Source: Bacteroidetes bacterium GWF2_35_48 (lineage in GTDB: Bacteria > Bacteroidota > Bacteroidia > Bacteroidales > GWF2-35-48). Taken from it: a stretch of 64,000 bases of DNA. A program made the position numbers and the translations under genes. The notes beneath the pieces are model-generated. The model did no database searches. It saw only the letters and a program-made list of their open reading frames with translations, and was not told the origin of the DNA. This document shows positions 1 through 64,000 of the stretch, one piece after another. The DNA lies in contig MEOG01000137.1 of NCBI GenBank assembly GCA_001769125.1, positions 1 to 64,000 on the forward strand. Reading direction: 5' to 3'. Within the stretch, counting starts at the first letter, position 1. Every line of letters begins with the position of its first letter.

Positions 1-252
1 GCATTGGTAATCATGATATTAACGCGTTTTGATTTACGCATTTAATATACTGATTATCAATGCCTTATGCAATATAAATTCACATAAGTTATTGACAATC
101 TGATGTTTATAACTATTTTGGTTTAAGTAATATCAACCCTTAATTCGCATTATTAACATAAAGTATATTATCTTTGTATTTATTATATTGTGTCCATGGT
201 ATTTTAATACTTAAACTAAAGTGTATATTTAATCCATATCAAACTATAATTT

Positions 253-462
253 ATGATACGAACATTAATTACCGCCGATAGAAATATTCTCTCTTTTCCT
301 ATACCTAAAAATTATATAGGTAGAGTCATTGAGATTATTGCTTTTCCTGTTGATGAAGAAAAAGACGAAATACAGGCTAAAAAAAAAGAAGTCAGCTTTG
401 ACGCTGTAAGCATTGATACCAGAGGTTTTAAATTTAACAGAGACGAAGCTAATGAAAGATAA
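253..462 (+). CDS. VapB-like antitoxin (hypothetical)
   Basis: A 69-aa protein directly upstream of a PIN-domain toxin, overlapping its start by 11 bp (its TAA is at 460-462 and the toxin ATG at 452). That arrangement is typical of an antitoxin-toxin operon, in which the antitoxin binds and silences the PIN nuclease and represses the operon. The N-terminal half (residues 1-35) has alternating hydrophobic residues as in small beta-rich antitoxins. The C-terminal half is charged and ends DTRGFKFNRDEANER, which could be the toxin-binding tail. A possible -7 box (TATCTTTG, 169-176) lies upstream. The role is inferred from position; I do not recognise the family by sequence. Confidence 0.6.
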   Translation: MIRTLITADRNILSFPIPKNYIGRVIEIIAFPVDEEKDEIQAKKKEVSFDAVSIDTRGFKFNRDEANER

Positions 463-859
463 AGTTTTTTTTGATACCAATATTCTTGTTTATGCTTACT
501 CTGATACTGAAATTGAAAAACAAACTATTGCTCGCAAACTAATAACTGAATGCAATTCTTTTATCAGTACTCAAGTTATACAGGAACTGTCAAATATTCT
601 TACAAAAAAGTTTTCTAAATCATGGAAAGAAGCATTACAAACTATTGCTGAAAGCTGTAAAAACAACAGACTACACATTAATGAACAAAGCACTATTGAA
701 TATGCTTGCACTATTGCCGAAAAATATAAATTTACTTTTTATGATAGTTTGATTATTTCTGCTGCTCTACAATGTAATTGCAAAATACTTTATACAGAAG
801 ACCTGCAACATAACCAAATTATTGAAAAATCATTGAAAATTATTAATCCGTTTATTTAA
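452..859 (+). CDS. PIN-domain ribonuclease toxin (VapC family)
   Basis: A 135-aa PIN-domain protein. The acidic residues expected for the metal-binding active site are present: D8 in FFDTNILVY, E45 in VIQELSNIL, D98 in FYDSLIISAA and D117 near the end (YTEDLQH). VapC toxins cleave RNA, often tRNA or rRNA, and are neutralised by the upstream antitoxin. I chose the ATG at 452 rather than 413 because homologues begin just before the first Asp motif and because this start gives the usual short overlap with the antitoxin. The length is normal for the family and no catalytic residue is missing, so the toxin is probably functional. A hairpin follows at 865-898. Confidence 0.85.
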   Translation: MKDKVFFDTNILVYAYSDTEIEKQTIARKLITECNSFISTQVIQELSNILTKKFSKSWKEALQTIAESCKNNRLHINEQSTIEYACTIAEKYKFTFYDSLIISAALQCNCKILYTEDLQHNQIIEKSLKIINPFI

Positions 860-864
860 TAGCA

Positions 865-898
865 AAACGCCAATCCGACTTTTGGCGGACTGGCGTTT
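865..898 (+). terminator. Hairpin after the PIN toxin gene
   Basis: The arms AAACGCCAATCCG (865-877) and CGGACTGGCGTTT (886-898) pair over 13 bp with one A-C mismatch and an 8-nt loop. The hairpin starts six bases after the toxin stop codon. It could terminate the vapBC operon, or it may be another of the small palindromes scattered through this window. Confidence 0.5.
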
Positions 899-899
899 C

Positions 900-1110
900 T
901 TGTGTTTCTCCATATCTACCACCCCACAAATACCCACCATTGCTGTTTATACTTCGACTACACAAATTTACAAAACTTCTTCCTTGTAAACAGAGACGCT
1001 CAGTATAACTCAACCTAAACATGTTTGCATTTCTTTCAAAAAACACGACACTGGTTTTCAAACCTGTTAAGTTTGAGTATAGCTTGTAGAGGAAGAGGTC
1101 TTGGTAGCCA
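900..1110 (-). pseudogene. Decayed fragment of a T9SS/SBBP-type protein, interrupted by a palindromic insertion
   Basis: Read on the minus strand, this stretch contains the peptide pieces YQDLFLYKLYS and NSNGGYLWGGRYGETQE. They match NQDLFLYKLNSGGGYEWGKN in the large protein encoded at 2826-7781. At DNA level the phrase TTGTAGAGGAAGAGGTCTTG is identical to 3368-3387. The two halves are separated by about 130 bp of palindromic DNA. The fragment sits immediately after the stop of the LRR gene and has no start or signal peptide, so it is a relic of a second SBBP-like gene. The interrupted frame stays open by chance. Confidence 0.5.
948..1081. repeat. Nested palindromic insertion within the gene fragment
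   Basis: The inserted DNA begins TATACTTCGACT (948-959) and contains CGCTCAGTATA (997-1007). Together these are the two halves of the core motif CTTCGACT/CGCTCAG with TATACT/AGTATA outer arms. Between the halves is a 37-nt stretch with its own hairpin (TTTACAA and TTGTAAA). A second hairpin unit follows, with arms TATAACTCAAC at 1004-1014 and GTTTGAGTATA at 1071-1081, imperfectly paired. Confidence 0.5.
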
Positions 1111-1113
1111 ACA

Positions 1114-2763
1114 CTACCGCACCACCACCATTTTCTTTGTTTGCAAAACATGACCATTTGCTTTTAATTGTACGCTATAAATACCGGAGCTAAAATCCGT
1201 AACACTTATTTCAGTAACATCATAACTCAACTGATATGTTTTTACAAGCACACCCAATGAATTCGTAATTTGTAATTCCCAATTCGTAATTCCTAATTCG
1301 TAATTCCTAATTCTTTTTGGAATCTGAGTTTTTATTACAGCACTTGAATTTACAGGGTTGGGCGCAATGCTAAATTCAAATTCTTCTTTTTGCGTATAGG
1401 GTATGCCTACGCCGTTGGTGTCTAAACCAATGTGTATGGGATAACGGTAAAGTGTTAAATTGGGCACAATAGGATTTGTTATAGTGCAGGTATAAACGCC
1501 CGTATCGGCGGCTGTGAAATTACTGAAATTTAATTCACCGCTTGCATTGCTTGTGTAGGCTGCTCCGTTTTTTCTCCAACTGTAATAATTGGCTGTGCCT
1601 CCAACTTGTGCGGTAAAGCTTGCTTGTGTATTTATTGTAATCATGGTATCAATTGGGCAATGCACACTGTCTTGTGGCCAGTAAATCGGGTGCACAAAGC
1701 AAGCCTGCATCTCAAAATCTTCAAAGGTCATTTTGTTAGAGCGCACATCTATACCTTTTATTGGCGTTTGGCAAAATGCTGAAAAATCGGGCATACTATC
1801 TAAATCATTGTTGTAAGCGCTTACAGTTTGATAATAGTTATTACTTGCAAATGTTTCAGGAATGGCTCCCGAGAAATGATTGTTATCTAACCCAATTGTT
1901 ATCTCTGGTTTTAAACCTAAACAGGGAGGAATTGTACCGCTCATCTGGTTATTTGAAAGCACCAACCACTTTAGTTTTGTACAATTACAAAATTCAGAAG
2001 GAATATATTTGATTATTTGATTATTTAACACACTAAAAAGCTCCAAACTATCTATGTTACCTATTTGTGGAGGAATTATTCCTGTAAGTTGATTTCCGGC
2101 TAATCCTAATTCTTTTAAATTATTCAAAGATCCCAACTCTGAAGGAATAGTACCTGTTAATAAATTTACTCCCAATTGAAGATATTTTATATTCATTAAA
2201 TTTTCAATTTCTACAGGGATAAAGCCAGTTATATTATTTACACTTAGGTTTAAGTATTTTAAATTCACCAAATTCCCAATACTGGCGGGGATACTACCTG
2301 TTAAATTATTATTTGAAAGGTTAAGCACTTTTAAATTTGTGAGGTTGCCTATGGTTTGGGGGATTTCGCCGGGGACATAACAGTACTCTATGCGCAAAGT
2401 ATCTAAATTTTGCAGATTACCTATTTCGGGGGGTAATGGGCCTATGTGGTTCTCGTAGTAAGAACTAGTGTTACTTATTAAGACTAGCGTTCTCAAGTCA
2501 GTCAAATTTTCAATACTTGAAGGTAATGTTCCGAGAATTTTATTGGAGCCCGCTATAAATCTTATTACACGATGATTTTGAACTGTAATTCCATACCATG
2601 TTGAAACATTCCCTGTTAACCAATTAGAAGAGTTTGGCCAATTCGTGCCATTCATATTATCGTATATATCAACAAGTGCAAGTGAATCGTTCACATTTAC
2701 CTGAGTGTATGATTTAGCGGCTATTAAAAACATTATTAATAAAAAGGCAATTTCTTTTTTCAT
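1114..2763 (-). CDS. Secreted leucine-rich-repeat protein with Ig-like and T9SS sorting domains
   Basis: The 549-aa product starts MKKEIAFLLIMFLIAAKSYT, a signal peptide; this start is four residues inside the longest frame. Residues about 25-80 form an LRR N-cap (NDSLALVDIYDNMNG..W). Plant-type LRRs of the form LxxLxLSxNxLTGxIPxxIGNL then run to about residue 360. A short Ig-like domain (about 380-450, with TGVYTCTITNP) precedes a T9SS type A sorting domain (about 460-549) that begins SIAPNPV and ends KKMVVVR. It should be exported across the inner membrane by Sec and across the outer membrane by T9SS. The LRR region suggests protein or glycan binding at the cell surface; the ligand is unknown. 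Part of the sorting domain is encoded by an intergenic-type repeat (1261-1312). Confidence 0.9.
   Translation of the reverse strand: MKKEIAFLLIMFLIAAKSYTQVNVNDSLALVDIYDNMNGTNWPNSSNWLTGNVSTWYGITVQNHRVIRFIAGSNKILGTLPSSIENLTDLRTLVLISNTSSYYENHIGPLPPEIGNLQNLDTLRIEYCYVPGEIPQTIGNLTNLKVLNLSNNNLTGSIPASIGNLVNLKYLNLSVNNITGFIPVEIENLMNIKYLQLGVNLLTGTIPSELGSLNNLKELGLAGNQLTGIIPPQIGNIDSLELFSVLNNQIIKYIPSEFCNCTKLKWLVLSNNQMSGTIPPCLGLKPEITIGLDNNHFSGAIPETFASNNYYQTVSAYNNDLDSMPDFSAFCQTPIKGIDVRSNKMTFEDFEMQACFVHPIYWPQDSVHCPIDTMITINTQASFTAQVGGTANYYSWRKNGAAYTSNASGELNFSNFTAADTGVYTCTITNPIVPNLTLYRYPIHIGLDTNGVGIPYTQKEEFEFSIAPNPVNSSAVIKTQIPKRIRNYELGITNWELQITNSLGVLVKTYQLSYDVTEISVTDFSSGIYSVQLKANGHVLQTKKMVVVR
1261..1312 (-). 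repeat. AATTACG heptamer repeat translated inside the LRR protein
   Basis: On the minus strand this is a run of AATTACG/AATTAGG units, translated as RIRNYELGITNWELQITN within the T9SS domain. The same AATTACG heptamer occurs three times in tandem in a non-coding spot at 50867-50887. It appears to be a dispersed simple repeat that has expanded inside a coding region without breaking the frame. Confidence 0.6.
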
Positions 2764-2777
2764 AAATAGAAACATTT

Positions 2778-2823
2778 TAAAAAAGCAGAATGGGCAAACA
2801 CTTTGCCCACTCTGCTTTTTTTT
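2778..2823 (-). terminator. Rho-independent terminator of the 1651-aa gene
   Basis: A strong stem: AGCAGAATGGGCAAA pairs with TTTGCCCACTCTGCT across a 3-nt loop with one internal mismatch. It is flanked by A and T runs on both sides, so it could act in both directions. It lies just beyond the stop codon of the gene at 2826-7781. Confidence 0.8.
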
Positions 2824-2825
2824 GA

Positions 2826-5800
2826 TTATTTTTGAATTACAATTTTATAACTTACCATATCGTTGCCGGTGTTTATGCGGCATAAATAAATACCATCCGG
2901 TAGGGAAGCAACATCTATCGAAACCTTTTCATTCAATACTGATGTTTTAGTTACAGATGCAACTTTTTTTCCAGCAAGGTCAAACAAGTCTATACTTGCT
3001 ACATTACATAATTCTGCCAATGAAATTTCTACATTAAGCATTTTATTAGCAGGTACGGGGTAAACCTTATAATTATTTTCAGCTATTAGAGCAGGTGCAA
3101 TAGGTTCTACAGGAATATACTCTTCGTTTTGCTCTTCATTGTTCACATATCTGAATGCCTGTGGCTCAGTTCCGTTGTCGCGTATTCTTGCTACATAAAT
3201 ATCTCCTGCCCCAGTTGCTGTAGCATAATTATTAAATTCCAGAGTTCCGGTATACCAACCTGTAATAAACATCAAGTCATTATGGTTTGCAAATCCGTTT
3301 AAAAAATTGTAACCACTATTATACGTCCCATAATTTTTTCCCCACTCATAGCCACCACCGCTGTTTAATTTGTAGAGGAAGAGGTCTTGGTTGCTTAATT
3401 TATCTAACTGGTTTGACTGAGTAAGAGGTATTTTAACAAAATCTGACCAGAAATTCCCAGCCACAAAGAAGTTGCCATTATCGTCGAAGCTAACTTTTTT
3501 GGCTTCGCCTTCGCCGTTGATGGGTGAAGGAAAGACAGGATCGTATGATGGATAAGGAAAAGAGGAGCTTGTTTTTACGCCATACATCATTTGCCCGGCA
3601 TCTGTTGTGCCAGTCCAGTATATCTTCTCACCATACGGTGGTAATTTTACTGCTAAATCATATACTTTAGCATTAATCCAGGAAGATGTTACATAAGAAA
3701 AATTAGAAGCATTATAAACCTGTATTTTGTCAACATTTCCTACACGTACACCAATATAAATAATCGTACCAATTGCTACCGAATACCCATAATCAGGAGC
3801 GCTTGTACAATCATAAATATTCGACATCGCACTAATACTAGGCAGTTCATTTGAAAACTTTTTCAACAAAAAAACGTCACTAGTGTAATTGCTGCCTCCC
3901 GTATTATTCAATGTAATTGAGCCACAAGTTAAAGTAGGTGAAGTATACTCTCCTAAAACATAAAAATAATTATCATTGTAATAACAATTATCAATATTAG
4001 AAATATCTTTGATAGTTGCAATTCCTGATATTGGAATAGCCCATTGACAATAACCATCAGATGCATAACTTGCTATATATGCATTTTCAACACTGGTATT
4101 TAAAATTTTACCATTTCCAAAATTAACTTGCCCATTAAAATTACCACCAATGATGATACTATTATTACTATGGCTACCAACCGCCGTTATTGTTATATTT
4201 GATGGGTCAGAGGCAGAAATGCCCTTCCACCAAACAACTTCGCCGCAGAAATTATATTTTGCAACATAACAATAATTAGGAACATCTATAAATATTCCTG
4301 GTTCCAATTGTAAACCGCTATTTCTAATAGTCCCACCTACATAAACATTATTGTTACAATCTTGCACTAAGCCAATATTTTTTTCTGTACCAGCCCCTGA
4401 TGGGAACTTAGCCCAGGTACTTACCGAAATTTTAACGGCATCACTAACAGAACAACCATTTGGCGCAGTAATAGTAGCGGTGTAGATTGTTGTTGCAGTT
4501 GGAGTAGCAACAGGGTTGGCGCATGTTGTACAACTTAAGGAGCCGGTTGGAGACCATTGAATTCCTGAATTAACCGGAAAACCTGTAACCACTAATTGCG
4601 CAGATTCCCCGGGTGCAATACATTGGTCGGCTCCAGCGCTTATAATTGGAGACAACAATGTTGTTATTACATTTGATTCGGTGGAACAACCATAGGGATT
4701 TGTTACAACTGCAAAATAACTATTGGCTTGTTGTGCATTATAAGACATTGATGTAGCACCTGTAATCAGAGTAGCAATAGGAGTAGTATTTTGATACCAC
4801 TGATAGTTGTAACCTGAACCACTATTAGCTGTTAAAATAACAGGAGAGCAAGCGGGGGTCGAAGGTGCCGTTATGGTAGCAGTAGGATAATTGTAAGGAG
4901 TATAACTAATGTGCACTGGTGGGTTTGTTGTTACGGAACAATTTCCTGAAGTTATTATAACATGATAATAACCAGCAGTTGTCGCTGTGTACATATAATT
5001 GTCAATTCCTACATTATTCCAAGGACCTAATGCACTTGTAGAATACTGCCATTGGTAAGAATAGCCGGGTGTTGCATACAGTTCAAGTGAGCCACCAATA
5101 CAAATAATTGGTAAACCATAATAAGTGATTGCATTGGTTGGGTTAGCACCAACAAAAACAGTAGCGGTTTCAGAATGGCTGCATTGATGATTTGAAACGG
5201 TTAATGTGTAATCTGTTTGAGTTGATGGTTTAGCATACACAATCTTCGATGAACCACCTGTATAAGGTATCAAACAATCAACATCCGTGTAAAGTCCTGT
5301 GGTTGGATACCATATAAAGGTAAACGTACCATTTAACGGGTCATCTGGTGTTAAATTATCAGGAGTAAGAATTGCTGGATCAGGAAAGCAATAAAGCCCA
5401 TCATTTAATGTAAAAGTAGGGTTACCGTAAACAGTAACAAAGGCAGTTTCAGCCCCAATAGTACAAGTTGGTATTGTATTGGTTACAGTTACATTGCAAG
5501 GTAATGTTTCAGAAGCTAAATTTGTTGTAGCATAAAAAGAAGTAGAGGTTGAGTTAGCTCCATTAAACCAACTATATTGATAACAATCTGTATTAGTAAT
5601 TATCAAAGGGACATCAACTCCACTGCAAACAGGGGAAATATTGTTAAAAAGGCTTACAGGAGGCTTATCAACAAAAAATGATATGTCATCTATTGCATAA
5701 TCATTGCCTGTTTGATAAATATGTGCAGATACATTAGCAATTGCAATATCTATAGTTTGAGTATTATTAGAACACCAATATCCATAATAAGTAGTAAAAT

Positions 5801-7781
5801 CAGAACTAGGTGGCAAAGGTGCTTCTGTTGTTTGTGGATTTATGTTTCGAAATGTTTGTGGTATTCCATTAATTAAAAACCTCAAAACAGGGTCAGAATC
5901 AGAAGCAGAGCCAAAAGAAATAAGATTTTTAGCTTTAAATCTAAAAACATAATGCGTATTTTGTCTTACAGAAACATTTGTAACTTTCCAACTAACCCTG
6001 CTTGTTGGCATTGACAAATAAGTACCATCACCAACAAAAAAATCATCACATAATAACACATTTCCACAGCCATTAGGAAGCTGCCACATACTGCAATAAT
6101 TATTAATTGGGTCGTCATTATCAGTATGAATTGCAACTTGCCCATTAGGTCCATTTGAGGATGTTGTTCCGATAAGTGTAGGCAAATATGTATAAGATGT
6201 TTGAAAAGTTTGTTGGTCTGAATTAAAATTACCATTATAATTAGCTAAAGCATCTTCACAAACAATAAATGAATTTGTGCTCAATTGAGGAATATCATAA
6301 CCACCAAACCCAATATTTACAAAATTTTTACAAATAACTGTATTTATGCTTCTTTTAATCTTAATGAAATACATGTTTCCAGCAGTGAAATTAGTATCAG
6401 CCAATGAAACAGAATCATTAAAAACAGAAATGTTTAATGATTTCATTAAAGTAAGAGAAGAGCAATCACCACTATAAAAGGCAGCAGATGTAACAACAGG
6501 TGTTACGTTAGAATTCAGCTTGCCAAGCGATATAGAATAATTTTTATGTTCTGCCACAAATTTCAACCATATTACGGTATCGGTAAGATAAAAGCAATTT
6601 GTACCGTAAGGTATTCCAATAGCATCGCAGGCAGTGTTTGCTTTCTCAGTGTAATTAACTGTTAGAACAGGTCTTTTAGAAACCGTTAAATCATCTTTAG
6701 AATAATAACTTCTTTTGCTCACATTATACGTACTTTCTGTCTGCAATATCATTTGCAGTCCGTAATTAGTTGCAGGTGTAGTAACCCAACTTTGCGCAAA
6801 AGTAGTAACATCAACAATATTATCAATCAGAGATCCACTATGAGCAAGACTGATTTGCCCTGTTGTAGTGGTTGTGGGTTGATTATTCCAGGTTACTCCG
6901 CACTCTGCCCATGATGAAGTAGCTTTTCTTAAATATACGGCATTATTTGTTCCTGAAAATTCTTTTCCGGTTAGTTTCAGGCTGGCAGAATTTACAACAG
7001 CGCTTGTCAAAATATTGGAAATATTAAAACCTATCAAGCCTCTGAAATAGCCGTTGCTTCTGCTAATAAATGCAGCATTTATATTATCTTCCAATCCGTA
7101 ATTGCTTGTTGTTAAAATATTGTTCACATAAGAATCGTTAGATGGATAATAATCTGTGATTGTTCCGGGTGTTGAATAAGTTATTACCAGCACCGGTCTT
7201 TTTGTTGTATCGCTATTATCACTTGATCCAAAAGACATACTTGTGTATTTTACTTCATTTTGCAATTTAAACAAAAAACCATAATTAGCAAGTGTTCCGT
7301 TTATCCAATTTTGAACAAAATAAGAAACATCTACAGTATAATTTTGAGTGGCAGAAGTTGACGAAGGCAAACCAATTCTGTTATCAGTAACGCTGGCAGG
7401 CTGGTTATTCCAAGTTACAGTACTTTCGCTCCATGTAGCTGAAACCCTTTGTAAATAACTTGCATTTGGCTGTGTAAGTTGTTCATGAGCTATCCCGTAT
7501 AAAGTTAAAACTGCCGATTTAATAACCGCATTTTGCGGTATAGCAGATAAGTTAAACTCTATTAAAGACCTGTAATAAAGATTTGGAATACCCTGTCCGT
7601 AGGCACTACCTGCAAAAGATTTAAACAAAGTATAATTTCCATAATTTGTTGTTGGGGCACCATTGGTAACAAGAGCATCTTTGTCTGGCTTTATTGTTAC
7701 TGTGTAATTTGTGGTATTCACTTGTCCGCTGCCTGTTATACAGAAAGCCAACAGAATTATTAATAAATAAAAGTATTTCAT
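2826..7781 (-). CDS. Large secreted DNRLRE/Ig-like/SBBP-like protein with T9SS sorting domain
   Basis: A 1651-aa protein with signal peptide MKYFYLLIILLAFCITGSGQ. Residues about 25-200 and 205-385 are two DNRLRE-type modules. Each has the pattern FNLS..P..A.I..A.L.L (first copy SLIEFNLSAIPQNAVIKSAVLTL) and SW.ES.VTWNNQP. A jelly-roll-like region (about 500-710) follows, then several PKD/Ig-like modules with paired cysteines (about 710-1130), then SBBP-like repeats (about 1140-1560; e.g. FNDVTVGG-like NCNNNVYVGGTIRNSG). A T9SS type A sorting domain ends YLCRINTGNDMVSYKIVIQK. It is probably a surface-anchored or released adhesin or matrix protein; no enzymatic motif is visible. It is probably co-transcribed with the small secreted protein 11 bp upstream and ends at a strong terminator. 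Confidence 0.85.
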   Translation of the reverse strand: MKYFYLLIILLAFCITGSGQVNTTNYTVTIKPDKDALVTNGAPTTNYGNYTLFKSFAGSAYGQGIPNLYYRSLIEFNLSAIPQNAVIKSAVLTLYGIAHEQLTQPNASYLQRVSATWSESTVTWNNQPASVTDNRIGLPSSTSATQNYTVDVSYFVQNWINGTLANYGFLFKLQNEVKYTSMSFGSSDNSDTTKRPVLVITYSTPGTITDYYPSNDSYVNNILTTSNYGLEDNINAAFISRSNGYFRGLIGFNISNILTSAVVNSASLKLTGKEFSGTNNAVYLRKATSSWAECGVTWNNQPTTTTTGQISLAHSGSLIDNIVDVTTFAQSWVTTPATNYGLQMILQTESTYNVSKRSYYSKDDLTVSKRPVLTVNYTEKANTACDAIGIPYGTNCFYLTDTVIWLKFVAEHKNYSISLGKLNSNVTPVVTSAAFYSGDCSSLTLMKSLNISVFNDSVSLADTNFTAGNMYFIKIKRSINTVICKNFVNIGFGGYDIPQLSTNSFIVCEDALANYNGNFNSDQQTFQTSYTYLPTLIGTTSSNGPNGQVAIHTDNDDPINNYCSMWQLPNGCGNVLLCDDFFVGDGTYLSMPTSRVSWKVTNVSVRQNTHYVFRFKAKNLISFGSASDSDPVLRFLINGIPQTFRNINPQTTEAPLPPSSDFTTYYGYWCSNNTQTIDIAIANVSAHIYQTGNDYAIDDISFFVDKPPVSLFNNISPVCSGVDVPLIITNTDCYQYSWFNGANSTSTSFYATTNLASETLPCNVTVTNTIPTCTIGAETAFVTVYGNPTFTLNDGLYCFPDPAILTPDNLTPDDPLNGTFTFIWYPTTGLYTDVDCLIPYTGGSSKIVYAKPSTQTDYTLTVSNHQCSHSETATVFVGANPTNAITYYGLPIICIGGSLELYATPGYSYQWQYSTSALGPWNNVGIDNYMYTATTAGYYHVIITSGNCSVTTNPPVHISYTPYNYPTATITAPSTPACSPVILTANSGSGYNYQWYQNTTPIATLITGATSMSYNAQQANSYFAVVTNPYGCSTESNVITTLLSPIISAGADQCIAPGESAQLVVTGFPVNSGIQWSPTGSLSCTTCANPVATPTATTIYTATITAPNGCSVSDAVKISVSTWAKFPSGAGTEKNIGLVQDCNNNVYVGGTIRNSGLQLEPGIFIDVPNYCYVAKYNFCGEVVWWKGISASDPSNITITAVGSHSNNSIIIGGNFNGQVNFGNGKILNTSVENAYIASYASDGYCQWAIPISGIATIKDISNIDNCYYNDNYFYVLGEYTSPTLTCGSITLNNTGGSNYTSDVFLLKKFSNELPSISAMSNIYDCTSAPDYGYSVAIGTIIYIGVRVGNVDKIQVYNASNFSYVTSSWINAKVYDLAVKLPPYGEKIYWTGTTDAGQMMYGVKTSSSFPYPSYDPVFPSPINGEGEAKKVSFDDNGNFFVAGNFWSDFVKIPLTQSNQLDKLSNQDLFLYKLNSGGGYEWGKNYGTYNSGYNFLNGFANHNDLMFITGWYTGTLEFNNYATATGAGDIYVARIRDNGTEPQAFRYVNNEEQNEEYIPVEPIAPALIAENNYKVYPVPANKMLNVEISLAELCNVASIDLFDLAGKKVASVTKTSVLNEKVSIDVASLPDGIYLCRINTGNDMVSYKIVIQK

Positions 7782-7792
7782 TGTAATAGATT

Positions 7793-8218
7793 TTAATTGT
7801 TTAATAAAAATTCAGGTTCAATAATATTTCCCTGATTGTCTTCTAATTTTACAGAAATAAATTGTTGGTTTGGGCATCTGTTGCCAAGTCCCAGCTCTAT
7901 TTTATTTCCAGTCTTGTTGTAACTAAGCCCATCAGGGAAAGTTTGAGAGACTCCGGTGGCATTAATAACCTGCGATAAAATTTGATGCCCTCCCTCTGTT
8001 GTTCCAATCTGAACATGTACTTTTTTCACATTAATAATTTCATTTACTGAAATGTGATAAATTATATTGTAAACAGAATCAGTACTATTTAAAACATTAC
8101 CAGAAAACTGGTACTGCATATAATAAGTAGGCGCATTGCTGTTTTCTTGTGCAATGCACGAAAAGTGAAGTATGAATGCTACTGTAATTACAGTTATAAA
8201 TTTTATATTATATCTCAT
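7793..8218 (-). CDS. Small secreted protein of unknown function
   Basis: A 141-aa protein with a clear signal peptide (hydrophobic segment ITVITVAFILHFSC, cleavage likely after IAQ). The mature part is beta-rich and polar, with short motifs such as VQIGTTEGGHQILSQV. I do not recognise a family. It ends 11 bp before the start of the 1651-aa T9SS protein on the same strand, so the two are probably one transcript. It may be an accessory or surface partner of that protein; this is inference from position only. It has no T9SS sorting domain and no lipobox. Confidence 0.7.
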   Translation of the reverse strand: MRYNIKFITVITVAFILHFSCIAQENSNAPTYYMQYQFSGNVLNSTDSVYNIIYHISVNEIINVKKVHVQIGTTEGGHQILSQVINATGVSQTFPDGLSYNKTGNKIELGLGNRCPNQQFISVKLEDNQGNIIEPEFLLNN

Positions 8219-8326
8219 TGTATAAATTTTTATGTTAGTATTAAAATGGATTATTTTGTACAGAGTACGATTAAGGTGGCTTATATGAAAAATACAAACC
8301 CATTAATACGTAGAAATATCGTGAAA

Positions 8327-8525
<199 letters not shown>

Positions 8526-8735
8526 ATAAGCTGTGAAACAGGTAAGTTTGCATTAAACTTTTGCAAACACAAAACTGTGATATTGAGAAAACGTTAGATT
8601 GCACTATTATTAATTGTTTCTCTTACAAAGAAAACACAAAATTGTGAAATGAAAAAATGTTGTTGGGCAGAGAATTTGTTTGTTTGTTTTATCACAGATT
8701 ACATCGCTTTTTTTTAGCTTGGTTGAAAAAAATGC

Positions 8736-8743
8736 TACATTTG
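8736..8743 (+). promoter_or_regulatory. Bacteroidota -7 box of the C39-like peptidase gene
   Basis: TACATTTG matches the Bacteroidota -7 consensus TAnnTTTG and lies 26 bp before the chosen ATG at 8770, which supports that start over the one at 8680. No convincing TTTG -33 box is visible at the usual spacing. Confidence 0.55.
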
Positions 8744-8769
8744 TATTAATAATCCACAACCCGTTTGTC

Positions 8770-11700
8770 ATGAAAAAAAGTTTTAATAAAACAGCCATTG
8801 CATTTTTGTGTTTGCAATTGATTTCATTTGCCATTTTTGCGCAAAAAGAAAATTTTGATTTTGCTTATAAAGCCGAAGCAGAGGGATATTTTGCCGATAT
8901 GAAAATGTCTGCTTATGGCTTAATTGCAACCGATAATACAGCAAATTCCATTTATCTGATTAAAGATGGAAAATTAAAAAAAATAATTACCGCTCCCGGC
9001 TGTGGTAGATACTATACGCTCTCTCCCGACAAAACAAAAATAGGATTCAAATTCATTAATCAAAATGGAATGCAGTCGCCTGCAATTTATGATTTGAACA
9101 CGGGTTCTTATTCCCTGCTACACGCTCCTGTTTCGCTGTGCGGGCAAGTATCTTTCAGCAATTCGGGAACAATTCTGTTTTCTATAGAAAATGAAGTTCA
9201 TATAAAAAATGCAACATCCGATAAAAAAATAAATATTGGCACGTATTCAAACATCATAGCAATATCACCGAATGGGAAATATTTTGTTTACAATGATAAC
9301 AACGATCAATTTTTTCTTATCAGCATTGAAACCGGAGCAAAGAAAAAAATAAGCGATGATAAAAATGGATACGTTTATCCGCAATGGTCGCCCGATGGGA
9401 ATTATCTGCTCTTTTCAAGCTTAGACGGAAACTTATTTACATGGAATTTATCTTCTGAAAAGATTAATAAAATTGGTAAAGGTGGCGGAGCACGTTGGCT
9501 TGATAATTCTTATAACATTGTTTACAGCCGTACAACTTCCGAAGAATTTCAATTTATTGGTTCTGATATTTTTCTGACAAATGCACTAAGTACAGAAAAT
9601 ATTGCGCTGACGAATACAGAATCAATACATGAAATGGCACCCTGCATTGATGGTTCTGATGTTTATTTTCATAATTATAATCGAAAAGGAATTCTAAAAA
9701 CAAGTTTAAATATTGCGCAAAAATCTTTATCACAAGCTGTAAATTATTATCAGCATTCTGGTCAATTAGCAGAAAATATTAATTTCACGAGAAATGTAAA
9801 TGCTATTACAAAAATTCCAGGAATAGTACCTTATGTTCATCAGGTGTACGACACTCCTGAATGGCACTATGGCTATGGTTCCTGCGCTCCTACTACCTGT
9901 GTTATGGCTTTTGCTTATTACAATCTTTTACCCGAATGGCCAATTACTACAAGTAATGGTTATGGGACACACACGAGTTTATACGGTGCTTATGTTGCCG
10001 ACCGCTACAGGTACAGAGAAATTTATTATGAAACAACTGCAACTACTGGTGGTGGAGAAACATCTTATGGGGGCTATGGCTTTATGTGGACGGGATCTTA
10101 TGGACCTAATTCAAGACAGAAAATATATATTGAAAATCATGGATTAACATCTAACCAATTGTGGACATATCAATGCACATACACAAATACAATTACGGAA
10201 ATAGATCTTGGATACCCGCATCCTATATGTAATTATCTGACTTCATCGGGGCATCTCACACTTGCTATTGGTTATGTTCAGAATCAGCATACCTTGATTT
10301 TTAATGATCCTTATGGAAATAAAAATAACAGTCCATGGCCAAACTATAACGGGATTGATGCGTATTACGACTGGCCGGGTTACAGCAATGGTTATGCAAA
10401 TCTTGATGCTGCCGGTACAAATGGAGGCGTTGCATGGACTACAAAAGCAAGAGGAACAGAAGTTACTTACAATGATACAATCATAGACGATGTATTTTAC
10501 AATCATGGATTTTACATGAACAACAGCACGAATTCATCGCACCAGCGCTATTTCCGTGATATACTCGGAGGTTACAACGGACATTACTGGTACACATTAA
10601 CAGAAAGCAGCAATTCTGATATTTGCTATGTAACATGGAAGCCGAATATACCAACGGCCGGCAATTATGAAGTACTTGCCTACATTCCCGGAGGAATTAA
10701 TTCAAATGCTGTAGGCGCAAAATATAAAGTACATCACAACGGTGGTATTACGAATGTTGTAATCAATCAATCTCAATATACAGCGCAATGGGTTTCACTT
10801 GGCACATTTAATTTCGCACAGGGACAATCAGGTTATGTATATCTTGGCGATTCGACAGGAATATCGAGTGAAAGTATTGCATTTGATGCGATGCATTTCA
10901 AAAAAATCGGACAGACGGATGTTACGCCCCCATCCACATCCATTTCAGTACCTGCAAACTGGGTTACAGGTGATTTTAGCGCAAGTTTTTCTGATGCAGA
11001 CAATGTGGGAGGCAGCGGACTCGAAAAATCATATTATCAGGTGCTCGATTATGACGGACAATATTGGGGCGCAAATGCCGAGCGTGGGTTCTTTGGTGAT
11101 AATTTTGATGTTTTAAATTCATCAATATGGGCGAGTCCTGCCGGAACCGGCTCCTGGAGCGCTGTTACAGGAAATTTGTATCAGGGAGACAGTACTATAA
11201 ATAATACAAATATATATGCTTCGCTGAATCAGAATTTATCGAACCGGTATATTTACCATTTCACATCAAGATTGGAATCGCAGGCATACGGAGCGAATCA
11301 GCGCAGATATGGCTTCCATTTTCATTGTGATACAGGAGATGTTCCGCAAAGAGGGAATTCCTATTTTATTTTTTTCCGGCAGGAATCAAGCCAGCTCGAA
11401 TTTTATAAAGTTACAAATAGCAATGCTGTTCTGATGAAAGTTGTAAATAGTATTACAATAAATATCGGACAGTGGTATGATGTAAAAATAATACACGACC
11501 GCATCACAGGAAAAATAGACGTTTACAGGAATGATGCCTTGATTGGCACGTGGACAGACCCTTCTCCGCACACAACACCCGGAAATTTTGTATCCTTCAG
11601 AACCGGTCATGCAAAAGTTTCTTTTGGTGAATTAAAAGTTTTCCGGTCACGCTACCCAACGGTAAATGTAACTGTAGGAACTGCAAACAGCGACGTACGT

Positions 11701-12900
11701 TATCAGAATTCACACCCTTCAATCATTAGTGCAAAAATAAAATCGCTTGCAACTGATTCTGCCGGCAATATTTCGTCTATTGCATATTATGATATGAATG
11801 TAGACTGGACGCCGCCTTCACAATTACTGAACGTAGAAGACGGAACAGGAAACGACATAGATACCATATATGTTACGAATGAGTTATCTGCAAACTGGAA
11901 TGCAGCTACAGATGCGAATTCGGGTGTAACAAATTATTATTATTGCATTGGAACAAGCGCAGGAAATAATGATATTGCAGACTGGACAAACGCGGGAACA
12001 GCAACAGACTTCACGCTGAATGGTCTTTCCTTAATCTATGATCAAATTTATTTTGTTTCTGTAAAATCTAAAAATGGCGCGGGATTATATTCAGACATTA
12101 CTATTTCAGATGGTGTTTGGGTCAAACAACCTTTTGCAGTACCTGTTGCTTCTTTTATTTTCAACGAAGATACTATTTGCGAGGGTCAGTCTGTTCAATT
12201 CAGCAATACATCTACAGATGCAAATGTTTTTTTCTGGTCATTTCCCGGAGGAAACCCTTCAACAAGTCAGTTGGCAAATCCCTCTGTAATTTATACAAGC
12301 ACGGGCAATCATACGGTTCAATTAATTGCATCCGGTCCGGGAGGTGCTGATACAACAGAACAAACCATTTCAGTACAGTTTAATCCACTTCCTGTTGCAA
12401 GTTTTACAATCAATGCCGATACAGCAGATGCTCCTTTTGTCGCATTGTTTACAAATACTTCGCAGGAAGCTGAAAATTTTTTCTGGGACTTTGGTGATTA
12501 TTCAAACAGTATTGATGCGAATCCCTATCACTTGTATCAGAATCCCGGCGATTATTTAGTTTCGCTGATTGCCGGCAATTCCTGTGGCAATGATACTTCT
12601 TTTGTATTGGTGCATGTTACTATCGGAACAGGAATTTTTAAATCAGAAATGAATAACGACCTTATGATTTTCCCTAATCCCTGTAATGATTTCACAAAAA
12701 TATTTTTCAATAACTTTTCAAAAGAAAGCATAAATATTGAGTTGTATAATATTTTAGGAAATCATGTAAAAACAATTCGCATGACAATACAGAGAAACGG
12801 CAGCCAGATTCTTGATGTATCAGATATAGCAAAAGGGTCTTACAATGTACGAATATATGTTGATGGAAAAATAATTAATAAAAGGCTGATTGTTTTGTAG
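8770..12900 (+). CDS. Secreted multidomain protein: beta-propeller, C39-like peptidase, golvesin-type and PKD domains, T9SS
   Basis: A 1376-aa protein starting MKKSFNKTAIAFLCLQLISF (signal peptide). Residues about 30-330 form a TolB/WD40-like beta-propeller (SPDKTKIGF, SPNGKYFVY, SPDGNYLLFSS blades). Residues about 350-530 resemble a papain-fold C39-like peptidase: C372 in YGSCAPTT, H495 in SGHLTLAIGY, and N512-D513 in FNDPYGN. Next is a golvesin C-terminal-like carbohydrate-binding module (about 590-715; YEVLAYIPGG.., FDAMHFKK), then a LamG-like segment, an FN3-like segment, two PKD modules (FxWDFGD-type) and a T9SS sorting domain ending NKRLIVL. It probably acts outside the cell on peptides or peptidoglycan-like substrates. 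The combination is unusual; the catalytic triad suggests activity but the substrate is unknown. Confidence 0.8.
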   Translation: MKKSFNKTAIAFLCLQLISFAIFAQKENFDFAYKAEAEGYFADMKMSAYGLIATDNTANSIYLIKDGKLKKIITAPGCGRYYTLSPDKTKIGFKFINQNGMQSPAIYDLNTGSYSLLHAPVSLCGQVSFSNSGTILFSIENEVHIKNATSDKKINIGTYSNIIAISPNGKYFVYNDNNDQFFLISIETGAKKKISDDKNGYVYPQWSPDGNYLLFSSLDGNLFTWNLSSEKINKIGKGGGARWLDNSYNIVYSRTTSEEFQFIGSDIFLTNALSTENIALTNTESIHEMAPCIDGSDVYFHNYNRKGILKTSLNIAQKSLSQAVNYYQHSGQLAENINFTRNVNAITKIPGIVPYVHQVYDTPEWHYGYGSCAPTTCVMAFAYYNLLPEWPITTSNGYGTHTSLYGAYVADRYRYREIYYETTATTGGGETSYGGYGFMWTGSYGPNSRQKIYIENHGLTSNQLWTYQCTYTNTITEIDLGYPHPICNYLTSSGHLTLAIGYVQNQHTLIFNDPYGNKNNSPWPNYNGIDAYYDWPGYSNGYANLDAAGTNGGVAWTTKARGTEVTYNDTIIDDVFYNHGFYMNNSTNSSHQRYFRDILGGYNGHYWYTLTESSNSDICYVTWKPNIPTAGNYEVLAYIPGGINSNAVGAKYKVHHNGGITNVVINQSQYTAQWVSLGTFNFAQGQSGYVYLGDSTGISSESIAFDAMHFKKIGQTDVTPPSTSISVPANWVTGDFSASFSDADNVGGSGLEKSYYQVLDYDGQYWGANAERGFFGDNFDVLNSSIWASPAGTGSWSAVTGNLYQGDSTINNTNIYASLNQNLSNRYIYHFTSRLESQAYGANQRRYGFHFHCDTGDVPQRGNSYFIFFRQESSQLEFYKVTNSNAVLMKVVNSITINIGQWYDVKIIHDRITGKIDVYRNDALIGTWTDPSPHTTPGNFVSFRTGHAKVSFGELKVFRSRYPTVNVTVGTANSDVRYQNSHPSIISAKIKSLATDSAGNISSIAYYDMNVDWTPPSQLLNVEDGTGNDIDTIYVTNELSANWNAATDANSGVTNYYYCIGTSAGNNDIADWTNAGTATDFTLNGLSLIYDQIYFVSVKSKNGAGLYSDITISDGVWVKQPFAVPVASFIFNEDTICEGQSVQFSNTSTDANVFFWSFPGGNPSTSQLANPSVIYTSTGNHTVQLIASGPGGADTTEQTISVQFNPLPVASFTINADTADAPFVALFTNTSQEAENFFWDFGDYSNSIDANPYHLYQNPGDYLVSLIAGNSCGNDTSFVLVHVTIGTGIFKSEMNNDLMIFPNPCNDFTKIFFNNFSKESINIELYNILGNHVKTIRMTIQRNGSQILDVSDIAKGSYNVRIYVDGKIINKRLIVL

Positions 12901-12907
12901 CTTGGAA

Positions 12908-15900
12908 TCACTTTCTTCTTAATTTTCTTTTTAATTTTAGTTTTCCCTTGTACATGATCAGGTACATAGAAGGAAGGAGCAGAAGTGTTAAAAATGTTGC
13001 GAATGTCAATCCGAAAATGATTGTCCAAGCAAGAGGCGCAAAGAATTGAGAAATATCGCTACCCAAATGAATGTTGGGAGAAAAGCTTACAAATAAACCT
13101 TCAAAATCTATATTAAATCCAATTGCAAGAGGAATAAGTCCCAGTATGGTTGATGTTGCCGTTAAAAGCACCGGAGTAATACGCGTTTTCCCGGCTTGAA
13201 CAATAGCTTCTCTTGTTTTCATTCCCTGCTTAATTAATTCATCCGTAAATTCAACAAGTAAAATTCCGTTTCTCACAACAATTCCGGCAAGCGCGACAAC
13301 ACCCATTCCTGTCATAACTATTGAAAAAGGCATACCAAAAATCATTATACCCAGCAAAACCCCTATTATGCTAAATATTACTTCTATTATAATGATAAAA
13401 GGTTTTCCGATGGAATTAAACTGCGTTATCATGATAAAAAGAATAAGGAACAGTGCCAGCATCATTGCCTTACTTAAAAAACCCATAGTTTCCTGTTGAT
13501 CTTCCTGCTCGCCGGTAAGTTTAATTTCAGTGCTTTCATTATGAGGGAAAGCAGGAACAGATTTCAATATGCGCGCATTAATTTCATTTGCATTATAACC
13601 GGAAAGTACATTTGACGTCAACGTAATAACCCTTTTAACATTTTTTCTTTTTATTCCTCCATACGTATTGGTGTAATCAACTTTAGCAACAGCAGAAAGT
13701 GGAATTTGTCGTAATAGCCCTGAATTCATATCCCTATAGGTAATTTTCAAATTCATCAATTTATCAATATTTTTCCTTACAGTTTCTGTATACCTTAATT
13801 GAATTGGGTATTGTTCTTCACCATCGCGATACTTTGATATTTCTTTACCAAGTACTGCCGTTCTTATTTCAGAGCCAATCTGACCAGTTGTTATACCTTC
13901 TCTGTTTGCCCGCTCGCGGTCTATTTCAATAATAATTTCAGGTTTGCTGTTGTCAAAATCAGAACGTAATTGTTCTATACCTGTGATGTCAAGAGAATCA
14001 ATATATTTTTTAAATTTATTTGATGTTACAATTAATTCTTCAATATCTTCTCCGCTTATTTCAATATTGATAGGTTTTCCGGAAGTAGGAGGTCCCATCG
14101 TATTTTGGTCAACAGTGATTTCTGCACCTTTAATATCCTTTGCTTTTTCCCTGATTTTATCAATATAATCCATTGTAGAACCTTGTTTCCTTTTTGAGAA
14201 CGCTACAAATGAAATTGTAACTTTACCTTTATGAGATGTAACAGAACGATCAAACATATTTTCGGAAGCTCCCAATGCAACATTAGCAATAATAGACTCA
14301 ACATCGGGATTTTCTTTACCAACGGCTTCAATAACCTTTTGTTCCATTAATTTTGTGATAGAGTCCGTAGCAAGAACATCTGTCCCAACGGGCATACTGA
14401 TATAAACATAAATATACTGGGGATCGCTTTTTGGAAAAAATACAACCTTTGGTTTGACAATACTCATCATAATAAATGTAATAAAGAACAAAACAACAGT
14501 ACCTGTCAATAACATCCATGAGCGATTTTTTTGAACAGTCCAGCGAATCATTCTTTCATAGCGCCTCATCACGGCAGGAATAAAACGATATTGAAATACT
14601 CTTAATATTTTATACCCGATCAGATTATGAAAAATAAAAAACAGCGCAATAAAAATTAAAAAATTTCCAATTCCCGGATGCCCTGCAAAATTAGTGATGA
14701 TGCCAATACCAGTGAGAGCACCGCCAATGAACAATAATTTTTTCTTATTAAATTTATGTGCGCTATCGTCATCATGTTTCATAAATGTGATGGCAAAAAC
14801 AGGATTGATAGTATATGCAACAATGAGAGATGCAAAGAGGGTTATGATTAATACAATGGGAATGAAATGCATAAATTCGCCAACAGTTCCCGGCCAGAAT
14901 ATTAATGGGAAAAATGGAGCAAGGGTTGTCAATGTACCAGAAAAAATAGGTAAAAAAACCTCACCCGCGGCGTATTTCGATGCTTGTACTATATCCAAAC
15001 GACCTTTGTTTGATTTAAAAATGCGATGCGTATTTTCAATAACTACAATCGCATCGTCTACAACAATACCCAAAGAAAAAATAAATGCAAACATCACGAG
15101 CATGTTCATTGTAAAATCAATGCCCGGAAGAACAATATAAGCAATAGCCATAGACAGAGGAACAGCTAAACCCACAAAGATAGCGTTGGTCAATCCCATA
15201 AAAAACATGAGGACAATCGTTACGAGAATAAAACCAATAATAATTGTATTATTCAGCTCATTCAGCGTTGTCCGAGTAAAATAAGATTGATCGCCGGTAA
15301 CTGTAACCGTGAGCTTCGAGGGATATTTTTTACTTTTCAACTCGTCAAGGGTTTCTTTAATTTTATCGGCAGCATTCAATAAATTTTCACCACTTTTCTT
15401 AATTATATTTAATGATATTACATTTTTTCCGTTTAAGCGCGCATAACTTTCCTGCTCCTTGAAACTGTCTCGAACTTTCGCAATATCTTTCAGTTTAACA
15501 ATAGCGCCACTTGATGTTTTAAAAATTATATTTTCAATAACCTCTGTATTTTTAAATTCTCCAACAACTCTGATAGATCTGCGCATCTTTTGCATATCAA
15601 TAGTACCTCCCGAAATCACAACATTTTCGCGCGTTACAGCGGTTTCAATATCATAAAAAGAAGCGCTTACAGCCTGCATTTTATACATATCCACATCAAT
15701 ATGAATTTCTCTGTCCAACGCTCCGACAATATCAACCCTTGTAATTTCTTTAAAGGATTCTATTTTATCCTGAGCCATTTCAGCATATTTTTTCAGTGTG
15801 CTCAAATCAATATTTCCCGACAAATGAATAACCATTATGGGAATTTCAGAAAGGTCTACTTCTGCTACATTAGGGTCTTTGGGAAGATTATTTGGAAGAT

Positions 15901-16282
15901 CGCTCTTTGTTTTATCAACAGCATCTTTAACTTTTTGCTTTGCATCTGCAACCTCAATACCTGTGGTAAACTCAACAGCAATTGATGAAAAATCCTGAAC
16001 GGAATTACTGGTAATTTTTTTAACGCCATTAATAGATTTTATATTTTTCTCCAGAGGTCGTGTAATCAGATTTTCCATATCTGTAGGAGATGTTCCGGGA
16101 TATATTGTACTTATAAGTATTGTAGGAATAACAATATCCGGCATCTGTTCTTTCGGTATAGAATTATAGCTCTGAATACCAAAAATGGCAAGAATCAGAA
16201 CCAACACATACATGCTTGTTTTATTATCAATAGCCCAACTGGTAGGTTTGAATTCTTTAAAAACTTCTTTTAATTTTTTCAT
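12908..16282 (-). CDS. RND efflux transporter permease (AcrB/HAE-like)
   Basis: A 1124-aa inner-membrane permease of the RND superfamily. It has the usual two repeats, each with one N-terminal helix, a large periplasmic loop and a helix bundle. Markers include YPGTSPTDMENLITRPLE, GIVVDDAIVVIEN (helix 4) and GIVVRNGILLVEFTDE (helix 10). A segment of about 55 residues (about 505-560, with hydrophobic stretches LLFIGGALTGIGIITNFAG and GNFLIFIALFFIF) adds two putative helices between the halves. The pump would use the proton gradient to export drugs, bile salts or lipids through the adaptor encoded upstream. No outer-membrane factor gene is in the window, so a TolC-like partner must be elsewhere. 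It is separated from the adaptor by a repeat-containing gap. Confidence 0.92.
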   Translation of the reverse strand: MKKLKEVFKEFKPTSWAIDNKTSMYVLVLILAIFGIQSYNSIPKEQMPDIVIPTILISTIYPGTSPTDMENLITRPLEKNIKSINGVKKITSNSVQDFSSIAVEFTTGIEVADAKQKVKDAVDKTKSDLPNNLPKDPNVAEVDLSEIPIMVIHLSGNIDLSTLKKYAEMAQDKIESFKEITRVDIVGALDREIHIDVDMYKMQAVSASFYDIETAVTRENVVISGGTIDMQKMRRSIRVVGEFKNTEVIENIIFKTSSGAIVKLKDIAKVRDSFKEQESYARLNGKNVISLNIIKKSGENLLNAADKIKETLDELKSKKYPSKLTVTVTGDQSYFTRTTLNELNNTIIIGFILVTIVLMFFMGLTNAIFVGLAVPLSMAIAYIVLPGIDFTMNMLVMFAFIFSLGIVVDDAIVVIENTHRIFKSNKGRLDIVQASKYAAGEVFLPIFSGTLTTLAPFFPLIFWPGTVGEFMHFIPIVLIITLFASLIVAYTINPVFAITFMKHDDDSAHKFNKKKLLFIGGALTGIGIITNFAGHPGIGNFLIFIALFFIFHNLIGYKILRVFQYRFIPAVMRRYERMIRWTVQKNRSWMLLTGTVVLFFITFIMMSIVKPKVVFFPKSDPQYIYVYISMPVGTDVLATDSITKLMEQKVIEAVGKENPDVESIIANVALGASENMFDRSVTSHKGKVTISFVAFSKRKQGSTMDYIDKIREKAKDIKGAEITVDQNTMGPPTSGKPINIEISGEDIEELIVTSNKFKKYIDSLDITGIEQLRSDFDNSKPEIIIEIDRERANREGITTGQIGSEIRTAVLGKEISKYRDGEEQYPIQLRYTETVRKNIDKLMNLKITYRDMNSGLLRQIPLSAVAKVDYTNTYGGIKRKNVKRVITLTSNVLSGYNANEINARILKSVPAFPHNESTEIKLTGEQEDQQETMGFLSKAMMLALFLILFIMITQFNSIGKPFIIIIEVIFSIIGVLLGIMIFGMPFSIVMTGMGVVALAGIVVRNGILLVEFTDELIKQGMKTREAIVQAGKTRITPVLLTATSTILGLIPLAIGFNIDFEGLFVSFSPNIHLGSDISQFFAPLAWTIIFGLTFATFLTLLLLPSMYLIMYKGKLKLKRKLRRK

Positions 16283-16298
16283 TTTGTAAACCTATAAT

Positions 16299-16391
16299 CT
16301 GAAACTTTAAACAAGAAACCTTGACTTCGACTCCCTGCCTACCGGACAGGCAGGCGCTCAGTCAGCGGTTGAAACCTGAAACTTTAAACAA
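16299..16391. repeat. Palindrome-in-palindrome repeat flanked by 16-bp direct repeats
   Basis: The gap between the two efflux genes holds CTGAAACTTTAAACAA at 16299-16314 and again at 16376-16391. Between them the core motif halves CTTCGACT (16325-16332) and CGCTCAG (16355-16361) are separated by a 22-bp palindrome (16333-16354, arms CCTGCCT and AGGCAGG). Uninterrupted, the two halves would give the motif found intact at 50915-50930. Confidence 0.7.
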
Positions 16392-16403
16392 ATACAACAC
16401 TAA

Positions 16404-17504
16404 TTATATCGTAACTTCCATAGCTTCATCAAGCTCCTGAAATCCTGAAGAAACAACTTTTTCACCTTCCTGCAAACCTGTCAGAATCTCTATTTGCCCA
16501 TTATATGATTGCCCTGTTGTAACAAAAAGTTTTTGTGTAAGCATTTTTCCATTTTCTGATTTTACAACCCATAAATATTTTCCTTTGCTTTCAGATTGGA
16601 CATAATTAATTGGCAAAACAAAAGCATCTTTTGAAGTGTAATCATTAATTTTAAGAACAGCAACCATGTTAGCGCGGTACTCTACACCTGCTTCAGAAGG
16701 TCGTGCTTCAACAAGAAAAGTACGATTTATTGGATTTATATATTTACTGGCAAAACGAACTTTGGCATCAATTTCCTTCTCAAAATCGGGGAACAAAACT
16801 TTCACATTATTTCCTTCTTTTATTTTTGCAGTATAGGCTTCGGCAACATCTGCAATAATTTTTACAGTAGAAAAATTAACAACTCTGAAAGCTGGAAAAC
16901 CTGGGACTAGCGACTGACCTACTTTAATAGGAATATCTTCAACAGTGCCAGAAATCGGAGACTTAATTTTACTCATCTGCAATTGCTCTTCAATCGTTTT
17001 TAATTTATTTTCCAAACTCTCTTTATTATTTTTTGCAGTCAGATACTGAACTTCAGAGCCAATTTTCTGATCCCATAAATCCTTTTGTTTATTGTAAATA
17101 TCTGTTAAAAAAACAAGAGTAGATTTTAATTCTTCAATGCCTTGCTTCATAACAGCAGCATCAAGTTCTGCAAGAACCTGTCCCTGCCTTACAGTTGCAC
17201 CCTCTGTAACATAAATATGAGTAACAATGCCCATTGTTTGTGCGGTTACTGTTACATTTTCTTCACCATCTACCCTGCCCTGCACATCTACAAAATGATT
17301 AAAATCCTGTTTTTTGACATCTACAACAGAAACCTGTTTTACAAATTTATGCTTTGTTTCTGTTCCCAGTTCTGCCTCAATGGATTTTATTTCAGCAAGA
17401 ATTTTTTCTTGTTCTTTCTTCAGCGAATCAAGCCTTGCTTTCTTATCCTGTGTACAGGAAACAATTGAAAAAATTAGAACAAATACAACTAGTGTGAGTC
17501 TCAT
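16404..17504 (-). CDS. RND efflux periplasmic adaptor lipoprotein
   Basis: A 366-aa membrane-fusion protein. The N-terminus MRLTLVVFVLIFSIVSC is a lipoprotein signal with the acylated Cys at position 17. A coiled coil (about 20-50) is followed by the barrel-sandwich (biotinyl-lipoyl-like) halves (about 75-110, VTVTAQTMGIVTHIYVTEGATVRQGQVLAELD, and 165-190, KSPISGTVEDIPIKVGQ) on either side of the alpha-hairpin (about 110-165). A beta-barrel and membrane-proximal domain end the protein. It would link the permease at 12908-16282 to an outer-membrane factor. The gene order tetR, adaptor, permease on one strand indicates a regulated efflux operon. Confidence 0.9.
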   Translation of the reverse strand: MRLTLVVFVLIFSIVSCTQDKKARLDSLKKEQEKILAEIKSIEAELGTETKHKFVKQVSVVDVKKQDFNHFVDVQGRVDGEENVTVTAQTMGIVTHIYVTEGATVRQGQVLAELDAAVMKQGIEELKSTLVFLTDIYNKQKDLWDQKIGSEVQYLTAKNNKESLENKLKTIEEQLQMSKIKSPISGTVEDIPIKVGQSLVPGFPAFRVVNFSTVKIIADVAEAYTAKIKEGNNVKVLFPDFEKEIDAKVRFASKYINPINRTFLVEARPSEAGVEYRANMVAVLKINDYTSKDAFVLPINYVQSESKGKYLWVVKSENGKMLTQKLFVTTGQSYNGQIEILTGLQEGEKVVSSGFQELDEAMEVTI

Positions 17505-17530
17505 AATGATTATTTTTTAGTATTATAATA

Positions 17531-17626
17531 TGATACGTTGCGTGCAACGTATTTACTTGCCGATCGTGTATGATACGTTGCGCCTGTGCTGAGCTTGTCG
17601 AAGCATGCAACGTATTTACATGCCGA
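17531..17626. repeat. Tandem palindrome pair, one empty and one carrying a 23-bp palindromic insert
   Basis: Copy 1 (17531-17563) reads TGATACGTTGCG followed directly by TGCAACGTATTTAC. Copy 2 (17571-17626) has the same two halves separated by exactly 23 bp (17583-17605, starting CCTGTGCTGAGC and ending GAAGCA). The ATACGTTGC/GCAACGTAT arms form a 9-bp perfect dyad in both. Copy 2 overlaps the last codons of the TetR gene. It looks like an empty site beside a filled site. Confidence 0.85.
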
Positions 17627-18215
17627 GATCAATATATGCCATCCCCTTTTCTGATGCAATTCCACGGATATGGTACATAAAAAGTTCGTTAAAAACTTCT
17701 CCTGAATTATATTTTCCATCTGGAAAAAATGCTTTATCAAATAAAGTTTCAGAAAGCGCAAGATACGAACGGGAGGCTATTTCAGGATCAATATTTTTCC
17801 TGTAAAGACCTTCTTTTAGTCCTTCTTCAATATTTTTTTTAACCTGCAAAAGAATATGAGATCTTTTAAATTCAATAAAACGGGTTAACACTTCCGGATG
17901 ATATTTCTGAAGGTCGTTCAATATTACCTGAGGTACGCTACTTATTAACTTACCAACTAACTCGCTTACTTTATATAATTTTTCAATGGCATTCATTTTT
18001 TGCGCTGCCAGCCCCATAAAAAGGGTATTAAATTCTGAAATATGAAAAAATAAAACATCCTCAACGAGTTTATCTTTGTCTGAAAAAAAAGTATACAATG
18101 TTTTTTTAGAGATGCCTAGATGAGAAGCAACATCATCCATTGTAACATTTTTTATACCTTTTTTAACATAAAGGTTACGGACTTTCCGGATTACAGATTC
18201 TGTTTTTTCTTTCAT
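17616..18215 (-). CDS. TetR/AcrR-family transcriptional regulator
   Basis: A 199-aa TetR-type repressor. The N-terminal helix-turn-helix is at about residues 22-50 (VTMDDVASHLGISKKTLYTFFSDKDKLV), with a helical ligand-binding domain behind it. It is divergent from nothing and lies directly upstream of the RND adaptor and permease on the same strand, so it is the likely repressor of that pump. Its 3' end (IDLGM) falls inside the duplicated palindrome at 17571-17626, and the empty copy beyond it suggests duplication of the gene's tail. The inducer cannot be told from the sequence. Confidence 0.88.
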   Translation of the reverse strand: MKEKTESVIRKVRNLYVKKGIKNVTMDDVASHLGISKKTLYTFFSDKDKLVEDVLFFHISEFNTLFMGLAAQKMNAIEKLYKVSELVGKLISSVPQVILNDLQKYHPEVLTRFIEFKRSHILLQVKKNIEEGLKEGLYRKNIDPEIASRSYLALSETLFDKAFFPDGKYNSGEVFNELFMYHIRGIASEKGMAYIDLGM

Positions 18216-18344
18216 GCTGCGAATATATATCCGAATATTTCAATATGAAAACTTTTTCGATAAAAAAGTTTCCACACCTGACGAATAACAGATTTTTCCC
18301 GACGAAAGATTTTAAATAGGTATTTTTATTCCATTTATAGATAA

Positions 18345-19097
18345 AATTGGAGCAGGTGTTTAAATGGTTTGATAAATTCTATTGATATTATAAATAGCCT
18401 TAAATTTTCTTCAAATAGTTATTGGTTTAATAAAGCAAATTTATTTTCACTTCTAATTGAATTTTATAAGTTAGATGTTAAAAGTATAAATTTAGATTTG
18501 CTGGAATCTAAGTTGCTTGAATTAGAGAAAAAAGTTGATATTTATTTTACATATGAAGATATAAGTATGATAACAGATAATGAAAGATAATACTTTGAAT
18601 TTGCTAGACAAGGAAGTCATGAATTGGCAGCAAGAGAACATAGAGGGCAAATGATCAAGCAAATAATTGATGAGTCATTGACTACAAAAACAGTTAAGCA
18701 AGTTATTGGCAATGAAAAAATAAATTTAGCTGTATTAAAAGAGAAAAATATTTCGTATTCTATTTTAATTCCAACTGAAACGGGATTAAATAAAGGCATT
18801 ATGGATGCTGTTTCAGGAGTCCGTGAATTTTTAAGAATTAACAATATTCATGATTATGATAGCCAAAAATTTGGTCCAGACAATAAGGTTAAATTAATCG
18901 GCAAATTCTGTAATAGAGATAAAGACATACAAACAGAAATTTCTTTATATCGATCAAATGGAAGGGGAGATTATCGAATTTGGTATAGTGAATTAAAAAC
19001 ATTCGTTAATGCTAATGAAGAAATTGCTTTAATCTATAAAGATGATATTATTAATGTTTTAAATTTATCAAGAATTGATTACTCTAAAGTATTATGA
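18345..19097 (+). pseudogene. Decayed 3' portion of a DUF262-like (GmrSD-type) gene with an in-frame stop
   Basis: One reading frame runs from about 18345 to 19097, broken only by TAA at 18588-18590. Before the stop, NSYWFNKANLFSLLIEFY resembles the C-terminal part of DUF262/GmrSD-type nuclease-associated proteins. After it the frame continues YFEFARQGSHELAAREHRG, also typical of that tail. A further 140 residues (ETGLNKGIMDAVSGVREFL, SLYRSNGRGDYRIWYSEL) could be a fused effector domain or a second remnant; I do not recognise it with confidence. There is no full N-terminal domain, so this is a truncated relic of a modification-dependent restriction gene. It is the first gene block of the island and is followed by structured element A. 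Confidence 0.5.
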
Positions 19098-19194
19098 TTT
19101 TTTTATAAAATTATTTTAAAAGTTTTTGGATGTAGTTGATGTAATAATAATATAAGTTTTAACAGGCAAAATTCAGCACACACAGTTAAACACA

Positions 19195-19238
19195 TTTCGT
19201 AGCCACACGACCTATTCGTTATATCCAAAGCTACGAAA
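19195..19238. repeat. Inverted repeat TTTCGTAGC / GCTACGAAA
   Basis: A perfect 9-bp inverted repeat with a 26-nt spacer (19195-19203 and 19230-19238) in the gap after the decayed gene. The arm carries CGTAGC, which also appears near the left end of element B, so it may be a degenerate copy of the same element class. Confidence 0.4.
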
Positions 19239-19356
19239 TAAGTTTTCCTGTTTTCCCTGTCTTTTTTATTTTTTTCTTCCTCGTTTGAAAAATAAATAGA
19301 AATGAGTTTAATCATAAAGTGAATTGTGATAAAAATGATAAGTATAAATGCCCAGG

Positions 19357-19470
19357 TACTAACAGCACCTAAGTCGCATATCTCACTTATTGAAAACGCT
19401 AGGCTGACGCCATGCGCGTAGGTCTAAGGTGTTCGAAACGTCGGCATAGCTGCAGGCCGTTAGCGTCAAG
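19357..19470 (+). other. Structured cassette-boundary element, copy A
   Basis: It begins TACTAACAGCACC and contains the three conserved blocks CATGCGC (19411), GTCTAAGGT (19422) and CGAAAC (19434), with the same spacing as copy B. The outer stem is ACGCTA (19396-19401) with TAGCGT (19461-19466). An inner small hairpin is CGGC-ATA-GCTG, with one G-U pair in RNA. It has no open frame. It lies between the decayed DUF262-like gene and the XRE-helicase operon. Confidence 0.7.
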
Positions 19471-19540
19471 GCATCTGGAAATCCCGAGTAGATAGATACT
19501 GACATGAAAATTAAGAATCAGATAACAATATTTCTTTAGT

Positions 19541-19672
19541 GCATCGTTGATGCTTCAGTGATTTGCGAGGAATTTATTTTGTTTTTTTCTTCCCTCTTTT
19601 TGCCCTGATGGGCAATTAGGATTAACAGCCGCTTACACACGTTGCACACACCTACCCGTCCGGCAGGCGGGT
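19541..19672. repeat. Series of short hairpins upstream of the XRE gene
   Basis: Three hairpins: GCATC-GTT-GATGC (19541-19553), TTGCCC-TGAT-GGGCAA (19600-19615) and ACCCG/CGGGT around TCCGGCAGG (19654-19672). The last resembles the CCTGCC-type palindromes found at 16.3, 46.6 and 51.7 kb. The rest of the 19471-19850 gap holds nothing I can identify. Confidence 0.5.
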
Positions 19673-19850
19673 CTCAAAAGCCACATAACCAACCGCTAAA
19701 TCTAAGCTTCTGGGAAGAGTGCAACCGACCGAAGGGAGCTCACGAGCACCTATGAAAATAAAAATAATTGAGCGAGTAATTTTGCCATTGCTCAAATTCG
19801 TGGTTAATTAAATGTTCATTACTTTTTATAAAACAAACAAATTTAAATTT

Positions 19851-19858
19851 TACATTTG
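19851..19858 (+). promoter_or_regulatory. -7 box of the XRE-helicase operon
   Basis: TACATTTG matches TAnnTTTG and lies 30 bp before the ATG at 19889. The longer TTG start at 19856 would overlap the promoter, which argues for the ATG. The -33 region is a T-run without a clear TTTG. Confidence 0.55.
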
Positions 19859-19888
19859 ACAATTATTGACAAGCTATATAAAAATGAC

Positions 19889-20176
19889 ATGACTCATTTA
19901 GGAAAAAAAATAAGGGAAATAAGGGAGAAAAAAAAACTTCTTCTCAGGCAGGTTGCAGCTCATCTTGAAGTTGATACTGCATTAACAAGTAAAATAGAAA
20001 CAGGCGAAAGAAAAGCCAGTAAAGAGCAAATACTCAGAATTGCTGAATTTTTGGATACAAATGTAGATGATTTGCTCATTTTATGGCTTGCTGATAAAAT
20101 TGAAACTGCGATTGGCGAAGAAAAAAGGCTAGCACCTGATGCAATGAGTTTTGTAAAAAGAAAAATGAAAAAATGA
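19889..20176 (+). CDS. XRE-family helix-turn-helix regulator
   Basis: A 95-aa protein with an XRE/Cro helix-turn-helix at about residues 3-60 (LGKKIREIREKKKLLLRQVAAHLEVDTALTSKIETGERKAS in part). The C-terminal tail ILWLADKIETAIGEE is characteristic of the small regulators that head restriction or defence operons in Bacteroidota. It is the first gene of an operon with a PLD-SNF2 helicase, a methyltransferase and an ATPase, and is the likely controller of their expression. Its stop codon overlaps the ATG of a 30-aa ORF (ATGA at 20173-20176). Confidence 0.85.
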   Translation: MTHLGKKIREIREKKKLLLRQVAAHLEVDTALTSKIETGERKASKEQILRIAEFLDTNVDDLLILWLADKIETAIGEEKRLAPDAMSFVKRKMKK

Positions 20177-20265
20177 ACCGAGCATATTCGTTAAATAAAC
20201 CAATGGATGAAAATTTTATATGCGAGTTCCATCCGACCTTTAAAAAACAAATTATTTTCGGATGA
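20173..20265 (+). CDS. 30-aa ORF translationally coupled between the regulator and the helicase
   Basis: An ORF of 30 codons starting MNRAYSLNKPMDENF and ending KKQIIFG. Its ATG overlaps the stop of the XRE gene as ATGA (20173-20176), and its own stop overlaps the ATG of the helicase as ATGA (20262-20265). Two such overlaps in a row make chance unlikely. They suggest that ribosomes pass from the regulator through this ORF to the helicase. It may be a coupling leader or a functional micropeptide. I know no homologue. Confidence 0.55.
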   Translation: MNRAYSLNKPMDENFICEFHPTFKKQIIFG

Positions 20266-23200
20266 AACAAGGTTTAAAATTAATTGATAATTCTTCAAAT
20301 GAATATCAACTTGGTAATGTTTTAAAAAGTTTAATTAGTGATAAATCATATACTCAAATTTCTATTGCAACAGGCTATTGGGATTTGCCAGGAATGGTTG
20401 AAATATACGCAGAACTTAAAACATATTTAGAAAGAGAAAATATTACGTTAAGATTACTTTTGGGCGAAGAACCATCAGTAAAAGCTTATCAAGTTAAAAA
20501 CCCAGCAATACAAGACCCTGACTTTCCTGAAAAATATTTAAAAAGAGATTTGGAGGACTTAAAATTAAGAGAAGAATTTCAAAAAGTTGCTGACTTATTA
20601 GGTAAATATCTTAATGTGAACAACGATTCAAAACTGCAAATTAAAGTTTATCGTAAAAATTTTCTTCATGCAAAATGTTACATTTTTGGATGCGATGAAG
20701 AAAACGCTGTTGGAATTATAGGAAGTTCAAATTTTACAAAACAGGGTTTATTTGGAAATCTTGAATTAAATCAATTAGAAGACAATAATGCAACTGTAAA
20801 TTTTGTTAGAAAAAATATTTCTCAACATCCTTCACATCGTATTTGGTTTGAGGAATTGTGGAATGAAAGCGAAGATTGGTCAGGTATTTTTAAAGAAGAA
20901 ATATTACAATTAAGTAAGCATGGAAATTTATGTTTCAGTCCTTATGAAATGTATATTCATGCCTTGTATCGTATATACGGACAAGACTTGCAAGATGAAA
21001 AAGAAGATAAAGTTGGAATAGATGACCCAAATTCAGGGAAACCGCAATTATTGAAATTTCAAATTCAAAATGCAAACAGCATAATTAAAAAATTAGAAAG
21101 ACCTCAGGGTGTTGCAATGCTTTCTGATTCGGTGGGTTTAGGAAAAACATACACTGCTATTAAAGTTGTTGAATATTTTTTCAAAATTAAAAATCAACGG
21201 GTTGTTGTTATTTGCCCTGCTGGTTTAATTTCTCAATGGGAAAAAGCATTTGCAGATTTTAAAATTGAAAACCCTCCAAGAATTTACAGTTTACAAGATG
21301 TAAATAAAATAAATCAGATAAGAGACGATTTAAAAGATATTCCTGTAGGTTTATTTGTATTTGATGAAAGCCACAATTTACGTTCTGCCGGAGGTTCACG
21401 TTTTGATGTTTTTATTAAATGGAGACAAGAAAACGAAAATGCAAAAACCTTGATGCTCACAGCTACGCCTATCAATAATCAATTATCAGATTTAACAAAT
21501 CAGATTATGCTTGGCTCTGGTGGTAATATTTATAAATTGGGCAGATTTTATGACAGAGATAAACAAAAATATTTTACACTCAAAGAAAGACTTGAACTTT
21601 TGCAAACGGAAATGCGTAGGCAAATACGAGAAACCGGAGTAATAAATTTTCAACAAATTAAAGAACAATTAACGCCACTGTTAAACAGATTTATCGTAAG
21701 GCGCACAAGACAGGGCATTGAAAAAGAATATCCCGAAGGACTTGAAATTAATGGTAAATTACAAAAGTTTCCAAAGTCATATCCTGACAATTTAGAATAT
21801 GATGTTTCCAATCAATACAAAACCAAATTACTAAACTTTGCAGCAAAAGATATTTTATTAACAAAGGCTTACAATTACACCATTTCAAGTTTAGCAGATT
21901 TGGAATATTTAGCACATCCTTTAGACTTACTTTCTCATTATATCGAGCGGGAAAAGCCTATTCAATCGTCATTAGAAATTTTATATACAAGCTTGCTTTC
22001 ATTTGGTTTTCCATGCTATCGCTACAATATATATCGCTGGGCTTATTATGGAAGAAAAAGAGGGGCAGATGATTTTAAATTAAATGTGGATGATAACCGT
22101 GAATTGTCAAGACAAATTGGTATTTATGGAATTTTCAGAACTATCTTTTTAAAGCGATTAGAGTCTTCGCTTTACTCAATCAGCCTTTCGGTTAACAGTT
22201 ATGAAAGAAAACTTAAAGACTTTAAAGAAAAATTAGAGAAGTTTAATAAAATAGTTTCAGTTAAAAATTTAACAGCTTTAAATAAAGCCATTGATGAATA
22301 TAATGAACAACTGGCAAATGAGGACGAACTTGATTTTGATATTGATAATTTTGAACAGGGAAATGATGATTTTATTTCTATAAATGCAGATGCAGGAGTG
22401 TTCAATATTCCGCAAATGAAAGCAGATATTGAAAAAGACCTTTCTGTTATCAGCGTTTTAAAAGAACAAATTGATTTGCTGATTAAGAAAGATGATAAAA
22501 TTTTGGTACTTGCAAAAGAGCTGTATAAAAATAATGATAAAAAAGTACTGGTTTTTACTTATTTTGCAGACACGCTTAAATATCTCAAAGATAATTTACC
22601 AATACATGTGCAAAATAGAAACATTGAATTTGCTTTAGGTACAAAAAATGAAATAGAAAATTTTGCTAAAAGATTTGCGCCTATATCAAAAAAATATGAT
22701 TTAAAGCCAGCCGAAAAAGAAATTGATTTTTTAATAGCAACCGATAAACTTTCCGAAGGACAAAATTTACAAGATTGTGGGATAATTATAAATTACGATT
22801 TACATTGGAACCCTGTACGCATGATACAACGTAATGGGCGTATAAATCGTTTAGGCTCGTTGCATGATGAGATTTTTGTTTACAATTTCCGACCAACAGA
22901 ACAATTAGAAAGTTATCTGCAATTAATTAGAAAATTAGAAGATAAAATAAATCTAATTCGTTATACAATTGGCTCTGACCAGTCTGTTTTAGATGAAGAA
23001 CCCATACCACAGGATTTCACGGAAGATTTGTATAGCCGTGATGAAAAGAAGCGTATGGAAGCTTTTCAGAAAATATATGAAAAATCTGAACTTTTGGCTG
23101 CCGAAGATTTATTTATGGACGACCTGAGAGAATTTGACCGCAATGAAATCCTTGAATTAATTTACAAAGAAAAAATTAAAAATCTTCCAAAGGGCAAGTG

Positions 23201-23762
23201 GGGTAAAATTCAAATGAGAAAAGAAGATGAAGAATTTATTCATTTAGCTCATTTAACCGACGATAAAAACGAGGCTGGTTATTTTGTTGCTTTCGATAAA
23301 AATAGAATTGGGGAACTGCTTACAACTACTGAGGGTTTGTTATCTATCAAAGCAACAAGCGAACAAAATAAACGATTTAAAGATGAATTTAAAAACAAGC
23401 CTGAAACAGAAGATTACATTTTAGATTTTATGGCACAATATCAATTTGCTGAAGATGAACACAGCAACAGGTATAATGAACCGCAACGAAATGCAATTAA
23501 TTTTTTAGCGGCTAAAATGCAAGAATATGGTTATCCTGTTGAAGAAATTGAAAAAATATATAATTGTATAATATACTCTCAAAATGCTTATATCAACAAG
23601 CAAAGCATGAAATTAGTAAGGACAGTTAACAGATTAGTCCGACAGCAAAAACATGTTAGCGATGAAATTATAAAACAATTTATCAGTTTGGCACATCAGT
23701 ACAAACCTGATGAAAAGACAGAAAAGGCTCCATTGAATGAATTAGTACAAATTTTTAATTAA
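20262..23762 (+). CDS. SNF2-family helicase with N-terminal phospholipase-D-like nuclease domain
   Basis: A 1166-aa protein. Residues about 1-190 are a PLD-like domain with a single HxK motif (H136, K138 in FLHAKCYIFG) followed by GSSNFT, the pattern of PLD nucleases in restriction systems. SNF2 helicase motifs follow: Walker A near residue 290 (SVGLGKTYTA), DESH near 367, LMLTATP near 403, and motif VI QRNGRINR near 856. The C-terminal 250 residues are of unknown fold. In such systems the helicase translocates on DNA and the PLD domain cuts. It is coupled by ATGA to the upstream micro-ORF and followed after 6 bp by an unknown gene, then by a DNA methyltransferase and an ATPase. It is the likely restriction subunit of a multi-gene anti-phage system. 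It is not a standard type I or III HsdR, since the nuclease is PLD rather than PD-(D/E)XK. Confidence 0.85.
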   Translation: MKQGLKLIDNSSNEYQLGNVLKSLISDKSYTQISIATGYWDLPGMVEIYAELKTYLERENITLRLLLGEEPSVKAYQVKNPAIQDPDFPEKYLKRDLEDLKLREEFQKVADLLGKYLNVNNDSKLQIKVYRKNFLHAKCYIFGCDEENAVGIIGSSNFTKQGLFGNLELNQLEDNNATVNFVRKNISQHPSHRIWFEELWNESEDWSGIFKEEILQLSKHGNLCFSPYEMYIHALYRIYGQDLQDEKEDKVGIDDPNSGKPQLLKFQIQNANSIIKKLERPQGVAMLSDSVGLGKTYTAIKVVEYFFKIKNQRVVVICPAGLISQWEKAFADFKIENPPRIYSLQDVNKINQIRDDLKDIPVGLFVFDESHNLRSAGGSRFDVFIKWRQENENAKTLMLTATPINNQLSDLTNQIMLGSGGNIYKLGRFYDRDKQKYFTLKERLELLQTEMRRQIRETGVINFQQIKEQLTPLLNRFIVRRTRQGIEKEYPEGLEINGKLQKFPKSYPDNLEYDVSNQYKTKLLNFAAKDILLTKAYNYTISSLADLEYLAHPLDLLSHYIEREKPIQSSLEILYTSLLSFGFPCYRYNIYRWAYYGRKRGADDFKLNVDDNRELSRQIGIYGIFRTIFLKRLESSLYSISLSVNSYERKLKDFKEKLEKFNKIVSVKNLTALNKAIDEYNEQLANEDELDFDIDNFEQGNDDFISINADAGVFNIPQMKADIEKDLSVISVLKEQIDLLIKKDDKILVLAKELYKNNDKKVLVFTYFADTLKYLKDNLPIHVQNRNIEFALGTKNEIENFAKRFAPISKKYDLKPAEKEIDFLIATDKLSEGQNLQDCGIIINYDLHWNPVRMIQRNGRINRLGSLHDEIFVYNFRPTEQLESYLQLIRKLEDKINLIRYTIGSDQSVLDEEPIPQDFTEDLYSRDEKKRMEAFQKIYEKSELLAAEDLFMDDLREFDRNEILELIYKEKIKNLPKGKWGKIQMRKEDEEFIHLAHLTDDKNEAGYFVAFDKNRIGELLTTTEGLLSIKATSEQNKRFKDEFKNKPETEDYILDFMAQYQFAEDEHSNRYNEPQRNAINFLAAKMQEYGYPVEEIEKIYNCIIYSQNAYINKQSMKLVRTVNRLVRQQKHVSDEIIKQFISLAHQYKPDEKTEKAPLNELVQIFN

Positions 23763-23768
23763 TCTATT

Positions 23769-24458
23769 ATGTTCAGTAATTTGTCGAAAAAAAATACAAT
23801 TAAGCCATATATACCTGAAGTAAATATAATTAATCAATACAAGCAAATTCGGGCATTAGGGAAAGACCATAATACGAAATTGCTTAAATGTGAGGAATTA
23901 AATTTAGATGTAAAAGGCGCAGGCAAAAAATTAAATATGCTTGAAGGGAATACTCTTGTTTTTGATGAAGAACAAGATATGGATGTCTTAATGGATTATG
24001 CTATGTATGAAATTTACATTGAAAATAAAAACTTTGTTGAGCGATATTATGAACTTGATTTGCCTGAAACAACCGATGAAAATTTAATATTAGAGGCTAA
24101 ACTTGAAGCCTTCACTTCTTTATTTGAAGTTATAAATATTTATCCCGATGAATGTAAAATTGAAATACAAGATATTTTGGAATCTGATAATATTTATCAA
24201 TTTATAGATATTGGTTTTTCTCAAACCGGAAAGATTGGGATGCTTGTATTTACAAGGTTAATTCCTTTTCCTGAATTTTATATTACAGGTGGTGTTTCTT
24301 TTGGTTTTAAAAATGAAAATAAATCAAAATTATTAGCAGGGTACAATTTTTTGAAGTTTAAAAATAACAGTAAAATAATGTCAAACAATAAATACCTGTA
24401 TTTTTTTAATCAAAGTAAAATACTGGGAAATAAAGTTTACACACAGGATATAGAGTAG
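23769..24458 (+). CDS. Unknown protein in the helicase-methyltransferase operon
   Basis: A 229-aa protein that I do not recognise. It is acidic in the middle (residues about 60-135) and has no signal peptide or membrane helix. A motif-like stretch is FIDIGFSQTGKIGMLVFTRLIPF. It begins 6 bp after the helicase stop and is followed by a palindrome-rich gap before the methyltransferase. Its position between the two core subunits suggests a specificity, adaptor or regulatory component of the same system. That is inference. Confidence 0.6.
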   Translation: MFSNLSKKNTIKPYIPEVNIINQYKQIRALGKDHNTKLLKCEELNLDVKGAGKKLNMLEGNTLVFDEEQDMDVLMDYAMYEIYIENKNFVERYYELDLPETTDENLILEAKLEAFTSLFEVINIYPDECKIEIQDILESDNIYQFIDIGFSQTGKIGMLVFTRLIPFPEFYITGGVSFGFKNENKSKLLAGYNFLKFKNNSKIMSNNKYLYFFNQSKILGNKVYTQDIE

Positions 24459-24487
24459 AATCTGATTTGTTAAAAAGCTGTTATCGC

Positions 24488-24580
24488 AATGCGGCTAAAG
24501 CCTTTAAATTTTTTAACCTTAATTACCATCGGCTTAAGCCGATGGTAATTAATAAATAATAGTAAAATGGGCTTTAGCCC
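24488..24580. repeat. REP-like palindrome cluster between the unknown gene and the methyltransferase
   Basis: Three palindromes lie together: GGCTAAAGCC (24493-24502), a perfect 30-bp palindrome at 24521-24550 (half-site AATTACCATCGGCTT) and GGGCTTTAGCCC (24569-24580). The first and third share the GGCTWWAGCC core. They could stabilise or attenuate the polycistronic mRNA. Confidence 0.75.
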
Positions 24581-24606
24581 CATAATAAAAAGTAACAAAG
24601 AAATAA

Positions 24607-27600
24607 ATGAATATACAAGACCTCAATAATAAATTAGACCAACTGGCTCAATCGCAGAGCAGGGAAAATGTAATTGAGTTTGCATATACTTTATTAGAAT
24701 GGATTGGCATTGAACCGACCACTAATAAAACACCTCAGTTGCTTGCGCCTAAAACACAAAAATTAAAAGACTATTTACTGCCTGCGCCTCAAACTGTGCA
24801 ACCCCAGTTATACAGATTGAATGCGGAAAATCAAAATATTCGTGTTCGTTTTGCTGTTTTGAAAAAAATAAAAAAAGAAACTATCAGCCAATTGGTGGAC
24901 AATGACCCCGGCGCTGAAAGTTTTCAAAATACCCCCGATGCAATAAAGGCGATAACAAAGGCTCCTTATTTTTTACATTTTGTTACCACACCTGAATTTA
25001 ACAAACTTGTTTTAGTTTTTAATAATGGAGAGCAAAAGCGAATACTTAATTTTCGCAACAGATTAACCAATACACAATATAATAAAATTATCGAGCAATG
25101 GTCATGTATTGCTTCAAAATCAAAAGCTGAAATAACGGACATATTTTGGAAAAGCCTCGACATTAAAGAAGTAAATAAAGAGTTTTACAAACAGGTTAAA
25201 GAACGCTTTGATGCATTGGTAGGAATTGCAAAAGCCGCAAAAGTTGAAGCAAGCGAAAATCAGGTAAAACAATTTGCAGTTCGTTTGATTGGACGTTATA
25301 TTTTTTGCTGGTTTTTGAAAGAAAAAGGGATTATCCCATTACGATTAATTTGTAGCAGTACAATAAAAAAAGAATCAAATTATTTTCATCGGTTTTTATT
25401 GAAATTATTTTTTAATACACTAAATACAAAAGTACAGGAAAGACCAGTAATATTAGGTAATAACGGTGAATTGGAAAATGAAAAATTATTTGAAAAAATT
25501 CCTTACCTGAATGGCGGTTTATTCGACGAAAATGAAGAAGATAGGTTATTCTGTTATTTAGAACTCGACGATTGGCTAATTCCATTTGTTGACGTTTTGG
25601 AAAACTATGATTTTACTGTAGATGAAAGTTCAGGAAATTATCAGCAAATTGCGGTTGACCCTGAAATGTTAGGCCGGATTTTTGAAAATTTATTGGCAAG
25701 CCAGAACGAAGAAACCGAAAAAATTGCAAACCAGCGTAAAGCTTTTGGTGCATTCTATACACCTCGCGAGATTGTAGACTACATGGTAAATGAAAGCATT
25801 AAAGCCTATTTGCAAACATCGTGGGAGAAGCATATTGAACAAGCAAAAAATGAAAAAATAAAAGAAGAAGAAAAACACAAAATTGAAAAAGCACTTGCCC
25901 CTCTTTTTGCATCACAACTCAATGCCGATGGATTAAAAAAAGATGATAAAGTATTGTTGGATAAATTTCTTTCAGAAATAAAAATATTAGACCCTGCCTG
26001 TGGTTCCGGCGCTTTCCCGATGGGCGTGTTGCTGAAATTAAAAGAACTGCGGGAAATGCTGGGATTTTACCCCAGCGCATATCAACTGAAATTAAATATA
26101 CTGAGCAATAATATTTATGGCGTTGACATAATGCCTATGGCTACAGAAATTGCTAGGCTCAGGTCGTGGCTTAGCCTTGTATTGGATTCCGATTATAAAC
26201 CCGAAGCACGAAACAATAATTTTGGTATTGATGCACTGCCCAATCTTGATTTTAAATTTGTGTGTGCAAACAGCTTAATTGATTTAGGACTTGATGCTTT
26301 TATTCAAACTAATCATGCGAAATTTTACACGACACTAATTAATAGTCTTAAAGAATTGGAAGATCTGCGCAAACAATTTTTTCTGCCCGATGTTTCGCAA
26401 AACGATAAAGCAGAGCTAAAAAAACAATACCTGCAACAAAGAGATAAAGTAGTAAAAAATATTGAAGCCGATAGCGAGCCTGTTTTAAAAATCATAGCAG
26501 AAAAAATTAAAAACTGGAATCCTTTTGACGACAGTTTTACCTCACCATTTTTCAGCCCCACATGGATGTTTGGTATTGATAAAGGTTTTGATGTGGTGAT
26601 TGGAAATCCGCCGTATGTGCAAATACAGAATTTTAGCGGACAAGCTATTCAGAAATTATTAGAAGAGCAAAACTTTGAGAGTTTTAATAAAACAGGAGAC
26701 CTTTATTGTCTGTTTTACGAACGTGCTTACCAATTATTAAAAACTAATGGCACTCTTGTTTTTATAACTTCAAATAAATGGATGCGCGCCAAATATGGAG
26801 AAAAACTACGTAGCTTTTTCTCTGCAAAAACAAATCCGCTCGTGCTTATAGACTTTGGCGGATACGAAGTATTTGATGCTGTTACAGTGGACACAAATAT
26901 TTTATTTTTTTCAAAAACGATAATCAACAATAAAAATTTAAAAGCCTGTACGGTTGGAAAAGGTTTTACCGAAACCACTGATATTGCAGCTTACCTAATT
27001 AAAAACGGAATTAATCTAAACAACCTCTCTCAGGAAAGCTGGGTGGTTTCTTCTAACGATGAATACCATATTAAAAAGCGCATAGAAGAAATGGGAATTC
27101 CAATTAAAGATTGGGATATTTCAATTTACAGAGGCATCTTAACCGGTTTGAACGAAGCCTTTATTATTGATGGAAAAAAGAAAGACGAACTTATTGCACT
27201 TGACCCAAAAAATGCTGAGGTTATTAAACCTGTTCTGCGGGGTAGGGATATAAAAAAATATAAAGCAGAGTTTGCTAATTTATGGTTGATAAATACACAT
27301 AACGGATATAAAACAAAAAATGGCGTAAAAATTAACCGTATTGATGTTGAAAAAAATTATCCTGAAATTTATAAACATTTGCTCACATATAAAGACAAGC
27401 TTGAACCTCGCGCAGATCAGGGCGACCATTGGACAAACCTCAGAAACTGTGCATATATTGAAGAGTTTGAAAAAGAGAAAATTGTTTATAACGATATTTG
27501 TCAAAAATTAACTTTTGCAAAAAGTGATGCAGGTGTATATTTTAATAATACCGTATATTTTATATCTAATAATAAATATATAAAATTTTTGCTGGCTCTG

Positions 27601-28053
27601 TTAAACTCAAATACTATAGATTGGTATTACAGAACATTATCTGTACAATTAGGTAAAAAAGCAGTCAGAATGTTCAGTATTTATGTTGAGAAAATACCTA
27701 TTCCAAAGATCTCTTTTGAAAGTCAACACCCCTTTGAAATATTAGTTGACTGTATTCTTTTTGCCAAAGAGCAAAACATGGAAACAGAGGCTGAATTATT
27801 GGAGTCTGTGGTTGATGGCTTGGTATATGACCTTTATTTTGAAGAAGAAATGAAGCAAATGCATTGTTATATTACCACTCGTATGACAGAAGTTTTAAAG
27901 CCATTTAAGGCCGACGATACAGATGATTTTAAAAGAGAATATGTGAAAAGTTTATACAATTTTTGTAAAAATGACAAAGTGGTTTATCATGCCCATATTC
28001 ACAGCCGTACAGTAAAAATAGTAAAAATTATAAATCAAACTAAACATGACTGA
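24607..28053 (+). CDS. Eco57I-type DNA adenine methyltransferase (restriction-modification)
   Basis: A 1148-aa class I SAM-dependent methyltransferase. Motif I DPACGSGAFPMGVL is at about residue 462 and the catalytic motif IV NPPYVQIQ at about 668, preceded by RKAFGAFYTPREIVDYMV (motif X region). The C-terminal half (about 830-1148) should hold target recognition. The N-terminal 400 residues are helical; I see no clear PD-(D/E)XK nuclease, so cleavage probably comes from the PLD-SNF2 partner. It would methylate adenine to mark self DNA, like PglX-type or type IIG enzymes. It overlaps the next gene by 8 bp. The length and architecture are normal for the family. Confidence 0.88.
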   Translation: MNIQDLNNKLDQLAQSQSRENVIEFAYTLLEWIGIEPTTNKTPQLLAPKTQKLKDYLLPAPQTVQPQLYRLNAENQNIRVRFAVLKKIKKETISQLVDNDPGAESFQNTPDAIKAITKAPYFLHFVTTPEFNKLVLVFNNGEQKRILNFRNRLTNTQYNKIIEQWSCIASKSKAEITDIFWKSLDIKEVNKEFYKQVKERFDALVGIAKAAKVEASENQVKQFAVRLIGRYIFCWFLKEKGIIPLRLICSSTIKKESNYFHRFLLKLFFNTLNTKVQERPVILGNNGELENEKLFEKIPYLNGGLFDENEEDRLFCYLELDDWLIPFVDVLENYDFTVDESSGNYQQIAVDPEMLGRIFENLLASQNEETEKIANQRKAFGAFYTPREIVDYMVNESIKAYLQTSWEKHIEQAKNEKIKEEEKHKIEKALAPLFASQLNADGLKKDDKVLLDKFLSEIKILDPACGSGAFPMGVLLKLKELREMLGFYPSAYQLKLNILSNNIYGVDIMPMATEIARLRSWLSLVLDSDYKPEARNNNFGIDALPNLDFKFVCANSLIDLGLDAFIQTNHAKFYTTLINSLKELEDLRKQFFLPDVSQNDKAELKKQYLQQRDKVVKNIEADSEPVLKIIAEKIKNWNPFDDSFTSPFFSPTWMFGIDKGFDVVIGNPPYVQIQNFSGQAIQKLLEEQNFESFNKTGDLYCLFYERAYQLLKTNGTLVFITSNKWMRAKYGEKLRSFFSAKTNPLVLIDFGGYEVFDAVTVDTNILFFSKTIINNKNLKACTVGKGFTETTDIAAYLIKNGINLNNLSQESWVVSSNDEYHIKKRIEEMGIPIKDWDISIYRGILTGLNEAFIIDGKKKDELIALDPKNAEVIKPVLRGRDIKKYKAEFANLWLINTHNGYKTKNGVKINRIDVEKNYPEIYKHLLTYKDKLEPRADQGDHWTNLRNCAYIEEFEKEKIVYNDICQKLTFAKSDAGVYFNNTVYFISNNKYIKFLLALLNSNTIDWYYRTLSVQLGKKAVRMFSIYVEKIPIPKISFESQHPFEILVDCILFAKEQNMETEAELLESVVDGLVYDLYFEEEMKQMHCYITTRMTEVLKPFKADDTDDFKREYVKSLYNFCKNDKVVYHAHIHSRTVKIVKIINQTKHD

Positions 28054-29422
28054 CGAAAGGTTAAACACTCTGAAAAATATTGTTTCTGATCCGGAAAGTA
28101 ACTACGGACAAATTCGGATAACAAAAATTAAAATATCGGATTACCGTTTTTTCTGTGGCGAATACGAATTCGATTTCAATGGGAAAAATGTGCTGATGTA
28201 TGGCGAGAATGGCAGTGGGAAAAGTTCTGTTTATAAAGCGCTGGGCTTGCTTGCAAGTAAAAAGTATAGCGAAATTACCGAACACGTAAATATATTTTCT
28301 GAAGGTAAGTCGCCTTTAGTTGAGTTTAGTTTTTCCAATGGAAGAGACCTTATAATACATAGCGATCTTGATGAATTACCCAAAGGAATGGAATTTATTG
28401 AAGGTTTATCGGTTTTCTCCCCCATGCTCGATTACAAAAAATTATTGAAAGTGCATTTTTCAATGAATGAGAAAGATGAAAACATCAATATTTATGATAT
28501 GCTCCGTATTCTTTTTAAAGATTACCCATGTAAAGAAAAACAAACCCTTTCAGAGATTACTGATCCAATTGAATATTTTGACACTTTAAAAAGTATTGTT
28601 AATTCTGAATTAATTGTAAATTCTAACGAAATTCTGAATTTTTTTGAGGCAGATGTTAAAATCCTGTCGTTTGGGTTTCAACAAAAATTTGCATCAGATG
28701 GTCGTGGAGTTGAACCTGTAATTAATATTAAAGTTGAATTTAAAGATAATGAATTAACGAGCTATCATAATTTTCTCAACGAGGCCAGACTTACATCATT
28801 AGCCATTTCCATATATTTTTCCGCTATTCTTCGTTTGTTGGATACTTTAAACAAAGAATGCCTGAAAATACTTGTACTTGATGATTTGCTCATTAGTCTA
28901 GATATGAGTAATCGTTTGAAATTACTGGAAATACTTAAAAATAAATTTAACAATTTTCAAATTTTCTTTTTTACCCACGACAAAGAATCATTTGATCTAT
29001 TCAGAGATAAAATGGACTGGGAAAAATTTGAACTTTACCTTCATGAAATTGATAATATACCCAAACCTATAATTAAAAAAGGTGCTTCTGAAATTGATAG
29101 AGCGAAAGAATTTTTTGCACAAAAAGAATATGAAGCATGTGCTTTATTTTTAAGAAAAGGCTTTGAAAAACTTTTAAAAAATTATTTACCACGGAGAGAG
29201 CAACTCGACAAAAATTTTAATGAACTGGATTTATCAGGCTTAATAGGAAAAGCTATTTTTATTTGTTCTTTTGACGATACTTTACAAATCTTGAAATCAT
29301 TAAACAGTAATCGGAAACATTTGTTGAATCCGCTTTGCCACTCCAATCCTAAGACCATTCACGCAAATGAAATAAAAGAAGCTATCGAAAATTTGGAGAA
29401 ACTTAACGAATTACTAAAATAG
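28046..29422 (+). CDS. AAA/SMC-like ATPase of the defence operon
   Basis: A 458-aa protein with an ABC/RecF-type N-terminal half. It begins with IKISDYRFFCGEYEFDF and has the Walker A GENGSGKSS (residues 53-61). A degenerate signature (EARLTSLAISIYFSAIL) precedes Walker B and D-loop at about residues 275-290 (LKILVLDDLLISLD). There is little coiled coil between them, so it is shorter than SMC or RecN proteins. The C-terminal third (about 340-458) is helical, with RAKEFFAQKEYEACALFLRKGFE, reminiscent of HEPN-like domains in RloC/PrrC-type proteins. It overlaps the methyltransferase gene by 8 bp, so it belongs to the same operon. A sensor or effector role is plausible but not shown. Confidence 0.75.
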   Translation: MTDERLNTLKNIVSDPESNYGQIRITKIKISDYRFFCGEYEFDFNGKNVLMYGENGSGKSSVYKALGLLASKKYSEITEHVNIFSEGKSPLVEFSFSNGRDLIIHSDLDELPKGMEFIEGLSVFSPMLDYKKLLKVHFSMNEKDENINIYDMLRILFKDYPCKEKQTLSEITDPIEYFDTLKSIVNSELIVNSNEILNFFEADVKILSFGFQQKFASDGRGVEPVINIKVEFKDNELTSYHNFLNEARLTSLAISIYFSAILRLLDTLNKECLKILVLDDLLISLDMSNRLKLLEILKNKFNNFQIFFFTHDKESFDLFRDKMDWEKFELYLHEIDNIPKPIIKKGASEIDRAKEFFAQKEYEACALFLRKGFEKLLKNYLPRREQLDKNFNELDLSGLIGKAIFICSFDDTLQILKSLNSNRKHLLNPLCHSNPKTIHANEIKEAIENLEKLNELLK

Positions 29423-29427
29423 ATATT

Positions 29428-29596
29428 ATGGTTTACAAACTCTATGAACTCACTTACGAAGAGGTAAAAATAGTAGAGCCTGCCTTCGGTTTATCAGAAA
29501 AAGAATACAATGAGTACAAAATTCAATAAACCTCCGGCAGGTAAACCGGAATTTGCGTTGAGTGAGGAGGAGTATAAGAAATTTGAGACAAAATAA
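29428..29596 (+). pseudogene. Remnant of a methyltransferase C-terminal tail
   Basis: The short frame MVYKLYELTYEEVKIVEP resembles the final tail of Eco57I/type IIG methyltransferases (YxLYxLTxEExxIVE). It stops at 29527. An overlapping +1 frame (29510-29596) continues with FALSEEEYKKFE, like a frameshifted or duplicated end of the same tail. The first 53 bp recur with three changes at 30707-30759. This is debris of another R-M gene, not a working gene. Confidence 0.5.
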
Positions 29597-29609
29597 AAAA
29601 ACAAATATT

Positions 29610-29831
29610 ATGAGTAATATTAAATTATTTGAAAGTAAAAAAGTTCGTACTCATTGGGATGTTTAAAATGAACAATGGTTTTTTTCAGTAATAGATGTAA
29701 TAGAAATACTCACGGAAAGTCCTCGACCACGAAAGTACTGGAGTGCCTTAAAATCAAAATTACTAGCAGAGGGAAGTGAAGTGTCCCTCAAATTGGGACA
29801 GTTGAAAATGCAAGCCGAAGATGGCAAATAA
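29610..29831 (+). pseudogene. Truncated duplicate of the Bro-N gene
   Basis: The frame begins MSNIKLFESKKVRTHWDV, meets TAA at 29664-29666, then continues NEQWFFSVIDVIEILTESP and ends QAEDGK-stop. It parallels residues 1-74 of the intact gene at 29858 (MSNIKLFENRQIRSVWDEAEEKWYFSIIDVV in two parts). It is a diverged, inactivated N-terminal copy placed directly before the intact gene. Confidence 0.75.
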
Positions 29832-29857
29832 AACAACATATTCAAATACATGCCTTT

Positions 29858-30682
29858 ATGAGCAATATAAAACTATTTGAGAACAGGCAAATCCGTTCTG
29901 TATGGGACGAAGCAGAAGAAAAATGGTATTTTTCCATTATAGATGTAGTAGCTATACTTACCGGCAGTCCAGATCCAAGAAATTATTGGAAGGTGCTGAA
30001 ACACCGGCTGTCAAAGGAGGGAAATGAAACGGTTACAAATTGTAACCAGTTGAAATTGGTAGCAGAAGATGGCAAGTTACGAGAAACAGATGTTGGAGAT
30101 GTTGAACAACTTTTTCGTTTAATCCAATCTATTCCATCGCCCAAAGCCGAACCCTTTAAACAATGGCTTGCCAAAGTTGGTTACGAACGTATGCAGGAAA
30201 TAGCCAATCCGGAACAAAGCCTTGATAGAGCACGTGAAAACTGGCAAAAACTCGGGCGCAGCGAAAAATGGGTACAACAGCGCATGACAGGGCAGGAAAC
30301 CCGAAATAAACTTACCGATTATTGGAAAGATGCAGGTATAAAAGAAAATGATGAATTTGCATTACTCACAAATATTATTCATCAGGAATGGACAGGGCTT
30401 ACCGTAAAAAAACACAAAGATTTAAAAGGGTTAAAATCACAAAACCTAAGAGACCACATGAGTGAAGCTGAGTTGATTTTTACTGCCCTTGCAGAACTTT
30501 CGACAAGACAAATAGCAGAAACCGAAGAAGCAAAAGGCTTGCAACAAAATGCCAAAGCGAGTAAAAAAGGAGGAGCAGTAGCCAAAAATGCTCGTAAAGA
30601 ATTAGAAAGCAAAACAGGTAAAAGTGTTGTAACAGGCGAAAATTTTTTACCACCCAAAAAAGAAAACAAAAAATTAAAATAA
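29858..30682 (+). CDS. Bro-N domain (phage antirepressor-like) protein
   Basis: A 274-aa protein with an N-terminal Bro-N domain (about residues 5-110: VWDEAEEKWYFSIIDVVAILT.., ETDVGDVEQLFRLIQSIPSPKAEPFKQWLAKV). A helical C-terminal half follows (LTDYWKDAGIKENDEFALLTNIIHQEWTG.., LRDHMSEAELIFTALAELST) and the tail is lysine-rich. Bro-N proteins bind DNA and act as antirepressors in phages; this chromosomal type is frequent beside restriction-modification loci in Bacteroidota. It is preceded by its own broken copy and flanked on both sides by the 53-bp methyltransferase-tail repeat. Confidence 0.8.
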   Translation: MSNIKLFENRQIRSVWDEAEEKWYFSIIDVVAILTGSPDPRNYWKVLKHRLSKEGNETVTNCNQLKLVAEDGKLRETDVGDVEQLFRLIQSIPSPKAEPFKQWLAKVGYERMQEIANPEQSLDRARENWQKLGRSEKWVQQRMTGQETRNKLTDYWKDAGIKENDEFALLTNIIHQEWTGLTVKKHKDLKGLKSQNLRDHMSEAELIFTALAELSTRQIAETEEAKGLQQNAKASKKGGAVAKNARKELESKTGKSVVTGENFLPPKKENKKLK

Positions 30683-30706
30683 GACTTAGAAAAAGAAATA
30701 GACATA

Positions 30707-30952
30707 ATGGTTTACAAACTCTATGAACTCACTTACGAAGAAGTAAAAATAGTTGAACCATCGCAGCAGGCACACACATTGTCAAGCCACACAGGCAATC
30801 TCACAAACCAAAGCCTGCCAAAGAGTGTGCCTGCACAGCCCTATTTTGCCCTATGGGGCAATTTGTCCACCGCACAAAAAAACAAAATAAATTGTGCTTC
30901 GATTCAACAGCAGTGGTTGATAAACAGGAATGATTATAAAGTAATATTATGA
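30707..30952 (+). pseudogene. Second methyltransferase-tail remnant fused to palindromic DNA
   Basis: The first 18 codons (MVYKLYELTYEEVKIVEP) repeat the tail at 29428. The frame then runs on through unrelated palindromic sequence: GCAGGCACAC (30766-30775) pairs with GTGTGCCTGC (30825-30834). The 81-aa frame is therefore a chance extension. The end lies 26 bp before structured element B. Confidence 0.5.
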
Positions 30953-30977
30953 AAAGGGTAATAGTAAAACGCCCAGA

Positions 30978-31096
30978 ACGCTAACAAAGGGCGTAGCACA
31001 TTTCCCCCCCCCCATGATAACGCTAAAGCCCTACGTGCATGCGCATAGGTCTAAGGTAAGCGAAACTGTGCTAGCGCAGGTACCGTTGGAGGTAAT
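30978..31096 (+). other. Structured cassette-boundary element, copy B
   Basis: It begins GCTAACAAAGGGCGTAGC and contains a C10 run (31004-31013), AACGCTA (31019-31025), then CATGCGC (31038), GTCTAAGGT (31049) and CGAAAC (31061) with the same spacing as copy A. The central hairpin is CTGTG-CTAG-CGCAG, with one G-U pair where copy C has G-C. AAGGTA (31053) pairs with TACC(G)TT (31081). The right arm partner of AACGCTA is degenerate here. It lies between the defence block and the TPR-SpoIIE gene. Confidence 0.75.
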
Positions 31097-31127
31097 ATGA
31101 CAAAAAAAATGTAACAAAAACTAAATT

Positions 31128-33329
31128 ATGATATCCAATAATTCTAAAACAGGATTGACTATTATTTTAATAATGATAAGTTTCATTATTAATGCTCAAA
31201 ATAAAATAATTAAAGAAAAACACACCCGAAAGATTGATTCACTCTTAAATATTCTGCATTGTGCCAGTCATGATACCATAAAAGTCAGAACATTTGCTTT
31301 GTTATGTGATGAGTACCGTAACAATGACCCTGAAAAAGCCATGCAATACGGGAAACAAGGTTTGTTCCTTGCACAAAAAATAGCTTATAAAAGAGGAACA
31401 GCTATTTGTTATAATAATATCGGGAATGTTCACAACATTCAGGGTAGTTATCTTGATGCGATAGAATACTATCAAAAGTCAATAGATATCAATGAAGAAC
31501 TCGGGGATAAAAAAAGTGTAGCACACTGTTACGGTAATATAGGAATTATTTATAAAGAACAGGGTAATTACCCCAAAGCAATAGAATATTATCAACAATC
31601 TCTAAAAAAAGATGAAGAACTCGGTGACAAGAAGGGCATGGCTCAATGTTTTGGCAATATAGGAATTGTCTATTATAATCAGGGTAATTTTTCCAAAGCG
31701 ATAGAATACATGCAGAAGGATATGGAAATAGCTGAAGAACTAAGAGATAATAAAGGGATGGCATCATGCTATAATAATTTAGGGGTTATATATATTGAAC
31801 AAAAAAAATATTCAAAAGCTTTGGAATATTATCAAATGTCCCTAAAAATCAGTGAAAAGTCTGGGGATAAAAAAGGGATAGCCCAATGTTATGGCAATTT
31901 CGGAATTGCTTATTACGCACAAGGTAATTACCCCAATGCCCTTAAATACTACCAACAAGCGTTAGCAATTTTTGAAGAGTTAGGGAATAAAGGGGGAATT
32001 ACTATCACATTGGGGAATATTGCATCATCATATAATAAACTAAAAAAATATAACAATGCTATTGAATATGCAGAAAAAAGTCTGAAAATTGCTAAAGAAA
32101 TAGGCTCGCTTGATGATGAAATGATTGCTTTTGAAAATTTGGCAGAAGCATACGACAGTTTGGGCAATACAAAAAAAGAACTGATTTATTATAAACTGTT
32201 TACTATGGCAAAAGACAGCTTGTTCAATGAAGAAAAGCATAAACAAATTACTAAAATGGAAGCTATATACCAGACAGAGAAAAAACAAAAAGAAATCGAA
32301 CTTAAAAATACACAACTTGCCAAAAAAGAAGTTGAAGTTAAACAACAAAAAACTCAAAAATTTGCATTTATAGGTAGTTTTATTTTAATGTTGATATTAT
32401 CAGTAGTGATTTTTAAAAGTTACAGGGACAAGAAAAAAGCAAATATCCTGTTAACTGAACAGAAACACGAAATAGAAGAAAAGAACGAAGAACTCAATCA
32501 GCAAAATGCTGAATTAGCGGCACAAAGAGATTATATTGCACAAATACATGAAAATATTACTGAAAGTATCCGGTATGCTGAACGGATACAAAAAGCTGTA
32601 CTACCCGATGAACAATATATTAAAAACAGAATTCAAAATGATTTTTTTATCTTATTTAAACCAAAAGATATTGTTTCTGGAGATTTTTATTTTGTAGAAC
32701 AGCGGAAAAATAAGTTATTAATTGCAGTAGCAGATTGCACGGGTCATGGAGTCCCCGGGGCTTTTATGAGTATGTTAGGGATTTCATTTTTAAATGAAAT
32801 AATTGCTAAAGAAGGAGTACAATCTGCAAGCCATGTTTTAGATGAATTAAGAAATTATGTAATTCATTCATTACAACAAAAAGGAATTATGGGTGAACAG
32901 AAAGATGGAATGGATATAGCTTTTGTTGCTTTAAATATTAATACAAATGAACTCCAGTTTGCAGGTGCAAACAATCCTATATATCTTATACATACAAACA
33001 CTAATAATGAATTAACTGAAATCAAAGGAGATAAAATGCCTGTAGCAATTCACGATAGTATGAATAATTTTACTAATCAAATTATACAATTACAAAAAGG
33101 AGATATTTTTTATTTAATGAGTGATGGTTACAAAGACCAATTTGGAGGTTCAAAAGGTAAAAAATTCTTATCAAATAATCTTAAACAATTACTATGTGAA
33201 CATTGCATCAAATCTATGAACGAACAAAAAGAAGTTCTCGATAATACTATTGAAAACTGGAAAACTGGTTATGAAATTAAATATGAACAGACAGATGATA
33301 TTACAGTTTTTGGCATTAAAATAAATTGA
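31128..33329 (+). CDS. TPR protein with SpoIIE-type PP2C phosphatase domain
   Basis: A 733-aa signalling protein. The N-terminal hydrophobic segment (about residues 5-23) acts as signal peptide or anchor. TPR repeats occupy about 60-370 (A.CYNNIG.VYxxQGNYxKAIEYYQxSLKIxEELGDKKG pattern). A transmembrane helix is at about 410-430 (FAFIGSFILMLILSVVIF), followed by a coiled coil (about 430-480) and a SpoIIE/PP2C phosphatase domain (about 500-733) with VSGDFYFVE, ADCTGHGVPGAFMS and LMSDGYKDQFGG. TPRs face the periplasm and the phosphatase the cytoplasm; such proteins dephosphorylate partner-switch proteins of the SpoIIAA/SiaC type. A SiaB/SiaC pair is encoded at 57 kb. This gene stands alone between elements B and C, as a single-gene cassette would. 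Confidence 0.9.
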   Translation: MISNNSKTGLTIILIMISFIINAQNKIIKEKHTRKIDSLLNILHCASHDTIKVRTFALLCDEYRNNDPEKAMQYGKQGLFLAQKIAYKRGTAICYNNIGNVHNIQGSYLDAIEYYQKSIDINEELGDKKSVAHCYGNIGIIYKEQGNYPKAIEYYQQSLKKDEELGDKKGMAQCFGNIGIVYYNQGNFSKAIEYMQKDMEIAEELRDNKGMASCYNNLGVIYIEQKKYSKALEYYQMSLKISEKSGDKKGIAQCYGNFGIAYYAQGNYPNALKYYQQALAIFEELGNKGGITITLGNIASSYNKLKKYNNAIEYAEKSLKIAKEIGSLDDEMIAFENLAEAYDSLGNTKKELIYYKLFTMAKDSLFNEEKHKQITKMEAIYQTEKKQKEIELKNTQLAKKEVEVKQQKTQKFAFIGSFILMLILSVVIFKSYRDKKKANILLTEQKHEIEEKNEELNQQNAELAAQRDYIAQIHENITESIRYAERIQKAVLPDEQYIKNRIQNDFFILFKPKDIVSGDFYFVEQRKNKLLIAVADCTGHGVPGAFMSMLGISFLNEIIAKEGVQSASHVLDELRNYVIHSLQQKGIMGEQKDGMDIAFVALNINTNELQFAGANNPIYLIHTNTNNELTEIKGDKMPVAIHDSMNNFTNQIIQLQKGDIFYLMSDGYKDQFGGSKGKKFLSNNLKQLLCEHCIKSMNEQKEVLDNTIENWKTGYEIKYEQTDDITVFGIKIN

Positions 33330-33345
33330 TTACAATCCATACTAT

Positions 33346-33470
33346 CTATAACATTGCGTGTAGCGACCATTCTTTGCTGATAAATGCTATCCTGACGGCA
33401 TGCGCATTAAGTCTAAGGTTAGCGAAACTGCGCCAACGCAGAAACCTTTAGCATTAAATTGGTAACAAAT
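33346..33470 (+). other. Structured cassette-boundary element, copy C
   Basis: The best-preserved structure of the three copies. Outer stem: AATGCTA (33383-33389) pairs perfectly with TAGCATT (33449-33455). Second stem: AAGGTT (33415-33420) with AACCTT (33443-33448). Central hairpin: CTGCG-CCAA-CGCAG (33428-33441). The conserved blocks CATGCGC, GTCTAAGGT and CGAAAC are present with one extra base after CATGCGC. The left end is TATAACATTGCGTGTAGC and the right end GGTAACAAAT. It lies between the TPR-SpoIIE gene and the core gene xseA. Confidence 0.8.
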
Positions 33471-33537
33471 ACACTCAAGTCATTAATATAGCAGTGGCAT
33501 ACATGTTTACGACTCTTGTTTAACTCTAAAAACTCTT

Positions 33538-33568
33538 TTTGCCGTTTTCATTTTTCATCTTACATTTG
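33538..33568 (+). promoter_or_regulatory. xseA promoter
   Basis: TTTG (33538-33541), a 19-bp spacer, then TACATTTG (33561-33568) match the Bacteroidota sigma factor consensus (-33 TTTG, -7 TAnnTTTG). Only 8 bp separate the -7 box from the ATG at 33577, so the mRNA must have a very short leader or be leaderless. Confidence 0.75.
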
Positions 33569-33576
33569 TATAATTT

Positions 33577-34980
33577 ATGATGAAAGAAAAAACCCCAATA
33601 TCGCTCTATGAACTGAACCTGCTGATAAAAGGAAAAATCTCACAGGCTTTTCCTGAAAAAGTATGGATTGTTGCAGAAATCAGCGATCTTACTCTGAACC
33701 GGAACGGTCACTGTTATCTTGACCTTATTCAAAAAGATACTATTTCGAATCAAACCATTGCCCGCTCACGGGCTACAATCTGGAGCTATACCTTTCGTTC
33801 CCTGCGCCCTTTTTTTGAAAGCAGCACAGGACGTGAGATTTCAGCCGGACTTAAAATAATGGTTCTTTGTTCAGTTGAATTTCATGAGGTTTATGGATTC
33901 AGTTTAAATATTTTAGATATTGATCCTACCTACACTTTGGGCGATATTGAAAAAAAGAAAAAAGAAATCATTGCAAAGCTTCAGGCAGAAGGCATTTTCA
34001 ACATGAATAAGGAGCTGGAATTTCCGGCTGTTCCACAAAAAATTGCCATCATCTCCTCTCCTACTGCTGCGGGCTACGAAGATTTTATCAAGCAGCTCCA
34101 CAACAATCCATCAGCATATAAATTTTATACAAAACTTTTTCCCGCCACAATGCAGGGCGATGAAACTGAAACCAGCATTATTGCGGCACTTGAAAAAATT
34201 TATGCGTATGAATATTTTTTCGATGTGGTGGTCATTATCCGTGGCGGAGGTGCTAAAGCTGATCTCAATTCGTTCGACACATACAACCTTGCTTATCATA
34301 TAACTCAGTTTCCGTTGCCGGTAATTACAGGAATTGGACACGAACGCGATGATACAATTACAGATATGGTGGCGCACACAAAATGTAAAACACCTACTGC
34401 TGTAGCCGAATTTCTGATTAATGAAGTTACGGAATTTGAGATGCAGCTCGAAGAACTAAAAAATTTATTTACGGAAACAATTACAGAGCAAATCAAGGAT
34501 CATAAACAAAAAATTGAGAGTTTGTCTTATTCGTTCTTACCTCTTGTTCAAAATCTGATATTTCAGAAAAAGAACAAACAGGATATTCTGCAATTGCGCT
34601 TTATCAGCAATGTTCAGAATGTTATTGAAAACTCGAAAGCGAAACTTACAGGTATTTCTGCTAGTCTGTATCAAAACATAGCTTTTTACAAAACAATCAA
34701 CAATCAAAAAATAGAAACTTACAGAAAAATGTGCTTCCGAAGCTGTGAAAATTATATCAATTCAGGAAAACACAAAATAGAAATGCTCGAAATAAAAAAC
34801 AAAAGCCACGATCCGTATGTGATATTGAAAAAAGGATATTCCATCACAAGAAAAAACGGTAAAATTCTGAAAAGCATTGCAGATATTAACGAGGGAGACA
34901 CATTGGAAAATATTCTTGCAAATGGAAAAATAATCAGTACGGTTAAAACTAAAACCCCTGCAAATGATTCAACAAATTGA
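33577..34980 (+). CDS. xseA: Exodeoxyribonuclease VII large subunit
   Basis: A 467-aa protein with the N-terminal OB-fold (about residues 5-115; SLYELNLLIKGKI..VWIVAEISDL) and the catalytic exonuclease VII domain (about 135-300). Conserved motifs are IISSPTAAGYEDF, RGGGAKADLNSFDTYNLA and GIGHERDDTITDMVAH..KTPTAVAEFLI. A coiled-coil region and a short C-terminal segment (YVILKKGYSITRKNGK) follow. With XseB it degrades single-stranded DNA to short oligonucleotides. The small subunit gene xseB is not next to it; yjbQ overlaps its 3' end by 17 bp instead. It marks the return to core genome after the accessory island. Confidence 0.95.
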   Translation: MMKEKTPISLYELNLLIKGKISQAFPEKVWIVAEISDLTLNRNGHCYLDLIQKDTISNQTIARSRATIWSYTFRSLRPFFESSTGREISAGLKIMVLCSVEFHEVYGFSLNILDIDPTYTLGDIEKKKKEIIAKLQAEGIFNMNKELEFPAVPQKIAIISSPTAAGYEDFIKQLHNNPSAYKFYTKLFPATMQGDETETSIIAALEKIYAYEYFFDVVVIIRGGGAKADLNSFDTYNLAYHITQFPLPVITGIGHERDDTITDMVAHTKCKTPTAVAEFLINEVTEFEMQLEELKNLFTETITEQIKDHKQKIESLSYSFLPLVQNLIFQKKNKQDILQLRFISNVQNVIENSKAKLTGISASLYQNIAFYKTINNQKIETYRKMCFRSCENYINSGKHKIEMLEIKNKSHDPYVILKKGYSITRKNGKILKSIADINEGDTLENILANGKIISTVKTKTPANDSTN

Positions 34981-35374
34981 ATTTTCTTTGCCTCCCTGCA
35001 AAAGAGGTTTTCACCTCATAACATCGCTTATTGAAAAAAAACTGGAATCTTTACCGGAAAAAGGCTTGCTTCACATTCACATCAAACACACATCAGCAGG
35101 TATTACCATAAATGAGAATGCCGACCCTACAGTACGCCTTGATTTTGAAACATTTTTCAATAAACTTATTCCTGAAAATTCAAATTATTTTAAACACACC
35201 AGCGAAGGAAGCGATGATATGCCTTCGCATCTGAAAGCCTCTATAATAGGACAAAACATAACAATCCCGATTACAAATTACCGAATGAATTTAGGAACAT
35301 GGCAGGGAATTTATTTTTGTGAATTCAGAGATTTTGGTGGCGATAGAAAAATTGTGCTTACTATGTATTCGTGA
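34964..35374 (+). CDS. yjbQ: YjbQ / UPF0047 family protein
   Basis: A 136-aa protein with the signature HIKHTSAGITINENADPTVRLDFE (quoted here in part), the later motif EGSDDMPSHLKAS and the ending GTWQGIYFCEFRDFGGDRKIVLT, all typical of UPF0047/YjbQ. Members have been reported to have weak thiamine-phosphate synthase activity; the physiological role is unclear. The start overlaps xseA by 17 bp, so the two are translated from one mRNA. The length is normal for the family. Confidence 0.9.
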   Translation: MIQQIEFSLPPCKRGFHLITSLIEKKLESLPEKGLLHIHIKHTSAGITINENADPTVRLDFETFFNKLIPENSNYFKHTSEGSDDMPSHLKASIIGQNITIPITNYRMNLGTWQGIYFCEFRDFGGDRKIVLTMYS

Positions 35375-35470
35375 AAAAAATCTAATCTGATAAATGAATT
35401 TTCTTTTAACACGAATTACCTAAATCAGGACAGGTTACACGAATTTGATTCATTTAGAATTACCCATTTT

Positions 35471-35491
35471 CAGCCTTTGGATTGAAGGCTG
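35471..35491 (+). terminator. Hairpin downstream of yjbQ
   Basis: CAGCCTT (35471-35477) pairs with AAGGCTG (35485-35491) across a 7-nt loop, about 95 bp after the yjbQ stop. There is no long T-run, so termination is only a possibility. Confidence 0.4.
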
Positions 35492-35554
35492 ATTTGTGTG
35501 GGGTGTGAATGTGCCTTGCTGTGTGTGCAGTATTTTTGAATACCTTTTCCTACA

Positions 35555-35588
35555 TTTGTTATAAAACAATAAAAATTTCGTATTTTTG
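35555..35588 (+). promoter_or_regulatory. Promoter of the broken toxin-antitoxin-like pair
   Basis: TTTG (35555-35558), a 22-bp spacer and TATTTTTG (35581-35588) fit the Bacteroidota promoter pattern. The ATG chosen for the next gene (35616) is 27 bp downstream, which favours it over the in-frame ATG at 35586 inside the -7 box. Confidence 0.55.
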
Positions 35589-35615
35589 CATCAATATAAT
35601 TCGAATAAAAATATT

Positions 35616-36080
35616 ATGGAAACCATATCACATAAAACAGAAATTGAAAACACTTTTTCACGTGTCAGAACAATTTCTTTCAGAGAGAAAAAAAGCCCTC
35701 TTTTAGATGAAGAAAAAGTAAATGCTTTTTTAGATGCAATGATTGAATTTAAAAAGATACTGGTTGAAAAAACTCAAATTATTAATAACATAAATGAGCG
35801 TATTGAAAAACTGACTTGGTTTAGTGATTTAGACGAAGATTGTTTGATGATTTTAAATGACCTGATTTCTTCTGCAAAAGACTTGCGTTCTTCTCTGATC
35901 CGCCAATATGTTTCAATGAATGATCTCAGAAAAAAAGGCATTGCTAAAGAAGAAATAAAAGATTTTAAAAATTCCATTGATGAATTAAAAGAAGCGTATG
36001 AAGACTTGGAATCTGTCTTCTTTTTTCTTCCAAAAATTACTGCATTTGTTGACACAACGAAACAACTTTCTCTTGTTTAA
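35616..36080 (+). CDS. Helical protein, possible antitoxin partner
   Basis: A 154-aa, highly charged, probably all-helical protein (METISHKTEIENTF start) with coiled-coil-like stretches around residues 40-65 and 90-135. I do not recognise the family. Its stop codon overlaps the ATG of the next gene (TAATG at 36078-36082). That next gene looks like a RelE-type toxin broken by a stop codon, so this may be the surviving antitoxin. The role is inferred from this arrangement alone. Confidence 0.55.
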   Translation: METISHKTEIENTFSRVRTISFREKKSPLLDEEKVNAFLDAMIEFKKILVEKTQIINNINERIEKLTWFSDLDEDCLMILNDLISSAKDLRSSLIRQYVSMNDLRKKGIAKEEIKDFKNSIDELKEAYEDLESVFFFLPKITAFVDTTKQLSLV

Positions 36081-36490
36081 TGGAAATTTTTTGTATAGAG
36101 GATTTTAAAGTTGAATTTGAAAAATTAATTTTAAAAAAATCTTACAGTACCCTCACTCAGGAAATTATCGATTATTTTTTCAATAAGTCTTTTTAAGAAC
36201 TTTGCTCCGGTACACGACTAAACAATAGTGATGAAACTCCTTATATTAAAAAAAGATTAAGCGGACGTGGCGGTTTCAGGGTATATTTTCTTTTGATAAT
36301 GAAAGATGATCGTTTATATCTTATGTTTGTTCATCCTAAAACTGGTTCGCTGGGAGCTGAAAATATAAACGATGAATCGAAAGCCTACCTTTATAAAAAG
36401 ATTTTGAATTGTATTAAATCCGGTGATTTGTATAAGATTGAAATTAACGGAAGCAATAATCTTGTTTTTATGAAGCAACAGCAAGTTTAA
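36080..36490 (+). pseudogene. RelE-like toxin gene interrupted by one in-frame TAA
   Basis: The frame starts at 36080 (MEIFCIEDFKVEFEKLI), meets TAA at 36194-36196 after 38 codons, and then continues for another 97 codons to a stop at 36488. The second part contains YIKKRLSGRGGFRVYFLLIMK and LYLMFVHPKTGSLGAENI, which resemble RelE/ParE-superfamily toxins. The reading frame is preserved on both sides, so a single point mutation explains the break. The intact upstream partner and the broken toxin suggest recent inactivation. Confidence 0.65.
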
Positions 36491-36499
36491 CAATCTTAT

Positions 36500-36524
36500 T
36501 ATCTCGGATTGCAAATCCGAGATA
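36500..36524 (+). terminator. Hairpin TATCTCGGATT / AATCCGAGATA
   Basis: Perfect 11-bp arms (36500-36510 and 36514-36524) with a 3-nt loop, 9 bp after the broken toxin frame. It may be a terminator or a REP-like palindrome. Confidence 0.55.
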
Positions 36525-36654
36525 GCTGGGGTATTCGTGATTTAAGTCCTTAAAAAAGACTTCCTTGATGCATAGACTGCATAATATTATTATAAGGCTC
36601 TTAACATTATACAATTCGCGAAATTCGTATCAAAAAAATTTATCAAACAATATT

Positions 36655-37203
36655 TTAAAACGCAAATCCCAAATGCAAATCCCCAAGAAATGCAAAAGAC
36701 ATGGGCATTTCACGAGGGTCATGCGAAAACTGAACTCCCAGTCCGATGTTAAAATTAATATAAAAATGACTTGGCCAATTGCGCTGAATACCCCATATCA
36801 AACCGGCTTTGTCATATATCGCAAAATTTGAATCGCCAAAAAAATGCTCGTATCTGCCACCAATATAATTTCCGGAAAAACGATTGATACTTTTACCTTC
36901 TTTTATTCTTCGCGCAAAATTGTAATAATGCCTGAACTCTCCGAAAAAATTCGGATAAAAATGAAAGGAATACTGATTTTCCAATGTATCAATAACAAGA
37001 CTTGCATACACGCCAACCACAAAAGTATTATCCCCAACCACTTGCCGTTCGTACGATACACCGGGAGATAAAATGCTCAAGCGAAAAACAGATTTCTTTA
37101 TAATAAGAGGATCGTCAGAAGGCATATCATCATTGGGAATCTGGCAATATGCAACATTAAATGCACAGCAAAAAATCAGTGATAGAAAAACAAATTTTAA
37201 CAT
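36655..37203 (-). CDS. Small predicted outer-membrane beta-barrel protein
   Basis: A 182-aa protein with a signal peptide (MLKFVFLSLIFCCAFNVAYC). The mature chain has alternating aromatic and polar residues in short strands (SFHFYPNFFGEFRHYYNF, HFYINFNIGLGVQFSH) and ends in a terminal Phe (LHLGFAF), as expected of BAM substrates. I do not recognise a named family. It is monocistronic. I chose the internal Met at 37203 because it starts the signal peptide directly. Confidence 0.7.
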   Translation of the reverse strand: MLKFVFLSLIFCCAFNVAYCQIPNDDMPSDDPLIIKKSVFRLSILSPGVSYERQVVGDNTFVVGVYASLVIDTLENQYSFHFYPNFFGEFRHYYNFARRIKEGKSINRFSGNYIGGRYEHFFGDSNFAIYDKAGLIWGIQRNWPSHFYINFNIGLGVQFSHDPREMPMSFAFLGDLHLGFAF

Positions 37204-37410
37204 TTTAACTAACATTTCAACAAAATAAATAAAAGCTTATTTCTTATTGCTTCCCTGCAATGTATAACGTTCCATTCACGTGTTGTTGCTTGTTGTCGGA
37301 ATAATTTTTAAAAATAAAAAAAAATACTTACTCGACAAAAAAAGTGGAAATTAAATTTATGATAGTAAAAATAAAATTTACTTTTTTTAAATTTCCGGTA
37401 ATTGTGTTCC

Positions 37411-38916
37411 TTAACTACAAGGTTTCATACGCGCAATCAAATTTTTTACACCCACGTTTGCAATACCGGAAGTAATATCTGACATTGCATAAGGAATAAC
37501 AAGAACATTATTATGTATTAAAGAACCGCATGAATAAACAACATTAGGCACATACCCTTCCCTTTCTTCTTCATTTGGTGTAAGAAGAGGTTCTTCAAGC
37601 CGTGCAATAATTTTTGACGGGTCTTCAAGATCAAGTAAAATAGCACCAATAGAATATTGCCTCATTGCTCCGACACCATGTGTAAGAACAATCCAGCCTT
37701 CGCTGGTTTCAAGCGGTGAACCACAATTACCAACCTGCACAAATTCCCATGGCATCATAGGCTGCTGAATAATTTTTGATTCATGCCAGAAATGAAGATG
37801 ATCAGAAAACATAATATGATTATTTTCACCATCCAATCGTGAAAGCATTGCATATTTGCCTTTTATTTTACGGGGAAACAAAGCCATTCCTTTATTTTGA
37901 ACAGCTTTTCCATTCAAGGTTATTATATTAAAATTCAAAAAATCCCGGGTCTCTAAAAGTTGAGGAAGAATGCAAACCCCATTGTACGCAGTATAAGTAG
38001 CATAATAGGTAAACTCGCCATTATCATCAAAAAATTCAACAAACCTAGCGTCTTCAATACCCCTGCTTTCATTTTCCGAAACTGGAAAAATGACCCGTTC
38101 TGAAATATTATTTTCTAATCTGAATTTGATAAAATAATTAGAGTTAGCAAGCCACAATATATTTTTAATCGCTTCATTTTTGCTTAAGGTTTTCAGATTC
38201 AGATGCAGAGCGTCAATGCTTGATTTTAATTCAGCAAAAGTGAACATTTCAGGTAAAGGTTTAAATACACTTTCACTCCTTTCGTTCCATGCATTCATGT
38301 CTTTTATTTTCATTTGAAATAAATGACGGTCGTAAAACTGATCATTTCTGATTTTTGGAGTTTCTGCAAATTCGCTCAAAGAATCAAAAAGAATGGAACA
38401 ATTTTCCGAAATAATACCGCTTCGGAAAACAATGGAAGAAATATGCCCCTCCCCTGTAGCCCTGAGGCTCATTATGAACCTGAGGTTGCCCGGTTCAACA
38501 CCGCTCTGATCAGGGTGCGGTACAATAGACGGATTAAAAAGGGCAGCAGATTCAACAGAATACTCCATCGTGAAAAAGGCTCCTATCAGAAGTTTTTTTG
38601 TTTCACTTATCTCCGTGTCGCATGGGAAATATTCAGAAACTTTATTGAAATTATCTGTGAAAATGGTATCGATTTTTTTGTGCCTGTCAGAGAAATTCAG
38701 ATTAACAGAAAATAATAAGTCGGTGGCTTCATTTTCCGTCAACCTGATTACCCTGTCAACTATTTTCGGGATGCGCAAAAAATTACTCGGTATATTTAAG
38801 CGGGTTATCACTCTCGATGTATCGCGTACTATTTTTGTTTTTCTTCGTTTAACCAAAGGATTTTTTAATGCTTTATCATCCATTTTTTTATCAATTATAT
38901 TGTATTCATTGAACAT
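37411..38916 (-). CDS. GH130-family glycoside phosphorylase/hydrolase (long form)
   Basis: A 501-aa protein of the GH130 five-bladed propeller family. It carries SRGIEDARFVEFFDD with the catalytic Asp of the GH130 ED motif, QVGNCGSPLETSEGWIVLTHG, and GYVPNVVYSCGSLIHNNVLVIPYAMSD. An N-terminal extension of about 150 residues sets it apart from the 308-aa paralogue at 39916. GH130 enzymes phosphorolyse or hydrolyse beta-mannosides. It is the last gene of a four-gene operon with two GT4 glycosyltransferases, and its start overlaps the preceding gene by 11 bp. The substrate is probably a mannose-containing glycan. Confidence 0.85.
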   Translation of the reverse strand: MFNEYNIIDKKMDDKALKNPLVKRRKTKIVRDTSRVITRLNIPSNFLRIPKIVDRVIRLTENEATDLLFSVNLNFSDRHKKIDTIFTDNFNKVSEYFPCDTEISETKKLLIGAFFTMEYSVESAALFNPSIVPHPDQSGVEPGNLRFIMSLRATGEGHISSIVFRSGIISENCSILFDSLSEFAETPKIRNDQFYDRHLFQMKIKDMNAWNERSESVFKPLPEMFTFAELKSSIDALHLNLKTLSKNEAIKNILWLANSNYFIKFRLENNISERVIFPVSENESRGIEDARFVEFFDDNGEFTYYATYTAYNGVCILPQLLETRDFLNFNIITLNGKAVQNKGMALFPRKIKGKYAMLSRLDGENNHIMFSDHLHFWHESKIIQQPMMPWEFVQVGNCGSPLETSEGWIVLTHGVGAMRQYSIGAILLDLEDPSKIIARLEEPLLTPNEEEREGYVPNVVYSCGSLIHNNVLVIPYAMSDITSGIANVGVKNLIARMKPCS

Positions 38917-39919
38917 TTAAAATCTTGTTATAAACTTCGAGATATCCTTCAATCATTTTCTCCCGGCTGAATTTTGAAAAAGCTTGATCTCTGCAAAATT
39001 TTCTATCAATTGTATTAATCTTGTGTACCGCATTAACAGCTTCTTCAATCGTGTTTGTTAAAAAGCCTGTCTTCCCATCATTTATTAATTCAGGCATTGA
39101 GCCTTTGTTAAAAGCGATAACCGGCGTACCGCAAAATAAAGATTCTGCAACACTTAATCCGAAAGGTTCTTCAAAACTTACAGGATGCAGAAGTGCGTAA
39201 GCTTCCCCCAACAAGATGTCTCTTTCTACAGGGTTTGAATTTCCAACATAAATAATATCATCATTATTTATAAAAGGTTTAACCTTGTTGTTAAAATATT
39301 CTTGGTCTTGAATTAAACCTGAAATTATCAGCTTTCTTCCTGATTTCCCTGCTATCTGAATTGCCTCGTATGTACCTTTTTCAGGATGTATCCTGCCAAA
39401 AAAAAGCAAATATTTTTTTGAATGTTCCCTAAATGTAAACTCGTTTGTTTTTATTCCATTGTAAACAGTCGCTATGTATTCAAGTTCAGGACTGCGGTCT
39501 GAATTGCTGATTGAAACGTAAAAATTATTTTTGTTATATTTTTTATAAACAGGAATTATTTTCGGAGATGAAAAACCATGAATGGTTGTAAGCATGGGCG
39601 TTTTGATAAGAGAAGAATAAGTGAGTGGAAGAAAATCGAAATTATTATGAATCAAATCAAATTGATTTGCCTGCTCCATAAGATTACTGATATGAAGACA
39701 TTCCCATACTTTCGGATCTATCTCGGGATTTTCACAGTAAGAGTCTTTTGAAACATATTGTAGTTTTCCTTTTGTAATTGAATTTCCGGTTGCAAATAAA
39801 GTTACCTCAATGCCTTTCTCGACTAACCCTTCTGCAATGTTTGACGCAACCTGTTCCCATGGTCCGTATTTCAGCGGTGGGGTTCTCCATGCAATAGGAG
39901 ATAAAATTGCTATTTTCAT
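38906..39919 (-). CDS. GT4-family glycosyltransferase
   Basis: A 337-aa GT-B fold glycosyltransferase. The chosen start gives MKIAILSPIAWRTPPLKYGPWEQ, the standard GT4 N-terminus, and overlaps the preceding GH130 stop as ATGA. The C-terminal domain has FGRIHPEKGTYEAIQIAGKS and the EX7E-type motif in HPVSFEEPFGLSVAESLFCGTPVIAF. It would transfer a sugar from a nucleotide donor. It is sandwiched between two GH130 genes, which points to synthesis or remodelling of a mannoside. Confidence 0.88.
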   Translation of the reverse strand: MKIAILSPIAWRTPPLKYGPWEQVASNIAEGLVEKGIEVTLFATGNSITKGKLQYVSKDSYCENPEIDPKVWECLHISNLMEQANQFDLIHNNFDFLPLTYSSLIKTPMLTTIHGFSSPKIIPVYKKYNKNNFYVSISNSDRSPELEYIATVYNGIKTNEFTFREHSKKYLLFFGRIHPEKGTYEAIQIAGKSGRKLIISGLIQDQEYFNNKVKPFINNDDIIYVGNSNPVERDILLGEAYALLHPVSFEEPFGLSVAESLFCGTPVIAFNKGSMPELINDGKTGFLTNTIEEAVNAVHKINTIDRKFCRDQAFSKFSREKMIEGYLEVYNKILNVQ

Positions 39920-40842
39920 ATAGCTTTTCTTGGTATGTTTAAACAATGATCAACCAGATTTTCAATATTTGCTGTACCAACACACATTACACTATCTGCA
40001 CCACCCCAGTATATTTTAATGCTGCCATCTTCTTCAGGAACAGCACCGCAGGTAAATACTACATTATGTACATATCCTGTTATTTCATAAACTTTTTCCG
40101 GCTGTAAAATCCATTCATCACACACGGCAATTATCTTAGAAGGATTTTCAAGCTCATGTAAAGCAATTCCTAATCTGTAAACACTTCCATCCATGGTTGG
40201 AAATACACCGTGATAAATGCTTAACCAGCCACGATCTGTTTTTACCGGTGGTGCTCCGGGGCCAATTTTCATTTCATCCCAATGATATTGCATGGGTTTC
40301 ATTATAAGTTTTGATTCTCCCCAATATTTCAAATCCGGAGAATAAGAAATCCAGATAGACCAGGGTGATATTTCTGAATGAGGACGGTCAAGTCGAGCAT
40401 ACAAGCCATTAAATTTTTCAGGAAAAATAACAACATTACGATAATCGGCTTCAGTAATAAGTGAGAATCGTTCAACGGATATAAAATCTTTTGTTTTTGC
40501 AAGACCAACACGAACACCATGCCGGGAATAGGCGCTGTAGGTAATAAGATATTCACCTTCAAGAAATACAATCCGAGGATCTTCCACTCCATATTCCTCA
40601 TATTCTTTAAAAGCCCCTTCGGTAGCAGGAATCATAAAAGGTTCTTTATCTACAATAAAATTAAACCCATCATCGCTTTCTGCTTTGCCAAGAATACTTC
40701 TTCCATTCATTTTATGAGAACGAAAAATCATTATATATCTGTCTTTGAACTTAACAACACCTGCATTATGCACTGTAGCAACAGGGTAGGGCACATCATT
40801 TTTTGTAAGAATAGGATTATTGTGGTATCTTTTAATTAACAT
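39916..40842 (-). CDS. GH130-family glycosidase/phosphorylase (short form)
   Basis: A 308-aa GH130 protein near the minimal propeller length. Motifs are GVEDPRIVFLEGEYLITYSAY (catalytic Asp in EDPR), KIGPGAPPVKTDRGWLSIYHG, and GYVHNVVFTCGAVPEEDGSIKIYWGGAD. Family members act on beta-1,2- or beta-1,4-linked mannose. It lies 16 bp after a GT4-fusion gene and overlaps the following GT4 gene by ATGA, so the four genes form one operon. Confidence 0.9.
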   Translation of the reverse strand: MLIKRYHNNPILTKNDVPYPVATVHNAGVVKFKDRYIMIFRSHKMNGRSILGKAESDDGFNFIVDKEPFMIPATEGAFKEYEEYGVEDPRIVFLEGEYLITYSAYSRHGVRVGLAKTKDFISVERFSLITEADYRNVVIFPEKFNGLYARLDRPHSEISPWSIWISYSPDLKYWGESKLIMKPMQYHWDEMKIGPGAPPVKTDRGWLSIYHGVFPTMDGSVYRLGIALHELENPSKIIAVCDEWILQPEKVYEITGYVHNVVFTCGAVPEEDGSIKIYWGGADSVMCVGTANIENLVDHCLNIPRKAI

Positions 40843-40858
40843 AAAATACGAATTAAGA

Positions 40859-43093
40859 TTATGATATTTCTTCTAATTCTTCAAATGCCTGCAGAACGAT
40901 CAAATGAGAAATTAAATATGATAGCGAACTTTCAGCTCCTTGGTTACGATTAACACCATATTTCTCAAACCCATCACAACACCCTTTTGTCTCAAAATCG
41001 AATAAATTCATTCTAAGATCATTTTCACCCATGAACCACATGAAGCTGGAAAATAATTTTGTAAGATATTCTTTATCTTTTGTTAAATGAAAAGCCTGAT
41101 GATACATTAAAACCATTGCCAGAGCATCCACAGGTTGTTGTGCAAACATGGATCGCTCACCTTCTTTTTTATACCATTTTTCATTACCAATGATTGATAA
41201 ATAACCATCCTTAAGTGTAATTTCAGTAAGGAAATTCATAGTTTCCAACGCAATTTTCGATATTTTATCATCATAAAGAATCTCTGCAGAATGTAAAAGC
41301 GCAAGTGGTAATATCCCATTATCATAAGCAAGTAAAGGCTCAAACCATTTCCAATCAGGAGAGCTGTTTTCTTCATAATTTTTAATTAATTTACCGGCAA
41401 GATTTCTTAATCTTTCGGTCATTGATTCGTCAGAAGGATTACTCCTGAGGTAATAACTTATTCCTACCATTGAATTGGCAATAGCCCTGATTGATTGAAG
41501 CTTTTCAAAATTTGGAGATGCATCAAAAAAAACTAATTTACCGGTTTGATAATAAGCATCGTTGGGTGCATTGCCCAACAGGTATCCGAGAGCCCAAATA
41601 GTTCTTCCAAACGAATCTTCAGATCCAACTTCGTCTAGAAAATTTCTGCTGAAGCTTAAAAAATTCCGGAATGTTCCGTCTTTGTTTTGCATATAATGAA
41701 TATAGCTCAGATATATCGGAGCTAAATTCAATGCAAGCTTATCTTTTTTTTGCCGGTAAGCCATAAGTGCCATAAGCAAAGCCCTTGCATTATCATCGAG
41801 ACAGTAACCTTCTTTCAGGTTTGGGATACCAAATTTCGCATGCTGTATAATTCCTGTATCATCGGTCATTCGCTTAATATGATCTAATGAAAATGGTGGT
41901 AGAATCAGTGGATCTAAAGAGGTTTCTTTTTTTACCAGTACTTCGGGTTTTGTAGCAAGAATTTGTTCGACAAGTTCAATATATTTTCCACCGGATTTAG
42001 GCCATGTTATTGTTTTTCCATAGTCATAAGCTTTTTTTCGCAAATTTTTCAGTGCTTCAGGATGATCCAGCAAGTCCATAAAAATCATTGAAAGCTCCTC
42101 TGAATCATTAAAATTAAACAGCCTTCCTCTTCCATCGGCCAATAACTCGGAAGCATGCCAGTAGGGTGTTGAAATAACAGCAGAACCTACACCTATTGCA
42201 TAAGAAAGTGTACCACTGGTAATCTGGGCTTCGTTCAAATAGGGCGTGATATATATATCAGATGCTGATAAATATTTGAATAATTCTTTTTGATTAACAA
42301 ATTCATTCATGAAAAAAACATGATTGTCTAAATTCAAACTTTTAATCAAACGTTGAAGATAATTACGATATTCTTCGCCTGAATGACGAAGAACATTCGG
42401 GTGGGTTTTACCCAGAACCATATACAAAACTTCAGGGTATTTTTCAATAACTTTGGGCAATGCTTTAATTACTGTTTCAATCCCTTTATTCCTGCTGATA
42501 ATTCCAAAAGTAAGTAGTATTTTTTTATTTTCAAGTTTAAATTCCTTTTTAGATTGTTCCTGGTTATACTGAATATCCGGCACACCATGTTCTATAAAAG
42601 CAATTTTCTCTTTATCCACATTATAAACACTTGTAAGAAATTCAATAGCTTTGTGACTCATTACAACAACCTTGTGAGCCATTTTACATATTTCCTGCAA
42701 CACAGCCTTTTCATTGTAAGAAGGTGTTTTTACAATTGTATGAAGTGTGACTATCAATGGTATTTCAAGCCGGTGAAGCAATGGAAGAATATATATGCCA
42801 TTTTGACCGCCATATATTCCAAATTCATGTTCCAGTACACATATATCTGCGCCACTGAGATTGATAAACTTCACGGCCTTCAGGTAGTCGCGCTGATGTT
42901 CCTGCCGGATTGTAAGTTTTACTTCTTCTGGATAATTAAAAGTTTGTTCGTGATCGTCCATGGCTACAATAAACCCTTCAATCAGATCTGTTGTTGAGTT
43001 ATTACCTGATACCATTGATTTATATAAATTCATGGTAAAAGTACCAATACCACATTCACGCGGCGGATATGTTCCTATATATGCTATTTTCAT
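40859..43093 (-). CDS. GT4 glycosyltransferase fused to a C-terminal helical domain
   Basis: A 744-aa protein. Residues 1-390 are a GT4 enzyme (start MKIAYIGTYPPRECGIGTFT; FGIISRNKGIETVIKALPKV; SGTLSYAIGVGSAVISTPYWHASELLADGRG). Residues about 400-744 are a helical region with repeated features (YCLDDNARALLMALMAYRQ, DSFGRTIWALGYLLG, MVGISYYLRSN, FAQQPVDALAMVLMYHQAFH) that resembles an alpha/alpha-barrel glycosidase or cellobiose-epimerase-like fold. It is the first gene of the GH130/GT4 operon. The fusion suggests that a product is synthesised and processed or held by one polypeptide. Confidence 0.85.
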   Translation of the reverse strand: MKIAYIGTYPPRECGIGTFTMNLYKSMVSGNNSTTDLIEGFIVAMDDHEQTFNYPEEVKLTIRQEHQRDYLKAVKFINLSGADICVLEHEFGIYGGQNGIYILPLLHRLEIPLIVTLHTIVKTPSYNEKAVLQEICKMAHKVVVMSHKAIEFLTSVYNVDKEKIAFIEHGVPDIQYNQEQSKKEFKLENKKILLTFGIISRNKGIETVIKALPKVIEKYPEVLYMVLGKTHPNVLRHSGEEYRNYLQRLIKSLNLDNHVFFMNEFVNQKELFKYLSASDIYITPYLNEAQITSGTLSYAIGVGSAVISTPYWHASELLADGRGRLFNFNDSEELSMIFMDLLDHPEALKNLRKKAYDYGKTITWPKSGGKYIELVEQILATKPEVLVKKETSLDPLILPPFSLDHIKRMTDDTGIIQHAKFGIPNLKEGYCLDDNARALLMALMAYRQKKDKLALNLAPIYLSYIHYMQNKDGTFRNFLSFSRNFLDEVGSEDSFGRTIWALGYLLGNAPNDAYYQTGKLVFFDASPNFEKLQSIRAIANSMVGISYYLRSNPSDESMTERLRNLAGKLIKNYEENSSPDWKWFEPLLAYDNGILPLALLHSAEILYDDKISKIALETMNFLTEITLKDGYLSIIGNEKWYKKEGERSMFAQQPVDALAMVLMYHQAFHLTKDKEYLTKLFSSFMWFMGENDLRMNLFDFETKGCCDGFEKYGVNRNQGAESSLSYLISHLIVLQAFEELEEIS

Positions 43094-43160
43094 AATTTCA
43101 AAATTTATTTATAATGAAACCATCCCCACTTTTCTCATTTTTGTTTTGGTTTTACTCTTA

Positions 43161-44063
43161 CTATTTTTTCACAATAAGTTTTTGTTTTGCAGACCATTCT
43201 TTTGACTTGATTTCAACTATATAAATTCCATTATATAAATAGTCAAGATTGAAAATATTCTGATCTTTCTGAAGAATTTCTGTTCTAACTAATTTACCAA
43301 GAATATTGTAAATATTTAATGTTACAGCATTATTAAAATTATAGTCAATAGTTATTGTTTCTGTGTTAAAAGCAGGGTTTGGATAAATTAATGAACGATC
43401 TTTAATTAAATCATCAATACTTGTTAAACTGGTATATGCTTCAATTTTGAAATCATCAATAAATATCGAAACATTTGGTGTAAAATGGTAGCTGCCAAAA
43501 TTAATATTATTCCCGGCAACAGTGTTAGCTGTTGCAAATAGCGCAATCGTATCTGTTGTACCAAATTCAACAAATTTAAAAGAGATGGCATTACTTTTTA
43601 ATGAAAAATCCATTACATAAGTTTTAGAAATATCAAGATATGCTTTTTCTGCTGCAAGCGTAGTAGAGCCCCCTGTATAGTCATATAGATAAATTCCAAT
43701 TGTGTCAGAATTTGACATTATACCTGCTCTGTAAACAAATTGTCCGTTGTCTCTTGCCCCTATTGAAAATCCATAGCCTGAATAGGGCGCTCTGAATTTA
43801 CAGCTAATTCTGATACTGTCGTAATTTATTGCATTCACGTAAGATGCCATACAATAAGCAGGCGCTACAGCTTCATTGGCAATTATAAATTCATTGTTGA
43901 AAATATTTGACTGTGTCATTCCCGGTGATGGGCTTACAGTGTAGTTGCTTCCCAGTGTACCATCAGCTCTGTTGAAATCATCAAAATAAAGAGTTTGCCA
44001 AGACTGCGCATTTATTTGCGTTAATGCAAAAACGCTAAATAATAATAGTATTATTTTTTTCAT
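43161..44063 (-). CDS. Secreted beta-sandwich protein with T9SS sorting domain
   Basis: A 300-aa protein with a signal peptide (MKKIILLLFSVFALTQINAQ) and a single lectin-like or concanavalin-like beta-sandwich (about 20-215; begins QTLYFDDFNRADGTLGSNYTV). A T9SS type A sorting domain (about 220-300) has LIYPNPAFNTE and the ending QKLIVKK. The FDDFNRADG pattern is common in carbohydrate-binding domains. It lies 67 bp beyond the start of the GH130/GT4 operon, on the same strand and upstream of it, so it may be co-expressed. No catalytic residues are evident. Confidence 0.8.
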   Translation of the reverse strand: MKKIILLLFSVFALTQINAQSWQTLYFDDFNRADGTLGSNYTVSPSPGMTQSNIFNNEFIIANEAVAPAYCMASYVNAINYDSIRISCKFRAPYSGYGFSIGARDNGQFVYRAGIMSNSDTIGIYLYDYTGGSTTLAAEKAYLDISKTYVMDFSLKSNAISFKFVEFGTTDTIALFATANTVAGNNINFGSYHFTPNVSIFIDDFKIEAYTSLTSIDDLIKDRSLIYPNPAFNTETITIDYNFNNAVTLNIYNILGKLVRTEILQKDQNIFNLDYLYNGIYIVEIKSKEWSAKQKLIVKK

Positions 44064-44336
44064 CTTTTTTTGTCAGTGATTATAGTGCTGACTCCGCACG
44101 TTTAAATTATATGGCTTTAATTTTTTGAGCTTATTTTAAATCGTGGTAAAACGCTATTATAGAGGATTGCGATGAAATGTACGCAGACTACAAATTATTG
44201 ATTTTACTGCCGTAGCATTAAAACCCTGAAGTGAGCGAATAATATATTTCTAAAGTTACAATAATAAATCGAACTTCTATCTTAATACACAAAAAGTATT
44301 CAAAAATAGATCTTTTTATGTATTATGATATTTTTT

Positions 44337-45809
44337 TCAAGCACTGTCGTAAACATGCTCTCTATGCTTTAACACAACATTAACATCATATTTTTCACGC
44401 AAATGCTTTGCCAGTTTTTCAGCAGAGTAAACAGATCTGTGCTGCCCTCCTGTGCATCCAAAATTAAACATAAGATGTGTAAAATTTCGCTTCATGTATT
44501 TCTCCACACTCTGCTCTGCAAGCGCAAAAACAGATTTTAAAAATCTTTTCATTTCCTCTTCCTTATCTAAAAAAGCAATTACAGGAGCATCCATCCCATT
44601 AAGATTCTTGTATTCATCGTACCTTCCGGGATTATGTATAATGCGGCAATCAAATACAAAACCGCCTCCATTTCCAGAAGTATCTTCCGGAATTCCTTTT
44701 TTAAATGAAAAACTGGTTACAGAAACTGTAAGTATAATTTTCTGCTCGTGCTCCTGATTTGCATATTTTTTCAACTCTTCCGAAAGTACAATCTGCTCCA
44801 ACGCATTCCATAATGCAGGAATTTCAACAGGAAGTTTTACATTCTTCAACAAAAATTCCAGATTTGACACTGCATAAGGAATACTTTTTAAAAAGTGCTC
44901 TTTTTTCTCATAAAAGCCTCTGAATCCATAAGCTCCCATTGCCTGCATGATACGAATCAATACGTAACCATAATAATATTCTTTGAATTTTTTTCGGTCA
45001 AGAGGAAGAATCTTATCTGTAACATCTATGTAATAATCAAGCAATTCCTCACGCAGGTTTTGAGGAATATCTGCTTTTGCATCATAAAGAAGTGAAGCCA
45101 GATCGTATTGCAAAGCTCCTTTTCTTCCTCCCTGATAATCAATAAAGTAAACATTGTCATCTTTTACCATGATGTTTCTCGACTGAAAATCGCGATACAA
45201 AAAATATTTGCAATCTGACTGCAATAAATAATTGCTAAACGTTTGAAAATCATCTTCAAGATGCTGCTCATCAAATGAAATTTTTGCCAGTTTCAGAAAA
45301 TAATATTTGAAATAATTCAAATCCCACATCATGGATTGCTTGTCAAATTCTGCGCGGGGATAACATACCGAGTATTCAAGATTTTTACCTGCTTGAATTT
45401 GAAACAAGGGCAGGGCTTCAAGCACTTTTTTATAAGTAACTATCAAATTTTCAGGAAATTCACTACCTATTCTTGTTTTAGTTAGAAAAGAAAACAGCGT
45501 CTCATCGCCAAAATCTTCAATAAGATACAAATCATGGGCATCATCACGAATATATACCTGAGGAACAGGAAGTTTCTGAGATAAAAAATGTTCTGTAAAT
45601 TTATAAAATGCCCGATTTTCTTTTTTATCTGCATTGTAAACTCCCAAAACATTTCTTGTTTCACCTATAATTCGGTAATATTCTCTGTATGAGCCAGACT
45701 GAGGTAATATTGAAATACTTTCAACATCTTCACCTGCCCATTTCTCGAATAAAATTCTTAATTTCTGAGTTTTAGTTTCCACTGTATTTTTTTTTATGCC
45801 AAACATCAA
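44337..45809 (-). CDS. Sugar/aminoglycoside-type kinase fused to a RapZ C-terminal domain
   Basis: A 490-aa fusion. Residues about 15-330 are an APH-like kinase: LPQSGSYREYYRI (phosphate loop), LYRDFQSRNIMV (catalytic loop Asp, about residues 200-212) and FIDYQGGRKGALQYDLASLLYD (metal-binding Asp). Residues about 353-490 match the C-terminal domain of RapZ, with the motif GCTGGQHRS at about 451-459. In other bacteria the kinase half resembles AmgK (N-acetylmuramate/GlcNAc kinase) and RapZ senses glucosamine-6-phosphate. The fusion suggests a link between cell-wall sugar salvage and RapZ-type sensing. The MurU-like nucleotidyltransferase often paired with AmgK is not adjacent. The 273-bp gap upstream of 44337 shows nothing I can identify. 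Confidence 0.85.
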   Translation of the reverse strand: MMFGIKKNTVETKTQKLRILFEKWAGEDVESISILPQSGSYREYYRIIGETRNVLGVYNADKKENRAFYKFTEHFLSQKLPVPQVYIRDDAHDLYLIEDFGDETLFSFLTKTRIGSEFPENLIVTYKKVLEALPLFQIQAGKNLEYSVCYPRAEFDKQSMMWDLNYFKYYFLKLAKISFDEQHLEDDFQTFSNYLLQSDCKYFLYRDFQSRNIMVKDDNVYFIDYQGGRKGALQYDLASLLYDAKADIPQNLREELLDYYIDVTDKILPLDRKKFKEYYYGYVLIRIMQAMGAYGFRGFYEKKEHFLKSIPYAVSNLEFLLKNVKLPVEIPALWNALEQIVLSEELKKYANQEHEQKIILTVSVTSFSFKKGIPEDTSGNGGGFVFDCRIIHNPGRYDEYKNLNGMDAPVIAFLDKEEEMKRFLKSVFALAEQSVEKYMKRNFTHLMFNFGCTGGQHRSVYSAEKLAKHLREKYDVNVVLKHREHVYDSA

Positions 45810-45983
45810 TTATCATATAACAGTTTGTATGCAGATTGTGGTTTTATTGTGGGATTATCAGCGTTGAAAAAATTAAGCTTTTAGAAAGCGATTTTGTCTG
45901 TGAGGTTGACTTTGTGCCACTTTCCATCCCGATAAAAAGCAGGGACAAGTCGTGCTTAATTTGTGTGTGAGAATATTTCTGTT

Positions 45984-46208
45984 TTACAATTTAACAAACT
46001 CTTCAACTGTCATCTGTAAATCTTGTTTAATTATTTTATTCAGCAAACCTCTATCAATTTGCTCACCTTTATGGAAAGGGATAACAGTGGTTCTTCCATC
46101 TTTATGTTGAAAAAACATATGACTTCCTTTCTGTCTTTTACATTCAAAATCTAAAATACTAAGAATACGGATTAATTCTTTTGCAGTTAATAAAGGTAGT
46201 TTCGACAT
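45984..46208 (-). CDS. hicA: HicA-family mRNA interferase toxin
   Basis: A 74-aa HicA protein (double-stranded-RNA-binding fold). It has the typical start LPLLTAKELIRILSILDFE, the catalytic His in QKGSHMFFQHKDGR, and the family ending TVEEFVKL. HicA toxins cleave mRNA independently of ribosomes. It lies 3 bp downstream of hicB on the same strand, so the antitoxin is translated first. No residue is missing, so the pair is probably functional. Confidence 0.92.
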   Translation of the reverse strand: MSKLPLLTAKELIRILSILDFECKRQKGSHMFFQHKDGRTTVIPFHKGEQIDRGLLNKIIKQDLQMTVEEFVKL

Positions 46209-46211
46209 AAT

Positions 46212-46427
46212 TTAAACTTCTACTTGTTGTAAACTTACAAATTTACTAATTGGTTTAAATGATTTATTCGATTCAACATAAAGCAGAATTGCTTCTTTTG
46301 TCCTTTTTAATAATTCGTCATACGTTTTGGCTTGAGTATGACAGCCTTGTAATTCAATTACATTAGAAATAAGATAACCATCTGTACCAAGTTCAATGAT
46401 TACATTGTATTTATGAAGTTTACGCAT
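46212..46427 (-). CDS. hicB: HicB-family antitoxin (short form)
   Basis: A 71-aa protein with the HicB partial-RNase-H fold: YNVIIELGTDGYLISNVIELQGCHTQAKTYDELLKRTKEAI (in part). It lacks the C-terminal DNA-binding domain found in longer HicB proteins, so autoregulation must come from another factor or from the complex. It is the first gene of the hicBA operon; hicA follows after 3 bp. Confidence 0.9.
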   Translation of the reverse strand: MRKLHKYNVIIELGTDGYLISNVIELQGCHTQAKTYDELLKRTKEAILLYVESNKSFKPISKFVSLQQVEV

Positions 46428-46517
46428 TTTTAAATTGTTATTATAGAATTAATAATAAATTTTGTATTCACAAATATAACCTTTTTTGAAATATTATTAT
46501 AATATTTTTGAACACTC

Positions 46518-46692
46518 TATATAGTGTTTGTCCATAATGTCCGATAGCTGCGTTACTCTTGTGTTGAAAACAGTCATTTACAAAAGTAAACTCCTTGGTT
46601 TTCAACACTGCGAAAGCCCTGCCTACCGGCAAGGCAGGCTTGCTCTCGAACATTCTGAACCAAACACTGACTTTATGGACGGACACTATATA
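46518..46692. mobile_element. MITE-like element (175 bp) with 24-bp terminal inverted repeats
   Basis: The left end TATATAGTGTTTGTCCATAA (from 46518) and the right end (46669-46692) are inverted repeats with 21 of 24 matches. Inside are GTGTTGAAAAC (46561) and its inverse GTTTTCAACAC (46598), and a CCTGCC-type palindrome (46618-46639). It encodes no transposase. Open frames across it are shadows. It occupies most of the 384-bp gap upstream of hicB. Confidence 0.7.
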
Positions 46693-46811
46693 AGCATTCC
46701 TATTCAAGTTCTGTTCTATTATGTGTAAATTTCTTGTATTGCTCCACTAAAAGGGTTTTGAAACCAGCCACGTTATTGGTAATAGAGTTCTGGTAATTGA
46801 GCTTGTCGAAA

Positions 46812-48083
46812 TTACCTGCTACCTGAAACCTGCTTAGCAGCTGCTTCTCCTGCAAGCCAACCTGTTGTAAAAGCAATTTGCAAATTATATCCTCCTGTAT
46901 CTGCATCAAAATCAAGAACTTCTCCGGCAAAGTATACGTTTTCAACTTTTTTTGATTCAAAAGTTTCCAAATTTATATCTGAAATGCTCACGCCGCCGGC
47001 TGTAATGATAGCTTCCTTAAATCCTGTGTGACCTACCACATTGAAAACAAGATTCTTAAGCCATACTCTCAGTTTTTTCCGTTCCAGTGCGCTTATTGTA
47101 TTAGCCTGTTTTTCAGAATCAAATCCTAATTCCTGCGCACAAAAGGGAGCAAGTAAACCGGGCAAAAGCAATTTCAAATAAGAACTGATTTTCATCTTTC
47201 CATGTTCATCTATTTCACGAAGAAGCCTTTGATCCAATTTCTGGTCATCAAGAGCCGGTTTTAAATCTATTTGAATTTGAACTTTTTTCTTTTCATTTAA
47301 TGAATCAACAGCTAAGCGACTTAAAGTTAGAATAATAGGACCAGACAGCCCAAAATGCGTGAACAACATTTCTCCAAACTCGCTTTGCATTTTCTTCCCC
47401 TCAACCCAAAGGCTGGCTGTAACGTTTTTTAAACTAAGTCCCATTAATTCAGACACTTTAGGATGATTAACCCGTAAGGGAACAAGAGCCGGTCTTGTTG
47501 GAATTATTAAATGATTTGTTTGTTTTGCAAATTTATATCCATCCCCGGTGCAACCTGTTGCCGGATACGATAAACCTCCCGTTGCAATAATTATTGAATG
47601 TGCTGAGAATTGTTGTTTTGGGTTGTTAATGGTTATACGCAGGTTCTTCGCAGGTTCGTCCGAAATACTAATATCCTGAACTTCAGCATTCAATAGGAAT
47701 TCAACCTTTTGCGTTTTGCAATAGGAAATTAAAGCATCTGCTACCACATTTGCATCATCACTTAAAGGAAAAATACGAGATCCGCGCTCCTCTTTTGTCG
47801 GAATATTAATTTCTGCAAAAAAATCAATAAGATTCTTTGAAAAAAATCGTGAAAACGCAGGCCTGAGCTTCTTCCCTTCCGGATGAATGCACTTTACAAA
47901 TTCAGATAATGGAGCAGTGTTGGTAATGTTGCAACGACCCTTTCCTGTTATCCTTAGTTTTCGTGCTGCCTGTGCCATTTTCTCAAGCACTAAAATACGG
48001 TTGCCCAATTGAGAAGCTCTTGCAGCGGCAATCAATCCAGCCGGTCCGGCGCCAATTATGATAATATCAAAATGCTTTTCCAT
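46812..48083 (-). CDS. HI0933/YhiN-family flavoprotein (NAD(P)/FAD-dependent oxidoreductase)
   Basis: A 423-aa flavoprotein. The N-terminal dinucleotide-binding motif is DIIIIGAGPAGLIAAARASQLG, followed by VLEKMAQAARKLRITGKGRCNITN, the HI0933 signature. Later motifs are TGGLSYPATGCTGDGYKFA and GEVLDFDADTGGYNLQIAFTTGW near the C-terminus, where FAD is bound. The biological substrate is not established for the family. The last residues (AKQVSGSR) run into repeat-like DNA, so the C-terminus may have been slightly extended. It is divergent from feoAB. Confidence 0.9.
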   Translation of the reverse strand: MEKHFDIIIIGAGPAGLIAAARASQLGNRILVLEKMAQAARKLRITGKGRCNITNTAPLSEFVKCIHPEGKKLRPAFSRFFSKNLIDFFAEINIPTKEERGSRIFPLSDDANVVADALISYCKTQKVEFLLNAEVQDISISDEPAKNLRITINNPKQQFSAHSIIIATGGLSYPATGCTGDGYKFAKQTNHLIIPTRPALVPLRVNHPKVSELMGLSLKNVTASLWVEGKKMQSEFGEMLFTHFGLSGPIILTLSRLAVDSLNEKKKVQIQIDLKPALDDQKLDQRLLREIDEHGKMKISSYLKLLLPGLLAPFCAQELGFDSEKQANTISALERKKLRVWLKNLVFNVVGHTGFKEAIITAGGVSISDINLETFESKKVENVYFAGEVLDFDADTGGYNLQIAFTTGWLAGEAAAKQVSGSR

Positions 48084-48301
48084 ATTTATCCCAAAAGTAC
48101 AATTTTCTTTGTTATTATAATCATATCCTGATATTAGTATAAAAAATAATTAAATAAACGTATTTTAGTATTCAATTTATTGATTACCAAAATAATAAAA
48201 TTTAAAATACTGTCAAACAAGTACATGCGAATACAACCCTGAAATTATTATGTGAAATGTCTTCTTATGATTTTCATCAAACTATAGAAAGAAAATTTTA
48301 A

Positions 48302-48334
48302 TATATTTGGAGCTTATTTAGATTCATTCTAAAT
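48302..48334 (+). promoter_or_regulatory. feoAB promoter with palindromic operator
   Basis: A -7 box TATATTTG (48302-48309) is followed six bases later by the perfect dyad ATTTAGA-TTCAT-TCTAAAT (48316-48334). The dyad would overlap the transcription start. A 19-bp palindrome at this position before an iron-uptake gene suggests a binding site for a Fur- or DtxR-type repressor. Confidence 0.6.
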
Positions 48335-48351
48335 TTGGAGCAAATCGGAAT

Positions 48352-50865
48352 ATGAAATTATCAGAATTAAATATTAATGAAAAAGCCATTATCTCAAAAA
48401 TAAGGGGAAGAGGTGCATTTAGAAAACGAATCATGGAAATGGGATTTGTAAAAGGGCATGAAGTGAAAGTTCTTCATAGCGCACCTTTAAAAGATCCTAT
48501 CGAGTATGAAATGCTGGGATATAAAATTTCGCTACGCCGAAGTGAGGCTGATTTAATTGAAGTCGTAGCTTCGCACGAGGAGGCGATTCCATTAATATTT
48601 GAAAATGAATACTTTGACCTGATTTCTGAAATTAAACGAAAATTTAAACCCGAAAGTAAAAACATCTCAGTAGCTTTAGTCGGAAATCCCAATTCAGGAA
48701 AGACAACCCTCTTTAATTACGCATCGGGTTCCAGAGAGCATGTTGGAAACTATAGTGGGGTTACAGTTGAAGCGAAAACTGCTCGTTTTGAACAAGATGG
48801 ATATACTTTTGAGCTTGCCGATTTGCCGGGAACTTACTCGATAACCGCCTATTCGCCGGAAGAATTATATGTAAGAAACTATATTTCTGAAAAAATGCCC
48901 GACATTGTTATAAATGTTGTGGACGCTGCCAACCTTAAAAGGAATCTTTATCTGACAACCCAGCTTATTGATATGGATATCAAGGTTGTAGTTGCCCTGA
49001 ATATGTACGATGATCTAGAGAGAAAAGATAAAAAACTTGATTATGAACAACTTGGCAAACTTCTCGGTATACCCTTTATTCCAACTGTAGCATCAAAAAG
49101 AAAAGGAATAAAAGAATTGTTTGAAAAAGCAATTCTGGTTTTTGAAGATAAAGATGAAATCATCAGGCACATTCATGTTAATTATGGGCATAATATTGAA
49201 AAATCAATTAAAGTAATTCAAGCACTTATAAAACAGGATGTTTCATTAATGAATGTGTATTCATCACGGTATTTATCTATTAAGCTTCTTGAAAAAGATA
49301 AGGATATTTTGAACTTTTTTTCTGCAAAATCTTATTTTTCCGAACTCCAATCTACTGTTAATCAGGAAATTCAAAAATTAGAAACCCTGTTTCGGGAAGA
49401 TACAGAGACAATAATTGCAGATGCCAAATACGGGTTTATATCAGGAGCACTGAAAGAAACGTATCAGGAAAGCCTGAAAGAACGAATTGATAAAACAGAA
49501 ATCATTGATTCATTTATCACGCACAGGTTATGGGGGTTTCCGGTTTTTTTGTTTTTTCTGTTTATCATGTTTTACACAACATTTAAATTAGGCGCATATC
49601 CACAGGAATGGATTGAGCAGTTAGTAGGCTTGCTGGGCAATGCGGTTGATTCACTAATGACACCTGGAATATTGAAAGACCTGATTATTAACGGAATAAT
49701 TGGAGGTGTGGGGGGCGTTATCATTTTTCTTCCAAGCATATTGATTCTCTTCTTATTTATCTCATTTTTAGAAGATTCTGGTTATATGGCTCGCGCTGCT
49801 TTTATCATGGATAAACTTATGCACAAAATTGGTTTACATGGTAAGTCGTTCATTCCCATGATTATGGGTTTTGGGTGTACCGTTCCAGCTGTTATGGCAA
49901 CCCGCACGCTTGAAAACCGGAGCGACCGACTGCTTACCATGTTGATTACACCTTTCATGTCGTGCAGCGCCCGATTACCAGTTTACATTCTGTTAATCAG
50001 TGCTTTCTTTCCCAAATATCCGGGAATAATGCTTTTTACGATTTACCTGATAGGAATTTTACTCGCTATTATTCTGGCTATTATCCTTAAAAAAATATTT
50101 TTCAAAAAAGAAGAAGCTCCCTTTGTGATGGAACTTCCGCCCTACAGGGTTCCAACATTAAAAGCAAGCCTTGGTCACATGTGGCACAAAGGTTCGCAAT
50201 ATTTACGGAAAATGGGAGGTATTATCCTTATTGCATCAGTAATTATCTGGGCTTTAGGCTATTTTCCTAGAAATGTTGCCCTTAGTAAAGATTACGATCG
50301 GGCAATTTCAATGATAACTATTGAAAAAAATTCCATAGAAAAATCTTCTGCATTTTCTGAAGAAAAGAAAAGAGAACGGCTTGCTATTTTTGATGCAGAA
50401 ATTCAAAAAATTTCAATTGAAAAAGAAAGTGAATTTTTAGAAAAATCGTATATAGGGCAAATTGGTCATTTTATTGAACCAGTAATGACTCCATTAGGTA
50501 TTAACTGGAAAATGAGCATAAGTCTTCTTGCGGGAATTGCCGGAAAAGAATTGGTTGTAAGCACATTAGGGGTACTATATCAAACCGGAAACACAACAGA
50601 GCCCGACTCTCAATCGCTTATTTACCGTATGCAAAATGAGCGTACACAAAATTCAAAATATATTGAAATACAAAAAATTACACCTCTTTCAGCTTTTGCT
50701 TTTATGATATTTATTCTGATTTATTTTCCTTGCATTGCAGTAATTGCAGCAGTGAAAAAAGAATCAGAAAGCTGGAAGTGGGCAATTTTTACAATTTTTT
50801 ATACAACAGGTTTGGCTTGGATGGTTGCTTTTGTGGTTTATCAGGTGGGAAGGGTGTTGTTATAG
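48352..50865 (+). CDS. feoB: FeoA-FeoB fusion, ferrous iron transporter
   Basis: An 837-aa fusion. Residues 1-75 are a FeoA SH3-like domain (LSELNINEKAIISKIRGRGAF.., RIMEMGFVKGHEV). Residues about 105-270 are the FeoB G domain: G1 GNPNSGKTTLFN, G3 DLPGTYS, and G4 as NMYDD. The membrane part (about 395-837) has the Gate motifs MGFGCTVPAVMATRTLENRSD and PFMSCSARLPVY and a GKELVVSTLGVLY segment. It imports Fe2+ across the inner membrane under low-oxygen or iron-poor conditions. A palindromic operator precedes it and a small Cys-rich partner follows at 50963. Confidence 0.95.
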   Translation: MKLSELNINEKAIISKIRGRGAFRKRIMEMGFVKGHEVKVLHSAPLKDPIEYEMLGYKISLRRSEADLIEVVASHEEAIPLIFENEYFDLISEIKRKFKPESKNISVALVGNPNSGKTTLFNYASGSREHVGNYSGVTVEAKTARFEQDGYTFELADLPGTYSITAYSPEELYVRNYISEKMPDIVINVVDAANLKRNLYLTTQLIDMDIKVVVALNMYDDLERKDKKLDYEQLGKLLGIPFIPTVASKRKGIKELFEKAILVFEDKDEIIRHIHVNYGHNIEKSIKVIQALIKQDVSLMNVYSSRYLSIKLLEKDKDILNFFSAKSYFSELQSTVNQEIQKLETLFREDTETIIADAKYGFISGALKETYQESLKERIDKTEIIDSFITHRLWGFPVFLFFLFIMFYTTFKLGAYPQEWIEQLVGLLGNAVDSLMTPGILKDLIINGIIGGVGGVIIFLPSILILFLFISFLEDSGYMARAAFIMDKLMHKIGLHGKSFIPMIMGFGCTVPAVMATRTLENRSDRLLTMLITPFMSCSARLPVYILLISAFFPKYPGIMLFTIYLIGILLAIILAIILKKIFFKKEEAPFVMELPPYRVPTLKASLGHMWHKGSQYLRKMGGIILIASVIIWALGYFPRNVALSKDYDRAISMITIEKNSIEKSSAFSEEKKRERLAIFDAEIQKISIEKESEFLEKSYIGQIGHFIEPVMTPLGINWKMSISLLAGIAGKELVVSTLGVLYQTGNTTEPDSQSLIYRMQNERTQNSKYIEIQKITPLSAFAFMIFILIYFPCIAVIAAVKKESESWKWAIFTIFYTTGLAWMVAFVVYQVGRVLL

Positions 50866-50866
50866 A

Positions 50867-50887
50867 AATTACGAATTACGAATTACG
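50867..50887. repeat. Three tandem AATTACG heptamers
   Basis: AATTACG is repeated three times right after the feoB stop codon. The same heptamer makes up the translated repeat at 1261-1312. Confidence 0.7.
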
Positions 50888-50889
50888 AA

Positions 50890-50955
50890 TTGTACTGTAG
50901 AATCGCTCCACCTGTGCTGAGCGAAGTCGAAGTATGGAGCGATTGCACAGTACAA
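50890..50955. repeat. Three-level nested hairpin downstream of feoB
   Basis: The outermost arms are TTGTACTGT (50890-50898) and ACAGTACAA (50947-50955). Inside them are AATCGCTCCA (50901-50910) and TGGAGCGATT (50935-50944). The centre is a 24-bp sequence (50911-50934) containing CTGAGCGAAGTCGAAG. The centre is nearly the same as the 23-bp insert at 17583-17605, but the arms are unrelated. Confidence 0.8.
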
Positions 50956-50962
50956 AAAAAAT

Positions 50963-51133
50963 ATGATACAAGAAATAATAACATACATAATAGTATCAAT
51001 AGCCATCATTCTGGCATTGAGGAATATATTTCTATTTTTATTTTCGGGATACATTGAGAAAAATAAAGGAAAGGAAGCTCATTCCTGTTCTGGTACATGC
51101 TCGTGTGCTTTTAAAAGCGAATTGTTGGGCTGA
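50963..51133 (+). CDS. FeoB-associated Cys-rich membrane protein
   Basis: A 56-aa protein with one N-terminal transmembrane helix (IITYIIVSIAIILALRNIF) and a short tail with HSCSGTCSCAF, matching the FeoB-associated Cys-rich protein family. It starts about 100 bp after the feoB stop, with only the nested hairpin between, and is probably on the same transcript. Its role is thought to support ferrous transport, possibly through the cysteines. Confidence 0.8.
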   Translation: MIQEIITYIIVSIAIILALRNIFLFLFSGYIEKNKGKEAHSCSGTCSCAFKSELLG

Positions 51134-51540
51134 TCTTAATTTTAAATATTTCTTATACACTTGCTAAACAATGGATATATTCAAGCCATTTAAAGTAAAA
51201 ATTGAAGTTTATTTCAAATTCTGTCGGTCTTTCTGAAAACGCTTTTGTTCTCTGGATTGCGGTTTCGATTTTTGGAATTGTTTATGGTGCGGGAATATTA
51301 TTTCGGTTTGTTGAAAAAAATGAACTATCAAGAAAAGATGCCAGCCTGATTACAGTTTTTCTTTGCCTTTGCCATGCAATAATTGAAGACTCTCTGCTTT
51401 TCTAGGTAATAGGCGGAAACTTCTGGTATATTTTTATTATTCGTACTGCTCTGGCAATTATTATTATCAAAATACTATCCTACAATAACTTGCATAATAA
51501 AATAGCTTGGATTGGCTTGATCTGGGAAAAGAAATATTGA
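51130..51540 (+). pseudogene. Decayed nucleoside-recognition-domain membrane protein
   Basis: A single frame with in-frame stops at 51196 (TAA) and 51403 (TAG). It reads LILILNISYTLAKQWI, then NAFVLWIAVSIFGIVYGAGI and LCHAIIEDSLLF, then after TAG VIGGNFWYIFIIRTALAII. These are the hallmarks of the C-terminal half of nucleoside-recognition (Gate) domain proteins, with the HxxxED motif. The N-terminal half is missing. It is a dead gene downstream of feoB, the same broad transporter class as FeoB's own Gate domain. Confidence 0.65.
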
Positions 51541-51581
51541 TTTCAAACACAATCGTATTATTCAAATATTTTCAAGATAAA

Positions 51582-51790
51582 TAGTGTCAGCAAGAAAACT
51601 CATGTTTTTTGCTCACAATGTATGTGCCTGATAAGAAAACGTCAAGTTCAAGCCTGCCTGTCCGGTAGGCAGGGCTTGCGAAGACCTGAAAATTAGGAGC
51701 CTGCCTTGTCGGCAGACAGGTGTACTAATGTACATGACTACTTTTCAGGTTAAGCGTAACGATGAAATTGGCGTTTTCTTGCAGGCACTA
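51582..51790. mobile_element. MITE-like element (209 bp) with 18-bp terminal inverted repeats
   Basis: The left end TAGTGTCAGCAAGAAAAC (51582-51599) and the right end (51773-51790) match inversely at 16 of 18 positions. Inside are ACCTGAAAA (51684) and TTTTCAGGT (51742), and two CCTGCC-type palindromes (about 51652-51673 and 51700-51720). The order of inner parts parallels the element at 46518-46692, although the ends differ. It has no coding capacity. With the adjacent AT-rich DNA it accounts for the gap 51541-52067. Confidence 0.7.
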
Positions 51791-51995
51791 AATATTGATA
51801 AATTACTCCAACACTCATGATTAAAAACATGATTAAAAACATATAAAAATCTAAATTTTTAACTTCAAAATACTTATAACTCTCTGTAATAAAATGATTT
51901 GATTTTCATTTTCTCATAAAATTTCATTTATTATTATCAAGAAAAATTTATCTCACTTTTATTTTTTTTTACAAAAACCTGTTAATATTGCAACA

Positions 51996-52033
51996 TAATA
52001 CTCAGTATCAAATTTTATTAATACTAAGTATCA
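51996..52033 (+). promoter_or_regulatory. Paired operator-like sites before the ammonia channel gene
   Basis: TAATACTCAGTATCA (51996-52010) and TAATACTAAGTATCA (52019-52033) are 15-bp direct repeats with one difference, 23 bp apart. Each contains the dyad ATACT-N-AGTAT. They lie 35-72 bp before the ATG, just after a TAATATTG sequence (51983-51990) that is close to a -7 box. This is a plausible dimeric repressor site. Confidence 0.6.
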
Positions 52034-52067
52034 GAAAGTAAATTATCAAAAAATTAAATTATTCAAA

Positions 52068-53231
52068 ATGAAAACATTAAAATGGAATTCTGCATTAATT
52101 TTGCTAGTGATCATGTTTTTACTTCCAGTAATAAATTGCTTTGGAAATGAGACTCTTGACACTGGGATAGACGATGCACGTTATAACAAAGCCATTCACA
52201 TTATGGCTATGCTGATAGCAGGCTTTGGTTTTTTAATGGTTTTTGTTAAAAAATATGGTCGTTCTGCGCTTACAGCTACTTTTCTGCTAGTTGCTATTTC
52301 ACTTCCGGCGTATATGTTATTTAATAACTTCTTCTTTTTCCCTAAAATTCACAATGAAATTGAGAGATTGATATTAGCAGAATTTGCTGGAGCCAGTCTT
52401 TTAATTGCTGCCGGTGCTGTTTTGGGAAGATTAAAAATGCCTCAATATCTGGCACTTGGATTAATGTTTGTTTTCTTTTATATGGTAAATGAATGGATTG
52501 TTGTTTTAGGAGGTTTAAACATAATCGCTAAAGGGAGTGTTGTAGATACAGGAGGATCCATTGTAATCCATGCATTTGGCGCTATTTTCGGACTTGGGGT
52601 AGCATTAACAATGACAACAAAGGATGAACATAAAAAAACAATTCAAACAGACTCAACCAGTGATAGATACTCAATGTTAGGAAGTATGATTTTATGGATA
52701 TTCTGGCCAAGTTTTTGCGCAGCCCTTGTTCCTGCTGAAGCTGTTCCTCACACCGTTGTAAATGTCGTACTTGCTTTATGTGGTTCTACTTTAGCTACAT
52801 ATATTGTTTCTGTTTCTCTCAGGGGCAAAATAAATATTGCAGATATTGCAAACGCAGCGCTTGCGGGTGGTGTAGCAATTGGATCAACATGTGATTCTGC
52901 TAGTTACTCTTTTGCTATCGTAATAGGTATTTTGGCTGGTACACTGTCTACATTTGGTTTTGCAGTTATTCAGGCGAAACAACAAAAATTGCTTAAACTT
53001 GTTGATACTTGCGGTGTTACAAATCTACATGGCTTACCGGGTATCTTTGGTGGTCTAGCTGCCCTTCCAATAGTAAAAGGAATAAGTATGGGAAGCCAGT
53101 TTATCGGAATTCTGATAACAATTGGAATTGCTCTCATTTCCGGCTTTTTAACCGGGAAAATATTAGCATTATTTGGTCGCAAAAAAGAAGCTTATGAAGA
53201 TGCAGAAGAGTTTATGGATGCTGAAGATTAA
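52068..53231 (+). CDS. Rh-type ammonia/ammonium channel
   Basis: A 387-aa membrane protein with about 11 helices. Its motifs are closer to Rh glycoproteins than to bacterial AmtB: NEWIVVLGGLN, DTGGSIVIHAFGAIFGLGVAL and DTCGVTNLHGLPGIFGG. H168 and H321 correspond to the twin histidines in the Amt/Rh pore. An N-terminal signal-like helix is present. It would conduct NH3 (or CO2, as suggested for some Rh proteins). No glnK/PII gene is adjacent, in keeping with Rh rather than Amt. Two operator-like repeats precede it. Confidence 0.88.
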   Translation: MKTLKWNSALILLVIMFLLPVINCFGNETLDTGIDDARYNKAIHIMAMLIAGFGFLMVFVKKYGRSALTATFLLVAISLPAYMLFNNFFFFPKIHNEIERLILAEFAGASLLIAAGAVLGRLKMPQYLALGLMFVFFYMVNEWIVVLGGLNIIAKGSVVDTGGSIVIHAFGAIFGLGVALTMTTKDEHKKTIQTDSTSDRYSMLGSMILWIFWPSFCAALVPAEAVPHTVVNVVLALCGSTLATYIVSVSLRGKINIADIANAALAGGVAIGSTCDSASYSFAIVIGILAGTLSTFGFAVIQAKQQKLLKLVDTCGVTNLHGLPGIFGGLAALPIVKGISMGSQFIGILITIGIALISGFLTGKILALFGRKKEAYEDAEEFMDAED

Positions 53232-53312
53232 TAATGTATCCACTCCGAAAACCCGTTTAAAAACATGACACCAATTACACTAATATAAAAAGTTGTAACG
53301 AATCAAATCTAA

Positions 53313-55727
53313 TTACATTTTCATTACCAGCTTCAAATTAATTCTCCTCGATGTCAAATAGTTAGGAACAGCATATTGCCTGCCTCTGATGTCCTCTATC
53401 CATTGGTACGAAATGGTATTGTTAATATCCAGTAAATTAAATACTTCTGCTGTTATCCAGACACTTTTAAAATAACGGAAAGGATTTTTTGCTGATAATT
53501 CTTTATCCTCACTTTTTAAAATCTTTGAGAAACCGATGTCAACTCTACGGTAAGCTGTCATTCTGTGCGTTGCTTCCCAGCGATCCGATTTTGGGGGACC
53601 AAAAGGTAAACCGGTACCAAATAATAAGCTGAGACTCATTTTATAAGTAGGATTTTTAGGAAGATAATCCTGAAAAAACAAGCCAAAATTTACAAGTTGA
53701 TCTGAAGGTCGGGGAATTTCTCCATGCCCATCATTATCAATATTTTCCATTGATTTCATTACCGAAAGACTCGCCCAGGATTCAGCACCGGGAACAAATT
53801 CTCCATTTACCTTCATGTCAATTCCTGTTGCATACCCCTTCGCTATATTGGCTCCAAAGTAACGAATTCGCACATTGTCAACATTATAAGGAATTAAGTT
53901 ATTCAAATGTTTGTAATAAATCTCCGTAATAAACTTGAATGGCCGATTCCAAGCCCTGAAATTCCAATCACTACCGAGCACAAAATGAATTGATTGCTGC
54001 GCTTTAATATCTTTATTCAGATTCCCATCCAAATCACGGATTTCTTTATAAAAAGGAGGCTGAAAATAATATCCGGAAGCAAACCTGAAAAGCAAATCTT
54101 TTGACCATTGTGGCTTGTAGGATAGAGAAACCCTTGGACTCACAACTACCTGATTATTAAAATCCCAATAAACGCCTCTTAAACCAAAGGTTAACATCAT
54201 TTCCGAGCTATCCAAAGAAAAAGTCCGGGTATTTTGAACGTAGGAACTAATCCGGTTAGAGTTAATGTTAAAATCAGCTGTATCAAGCATATAAAGTAAA
54301 ACCAAGGAGTCTGAATAAGGAATCGAGTATCCGGCTGAATCAATCATTTCCCATTCATGAATTTTACTGTTTATCATTTCGCGCTGAGCAGTAAGCCCCC
54401 ATTGCAATTTATCGTCATTTCTTACAAGAGTTCCAAGATGACTTGCACTTACCACAAAGGCATTCAGATAATTGCGGGCATGGTTTAAAAATGTTCCCAC
54501 TCCGATGTTCATAATACTATCTCCTAAAGAATTGGAACCCATTTGGCGATCTAACTCATTTAGATAATATTGCCCTTGAATATCAAAGGTTTCCGTTTCT
54601 TTTGTTTGATATGCTGATGCGATAAATTTAAGGGATAACTTTTCTCTTGGACGATAATTTGCGGAGACAGCTCCGGTAAAAGTCTGAAATTGATCGAGCT
54701 CCTGACCGTCAAAATATATTTTAAGTTTAAGAGCCTCATTGATAGTGCCAAAAGTAGTTTCTCTGCTTTGTGGGACAAACCAATATTTATTCTGAGCAAA
54801 ATTTCCGAGAAAATTCAATTCGATCCGGTCAGAAATATCATAAGTCCAGAAAGTTTGAAAATCGGTAAATGAAGGTTTATAATCTCCCTGAACATCCAAT
54901 GAATTTAAAACGTATTGAGTGGTCTGATATCGGACACCGGAAATATGTGTAAAATTTCTGTTTTTTGAAACACCCTCTATATGAGCCGATCCACCGAGCA
55001 TACTTAAAGTAAGAGTTGAAGCAAAAACAGTAGGTTTTCTGTATCTGATATCCAGCACAGAAGACATTTTATCACCATATTTAGCATCAAAACCACCGGC
55101 AGAAAAAAGTATGGATGAAACCATGTCGGGATTAACAAAACTAAGCCCTTCCTGCTGACCGGAGCGAACTAAAATAGGTCTATAAACCTCAATATCATTA
55201 ACATACACCAAATTTTCGTCGAAATTTCCTCCGCGAACCGTATATTGTGAACTAAGCTCATTATTAGAAGAAACTCCAGGTAATGTTTTTAGCATGGCTT
55301 CAATATTGCCAGACATGCCCGGTATTTGAATCGCAAGTTTAGGATCGAGTCTTTGCAAGGTTGTGGAACGCTCTCTTTTTCCTTCAACATTCACATCTTC
55401 AAATTGTTGAATAAAAATTTCTAAAAATTGATTCAATTCAAACCGCTCACCTCCTTTTAAAACGAGTTTTTTCTCTCTGGGTTTAAATCCGACACATGAA
55501 AAAACCAGATGTACATTTTTATTTGCAGGAATTTTCAACTCATAATACCCGTTTTGATTTGTTGAAGTACCTGTTGGTGTTCCAAATATTGCAACATTAA
55601 CAAAATCAATAGGATTACCAATTTTATCGCGTACATAACCAGAGACTATAGCAAACTCCTGTGCGCTGGAAATCAGTGCGCTATAAATAATAAATAAAAA
55701 TATAATTAGTATTCGTTTAATAAACAT
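53313..55727 (-). CDS. TonB-dependent receptor with CarboxypepD_reg-like domain
   Basis: An 804-aa outer-membrane receptor. A signal peptide (about 1-22) is followed by a CarboxypepD_reg-like domain (about 23-105; VSGYVRDKIGNPIDFVNVAIFGTPTGTSTNQNGYYELKIP in part). The plug (about 120-235) has LKTLPGVSSNNELSSQYTVRGGNFDENLVYVNDIEVYRP, and a large beta-barrel follows. The product takes up a substrate across the outer membrane with TonB energy. There is no SusD-like partner gene, so it is not a typical polysaccharide-utilisation receptor; an iron or cofactor ligand is possible. The last residues are KLVMKM rather than ending in an aromatic residue. Confidence 0.9.
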   Translation of the reverse strand: MFIKRILIIFLFIIYSALISSAQEFAIVSGYVRDKIGNPIDFVNVAIFGTPTGTSTNQNGYYELKIPANKNVHLVFSCVGFKPREKKLVLKGGERFELNQFLEIFIQQFEDVNVEGKRERSTTLQRLDPKLAIQIPGMSGNIEAMLKTLPGVSSNNELSSQYTVRGGNFDENLVYVNDIEVYRPILVRSGQQEGLSFVNPDMVSSILFSAGGFDAKYGDKMSSVLDIRYRKPTVFASTLTLSMLGGSAHIEGVSKNRNFTHISGVRYQTTQYVLNSLDVQGDYKPSFTDFQTFWTYDISDRIELNFLGNFAQNKYWFVPQSRETTFGTINEALKLKIYFDGQELDQFQTFTGAVSANYRPREKLSLKFIASAYQTKETETFDIQGQYYLNELDRQMGSNSLGDSIMNIGVGTFLNHARNYLNAFVVSASHLGTLVRNDDKLQWGLTAQREMINSKIHEWEMIDSAGYSIPYSDSLVLLYMLDTADFNINSNRISSYVQNTRTFSLDSSEMMLTFGLRGVYWDFNNQVVVSPRVSLSYKPQWSKDLLFRFASGYYFQPPFYKEIRDLDGNLNKDIKAQQSIHFVLGSDWNFRAWNRPFKFITEIYYKHLNNLIPYNVDNVRIRYFGANIAKGYATGIDMKVNGEFVPGAESWASLSVMKSMENIDNDGHGEIPRPSDQLVNFGLFFQDYLPKNPTYKMSLSLLFGTGLPFGPPKSDRWEATHRMTAYRRVDIGFSKILKSEDKELSAKNPFRYFKSVWITAEVFNLLDINNTISYQWIEDIRGRQYAVPNYLTSRRINLKLVMKM

Positions 55728-55960
55728 TCCGGCAAAAATAGGAATTTATTGAAATCTTACGACAAATCAGTGAAGGTAAAAAGTAAACGATATTAAAGGA
55801 TATTTGGTTTCGTCCTAATAAACTTCAAATTTTCAACAATATTGTATATTGAACAAAATTTCATGAAAAAGACCATTGACTTAGAGCAAACAGGCTCTCA
55901 CATTGTTAGCAAAAAACATAAGTTTTCGTGCTAACACTAAATTTAATAAGTTTTTTTAAA

Positions 55961-56764
55961 TTACAGTTTTAATATTCTCTTTATCAGAATATTATCTCCA
56001 ATAATTATCCTGCAAAAATAAATTCCTGCAGTAAGATTTTGATTTACATTATTTTTCCCATTCCATGAAATTGTATGTTCCCCCTGATTTTGCGTTCCGG
56101 AAAAAAGTTCCTTTATTTTCTTTCCCTGTAAATCAAAAACAGCAAGCTCCACAAAATCGGTCTTTTCTGTTTGGTATTCTATTCTGACTTCTGTAGAAAA
56201 AGGGTTAGGCGAAATTAAAACCTTGCTTTCATTAAATGTATTTTCTGAAGCTCCTGTTGTACTCGGAGTCCAGCTTAAAGTCAAATTAGTATAAGCTCCT
56301 GAATTTGAATAAGTCTGATTTGTTATCGGAGTTGTGCTTTTAATGAAAGAACAAGAATAAGTGGGACCATTCGCATTAGATTCGGTCATTTGCAGCCATA
56401 CTTTGTAAGTACCATCCGATACAACATTTCCTGAAACATCAGTTCCATTCCAGATAAAAGTTCTTGTTCCGTGAGAGGTTTTGGTTGCACCTGTTATTGC
56501 ATCCACAACATTCGAGTTGGATTTCGTTTTCCATACATTCAGGTACTGCAAATAGCTGTAACCATATTTAATTTTTGTTTTAATAAACTGACCGCTTTCA
56601 TTTTCAATCCAAACAGCCATAATATGCTTGGGTTTGTAAGTCCCATTTAATGTAACTGTTGTAACAGAAAAGCTAAGTGTTCCGGGTGTGCTTTGACTAA
56701 AAATATAGAACGGAAAAAAAAGTAAAAAACTAACAGCAGATAATAATAGAGCTCTTTTCTTCAT
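55961..56764 (-). CDS. Secreted DUF2271-type protein with T9SS sorting domain
   Basis: A 267-aa protein with a signal peptide (MKKRALLLSAVSFLLFFPFY). Residues about 25-160 resemble DUF2271 (GTYKPKHIMAVWIENESGQFIKTKIKYG.., VDAITGATKTSHGTRTFIWNGTDVSGNVVSDGTYKVW). This region often accompanies FMN-binding or oxidoreductase partners in Bacteroidota. A T9SS sorting domain (about 185-267) has LISPNPF and the ending NILIKRILKL. It is monocistronic. The 233-bp gap upstream of the receptor gene holds only AT-rich DNA with a weak inverted repeat. Confidence 0.75.
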   Translation of the reverse strand: MKKRALLLSAVSFLLFFPFYIFSQSTPGTLSFSVTTVTLNGTYKPKHIMAVWIENESGQFIKTKIKYGYSYLQYLNVWKTKSNSNVVDAITGATKTSHGTRTFIWNGTDVSGNVVSDGTYKVWLQMTESNANGPTYSCSFIKSTTPITNQTYSNSGAYTNLTLSWTPSTTGASENTFNESKVLISPNPFSTEVRIEYQTEKTDFVELAVFDLQGKKIKELFSGTQNQGEHTISWNGKNNVNQNLTAGIYFCRIIIGDNILIKRILKL

Positions 56765-56943
56765 ATAAACATTAATTTAAATAGGGTATGGATAATCTTC
56801 ATTGCAAATTAAAATAAAATTAAAATATTTTGAAAATTAATAAGATAAAAAATGCTATGATATATCAAATGACTTTTAATAACTTTGAATCAACTCTGTA
56901 ACGTATAGTCTTTGCCACGAAAGCGAAGAGTGTGTAATATAAA

Positions 56944-56970
56944 AAAAGCCCGCGAAAAATCCGGACTTTT
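56944..56970 (-). terminator. Hairpin beyond siaC
   Basis: AAAAGCCCG (56944-56952) pairs with CGGACTTTT (56962-56970) with one mismatch. The A/T flanks fit a terminator for the minus-strand siaB-siaC transcript. Confidence 0.45.
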
Positions 56971-56997
56971 CTGAAAAAATAAAAACCATAAATAAAA

Positions 56998-57411
56998 TTA
57001 CTTCCCTCTAACTTCCTGAAATTCAAAATTAATTTCAATCATCTCCGAGAGATCCATCCCTGCAAGTTTCATGTCATCGTCTCCTTCGTCATGAACCCAT
57101 ATAATAGTTACAGAAAGACCTAATTCCTTGATATGCTTCATTTTGAGAATATAATCAAAAATAAATTTTGCGGAAGAAGAATTAAAATAGCCAAGCTGAA
57201 TCGTTAATATTATCGGGTTAATATTATTAATACCATTTGTTTTTACATGGTTAAAAAAATCTTCAATCCATAAAAGAATGGGCTCAAAGAAAGTTCGAAC
57301 ATTTTCGGGTCTGCTTTCCCCTTTTATTTCAAAAATTCCTGTTGCCGGATCAAATGAAATGTGAGGAGTTGTTTTTGTTTTGTTAAACCTGTATGCTTCC
57401 ATATTGTTCAA
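56998..57411 (-). CDS. siaC: SiaC-family (DUF1987) phosphoprotein
   Basis: A 137-aa protein with the DUF1987/SiaC pattern: an N-terminal sheet (TTPHISFDPATGIFEIKGESRPENV), LTIQLGYFNSSSAKFIFDYIL with the likely phosphorylated Ser/Thr cluster, and a helical end. In Pseudomonas the phosphorylation state of SiaC, set by the kinase SiaB and the phosphatase SiaA, controls a diguanylate cyclase. Here it lies 3 bp after a SiaB gene. No SiaA or SiaD gene is adjacent. Confidence 0.85.
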   Translation of the reverse strand: MNNMEAYRFNKTKTTPHISFDPATGIFEIKGESRPENVRTFFEPILLWIEDFFNHVKTNGINNINPIILTIQLGYFNSSSAKFIFDYILKMKHIKELGLSVTIIWVHDEGDDDMKLAGMDLSEMIEINFEFQEVRGK

Positions 57412-57414
57412 ATA

Positions 57415-57957
57415 TTAAACTGCATCAATTGTTATAAAAAGCCGAAAATAATACGAATTTTCAGAAATCGGCTCAAAATTATATTTTATTTTATTATTGC
57501 TCAACAATCCTATTCTTAAAATACCCAGCCCTGCCCCATTTTTGCTGAAATTAATTTGCGAGCGAAGCTGCTCGTTGTATTTCGCTTTAATTTCCGGAAC
57601 TGAAAGATTTTCAATATTTTCAAACTTTTCTTTTAAAAACAACATTCTTTTTTTTGTAACCGGATTTGAAAAAGATAGAAAAATAGTATCAGGTTTTAAA
57701 GAAACAGAAAACGAATCATTAATAATTTGATTTTCAATATTTTCAGAATGTTTATACATATTTTCTAAACATTCTATCACAACATGAATCGCTTTATTTT
57801 TTAAAGGAATAGGAAGTAAATGTGTTTGAAATAAATCTTTCACAGAATCAACCAATCTCTCATGCGTAGAATAGTCTATCTGACCATTGAATTCCAAAGG
57901 TCTGAAAAAGTTATGATTAATTGATGTATTACCAACCGGATCCAAAAGCTGAGCCAA
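57415..57957 (-). CDS. siaB: SiaB-family protein kinase
   Basis: A 180-aa GHKL-type kinase of the SiaB/DUF6272 group. VIECLENMYKHSENIE carries the N-box-like Asn and Glu, and SKNGAGLGILRIGLLSNNKI is the glycine-rich ATP lid. It phosphorylates SiaC, which is encoded 3 bp downstream. Its start overlaps the 3' end of the upstream outer-membrane-protein gene by 29 bp, so all three may be one transcript. The TPR-SpoIIE phosphatase at 31 kb is a possible opposing phosphatase, but this is only an inference. Confidence 0.8.
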   Translation of the reverse strand: MAQLLDPVGNTSINHNFFRPLEFNGQIDYSTHERLVDSVKDLFQTHLLPIPLKNKAIHVVIECLENMYKHSENIENQIINDSFSVSLKPDTIFLSFSNPVTKKRMLFLKEKFENIENLSVPEIKAKYNEQLRSQINFSKNGAGLGILRIGLLSNNKIKYNFEPISENSYYFRLFITIDAV

Positions 57958-58642
57958 ATGAAGAACCCGCGTAAGAGAAAGATGAACCTACTCCCGAAAA
58001 CGGACCATTGTTAAATTGCGAATAATAAGGATTATAATATCCTGTTCCATAAGGAGAACGACCTTGCGCCAATTGAATATCCGCACTTAAAAATACCTTA
58101 TCTTTAATTTTCCAGTCAATTCCAAAACGGTTCATACTAAAACGCTGGGAAGACAAAACATTATTAGGAGTTTCCTGAATGGTAGCAGCGCGCAGACGAA
58201 GGCGGTCATTTATCTTATATTCTCCCTGTGCATACAAATAATATTGCGCCAAACGATTGGAAAAATCAGTTGTGTTTTCATTATATAAATAATCTTGCAA
58301 TGCAGAACCCATCGAGTACATAGCAACCGTTCCCACTTTCAGTTTAAATTTTGGGCTTACCTGAAACTGAACTTCTGGAGCTACCCAGGTATTAAAAAGA
58401 GAAGAATTTCCAAAGCTTGAAAAACTCGCTCCTGTCTGAAAAGCAACTTTCACTCTTTTATCATTTGTAAAAGGTCTTTTATCATACACGGGTTCCACAT
58501 CGGCTTTTGATTTTACAGGATTTCCCACTTTCGGAGTTGAAGTGGAGTTATCAGGGTTTACATAATATTCAGAATAATTCTGAGAAAACCCTGTAGAAAG
58601 CCACAATAACAATAACAGACATAAAGTAAACCGTAACATCAT
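57929..58642 (-). CDS. Predicted periplasmic/outer-membrane beta-rich protein
   Basis: A 237-aa protein with a signal peptide (MMLRFTLCLLLLLWLSTGFSQ). The mature chain is beta-rich (VKVAFQTGASFSSFGNSSLF, FKLKVGTVAMYSMGS, YYLYAQGEYKINDRLRLRAA) and ends in a Ser/Gly-rich stretch and a terminal Trp (FGSGW). It looks like a small porin-like barrel of unknown function. It overlaps siaB by 29 bp on the same strand. Confidence 0.65.
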   Translation of the reverse strand: MMLRFTLCLLLLLWLSTGFSQNYSEYYVNPDNSTSTPKVGNPVKSKADVEPVYDKRPFTNDKRVKVAFQTGASFSSFGNSSLFNTWVAPEVQFQVSPKFKLKVGTVAMYSMGSALQDYLYNENTTDFSNRLAQYYLYAQGEYKINDRLRLRAATIQETPNNVLSSQRFSMNRFGIDWKIKDKVFLSADIQLAQGRSPYGTGYYNPYYSQFNNGPFSGVGSSFSYAGSSFGSAFGSGW

Positions 58643-58746
58643 GATATTTATTTTTTCAATAACAACATCAAAATTAATGTAATATTGTTCAATCAGGTAA
58701 CAAATTTATAATTTTTTTTTCACAAAACTACATATAAAATATAAAT

Positions 58747-58782
58747 TTTGTTTTTCTTTATTAAAAATTTCAGATATTTTTG
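58747..58782 (+). promoter_or_regulatory. sucD promoter
   Basis: TTTG (58747-58750) and TATTTTTG (58775-58782) fit the Bacteroidota -33/-7 pattern, with a spacer of 24 bp that is longer than usual. The ATG is 31 bp downstream. Confidence 0.5.
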
Positions 58783-58813
58783 ACAGAACAAATTCTTATC
58801 AATTTTCAAAATA

Positions 58814-59689
58814 ATGAGCATACTTTTAAACAAAAACTCAAAAGTAATCGTGCAGGGCTTTACAGGCTCTGAAGGGACTTTTCACGCCGGACAGATGATA
58901 GAATACGGCACCAATGTTGTTGGAGGCGTTACTCCTGGAAAAGGCGGGCAAAATCATTTAGACAAGCCGGTTTTCAATACGGTTCACGATGCTGTTAAAG
59001 AAACAGGCGCCGAAATTTCTGTAATTTTTGTTCCCCCGCCCTTTGCTGCCGATGCAATAATGGAAGCTGCTGATGGTGGCGTAAAAGTTGTTGTATGCAT
59101 AACAGAAGGAATTCCAATCAACGACATGGTAAAAGTTCGCGAATACCTCAGAGGAAAAGATTGCAGGCTTATTGGTCCGAATTGCCCTGGAATTATTACT
59201 CCCGGCGAAGCAAAAGTCGGTATCATGCCCGGTTTTATTCATAAAAAAGGAAAAATAGGAATTGTTTCCCGCTCGGGCACTTTGACCTACGAAGCTGTAG
59301 ATCAGGTTTCAAAAGCAGGAATGGGGCAATCAACCTGTATTGGTATCGGTGGCGACCCTATTATCGGAACAACAACATTAGATGCGATTAAGCTTTTTAC
59401 TGCAGACCCCGAAACCGAAGGAATTATAATGATTGGAGAAATTGGCGGAAACATGGAAACAGAAGCTGCTTACTGGATTAAAGAACATTGCGACAAACCT
59501 GTTGTGGGTTTTATTGCCGGGCAAACCGCTCCTAAAGGAAGAAGAATGGGGCATGCTGGCGCTATTATCGGAGGGAAAAACGATACAGCCGCCGCAAAAA
59601 TGGAAATTATGCGCGAATGTGGCATTAAAGTTGTTGATTCTCCCGCACATATCGGAAAAACTATTGCAGAAGCTTTGAAAAAAAAATAA
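58814..59689 (+). CDS. sucD: Succinate-CoA ligase alpha subunit
   Basis: A 291-aa protein with a CoA-binding Rossmann domain ([29 protein letters not shown] in part) and a ligase domain. The active-site His is H247 in [12 protein letters not shown]. Other conserved stretches are [23 protein letters not shown] and [13 protein letters not shown]. It interconverts succinyl-CoA and succinate with substrate-level phosphorylation, in the TCA cycle. The beta subunit gene sucC is not adjacent. The MNT/HEPN pair starts 2 bp after its stop, which ties their transcription to a housekeeping gene. Confidence 0.97.
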
Positions 59690-59691
59690 AA

Positions 59692-59982
59692 ATGAATAAA
59701 CAAGAAGAAATTTTATCTAAACTTCATGATTTAAAACCTTTTTTAAGTAAAGAATTTTCCGTAAAAAAAATCGGCTTGTTCGGATCCTACGCTGATAATA
59801 CTTATACTGAACATAGCGATATTGATATTATTATAGAATTAGAAAAACCAATTGGATGGCGTTTTTTTTCACTTGAATTATATCTTGAGAAAATTTTTAA
59901 TAAAAAAATTGATCTTGTAACACAAAACGCACTCAAATATCAAATTCGCAACCACATTTTACAAAATATTAAATATGTATAA
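59692..59982 (+). CDS. mntA: MNT-type nucleotidyltransferase antitoxin
   Basis: A 96-aa minimal nucleotidyltransferase. It has the motif GLFGSYADNTYTEHSDIDIII, that is GSx(10)DxD, with the second Asp pair intact. In MntA/HepT systems it AMPylates the HEPN toxin to neutralise it. The HEPN gene follows directly (59983) but is broken by a stop codon, so this antitoxin may be orphaned. Confidence 0.85.
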   Translation: MNKQEEILSKLHDLKPFLSKEFSVKKIGLFGSYADNTYTEHSDIDIIIELEKPIGWRFFSLELYLEKIFNKKIDLVTQNALKYQIRNHILQNIKYV

Positions 59983-60330
59983 ATGAAAAAAAAAGACAGA
60001 ATTTTTTCAATGTACCTGCAGGATATTTTGACTGGAATCAACAGAATCAATGAATACATTGAAGGAATGGACTTTGAACATTTTATACAGGACTATAAAA
60101 CCGTTGATGCGGTAATCCGAAATTTTGAAATTATAGGCGAAGCAGCAAAAAATACTCCGGATGAAATAAAATTAAAATTTCCTGAAATACCTTGGGATGA
60201 AATGTATTTAATGAGAAATAAAATATCTCATTAATATTTTGGAATAGATTATGAAATTATTTGGGACGTTGCTCTGAACAATTTACCTGAAAATAAAAAA
60301 CAAATAGAATTAATTTTAAAAGAATATTAA
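59983..60330 (+). pseudogene. HEPN-domain toxin (HepT/DUF86) interrupted by one in-frame TAA
   Basis: The frame starts MKKKDRIFSMYLQDILTGIN and reaches the RNase motif RNKISH (R-x4-H). It is then cut by TAA at 60232-60234, exactly one codon after the His. It resumes YFGIDYEIIWDVALNNLPENK and ends at 60330. Intact HepT proteins continue as RNxxxHxYFGID, so the stop replaces a single residue. The shortened product keeps the RNase motif but lacks the final helix, so residual activity cannot be excluded. Confidence 0.8.
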
Positions 60331-60338
60331 ATATTTTT

Positions 60339-60752
60339 ATGAAAACAAAAATTAATATATTATTATTATTCGCAATAATAGAACTCATTGGCATTTCTTC
60401 CTGCAAAAAATATGAAGAAGGTCCAGTTTTAAGTTTACGATTTAAAAATGCCCGAGTCGCAGGAGTATGGACTTATGACAAAGTTACGGTTAGCGGAAAT
60501 GATTTTACAAGCTTATACGCTAATGAAAAAGTTGAATTTACAAAAGATGGAAAAGCAAAATGGACTTATAGTTCAGCCTTATCAAAAGACGGCGAATGGA
60601 AATTCAATGATGATAAGTCAAAACTTATGACTAAATTTGACAATGTTTCAACCTGGATTGAATATGAAATTATTAAATTACGGAATGACCAACTCTGGCT
60701 AAAAAAAACAGAAGGAAATAGTATTACGGAATATCAATTAGGATCAAAATAA
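60339..60752 (+). CDS. Lipocalin-like lipoprotein (paralogue 1)
   Basis: A 137-aa lipoprotein: signal peptide MKTKINILLLFAIIELIGIS followed by SC, with the acylated Cys at position 22, then KKYEEGP. The mature part is a small beta-barrel-like domain (VAGVWTYDKVTVSGNDF, GEWKFNDDKSKLMT, WLKKTEGNSITEYQL), like the lipocalin-type domains common in Bacteroidota lipoproteins. It is a tandem paralogue of the gene at 60782, with the same start and core motifs. The ligand is unknown. Confidence 0.78.
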   Translation: MKTKINILLLFAIIELIGISSCKKYEEGPVLSLRFKNARVAGVWTYDKVTVSGNDFTSLYANEKVEFTKDGKAKWTYSSALSKDGEWKFNDDKSKLMTKFDNVSTWIEYEIIKLRNDQLWLKKTEGNSITEYQLGSK

Positions 60753-60781
60753 ATCTAATATTAATTTAAAATGGAATCACT

Positions 60782-61210
60782 ATGAAAACAAAAATTAAAA
60801 TTTTATTCTTTTTTCTGGCAGCAGGTTTAATATTTTCAACCTCATGTAAAAAGTACCCCGAAGGACCGTCAATAAGTTTGAGAACAAAAACACAACGTAT
60901 TACTGGGTCATGGACTATTGAAAAAGTTACGGTTAATGGTACCGAAGCTACTTTAAATGATTTTTATAAAAGTATCGTCTTTGATGTTACTAAAGAGGGA
61001 AAATTCACATATAGTTACACAGTATTGACTATTCCTTTTAAAGTTGAAGGCGAATGGAAATTTAACGATGACAAAACTAAGTTTATGACTAAAGAAAATA
61101 ATTCTAGCACCTGGGATGAATCCGAAATACTAAAACTGACAAACAGCGAAGCTTGGTTTAAAGAAGTAGATGGCTCTACAACCACTGAATATCATTACAA
61201 AGCAAAATAA
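60782..61210 (+). CDS. Lipocalin-like lipoprotein (paralogue 2)
   Basis: A 142-aa lipoprotein with MKTKIKILFFFLAAGLIFST and acyl Cys 22 in TSCKKYPEGP. It shares ITGSWTIEKVTVNGTEAT, GEWKFNDDKTKFMTKENNSSTW and the C-terminal TEYHYKAK pattern with paralogue 1, from which it is separated by 29 bp. This is a recent tandem duplication. The pair ends at the terminator hairpin at 61224. Confidence 0.78.
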   Translation: MKTKIKILFFFLAAGLIFSTSCKKYPEGPSISLRTKTQRITGSWTIEKVTVNGTEATLNDFYKSIVFDVTKEGKFTYSYTVLTIPFKVEGEWKFNDDKTKFMTKENNSSTWDESEILKLTNSEAWFKEVDGSTTTEYHYKAK

Positions 61211-61223
61211 TTTTTAAAATCAT

Positions 61224-61276
61224 AAAAAACGGTGGTTTGTATGCTGAGCGAAGCCGAAGCACAACCACCGTTTTTT
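61224..61276 (+). terminator. Terminator with the recurrent hairpin core as its loop
   Basis: Perfect 14-bp arms AAAAAACGGTGGTT (61224-61237) and AACCACCGTTTTTT (61263-61276) enclose a 25-nt loop containing TGCTGAGCGAAGCCGAAGCA. The arms make a strong bidirectional terminator. The loop is the same core palindrome seen at 17583 and 50911, with one base changed in GAAGCC. Confidence 0.85.
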
Positions 61277-61294
61277 ATTTAACCACCTGTCTTT

Positions 61295-61939
61295 ATGAAC
61301 CTAAAAAATTTCATTATATCCGTTCTAATAATTACTTGCTCAATGCATGCTTTCAGCCAGAGATTCGGATTCAGAGTTGGTGCAAATTTTTCAAATATGA
61401 TTGGGAAAAACGACATTGTCGGGACTTACAGCGATGATTACAAAACTGCGCTGGGTGGGCATTTGGGCTTTGTTCAGGAAATCCCGGTAAATAAAGATAT
61501 TGTTGTTCAAACAGGCTTTACCATTGCGCAAAGAGGTTATAAAGTTGATAAAACCAATTATAAAAGTAACACCTATTTATTTTATATGGATATTCCCATA
61601 AATGCGCTTTATAAACTTGACCTTAACGCAGTAAAATTATTTGCCGGTGCAGGACCAAATATTGCTGTTGGTGTTTTCGGTATTCATAACTGGACTATTA
61701 CTTCACCTCTTGCGTCAGTAACAGACGACAAAGAAATAGTTTGGGGTAAAGAAGACGACAGCGATCTCAGAAGGTTAGATATTGGATTAAACTTAACAGC
61801 AGGAATTGAATACGGTGTTATACAACTCGGAGTTACATACACTCCATCATTTTCAAATATAGCACCAACAAGAGACCATGGAGCTTTTGTTAAAAATAAG
61901 CTTTTTGCTGTTTCAATGGCTTTTGTTTTCGGGAAATAA
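61295..61939 (+). CDS. Outer-membrane beta-barrel protein (porin family)
   Basis: A 214-aa protein with a signal peptide (MNLKNFIISVLIITCSMHAFS) and an 8-stranded barrel-like pattern typical of Bacteroidota OmpA-like small barrels: RFGFRVGANFSNMIGKND, LGGHLGFVQEIPVNKDIVVQTGFTIAQRG, INALYKLDLNAVKLFAGAGPNIAVG. It ends SMAFVFGK. It is probably a minor structural or porin-like outer-membrane protein with no specific known substrate. The gene is convergent with the OMPP1/FadL gene downstream. Confidence 0.82.
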   Translation: MNLKNFIISVLIITCSMHAFSQRFGFRVGANFSNMIGKNDIVGTYSDDYKTALGGHLGFVQEIPVNKDIVVQTGFTIAQRGYKVDKTNYKSNTYLFYMDIPINALYKLDLNAVKLFAGAGPNIAVGVFGIHNWTITSPLASVTDDKEIVWGKEDDSDLRRLDIGLNLTAGIEYGVIQLGVTYTPSFSNIAPTRDHGAFVKNKLFAVSMAFVFGK

Positions 61940-61982
61940 TGTTTAGCGGTGGTTGAAATTGTCGAAACCACCGCAATTCCTA

Positions 61983-63440
61983 CTAAAACTTATATCCCAG
62001 CGTAATCAGCAACTGACTTGAATTTGTTTTTACTTTTACAGATTCAATCGTCATTGGCTCGGGAACTGTATATAAAAATGATTTTTCTTGCTTTACAAAA
62101 TGCACGTAAGCAAAATCGAGGAAGAAATTATAACTTCGGATGCCAAAGCCCCCACTGTAAGATAATCCATACGATTTCGCATTCAAATGACCCGATTTAT
62201 AAGGCGAGCCATAATAAGCCATCCCGCAACGAACCCTGAAATTATCCATCATATACTCTGCTCCTGCCCTTATGTTTGAAGCTGCTTTGTAATTTGTAGA
62301 AATTGCTTTATTTTCATCGTTATAAGAATAATCGAGGCTGGCATCACGCAAACGAGCTGTTGAATAATCTACAAACTCATAATCTATTCCAATAATTGCC
62401 ATTTTTCTGATTGTAAACCCCGCACTAACCAAAGCTTTTACTGGTGTGGTAAGCTCATATTCCGACAAATAAGATTTTGAGCTGGATATGTAATAATCTC
62501 CGTTGTTTACCTTGGCATCCATTTTACTGCTGAATTTATCTTCAAGGCTGTAAAAAATCGGAGTATGAATAGCCCCTCCTACCCTCAGCCAGTCTATCGG
62601 GCGAAGAATTGCTCCCAACTTGAAACTGTAACCTGTTGCCGCAGTTGCAAGACTTTGCGAATAAGAAAACGATTCCAGATCGCCAAGAATGGAGCCTTTC
62701 GCAAGTTCGGTATACGTGGAATTTTCCTCATAATCAATCCTGTTGATTGTAAGCGCTGCACCCAGATATAAAATGTCTTTATAATTTGAGCCCAAAGAAA
62801 AAGCATACTCTCCTGTCGAACCGGAAGATGAAATTACTTTGCGCTGGGTTTCCCCATAACCGGAATAAGAAGTAAAATACGACAAAGGATTTCCAACAAG
62901 GGTATCAATCAACCAGGTATTAAACGCCAAACGTTCCATATAATCATCGAGATTTTCAGGCTTGTTGCCATTAGCGCGGTTCAGAAAAAAATCTATCATG
63001 GAACTGTTATTGTTCGTGCCTTCAACCAGATAATTGTAATCGAACTTGTTGGTTTTATTGTACACGATACCAAAACTTGTTGTTTTCCAGTCTGAATCAG
63101 GATTATCAGATTTATAGGTTGAAACAAATCCAATATTACCGAGGTTCAGCGAATATTTATAATCCGAAGCAGGCGAGCTGTAGTAATCCGTTTGCGCTTT
63201 ATTATAAAAGAAAGAAGGGGTTATAGCAATTTCAGAGCTTCTGTAAATGCCAATACCGGCAGGATTTGTATTTAATACAGACATATCGCCACCCAATGCA
63301 CCGAAAGCCCCGCTCATGGAAGTGTAACGCGCTGTTCCGCCAACATACGATTGAGAATATCTAAGCGCATCTACTTCATTTTGAGAAAATAGAATGCCAG
63401 AAAACAAAATAAAAACAGAGAATAAAAATATGTGTTTCAT
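61983..63440 (-). CDS. OMPP1/FadL/TodX-family outer-membrane transport protein
   Basis: A 485-aa FadL-type barrel. The signal peptide MKHIFLFSVFILFSGILFS starts at the internal ATG (63440); the longer GTG start lies in a palindrome. The N-terminal hatch region has the signature YTSMSGAFGALGGDMSVLNTNPAGIGIYRSSE, and a 14-stranded barrel ends in LLITLGYKF with the BAM C-terminal aromatic. Such proteins import hydrophobic compounds such as fatty acids or aromatics. No linked catabolic genes are present. Confidence 0.87.
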   Translation of the reverse strand: MKHIFLFSVFILFSGILFSQNEVDALRYSQSYVGGTARYTSMSGAFGALGGDMSVLNTNPAGIGIYRSSEIAITPSFFYNKAQTDYYSSPASDYKYSLNLGNIGFVSTYKSDNPDSDWKTTSFGIVYNKTNKFDYNYLVEGTNNNSSMIDFFLNRANGNKPENLDDYMERLAFNTWLIDTLVGNPLSYFTSYSGYGETQRKVISSSGSTGEYAFSLGSNYKDILYLGAALTINRIDYEENSTYTELAKGSILGDLESFSYSQSLATAATGYSFKLGAILRPIDWLRVGGAIHTPIFYSLEDKFSSKMDAKVNNGDYYISSSKSYLSEYELTTPVKALVSAGFTIRKMAIIGIDYEFVDYSTARLRDASLDYSYNDENKAISTNYKAASNIRAGAEYMMDNFRVRCGMAYYGSPYKSGHLNAKSYGLSYSGGFGIRSYNFFLDFAYVHFVKQEKSFLYTVPEPMTIESVKVKTNSSQLLITLGYKF

Positions 63441-63461
63441 AGTAAAAATATTATAATAAAT

Positions 63462-63524
63462 AAGATGTTCCACATCTTTATTTCAATAAAATGCTTTCTC
63501 TATACTTAAGATGTGGAACATCTT
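63462..63524. repeat. 17-bp inverted repeat, each arm itself a near-palindrome
   Basis: AAGATGTTCCACATCTT (63462-63478) and its exact inverse AAGATGTGGAACATCTT (63508-63524) flank a 29-nt spacer. Each arm can also fold on itself (AAGATGT..ACATCTT). It may be a terminator of the minus-strand gene that enters from the right, or a REP-type element. Confidence 0.7.
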
Positions 63525-63533
63525 AAGCTTATA

Positions 63534-64000
63534 TTACCTCTTTCTACCAGAATTGCCTGAAGAACCGCCTGATGAACCGCTGCTTCTTGATCCGCCAGAA
63601 TTCCCGCCAGAGAAGCCCGAAGAACCACTTGAACGTGAACCACCGCTATAACTTTTGCCACTACTGCTTCCTGAGCTACCACTGCTGTGGTTAGAGTTTC
63701 CGCTACCAAATCCTGAAGATTTATTATCATTTGAAGATTTTGTTTTCTCATGATGTGTCTTCCGGGGCTTATCACTATTGGTATTTGAGGAATTACCGTT
63801 CGAAGAACTTCCTTGTTGAACATTGCCGGAATTCGATGCAGGTTTGTTGTTGTTAGAATTCCCTGACGAATAAGGAACATAATCATTATTTGATGCAGGT
63901 TTTGAGTTGTAATTACTCTCGTTTTTAATAGCAGGTTTGTCTGTTTCAAACGTATAATTTCCTATTGAAAATTTATCTTTATTATTTTTATCAGAATTCT
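63534..64000 (-). CDS. C-terminal part of a Ser/Gly/Asn-rich protein (truncated by window edge)
   Basis: About 155 codons are open on the minus strand and continue beyond the window. The end is a low-complexity tail (FGSGNSNHSSGSSGSSSG and GGNSGGSRSSGSSGGSSG) closing in SGNSGRKR-stop at 63534. The more proximal part is Asn/Lys/Ser-rich (FETDKPAIKNESNYNSKP). No ATG is visible because the 5' end lies outside. Such tails occur in surface or DNA/RNA-associated proteins; I cannot assign one. The longer frame at 63506-63949 in another register is a shadow of this one. Confidence 0.65.
   Translation of the reverse strand, partial: NSDKNNKDKFSIGNYTFETDKPAIKNESNYNSKPASNNDYVPYSSGNSNNNKPASNSGNVQQGSSSNGNSSNTNSDKPRKTHHEKTKSSNDNKSSGFGSGNSNHSSGSSGSSSGKSYSGGSRSSGSSGFSGGNSGGSRSSGSSGGSSGNSGRKR

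Follow-up and report, generated by a model that had tools for sequence, protein, structure and literature searches.

It is not settled by what means the smallest chromosomal repeats of bacteria move. The small dispersed repeats (SDRs) of Nostoc and relatives, which Elhai et al. are said to have described in 2008, reportedly comprise eight families and are confined to a subgroup of cyanobacteria. They are reportedly 21–27 nt long, have compensatory stems and lie inside other repeats and inside their own copies; insertion via an RNA intermediate is said to have been suggested for them. Rickettsia palindromic elements are roughly 100–150 bp long, and elements of the IS110 family target REP palindromes.

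GTAG- and CGTC-tagged REPs (PMC3733652) and the REPs and REPINs of RAYTs (PMC2817692, PMC3116915) consist of a tag and an imperfect hairpin and span 20–40 nt. REPs inserted within palindromes have been described in A. variabilis, T. roseum and H. neapolitanus, and the Rickettsia elements are palindromic repeats that lie in protein genes as in-frame insertions (PMC3733652). The insertion sequences IS1397, ISKpn1, IS621 and ISRm22 transpose into REP palindromes, ISRm22 at the axis of palindromy (PMC1525189).

The window of this report is the whole analysed stretch of 64,000 nt from Bacteroidetes bacterium GWF2_35_48. One of its palindromes carries an insert of the type CYTGTGCTGAGC(N2-3)GTCGAAGYA (23/24 bp, in the following termed the 24-mer). 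The 24-mer is delimited as a unit by exact borders at many sites, by empty and filled paralogues and orthologues, by nesting and by covariation of its stem. It is probably a mobile micro-element in its own right, a non-coding mini-hairpin with a tag that is inserted as a unit without target duplication.

A palindrome pair in the window

Two copies of one palindrome are present at 17531–17626, between a gene of the HlyD type encoding a membrane-fusion protein (16404–17504) and a TetR-type regulator (17616–18215) that adjoins an AcrB-type efflux gene. Copy 1 reads TGATACGTTGCG followed by TGCAACGTATTTACTTGCCGA and contains the empty palindrome ATACGTTGC-GT-GCAACGTAT (17533–17552). The filled palindrome follows after 20 bp (17573–17615, arms 17573–17581 and 17607–17615). 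Copy 2 repeats these 33 bp with a single exchange (T/A) and is interrupted at 17583–17605 by the 23-bp insert CCTGTGCTGAGCTTGTCGAAGCA (forward strand). This insert is composed of the 5' tag CCTG (17583–17586), the stem TGC/GCA and the tip TGAGCTTGTCGAA (17590–17602). Both palindromes were delimited from the sequence and from a census of the genome. Direct reading thus agrees with the original prediction of an empty and a filled palindrome side by side, alike over 33 bp apart from one base, with a clean insert and no target duplication.

Both copies share an unusual G at the centre. Because of this G and the agreement over 33 bp, the copies probably go back to a duplication in place. A single insertion or a single precise loss would separate them, and the window pair by itself fits both. 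In the proposed course of events, a GTAG-like palindrome would have been duplicated locally and one copy would then have received the element. In 60 relatives, compared at the level of species representatives, the intergenic region is not conserved, and the single genome of the same genus has no match to the locus. An Rfam search of the window gave nothing above threshold.

The conserved motif of the insert, TGAGCTTGTCGAAG, is found three times in the window with up to two mismatches (0.21 expected; none of 100 shuffles reached three), and the insert recurs with different arms, as had been predicted. A filled palindrome of a second family, TTGTACTGTAGAATCGCTCCA/TGGAGCGATTGCACAGTACAA (50890–50955), harbors the 24-bp insert CCTGTGCTGAGCGAAGTCGAAGTA at its CA^TG dyad (50911–50934, forward strand; carets mark insertion points). 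The minimal copy GGTAAT-TGAGCTTGTCGAA-ATTACC is located at 46792–46816 (forward strand, tip 46798–46810). Furthermore, a terminator-like hairpin at 61222–61278 with the arms AAAAAACGGTGGTT (61222–61237) and AACCACCGTTTTTT (61263–61278) has a loop of 25 nt, TGTATGCTGAGCGAAGCCGAAGCAC (61238–61262), which is a related tip.

Additional repeats were observed in the window. At 24489–24583, the palindrome TTAATTACCATCGGCTTAAGCCGATGGTAATTAA is nested within the arms ATGCGGCTAAAGCC/GGCTTTAGCCCCAT and resembles hairpins beside a Y1_Tnp gene at C105:89969 (GCCATCGGTGCAACCGATGGC). Inverted copies of AAGATGTTCCACATCTT at 63461–63525 match the CAAGATGTTCCACATCTTG hairpins repeated around a Y1_Tnp-like gene at C105:176283 and are probably REPs of that gene. 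A composite repeat at 51620–51805 has the arms GTGCCTGATAAGAAAACG/CGTTTTCTTGCAGGCAC and the internal palindromes CCTGCCTGTCCGGTAGGCAGG and CCTGCCTTGTCGGCAGACAGG; parts of it recur at other loci (L001, L016).

Empty and filled palindromes in the genome

The original prediction had missed that the outer palindrome is a repeat dispersed in its own right, and many empty and filled pairs therefore exist. Family 1 has the form ATACGTTGC(AT)GCAACGTAT, with AT as the commonest empty loop. Family 2 is ATCGYTCCA^TGGARCGAT, also written GTANNATCG[CT]TCCA^TGGA[AG]CGATNNTAC, and is filled at the CA^TG dyad. An empty target form is ATACGTTGCATGCAACGTAT. Among the loci examined, 29 empty and 8 filled copies belong to family 1 and 7 empty and about 29 filled copies to family 2; many of these loci were retrieved because they resemble one of the two outer families, so that the ratios are not an unbiased census of the genome. 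The counted set of family 2 comprises 27 filled and 5 empty copies, to which two of each kind were added later. Its inserts, CYTGTGCTGAGC(N2-3)GYCGAAGYA or a nested version, measure 24 bp (19 copies), 23 bp (5) or, when nested, 48–49 bp (3). A chance pairing of the two window copies is ruled out by these genome-wide sets.

The arms covary (CGCTCCA/TGGAGCG, CGTTCCA/TGGAACG, CGTGCCA/TGGCACG, CGTCCCA/TGGGACG and CGCCCCA/TGGGGCG). In 16 distinct filled copies, 97.8% of the cells of arms and stem are paired, with a covariation of 0.371 versus 0.134 after shuffling (0/500). The arm types CGCTCCA, CGTTCCA and CGCCCCA as well as ATACGTTGC, AGACGTTGC and ATGCGTTGC are present in both the empty and the filled state. 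Since several covarying arm types are thus shared by filled and empty copies, a single founding event is unlikely.

Spread as a composite unit may account for some of the filled copies. As a general explanation, one or two insertions into an outer palindrome would have been followed by multiplication of the filled palindromes as whole (GTAG-type) REPs, the empty copies being a separate branch or precise deletions. The dispersal of the outer palindromes, the near identity of the family 2 inserts and the nested copies of one Leptolyngbyaceae genome, which look like one expanded composite, are consistent with this explanation. However, several insert-bearing arm types also exist empty, the same insert resides in two unrelated outer families and, on contig C140, within the tip of a different repeat, and in other phyla it is found in different palindromes and in genes. 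Multiplication as composites is considered rather unlikely in comparison with repeated insertion of a mobile 24-mer.

Outer stems of at least 6 bp surround 19.5% of the copies of this genome outside both families, compared to 4.4% after permutation (maximum 11.5%). The paralogous copies C99:1985 and C69:53438 have no recognizable palindrome around them.

Structure of the 24-mer

The tip TGAGC(N2-3)GTCGAA occurs 230 times in the genome and TGAGCTTGTCGAAG 61 times with up to one mismatch, versus 3 occurrences of the reversed-pattern control in either case. The element is built from the 5' tag CYTG, a stem of 3 bp and the conserved tip T-GA-GC(GNA)G(T)C-GA-A; its hairpin form, given as a single strand, is CCTGTGCTGAGCGAAGTCGAAGCA. 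By inspection, the 14-nt tip could form a T-A pair, two tandem G.A pairs, a G-C pair and a C-G pair closing a GNA loop, with one T unpaired. DNA folding predicted stable outer arms and did not resolve the pairing of the tip.

The sequence of the stem is free, with about twenty different triplets among 103 distinct copies. The three positions flanking the tip are paired in 93, 83 and 92% of these copies, compared to 47, 38 and 32% expected, and the covariation of the stem in 39 distinct copies is 0.716 versus 0.218 after shuffling (0/500). The same freedom is seen in G061, a genome of the same class that consists of one contig (rated 100% complete, 244 tips). Here the stem ATNN/NNAT varies between CC/GG, GC/GC, GG/CC and AC/GT within otherwise similar flanks. 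Head-to-head pairs of tips, TGTCATNN[TGAGC...GTCGAA]NNATCTG, about 44 bp apart, were also observed in G061. Judged by their arrangement, these pairs are REPIN-like doublets without a recognized RAYT.

In the stem, G.T wobble pairs are confined to the TGAGC strand (12 versus 0 at stem position 2; 7 of 16 in the arm-plus-stem set), which suggests that this strand folds. Folding could take place as single-stranded DNA or as RNA, and in the latter case a structured RNA would be reverse-transcribed and inserted. Reverse transcriptase domains are not associated with tip abundance, however: 8 of 17 tip-rich genomes lack them, and 7 of 16 tip-poor genomes have them. Insertion through an RNA is accordingly held to be very unlikely.

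Subfamilies of the element exist. In L344 and L342, a CGATG-tagged unit interrupts another tip at TG^AGC, and in L340 a CYTG element holds the 24-bp unit GCGTCGCACTGAGTTTGTCGAAGT in its loop. A CCTGCC-type insert was observed in the tip of a further locus (L345).

Distribution in other bacteria

When species-representative genomes were scanned for the full 24-mer, at least 117 stretches with it were obtained from at least ten bacterial phyla. The hosts include Bacteroidetes, Cyanobacteria, Chloroflexi, Nitrospina, Spirochaetes, Fibrobacter, Acidobacteria, Lentisphaerae, Margulisbacteria, Neomarinimicrobia, Proteobacteria and others. Among the matches listed, 16.2% of the cross-phylum copies have outer stems of at least 6 bp (permuted mean 4.4%, maximum 10.3%). 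Most cross-phylum copies lie outside recognizable palindromes, as do C99:1985 and C69:53438, and targeting of loops is thus a preference. One Aquimarina copy has a stem of 18 bp, and the Fibrobacter copies are enclosed by CCCGC...GCGGG. Matches in phage records were short and partial or coding, those in plasmid records were short (three records were opened), and at least one of nine matches in viral contigs is apparently coding or due to chance.

Further independent sets of empty and filled sites are present in two Dokdonia genomes, in a third Bacteroidetes genome and in tex orthologues. In Dokdonia, at least two sites are filled at CCGCTTTCGCGAAA^GCGG and dozens of empty CCGCTTTCGCGAAAGCGG sites are found in the same genomes; the insertion point is inside a palindrome, off its dyad. 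In the third genome (G374), a tandem unit of about 110 bp exists both with and without the insert.

The element is nested in its own copies in 6 of 17 genomes searched and in the genome studied here. Examples are CTTGTACTGAGCGGA^24^GTCGAAGTA in Desmonostoc, CCGAGCGG^24^AGTCGAGG in Margulisbacteria, CCCGAGCGG^24^AGTCGAGGG in Spirochaetes and TGAGCAAG^24^TCGAA in Neomarinimicrobia. It is present and self-nested in genomes of Nostocales and Leptolyngbyaceae. Provided that the outer copy is an ordinary tip, the cases of GAGCGG^24^AGTCGAGG would set the unit at 24 bp with unambiguous boundaries.

Insertions in genes

Open frames of at least 200 amino acids contain 40 of the 123 cross-phylum copies among the matches listed; these are open frames, not confirmed genes. 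A set of filled and empty sites is provided by a protein that is presumed to be Tex-like from its sequence rather than from a family search. Its filled form, D-TST(x)LST-(R/S)-EKAQK(F/Y)RDYFDW, is present in three genera (Winogradskyella sp. SP247, Lutibacter sp. B1 and an uncultured member of the Flavobacteriales). The empty orthologues of W. psychrotolerans and an Allomuricauda read TDEKAQKFRDYFDW or EDEKAQKFRDYFDW. Filled and empty forms differ by eight codons, with the neighbors on both sides intact. Conserved proteins such as Tex can acquire 8-residue inserts from the element. Two paralogous genes of Cyclobacteriaceae YHN15 (L133, L198) were observed to carry the 24-bp insert inside NNAFD^AM, a motif that was read as the N box of a histidine kinase.

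The predicted movement of the palindrome into hairpin loops is supported by the sets of families 1 and 2: further empty and filled pairs, whose lack throughout the genome would have spoken against it, do exist. However, 2 of about 40 copies of this genome lie elsewhere than at a hairpin center, and so do the Dokdonia sites and most insertions in genes.

Search for the mobilizing enzyme

The 24-mer is built like a REP: a 4-nt tag precedes an imperfect hairpin of about 20 nt on its 5' side, the ends are precise and the target is not duplicated. This anatomy is reminiscent of a CYTG-tagged REP moved in trans as single-stranded DNA by a RAYT or an IS200/IS605 (Y1 HUH) enzyme, to which the original prediction had pointed. 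The genome has 10 Y1_Tnp matches. However, at none of about 40 Y1_Tnp loci, taken from this genome and 15 other tip-rich ones, does a tip repeat directly adjoin the gene; tips are present at a single locus, in this genome (L118 = L122), about 600 bp away. At many of these loci the gene is surrounded by hairpins of other kinds, which are often repeated. Furthermore, G061, the genome richest in tips (244), has no Y1_Tnp match. The proposed link to these enzymes is not supported by these data, and mobilization by them is regarded as improbable. A full-length element sharing its ends with the 24-mer, as an IS200/IS605 or MITE derivative would have, was not found around the Y1_Tnp loci.

At L118 (1000–1950, contig C140), arrays of GCACTCCTACGGAGTGC-type hairpins were observed around the Y1_Tnp gene. 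Arrays and gene are clearly a RAYT/REP pair.

Preferred targets of the 24-mer in this genome would be exposed loops or dyad centers of hairpin-forming repeats, its own tip included. Other sites, among them genes, would serve as well, 24 bp being tolerated as eight codons. Insertion would occur on extruded or single-stranded DNA with the hairpin loop as the target. Strand transfer into such loops is favored because of the preference for dyads, the missing target duplication and self-nesting. An enzyme acting in trans, probably not a Y1/RAYT transposase, would carry out this step, with the RNA intermediate as the alternative route.

SbcCD-type nucleases open cruciform tips at the dyad. If tips were opened in this manner, short hairpin fragments could be joined in without a dedicated transposase, which accounts for dyad insertion in unrelated palindromes, self-nesting and the missing target duplication. 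Capture of fragments leaves the conserved tip, the 24-nt unit with its fixed tag across phyla and the clean in-frame insertions in genes unexplained, and there is little to recommend it over insertion of a discrete mobile element. A broader reading is offered tentatively and may well be wrong. The 24-bp sequence, probably among the smallest mobile units, would have spread through many phyla via extruded hairpin loops, including its own, by means of a conserved cellular enzyme or an unrecognized one, and no dedicated transposase would have been involved.

In culturable Dokdonia, Winogradskyella, Algoriphagus and Nostocales, the unit is defined to the base together with its borders and its empty and filled sites, so that mobility and the mover are directly testable. 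For the 24-mer family, the results argue against RAYT, the default answer.

Comparison with known systems

In the openly licensed literature, the letters of the tip and the outer palindromes gave no relevant match, and no description was found of the cross-phylum range, of base-exact empty and filled dyad sets or of the lack of a RAYT link. The 24-mer appears to rank among the smallest known mobile elements.

Like the REPs, the 24-mer is an imperfect palindrome in the range of 20–40 nt with many copies and a covarying stem. It differs from them in its tag, which is CYTG instead of GTAG or CGTC and differs again in other subfamilies, and in combining a free stem and a conserved tip with no linked RAYT. 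The outer palindromes of this genome, on the other hand, look GTAG-like. IS1397, ISKpn1, IS621 and ISRm22 are full-size insertion sequences with a transposase, whereas the insert described here is non-coding and has 24 bp. In-frame insertion, seen here in open frames and in the Tex-like protein, is a feature shared with the Rickettsia palindromic elements as described; the 24-mer is shorter, is found in unrelated phyla and nests in hairpins.

The SDRs of Nostoc, as reportedly described, resemble the 24-mer in length (23/24 nt), dispersal and self-nesting, and part of the present description may already be known for Nostoc. The SDRs are reportedly restricted to their cyanobacterial subgroup, whereas the 24-mer extends across at least ten phyla.

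Follow-up and report, generated by a model that had tools for sequence, protein, structure and literature searches.

Repeated attC-like hairpins separate gene cassettes in a Bacteroidetes genome: a probable integron-like system with a non-IntI recombinase

We have analysed a 64,000-nt stretch of DNA from Bacteroidetes bacterium GWF2_35_48, referred to here as the window (contig MEOG01000137.1, our C137:1-64000, from an assembly of 5.98 Mb in 142 contigs), and observed that three repeated elements in it, A, B and C, belong to a class of sites that separates gene cassettes with cassette-specific inverted-repeat ends. Very probably, A, B and C are attC-like sites of an integron-like cassette system that relies on a recombinase other than IntI, a system whose activity we infer from sequence. 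Many of the approximately 70 sites of this class in the genome bound intervals whose genes mostly follow the direction of the site.

The three elements were described, with their letters quoted, in an earlier note on this DNA, and they are present in the sequence as given there: a search of the window for the motif GTCTAAGGTWAGCGAAAC, tolerating as many as 3 mismatches, returned 3 matches against the 0.07 expected from shuffling. The span assigned to element C was too narrow, leaving out the 5' arm (33345-33382) of the site as we fitted it. The note had taken the elements for a conserved fold that acts either as single-stranded DNA, in a recombination site, or as RNA. As described below, the first of these is now favoured by the cassette-specific ends, by the presence of a recombinase with an attI-like site, by a bottom-strand polarity and by linkage to recombinase genes elsewhere.

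The conserved hairpin and its strand polarity

With the pattern GTCTAAGGTNNNCGAAAC and at most 1 mismatch we found 25 matches genome-wide, and none with the reversed pattern used as control. A scan with the GATGGNATAA motif was too unspecific, its 106 matches on the two strands comparing with 34 for the reversed control. Twenty-five full-length copies were aligned by sequence only, and this alignment, A1, was the basis of the covariance model R1. Full length was required, copies truncated at contig ends being excluded, and four candidates (L060_8189, L063_6586, L051_5330 and L061_3015; one each false, very divergent, fused and mosaic) were left out before counting. R1 gave 70 matches at E ≤ 0.01 in the genome itself, 72 at E ≤ 0.001 in the fetched contigs, a count that includes truncated contig-end copies, and matches in 5 of the 59 other genomes searched.

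The fold proposed in the earlier note consisted of 3 stems (an outer stem, a second stem and a central hairpin), and the base differences among A, B and C were offered as compensatory changes within them. Across the 25 full copies these stems form pairs in 60.2% of cells against a shuffled mean of 58.8%, and their covariation in A1, 0.049, is at the shuffled level (0.046 ± 0.007, with 169 of 500 shuffles as high); the differences among A, B and C are therefore not compensatory for a conserved stem. Selection on a fold was borne out, but by a different hairpin on the same 25 copies, a long one that runs from TAAC to GTTA. In A1 this hairpin has 91.7% of its cells paired against 72.9% after shuffling, a percentage biased in its favour since the hairpin was drawn from the same sequences, as well as 136 cells changed on both sides against 40.0 in shuffles, and a covariation of 0.488 against 0.157 ± 0.012, which none of 500 shuffles attained. 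Displacing the pairing partner by one to three columns lowered the covariation to 0.034-0.125, and in helix 2 changes on both sides were observed in 9 of 10 pairs. The genome-wide covariation test suggested in the earlier note was thus strongly positive for the long TAAC-GTTA hairpin and negative for the stems proposed. Switching between two competing stems, also proposed there, found no support, and the segment GTCTAAGGT, said to be fixed, is so in the 25 copies except for its last base; R1 matches in relatives keep parts of it only.

The 2 strands of a site differ in predicted stability. With DNA folding parameters, the bottom strand was the more stable one in 44 of the 49 sites of this genome (p = 2e-8), with -21.6 kcal/mol for the bottom against -19.3 kcal/mol for the top strand, whereas control windows showed no strand difference (-7.9 versus -7.8 kcal/mol). 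At two places where the top strand has a nearly invariant A x C mismatch, the bottom strand has a G.T pair, and in other genomes the bottom strand folded better in 45 of 53 sites. According to the accessible text of PMC4792948, attC sites recombine on their bottom strand with the crossover point at 5'-AAC-3', and are recognised solely as folded single strands. The bottom-strand preference thus gives the sites described here the same polarity as integron attC sites.

A second reading of these data is an RNA with a conserved structure (leader, riboswitch or small RNA) that recurs in front of genes, and copies that covary and lie 5' of genes of the same direction are consistent with it. Yet the more stable strand in those 44 of 49 copies is the one opposite to the direction of reading, and the mismatches of the sense strand are the G.T pairs of the other. 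Rfam covariance models gave no match at gathering scores in the window, and on a contig with 8 sites (C61) gave only matches far below gathering scores. Moreover, the breakpoints described below are those of a cassette rather than of a transcript, and cassette-specific ends and GTTA junctions would be unexpected for an RNA, a reading that we consider very unlikely.

Cassettes between the sites

When flanks were aligned, similarity among copies went on outside the sites; on the left it extended as far as TAAC, and on the right it began at GTTA. We took as cassettes the 39 complete intervals between neighbouring sites of the same direction, and compared the first bases of each with the reverse complement of its last bases. 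The 2 ends of one cassette matched with a mean score of 7.81 (39 cassettes), against 3.42 (sd 1.17) for the ends of other cassettes and 3.81 for the two sides of one site (49 sites); when cassette ends were permuted, none of 2000 permutations reached the observed value, the highest being 4.33. A well-preserved cassette starts with 5'-GTTA-N5-(AA or CA)-N5, with a bubble of two or three bases, and ends with the reverse complement of the N5 blocks of its start, followed by TAAC. As the N5 blocks of start and end are complementary, a circle joining both ends would make one long hairpin. Sites modelled in this circular form had a stability of -31.4 kcal/mol, compared with -24.7 kcal/mol for sites in the array, the circle being the more stable in 28 of 31 cases. 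Possibly, the paired arms originated through selection for folding of the circle; alternatively, they may derive from copying across a hairpin.

The cassettes of this genome range from 165 to 16,655 bp in length, with a median of 2,253 bp, and ORFs of at least 80 aa in the 39 cassettes run along the direction of the sites in 112 cases and against it in 12. Twenty cargo proteins were scanned, and among these were two caspase-domain proteins, a GmrSD restriction enzyme, a reverse transcriptase, a PAS histidine kinase, a TPR-SpoIIE protein and secreted proteins with Por secretion tails. At L098, a reverse transcriptase ORF (2212-3504; RVT_1, E = 4e-37) was observed within a cassette.

These observations bear on another possibility, that the elements are palindromes of the REP/BIME or MITE-like kind which a Y1 (RAYT/IS200) or DDE transposase has moved, the intervening genes being there by chance. 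The elements are indeed palindromic and multicopy, and a search for transposases of the Y1 class found them at 10 places in the genome; however, none of those 10 places is on an element-bearing contig, the genes between sites have matching ends specific to their interval, and linkage to a recombinase was seen again in other genomes. We regard this origin as extremely improbable.

Classical integron exchange carries the core of a site along with the upstream cassette. Among 16 pairs of sites with similar upstream sequence (at least 85%, reaching the site), which are not mutually independent, the core was kept (≥0.94) in 7 and different (≤0.80) in 9; a rule by which the core always travels with its upstream cassette fails in those 9 pairs, and the result counts against an integron-like reading. 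Hairpin cores seem to have been exchanged at both boundaries, and our guess is that a recombinase without the IntI insert may also act at the other boundary.

The features of the window that surround sites A, B and C are collected in Table 1. All three sites look decayed. Their R1 scores compare with 123.7 bits for the best copy, and in site B a run of C replaces that part of the left arm which would pair with GCGAAA. The ends of the cassette between A and B have just 8 complementary bases in common (GTTAGCGT; end score 4.5), and those of the cassette between B and C are imperfectly complementary (score 6.0). The window cassettes thus fit the end rule weakly, which counts against the cassette reading. 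The start of the cassette that ends at site A was looked for and not found. A cassette similar to B-C, with a TPR-SpoIIE gene, is present on contig C10 (801 bp aligned, 76%). We also observed a 64-nt repeat (92%; window positions 29417-29480 and 30696-30759) at both ends of a segment with the Bro-N gene and, before it, a second and broken copy. In our reading, the stretch is an old array made up of an 11.5-kb defence cassette and a TPR-SpoIIE cassette, and xseA, which follows, is chromosome past the last site. The array of the window and the recombinase gene are on different contigs.

Table 1. Sites, cassettes and cargo genes in the window (coordinates are those of the window)
Feature	Coordinates	Strand	Remarks
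Site A, attC-like hairpin	19356..19466	+	R1 87.1 bits
Site A boxes	19360-19363; 19459-19462		R''-like TAAC; R'-like GTTA
Cassette A-B	19459..30985	+	11,527 bp; cargo a defence-type cluster
Cargo A-B: PLD + SNF2-type helicase, 1166 aa	20262..23762	+	PADLOC C3a139 HKD+Snf2; DrmD-like
Cargo A-B: type IIG / Eco57I-like restriction-methyltransferase, 1148 aa	24607..28053	+	
Cargo A-B: SMC/AAA-type ATPase, 458 aa	28046..29422	+	AbiLi-like match, weak
Cargo A-B: Bro-N protein, 274 aa	29858..30682	+	PADLOC PDC-S13
Site B, attC-like	30978..31092	+	R1 71.6 bits
Site B boxes	30982-30985; from 31085		TAAC; GTTG
Cassette B-C	31085..33352	+	2,268 bp; one gene, same orientation as sites
Cargo B-C: TPR + SpoIIE phosphatase protein, 733 aa	31128..33329	+	
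Site C, attC-like	33345..33454	+	~110 nt; R1 65.5 bits; element C of the earlier note plus its missing 5' arm
Site C boxes	33349-33352; 33447-33450		TAAC; R' = TTTA, not GTTA (G lost)
xseA, exonuclease VII large subunit	33577..34980	+	

Elsewhere in the genome, three cassette starts (on contigs C84, C63 and C122) are preceded not by a hairpin but by an attI-like sequence, with a consensus near ACGG(G)TTT..GATGGWATAA-N4/5-GTTA and the junction before GTTA. Of the three contigs, C84 alone has a recombinase, encoded by a gene for a 476-aa tyrosine recombinase, and the cassette start lies ~390 bp to the 3' side of it. This start matches, at 95 of 95 bp, the one that follows a hairpin site on another contig (C130:89), and the sequences before the 2 junctions are unrelated, which is what one cassette inserted at two kinds of site would be predicted to leave. 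Both contigs end inside the cassette, so that breakage of the assembly at repeats is part of this picture.

The recombinase and its relatives in other genomes

The recombinase encoded on C84 matched XerA in sequence searches (NF040815, 195.9 bits, below the cut-off of 220; PDB 4a8e, E = 3e-37). Its score against the integron integrase model TIGR02249 was 169.5 bits, below the cut-off of 265, with profile positions 183-247 unmatched. The alignment to PDB 2a3v skips the IntI insert, and the protein is without the ~41-residue insert of integron integrases. Among the enzymes with an FEG motif that are described below, the spacing between KG..R and HxLRH is 62-69 residues at 37 of 39 loci (2 not measurable), and it is 106-107 in 12 of 13 IntI sequences (1 not measurable). 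In a tree of 66 rows the 13 IntI rows form one clade (100/100); a further sequence, L264, was left out of these rows, its tree position and spacing of 73 showing it to be non-IntI. The FEG-motif enzymes lie outside that clade and form no single clean clade (4 changes), and two further Xer-type genes, on contigs C25 and C115, are found on a separate branch. Two of these observations count against an integron-like reading: the recombinase is without an insert that is held necessary for IntI activity, and the FEG-motif enzymes are not one clean clade.

A classical integron or CALIN served by an ordinary IntI would have the same AAC/GTT boundaries, bottom-strand polarity, attI-like site and same-direction cassettes, but nothing in the genome exceeds the TIGR02249 cut-off for a canonical IntI, and the recombinase that is present has the shorter spacing (65 residues against 106-107) of an enzyme without the insert and is placed apart from the clade of 13 IntI rows. 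We give this reading little credence. In a sample of the phylum, an IntI match over the cut-off was found in 84 of 296 genomes, and among the same-class genomes listed G096 alone has a canonical IntI over the cut-off.

The nearest solved folds to the catalytic part are the integron integrase 2a3v and XerA 5hxy. In an AlphaFold model of the relative from Aquiflexum (pLDDT 85.9), the N-terminal extension is predicted to consist of two small alpha/beta repeats. The N-terminal part matched Pfam HARP at 15.8 bits, below the cut-off of 25, in 1 of 7 fragments scanned, and PDB 4o66 weakly (29% over 58 columns, E = 0.11); weak rows for XPB and MutS domains were also obtained (Z about 5-6.4), and fold searches with this part gave no match at E ≤ 0.001. 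The weak HARP, XPB and MutS rows hint that this part, itself weakly HARP/XPB-DRD-like, may act on DNA that is forked or mismatched.

Relatives of the recombinase at E < 1e-40 were found at 23 places in 21 of the 60 genomes searched, its own included. Their 3' ends lie less than 1 kb from a contig end at 16 of the 23 places and their 5' ends at 1, a crowding that is expected when a repeat array follows the gene. We then used an alignment of 19 relatives (A4) for a scan of contigs, which returned 591 candidates. We retained 80 loci; at the 78 with a readable protein, 39 had the FEG motif and the other 39 were taken as controls. At the FEG loci, 50 hairpin sites were found in 192.5 kb to the 3' side of the gene and 7 in 305.6 kb to the 5' side (binomial, 2e-14). 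The control loci provided a background of 6 sites in 251.6 kb and 16 in 236.8 kb of flanks, some of them near genuine integrons. At least one 3' site was present at 19 of the 39 FEG loci, and many of the remaining loci end soon past the gene.

Twenty of these loci were examined for cassette starts. At 19 of them, the interval between the recombinase and the first site contained a start complementary to the left flank of that site (run of at least 5), L151 being the sole locus of the 20 with no matching cassette start, and in 12 of the 20 the first cassette start lies within 400 bp 3' of the recombinase. The threshold of the site scanner, normally 13, was lowered to 11.5 for a test of neighbouring sites in named genomes, where 46 neighbouring pairs scored 5.76 against 3.37 when permuted (maximum 3.90 of 1000 permutations), and 22 of the 46 scored 6.5 or more. 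Carriers include Aquiflexum, Winogradskyella, Seonamhaeicola, Rufibacter, Flavobacterium, Algoriphagus and Algibacter, among others. The recombinase family is also present on plasmids of Chryseobacterium and Rufibacter tibetensis, with the sites mostly 3' there too.

Some further observations were made on these relatives. On the Chryseobacterium plasmid (L268), one 140-nt site is present three times, and one cassette of ~33 bp has matching ends and no gene (positions 17195-17228, 15133, 17228 and 19609). Plasmids of Klebsiella, Aeromonas and Acinetobacter have recombinases 41-50% identical to the family (H10-H20), one of which is named TnpF. Also, the length of the sites varies among relatives (L200, L205, L072 and L073), some being short (55-82 nt, resembling classical attC sites) and others ~125 nt long with an inner domain.

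Putative mechanism and relation to known systems

In the integron-like system that we propose, the bottom strand of a site would become single-stranded and fold, and the recombinase would cut the folded site at the AAC/GTT of the R' box. The cut site would then be joined to a double-stranded attI-like site or to a second folded site, and the cassette would enter or leave as a circle. The cassette-specific arms would allow the site of a free circle to fold better than the same site in an array. We lean, with some reserve, towards a broader proposal, that this is a second and phylum-wide kind of integron, in which a XerA-like recombinase with HARP-like N-terminal domains takes the place of the IntI insert in dealing with folded single-stranded sites, and in which the arms pair only in the circle, a tag of stability by which circles would be marked to be inserted and array sites to be kept. 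If this is true, such a kind would have been missed until now because integron searches demand the IntI domain.

Integrons are thought to rely on a single family of enzymes that has a special domain, and few classical integrons are found in Bacteroidia. If cassette arrays throughout the phylum are run by an enzyme lacking that domain, a large set of mobile genes would have gone uncounted, among them restriction, caspase-like, secreted and sensory genes. How an ordinary double-strand recombinase came to work on single strands would, if the proposal is true, become testable by comparing the two solutions, and the cassette-specific arms provide a simple sequence rule for finding cassettes where no site is known.

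Searches of the literature on integrons and cassettes in Bacteroidota, with preprints and most subscription papers outside their coverage, did not find this system. Smyshlyaev et al. 2021 (PMC8138268) treat an integron-like subgroup of tyrosine recombinases, and in the part of that text available no Bacteroidota cassette system was found described. The available sections of the IntegronFinder 2.0 paper (PMC9024848) report hardly any integrons in Bacteroidetes; those integrons are from the same phylum, but were found by way of IntI and attC models.

By sequence, the closest known enzymes are of the XerA/Xer type (NF040815, 4a8e, 5hxy), with which the present recombinase has in common the shorter spacing of catalytic motifs and the lack of an IntI insert, and from which it differs in its N-terminal extension and in the cassette arrays at its 3' side. 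Xer dimer resolution, however, involves one dif-like double-stranded site per chromosome, and we find ~70 hairpin sites; nor do we find the linkage of Y1 transposases to palindromes that is the mark of REP/RAYT systems.

With integrons the system has in common a folded bottom-strand site with AAC/GTT crossover letters, a putative insertion point of attI type beside a tyrosine recombinase gene, and tandem cassettes that mostly have one direction, with one cassette start found in two contexts. The differences are several. The recombinase has no IntI-specific insert, which the portion of PMC4792948 available ties to a specialised single-strand pathway, and lies outside the IntI clade. The array is to the 3' side of the recombinase gene, although in archaea, too, attI sites follow intI on its downstream side, as stated in the accessible portion of PMC9668308. 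Pairing reaches ~15 bp into each cassette, through arms that are specific to the cassette and enclose a fixed bubble. Cassettes reach a length of 16.7 kb, and cores are often exchanged. As judged from these comparisons of sequence, the system is integron-like in its probable working, and is not an integron by its defining enzyme.
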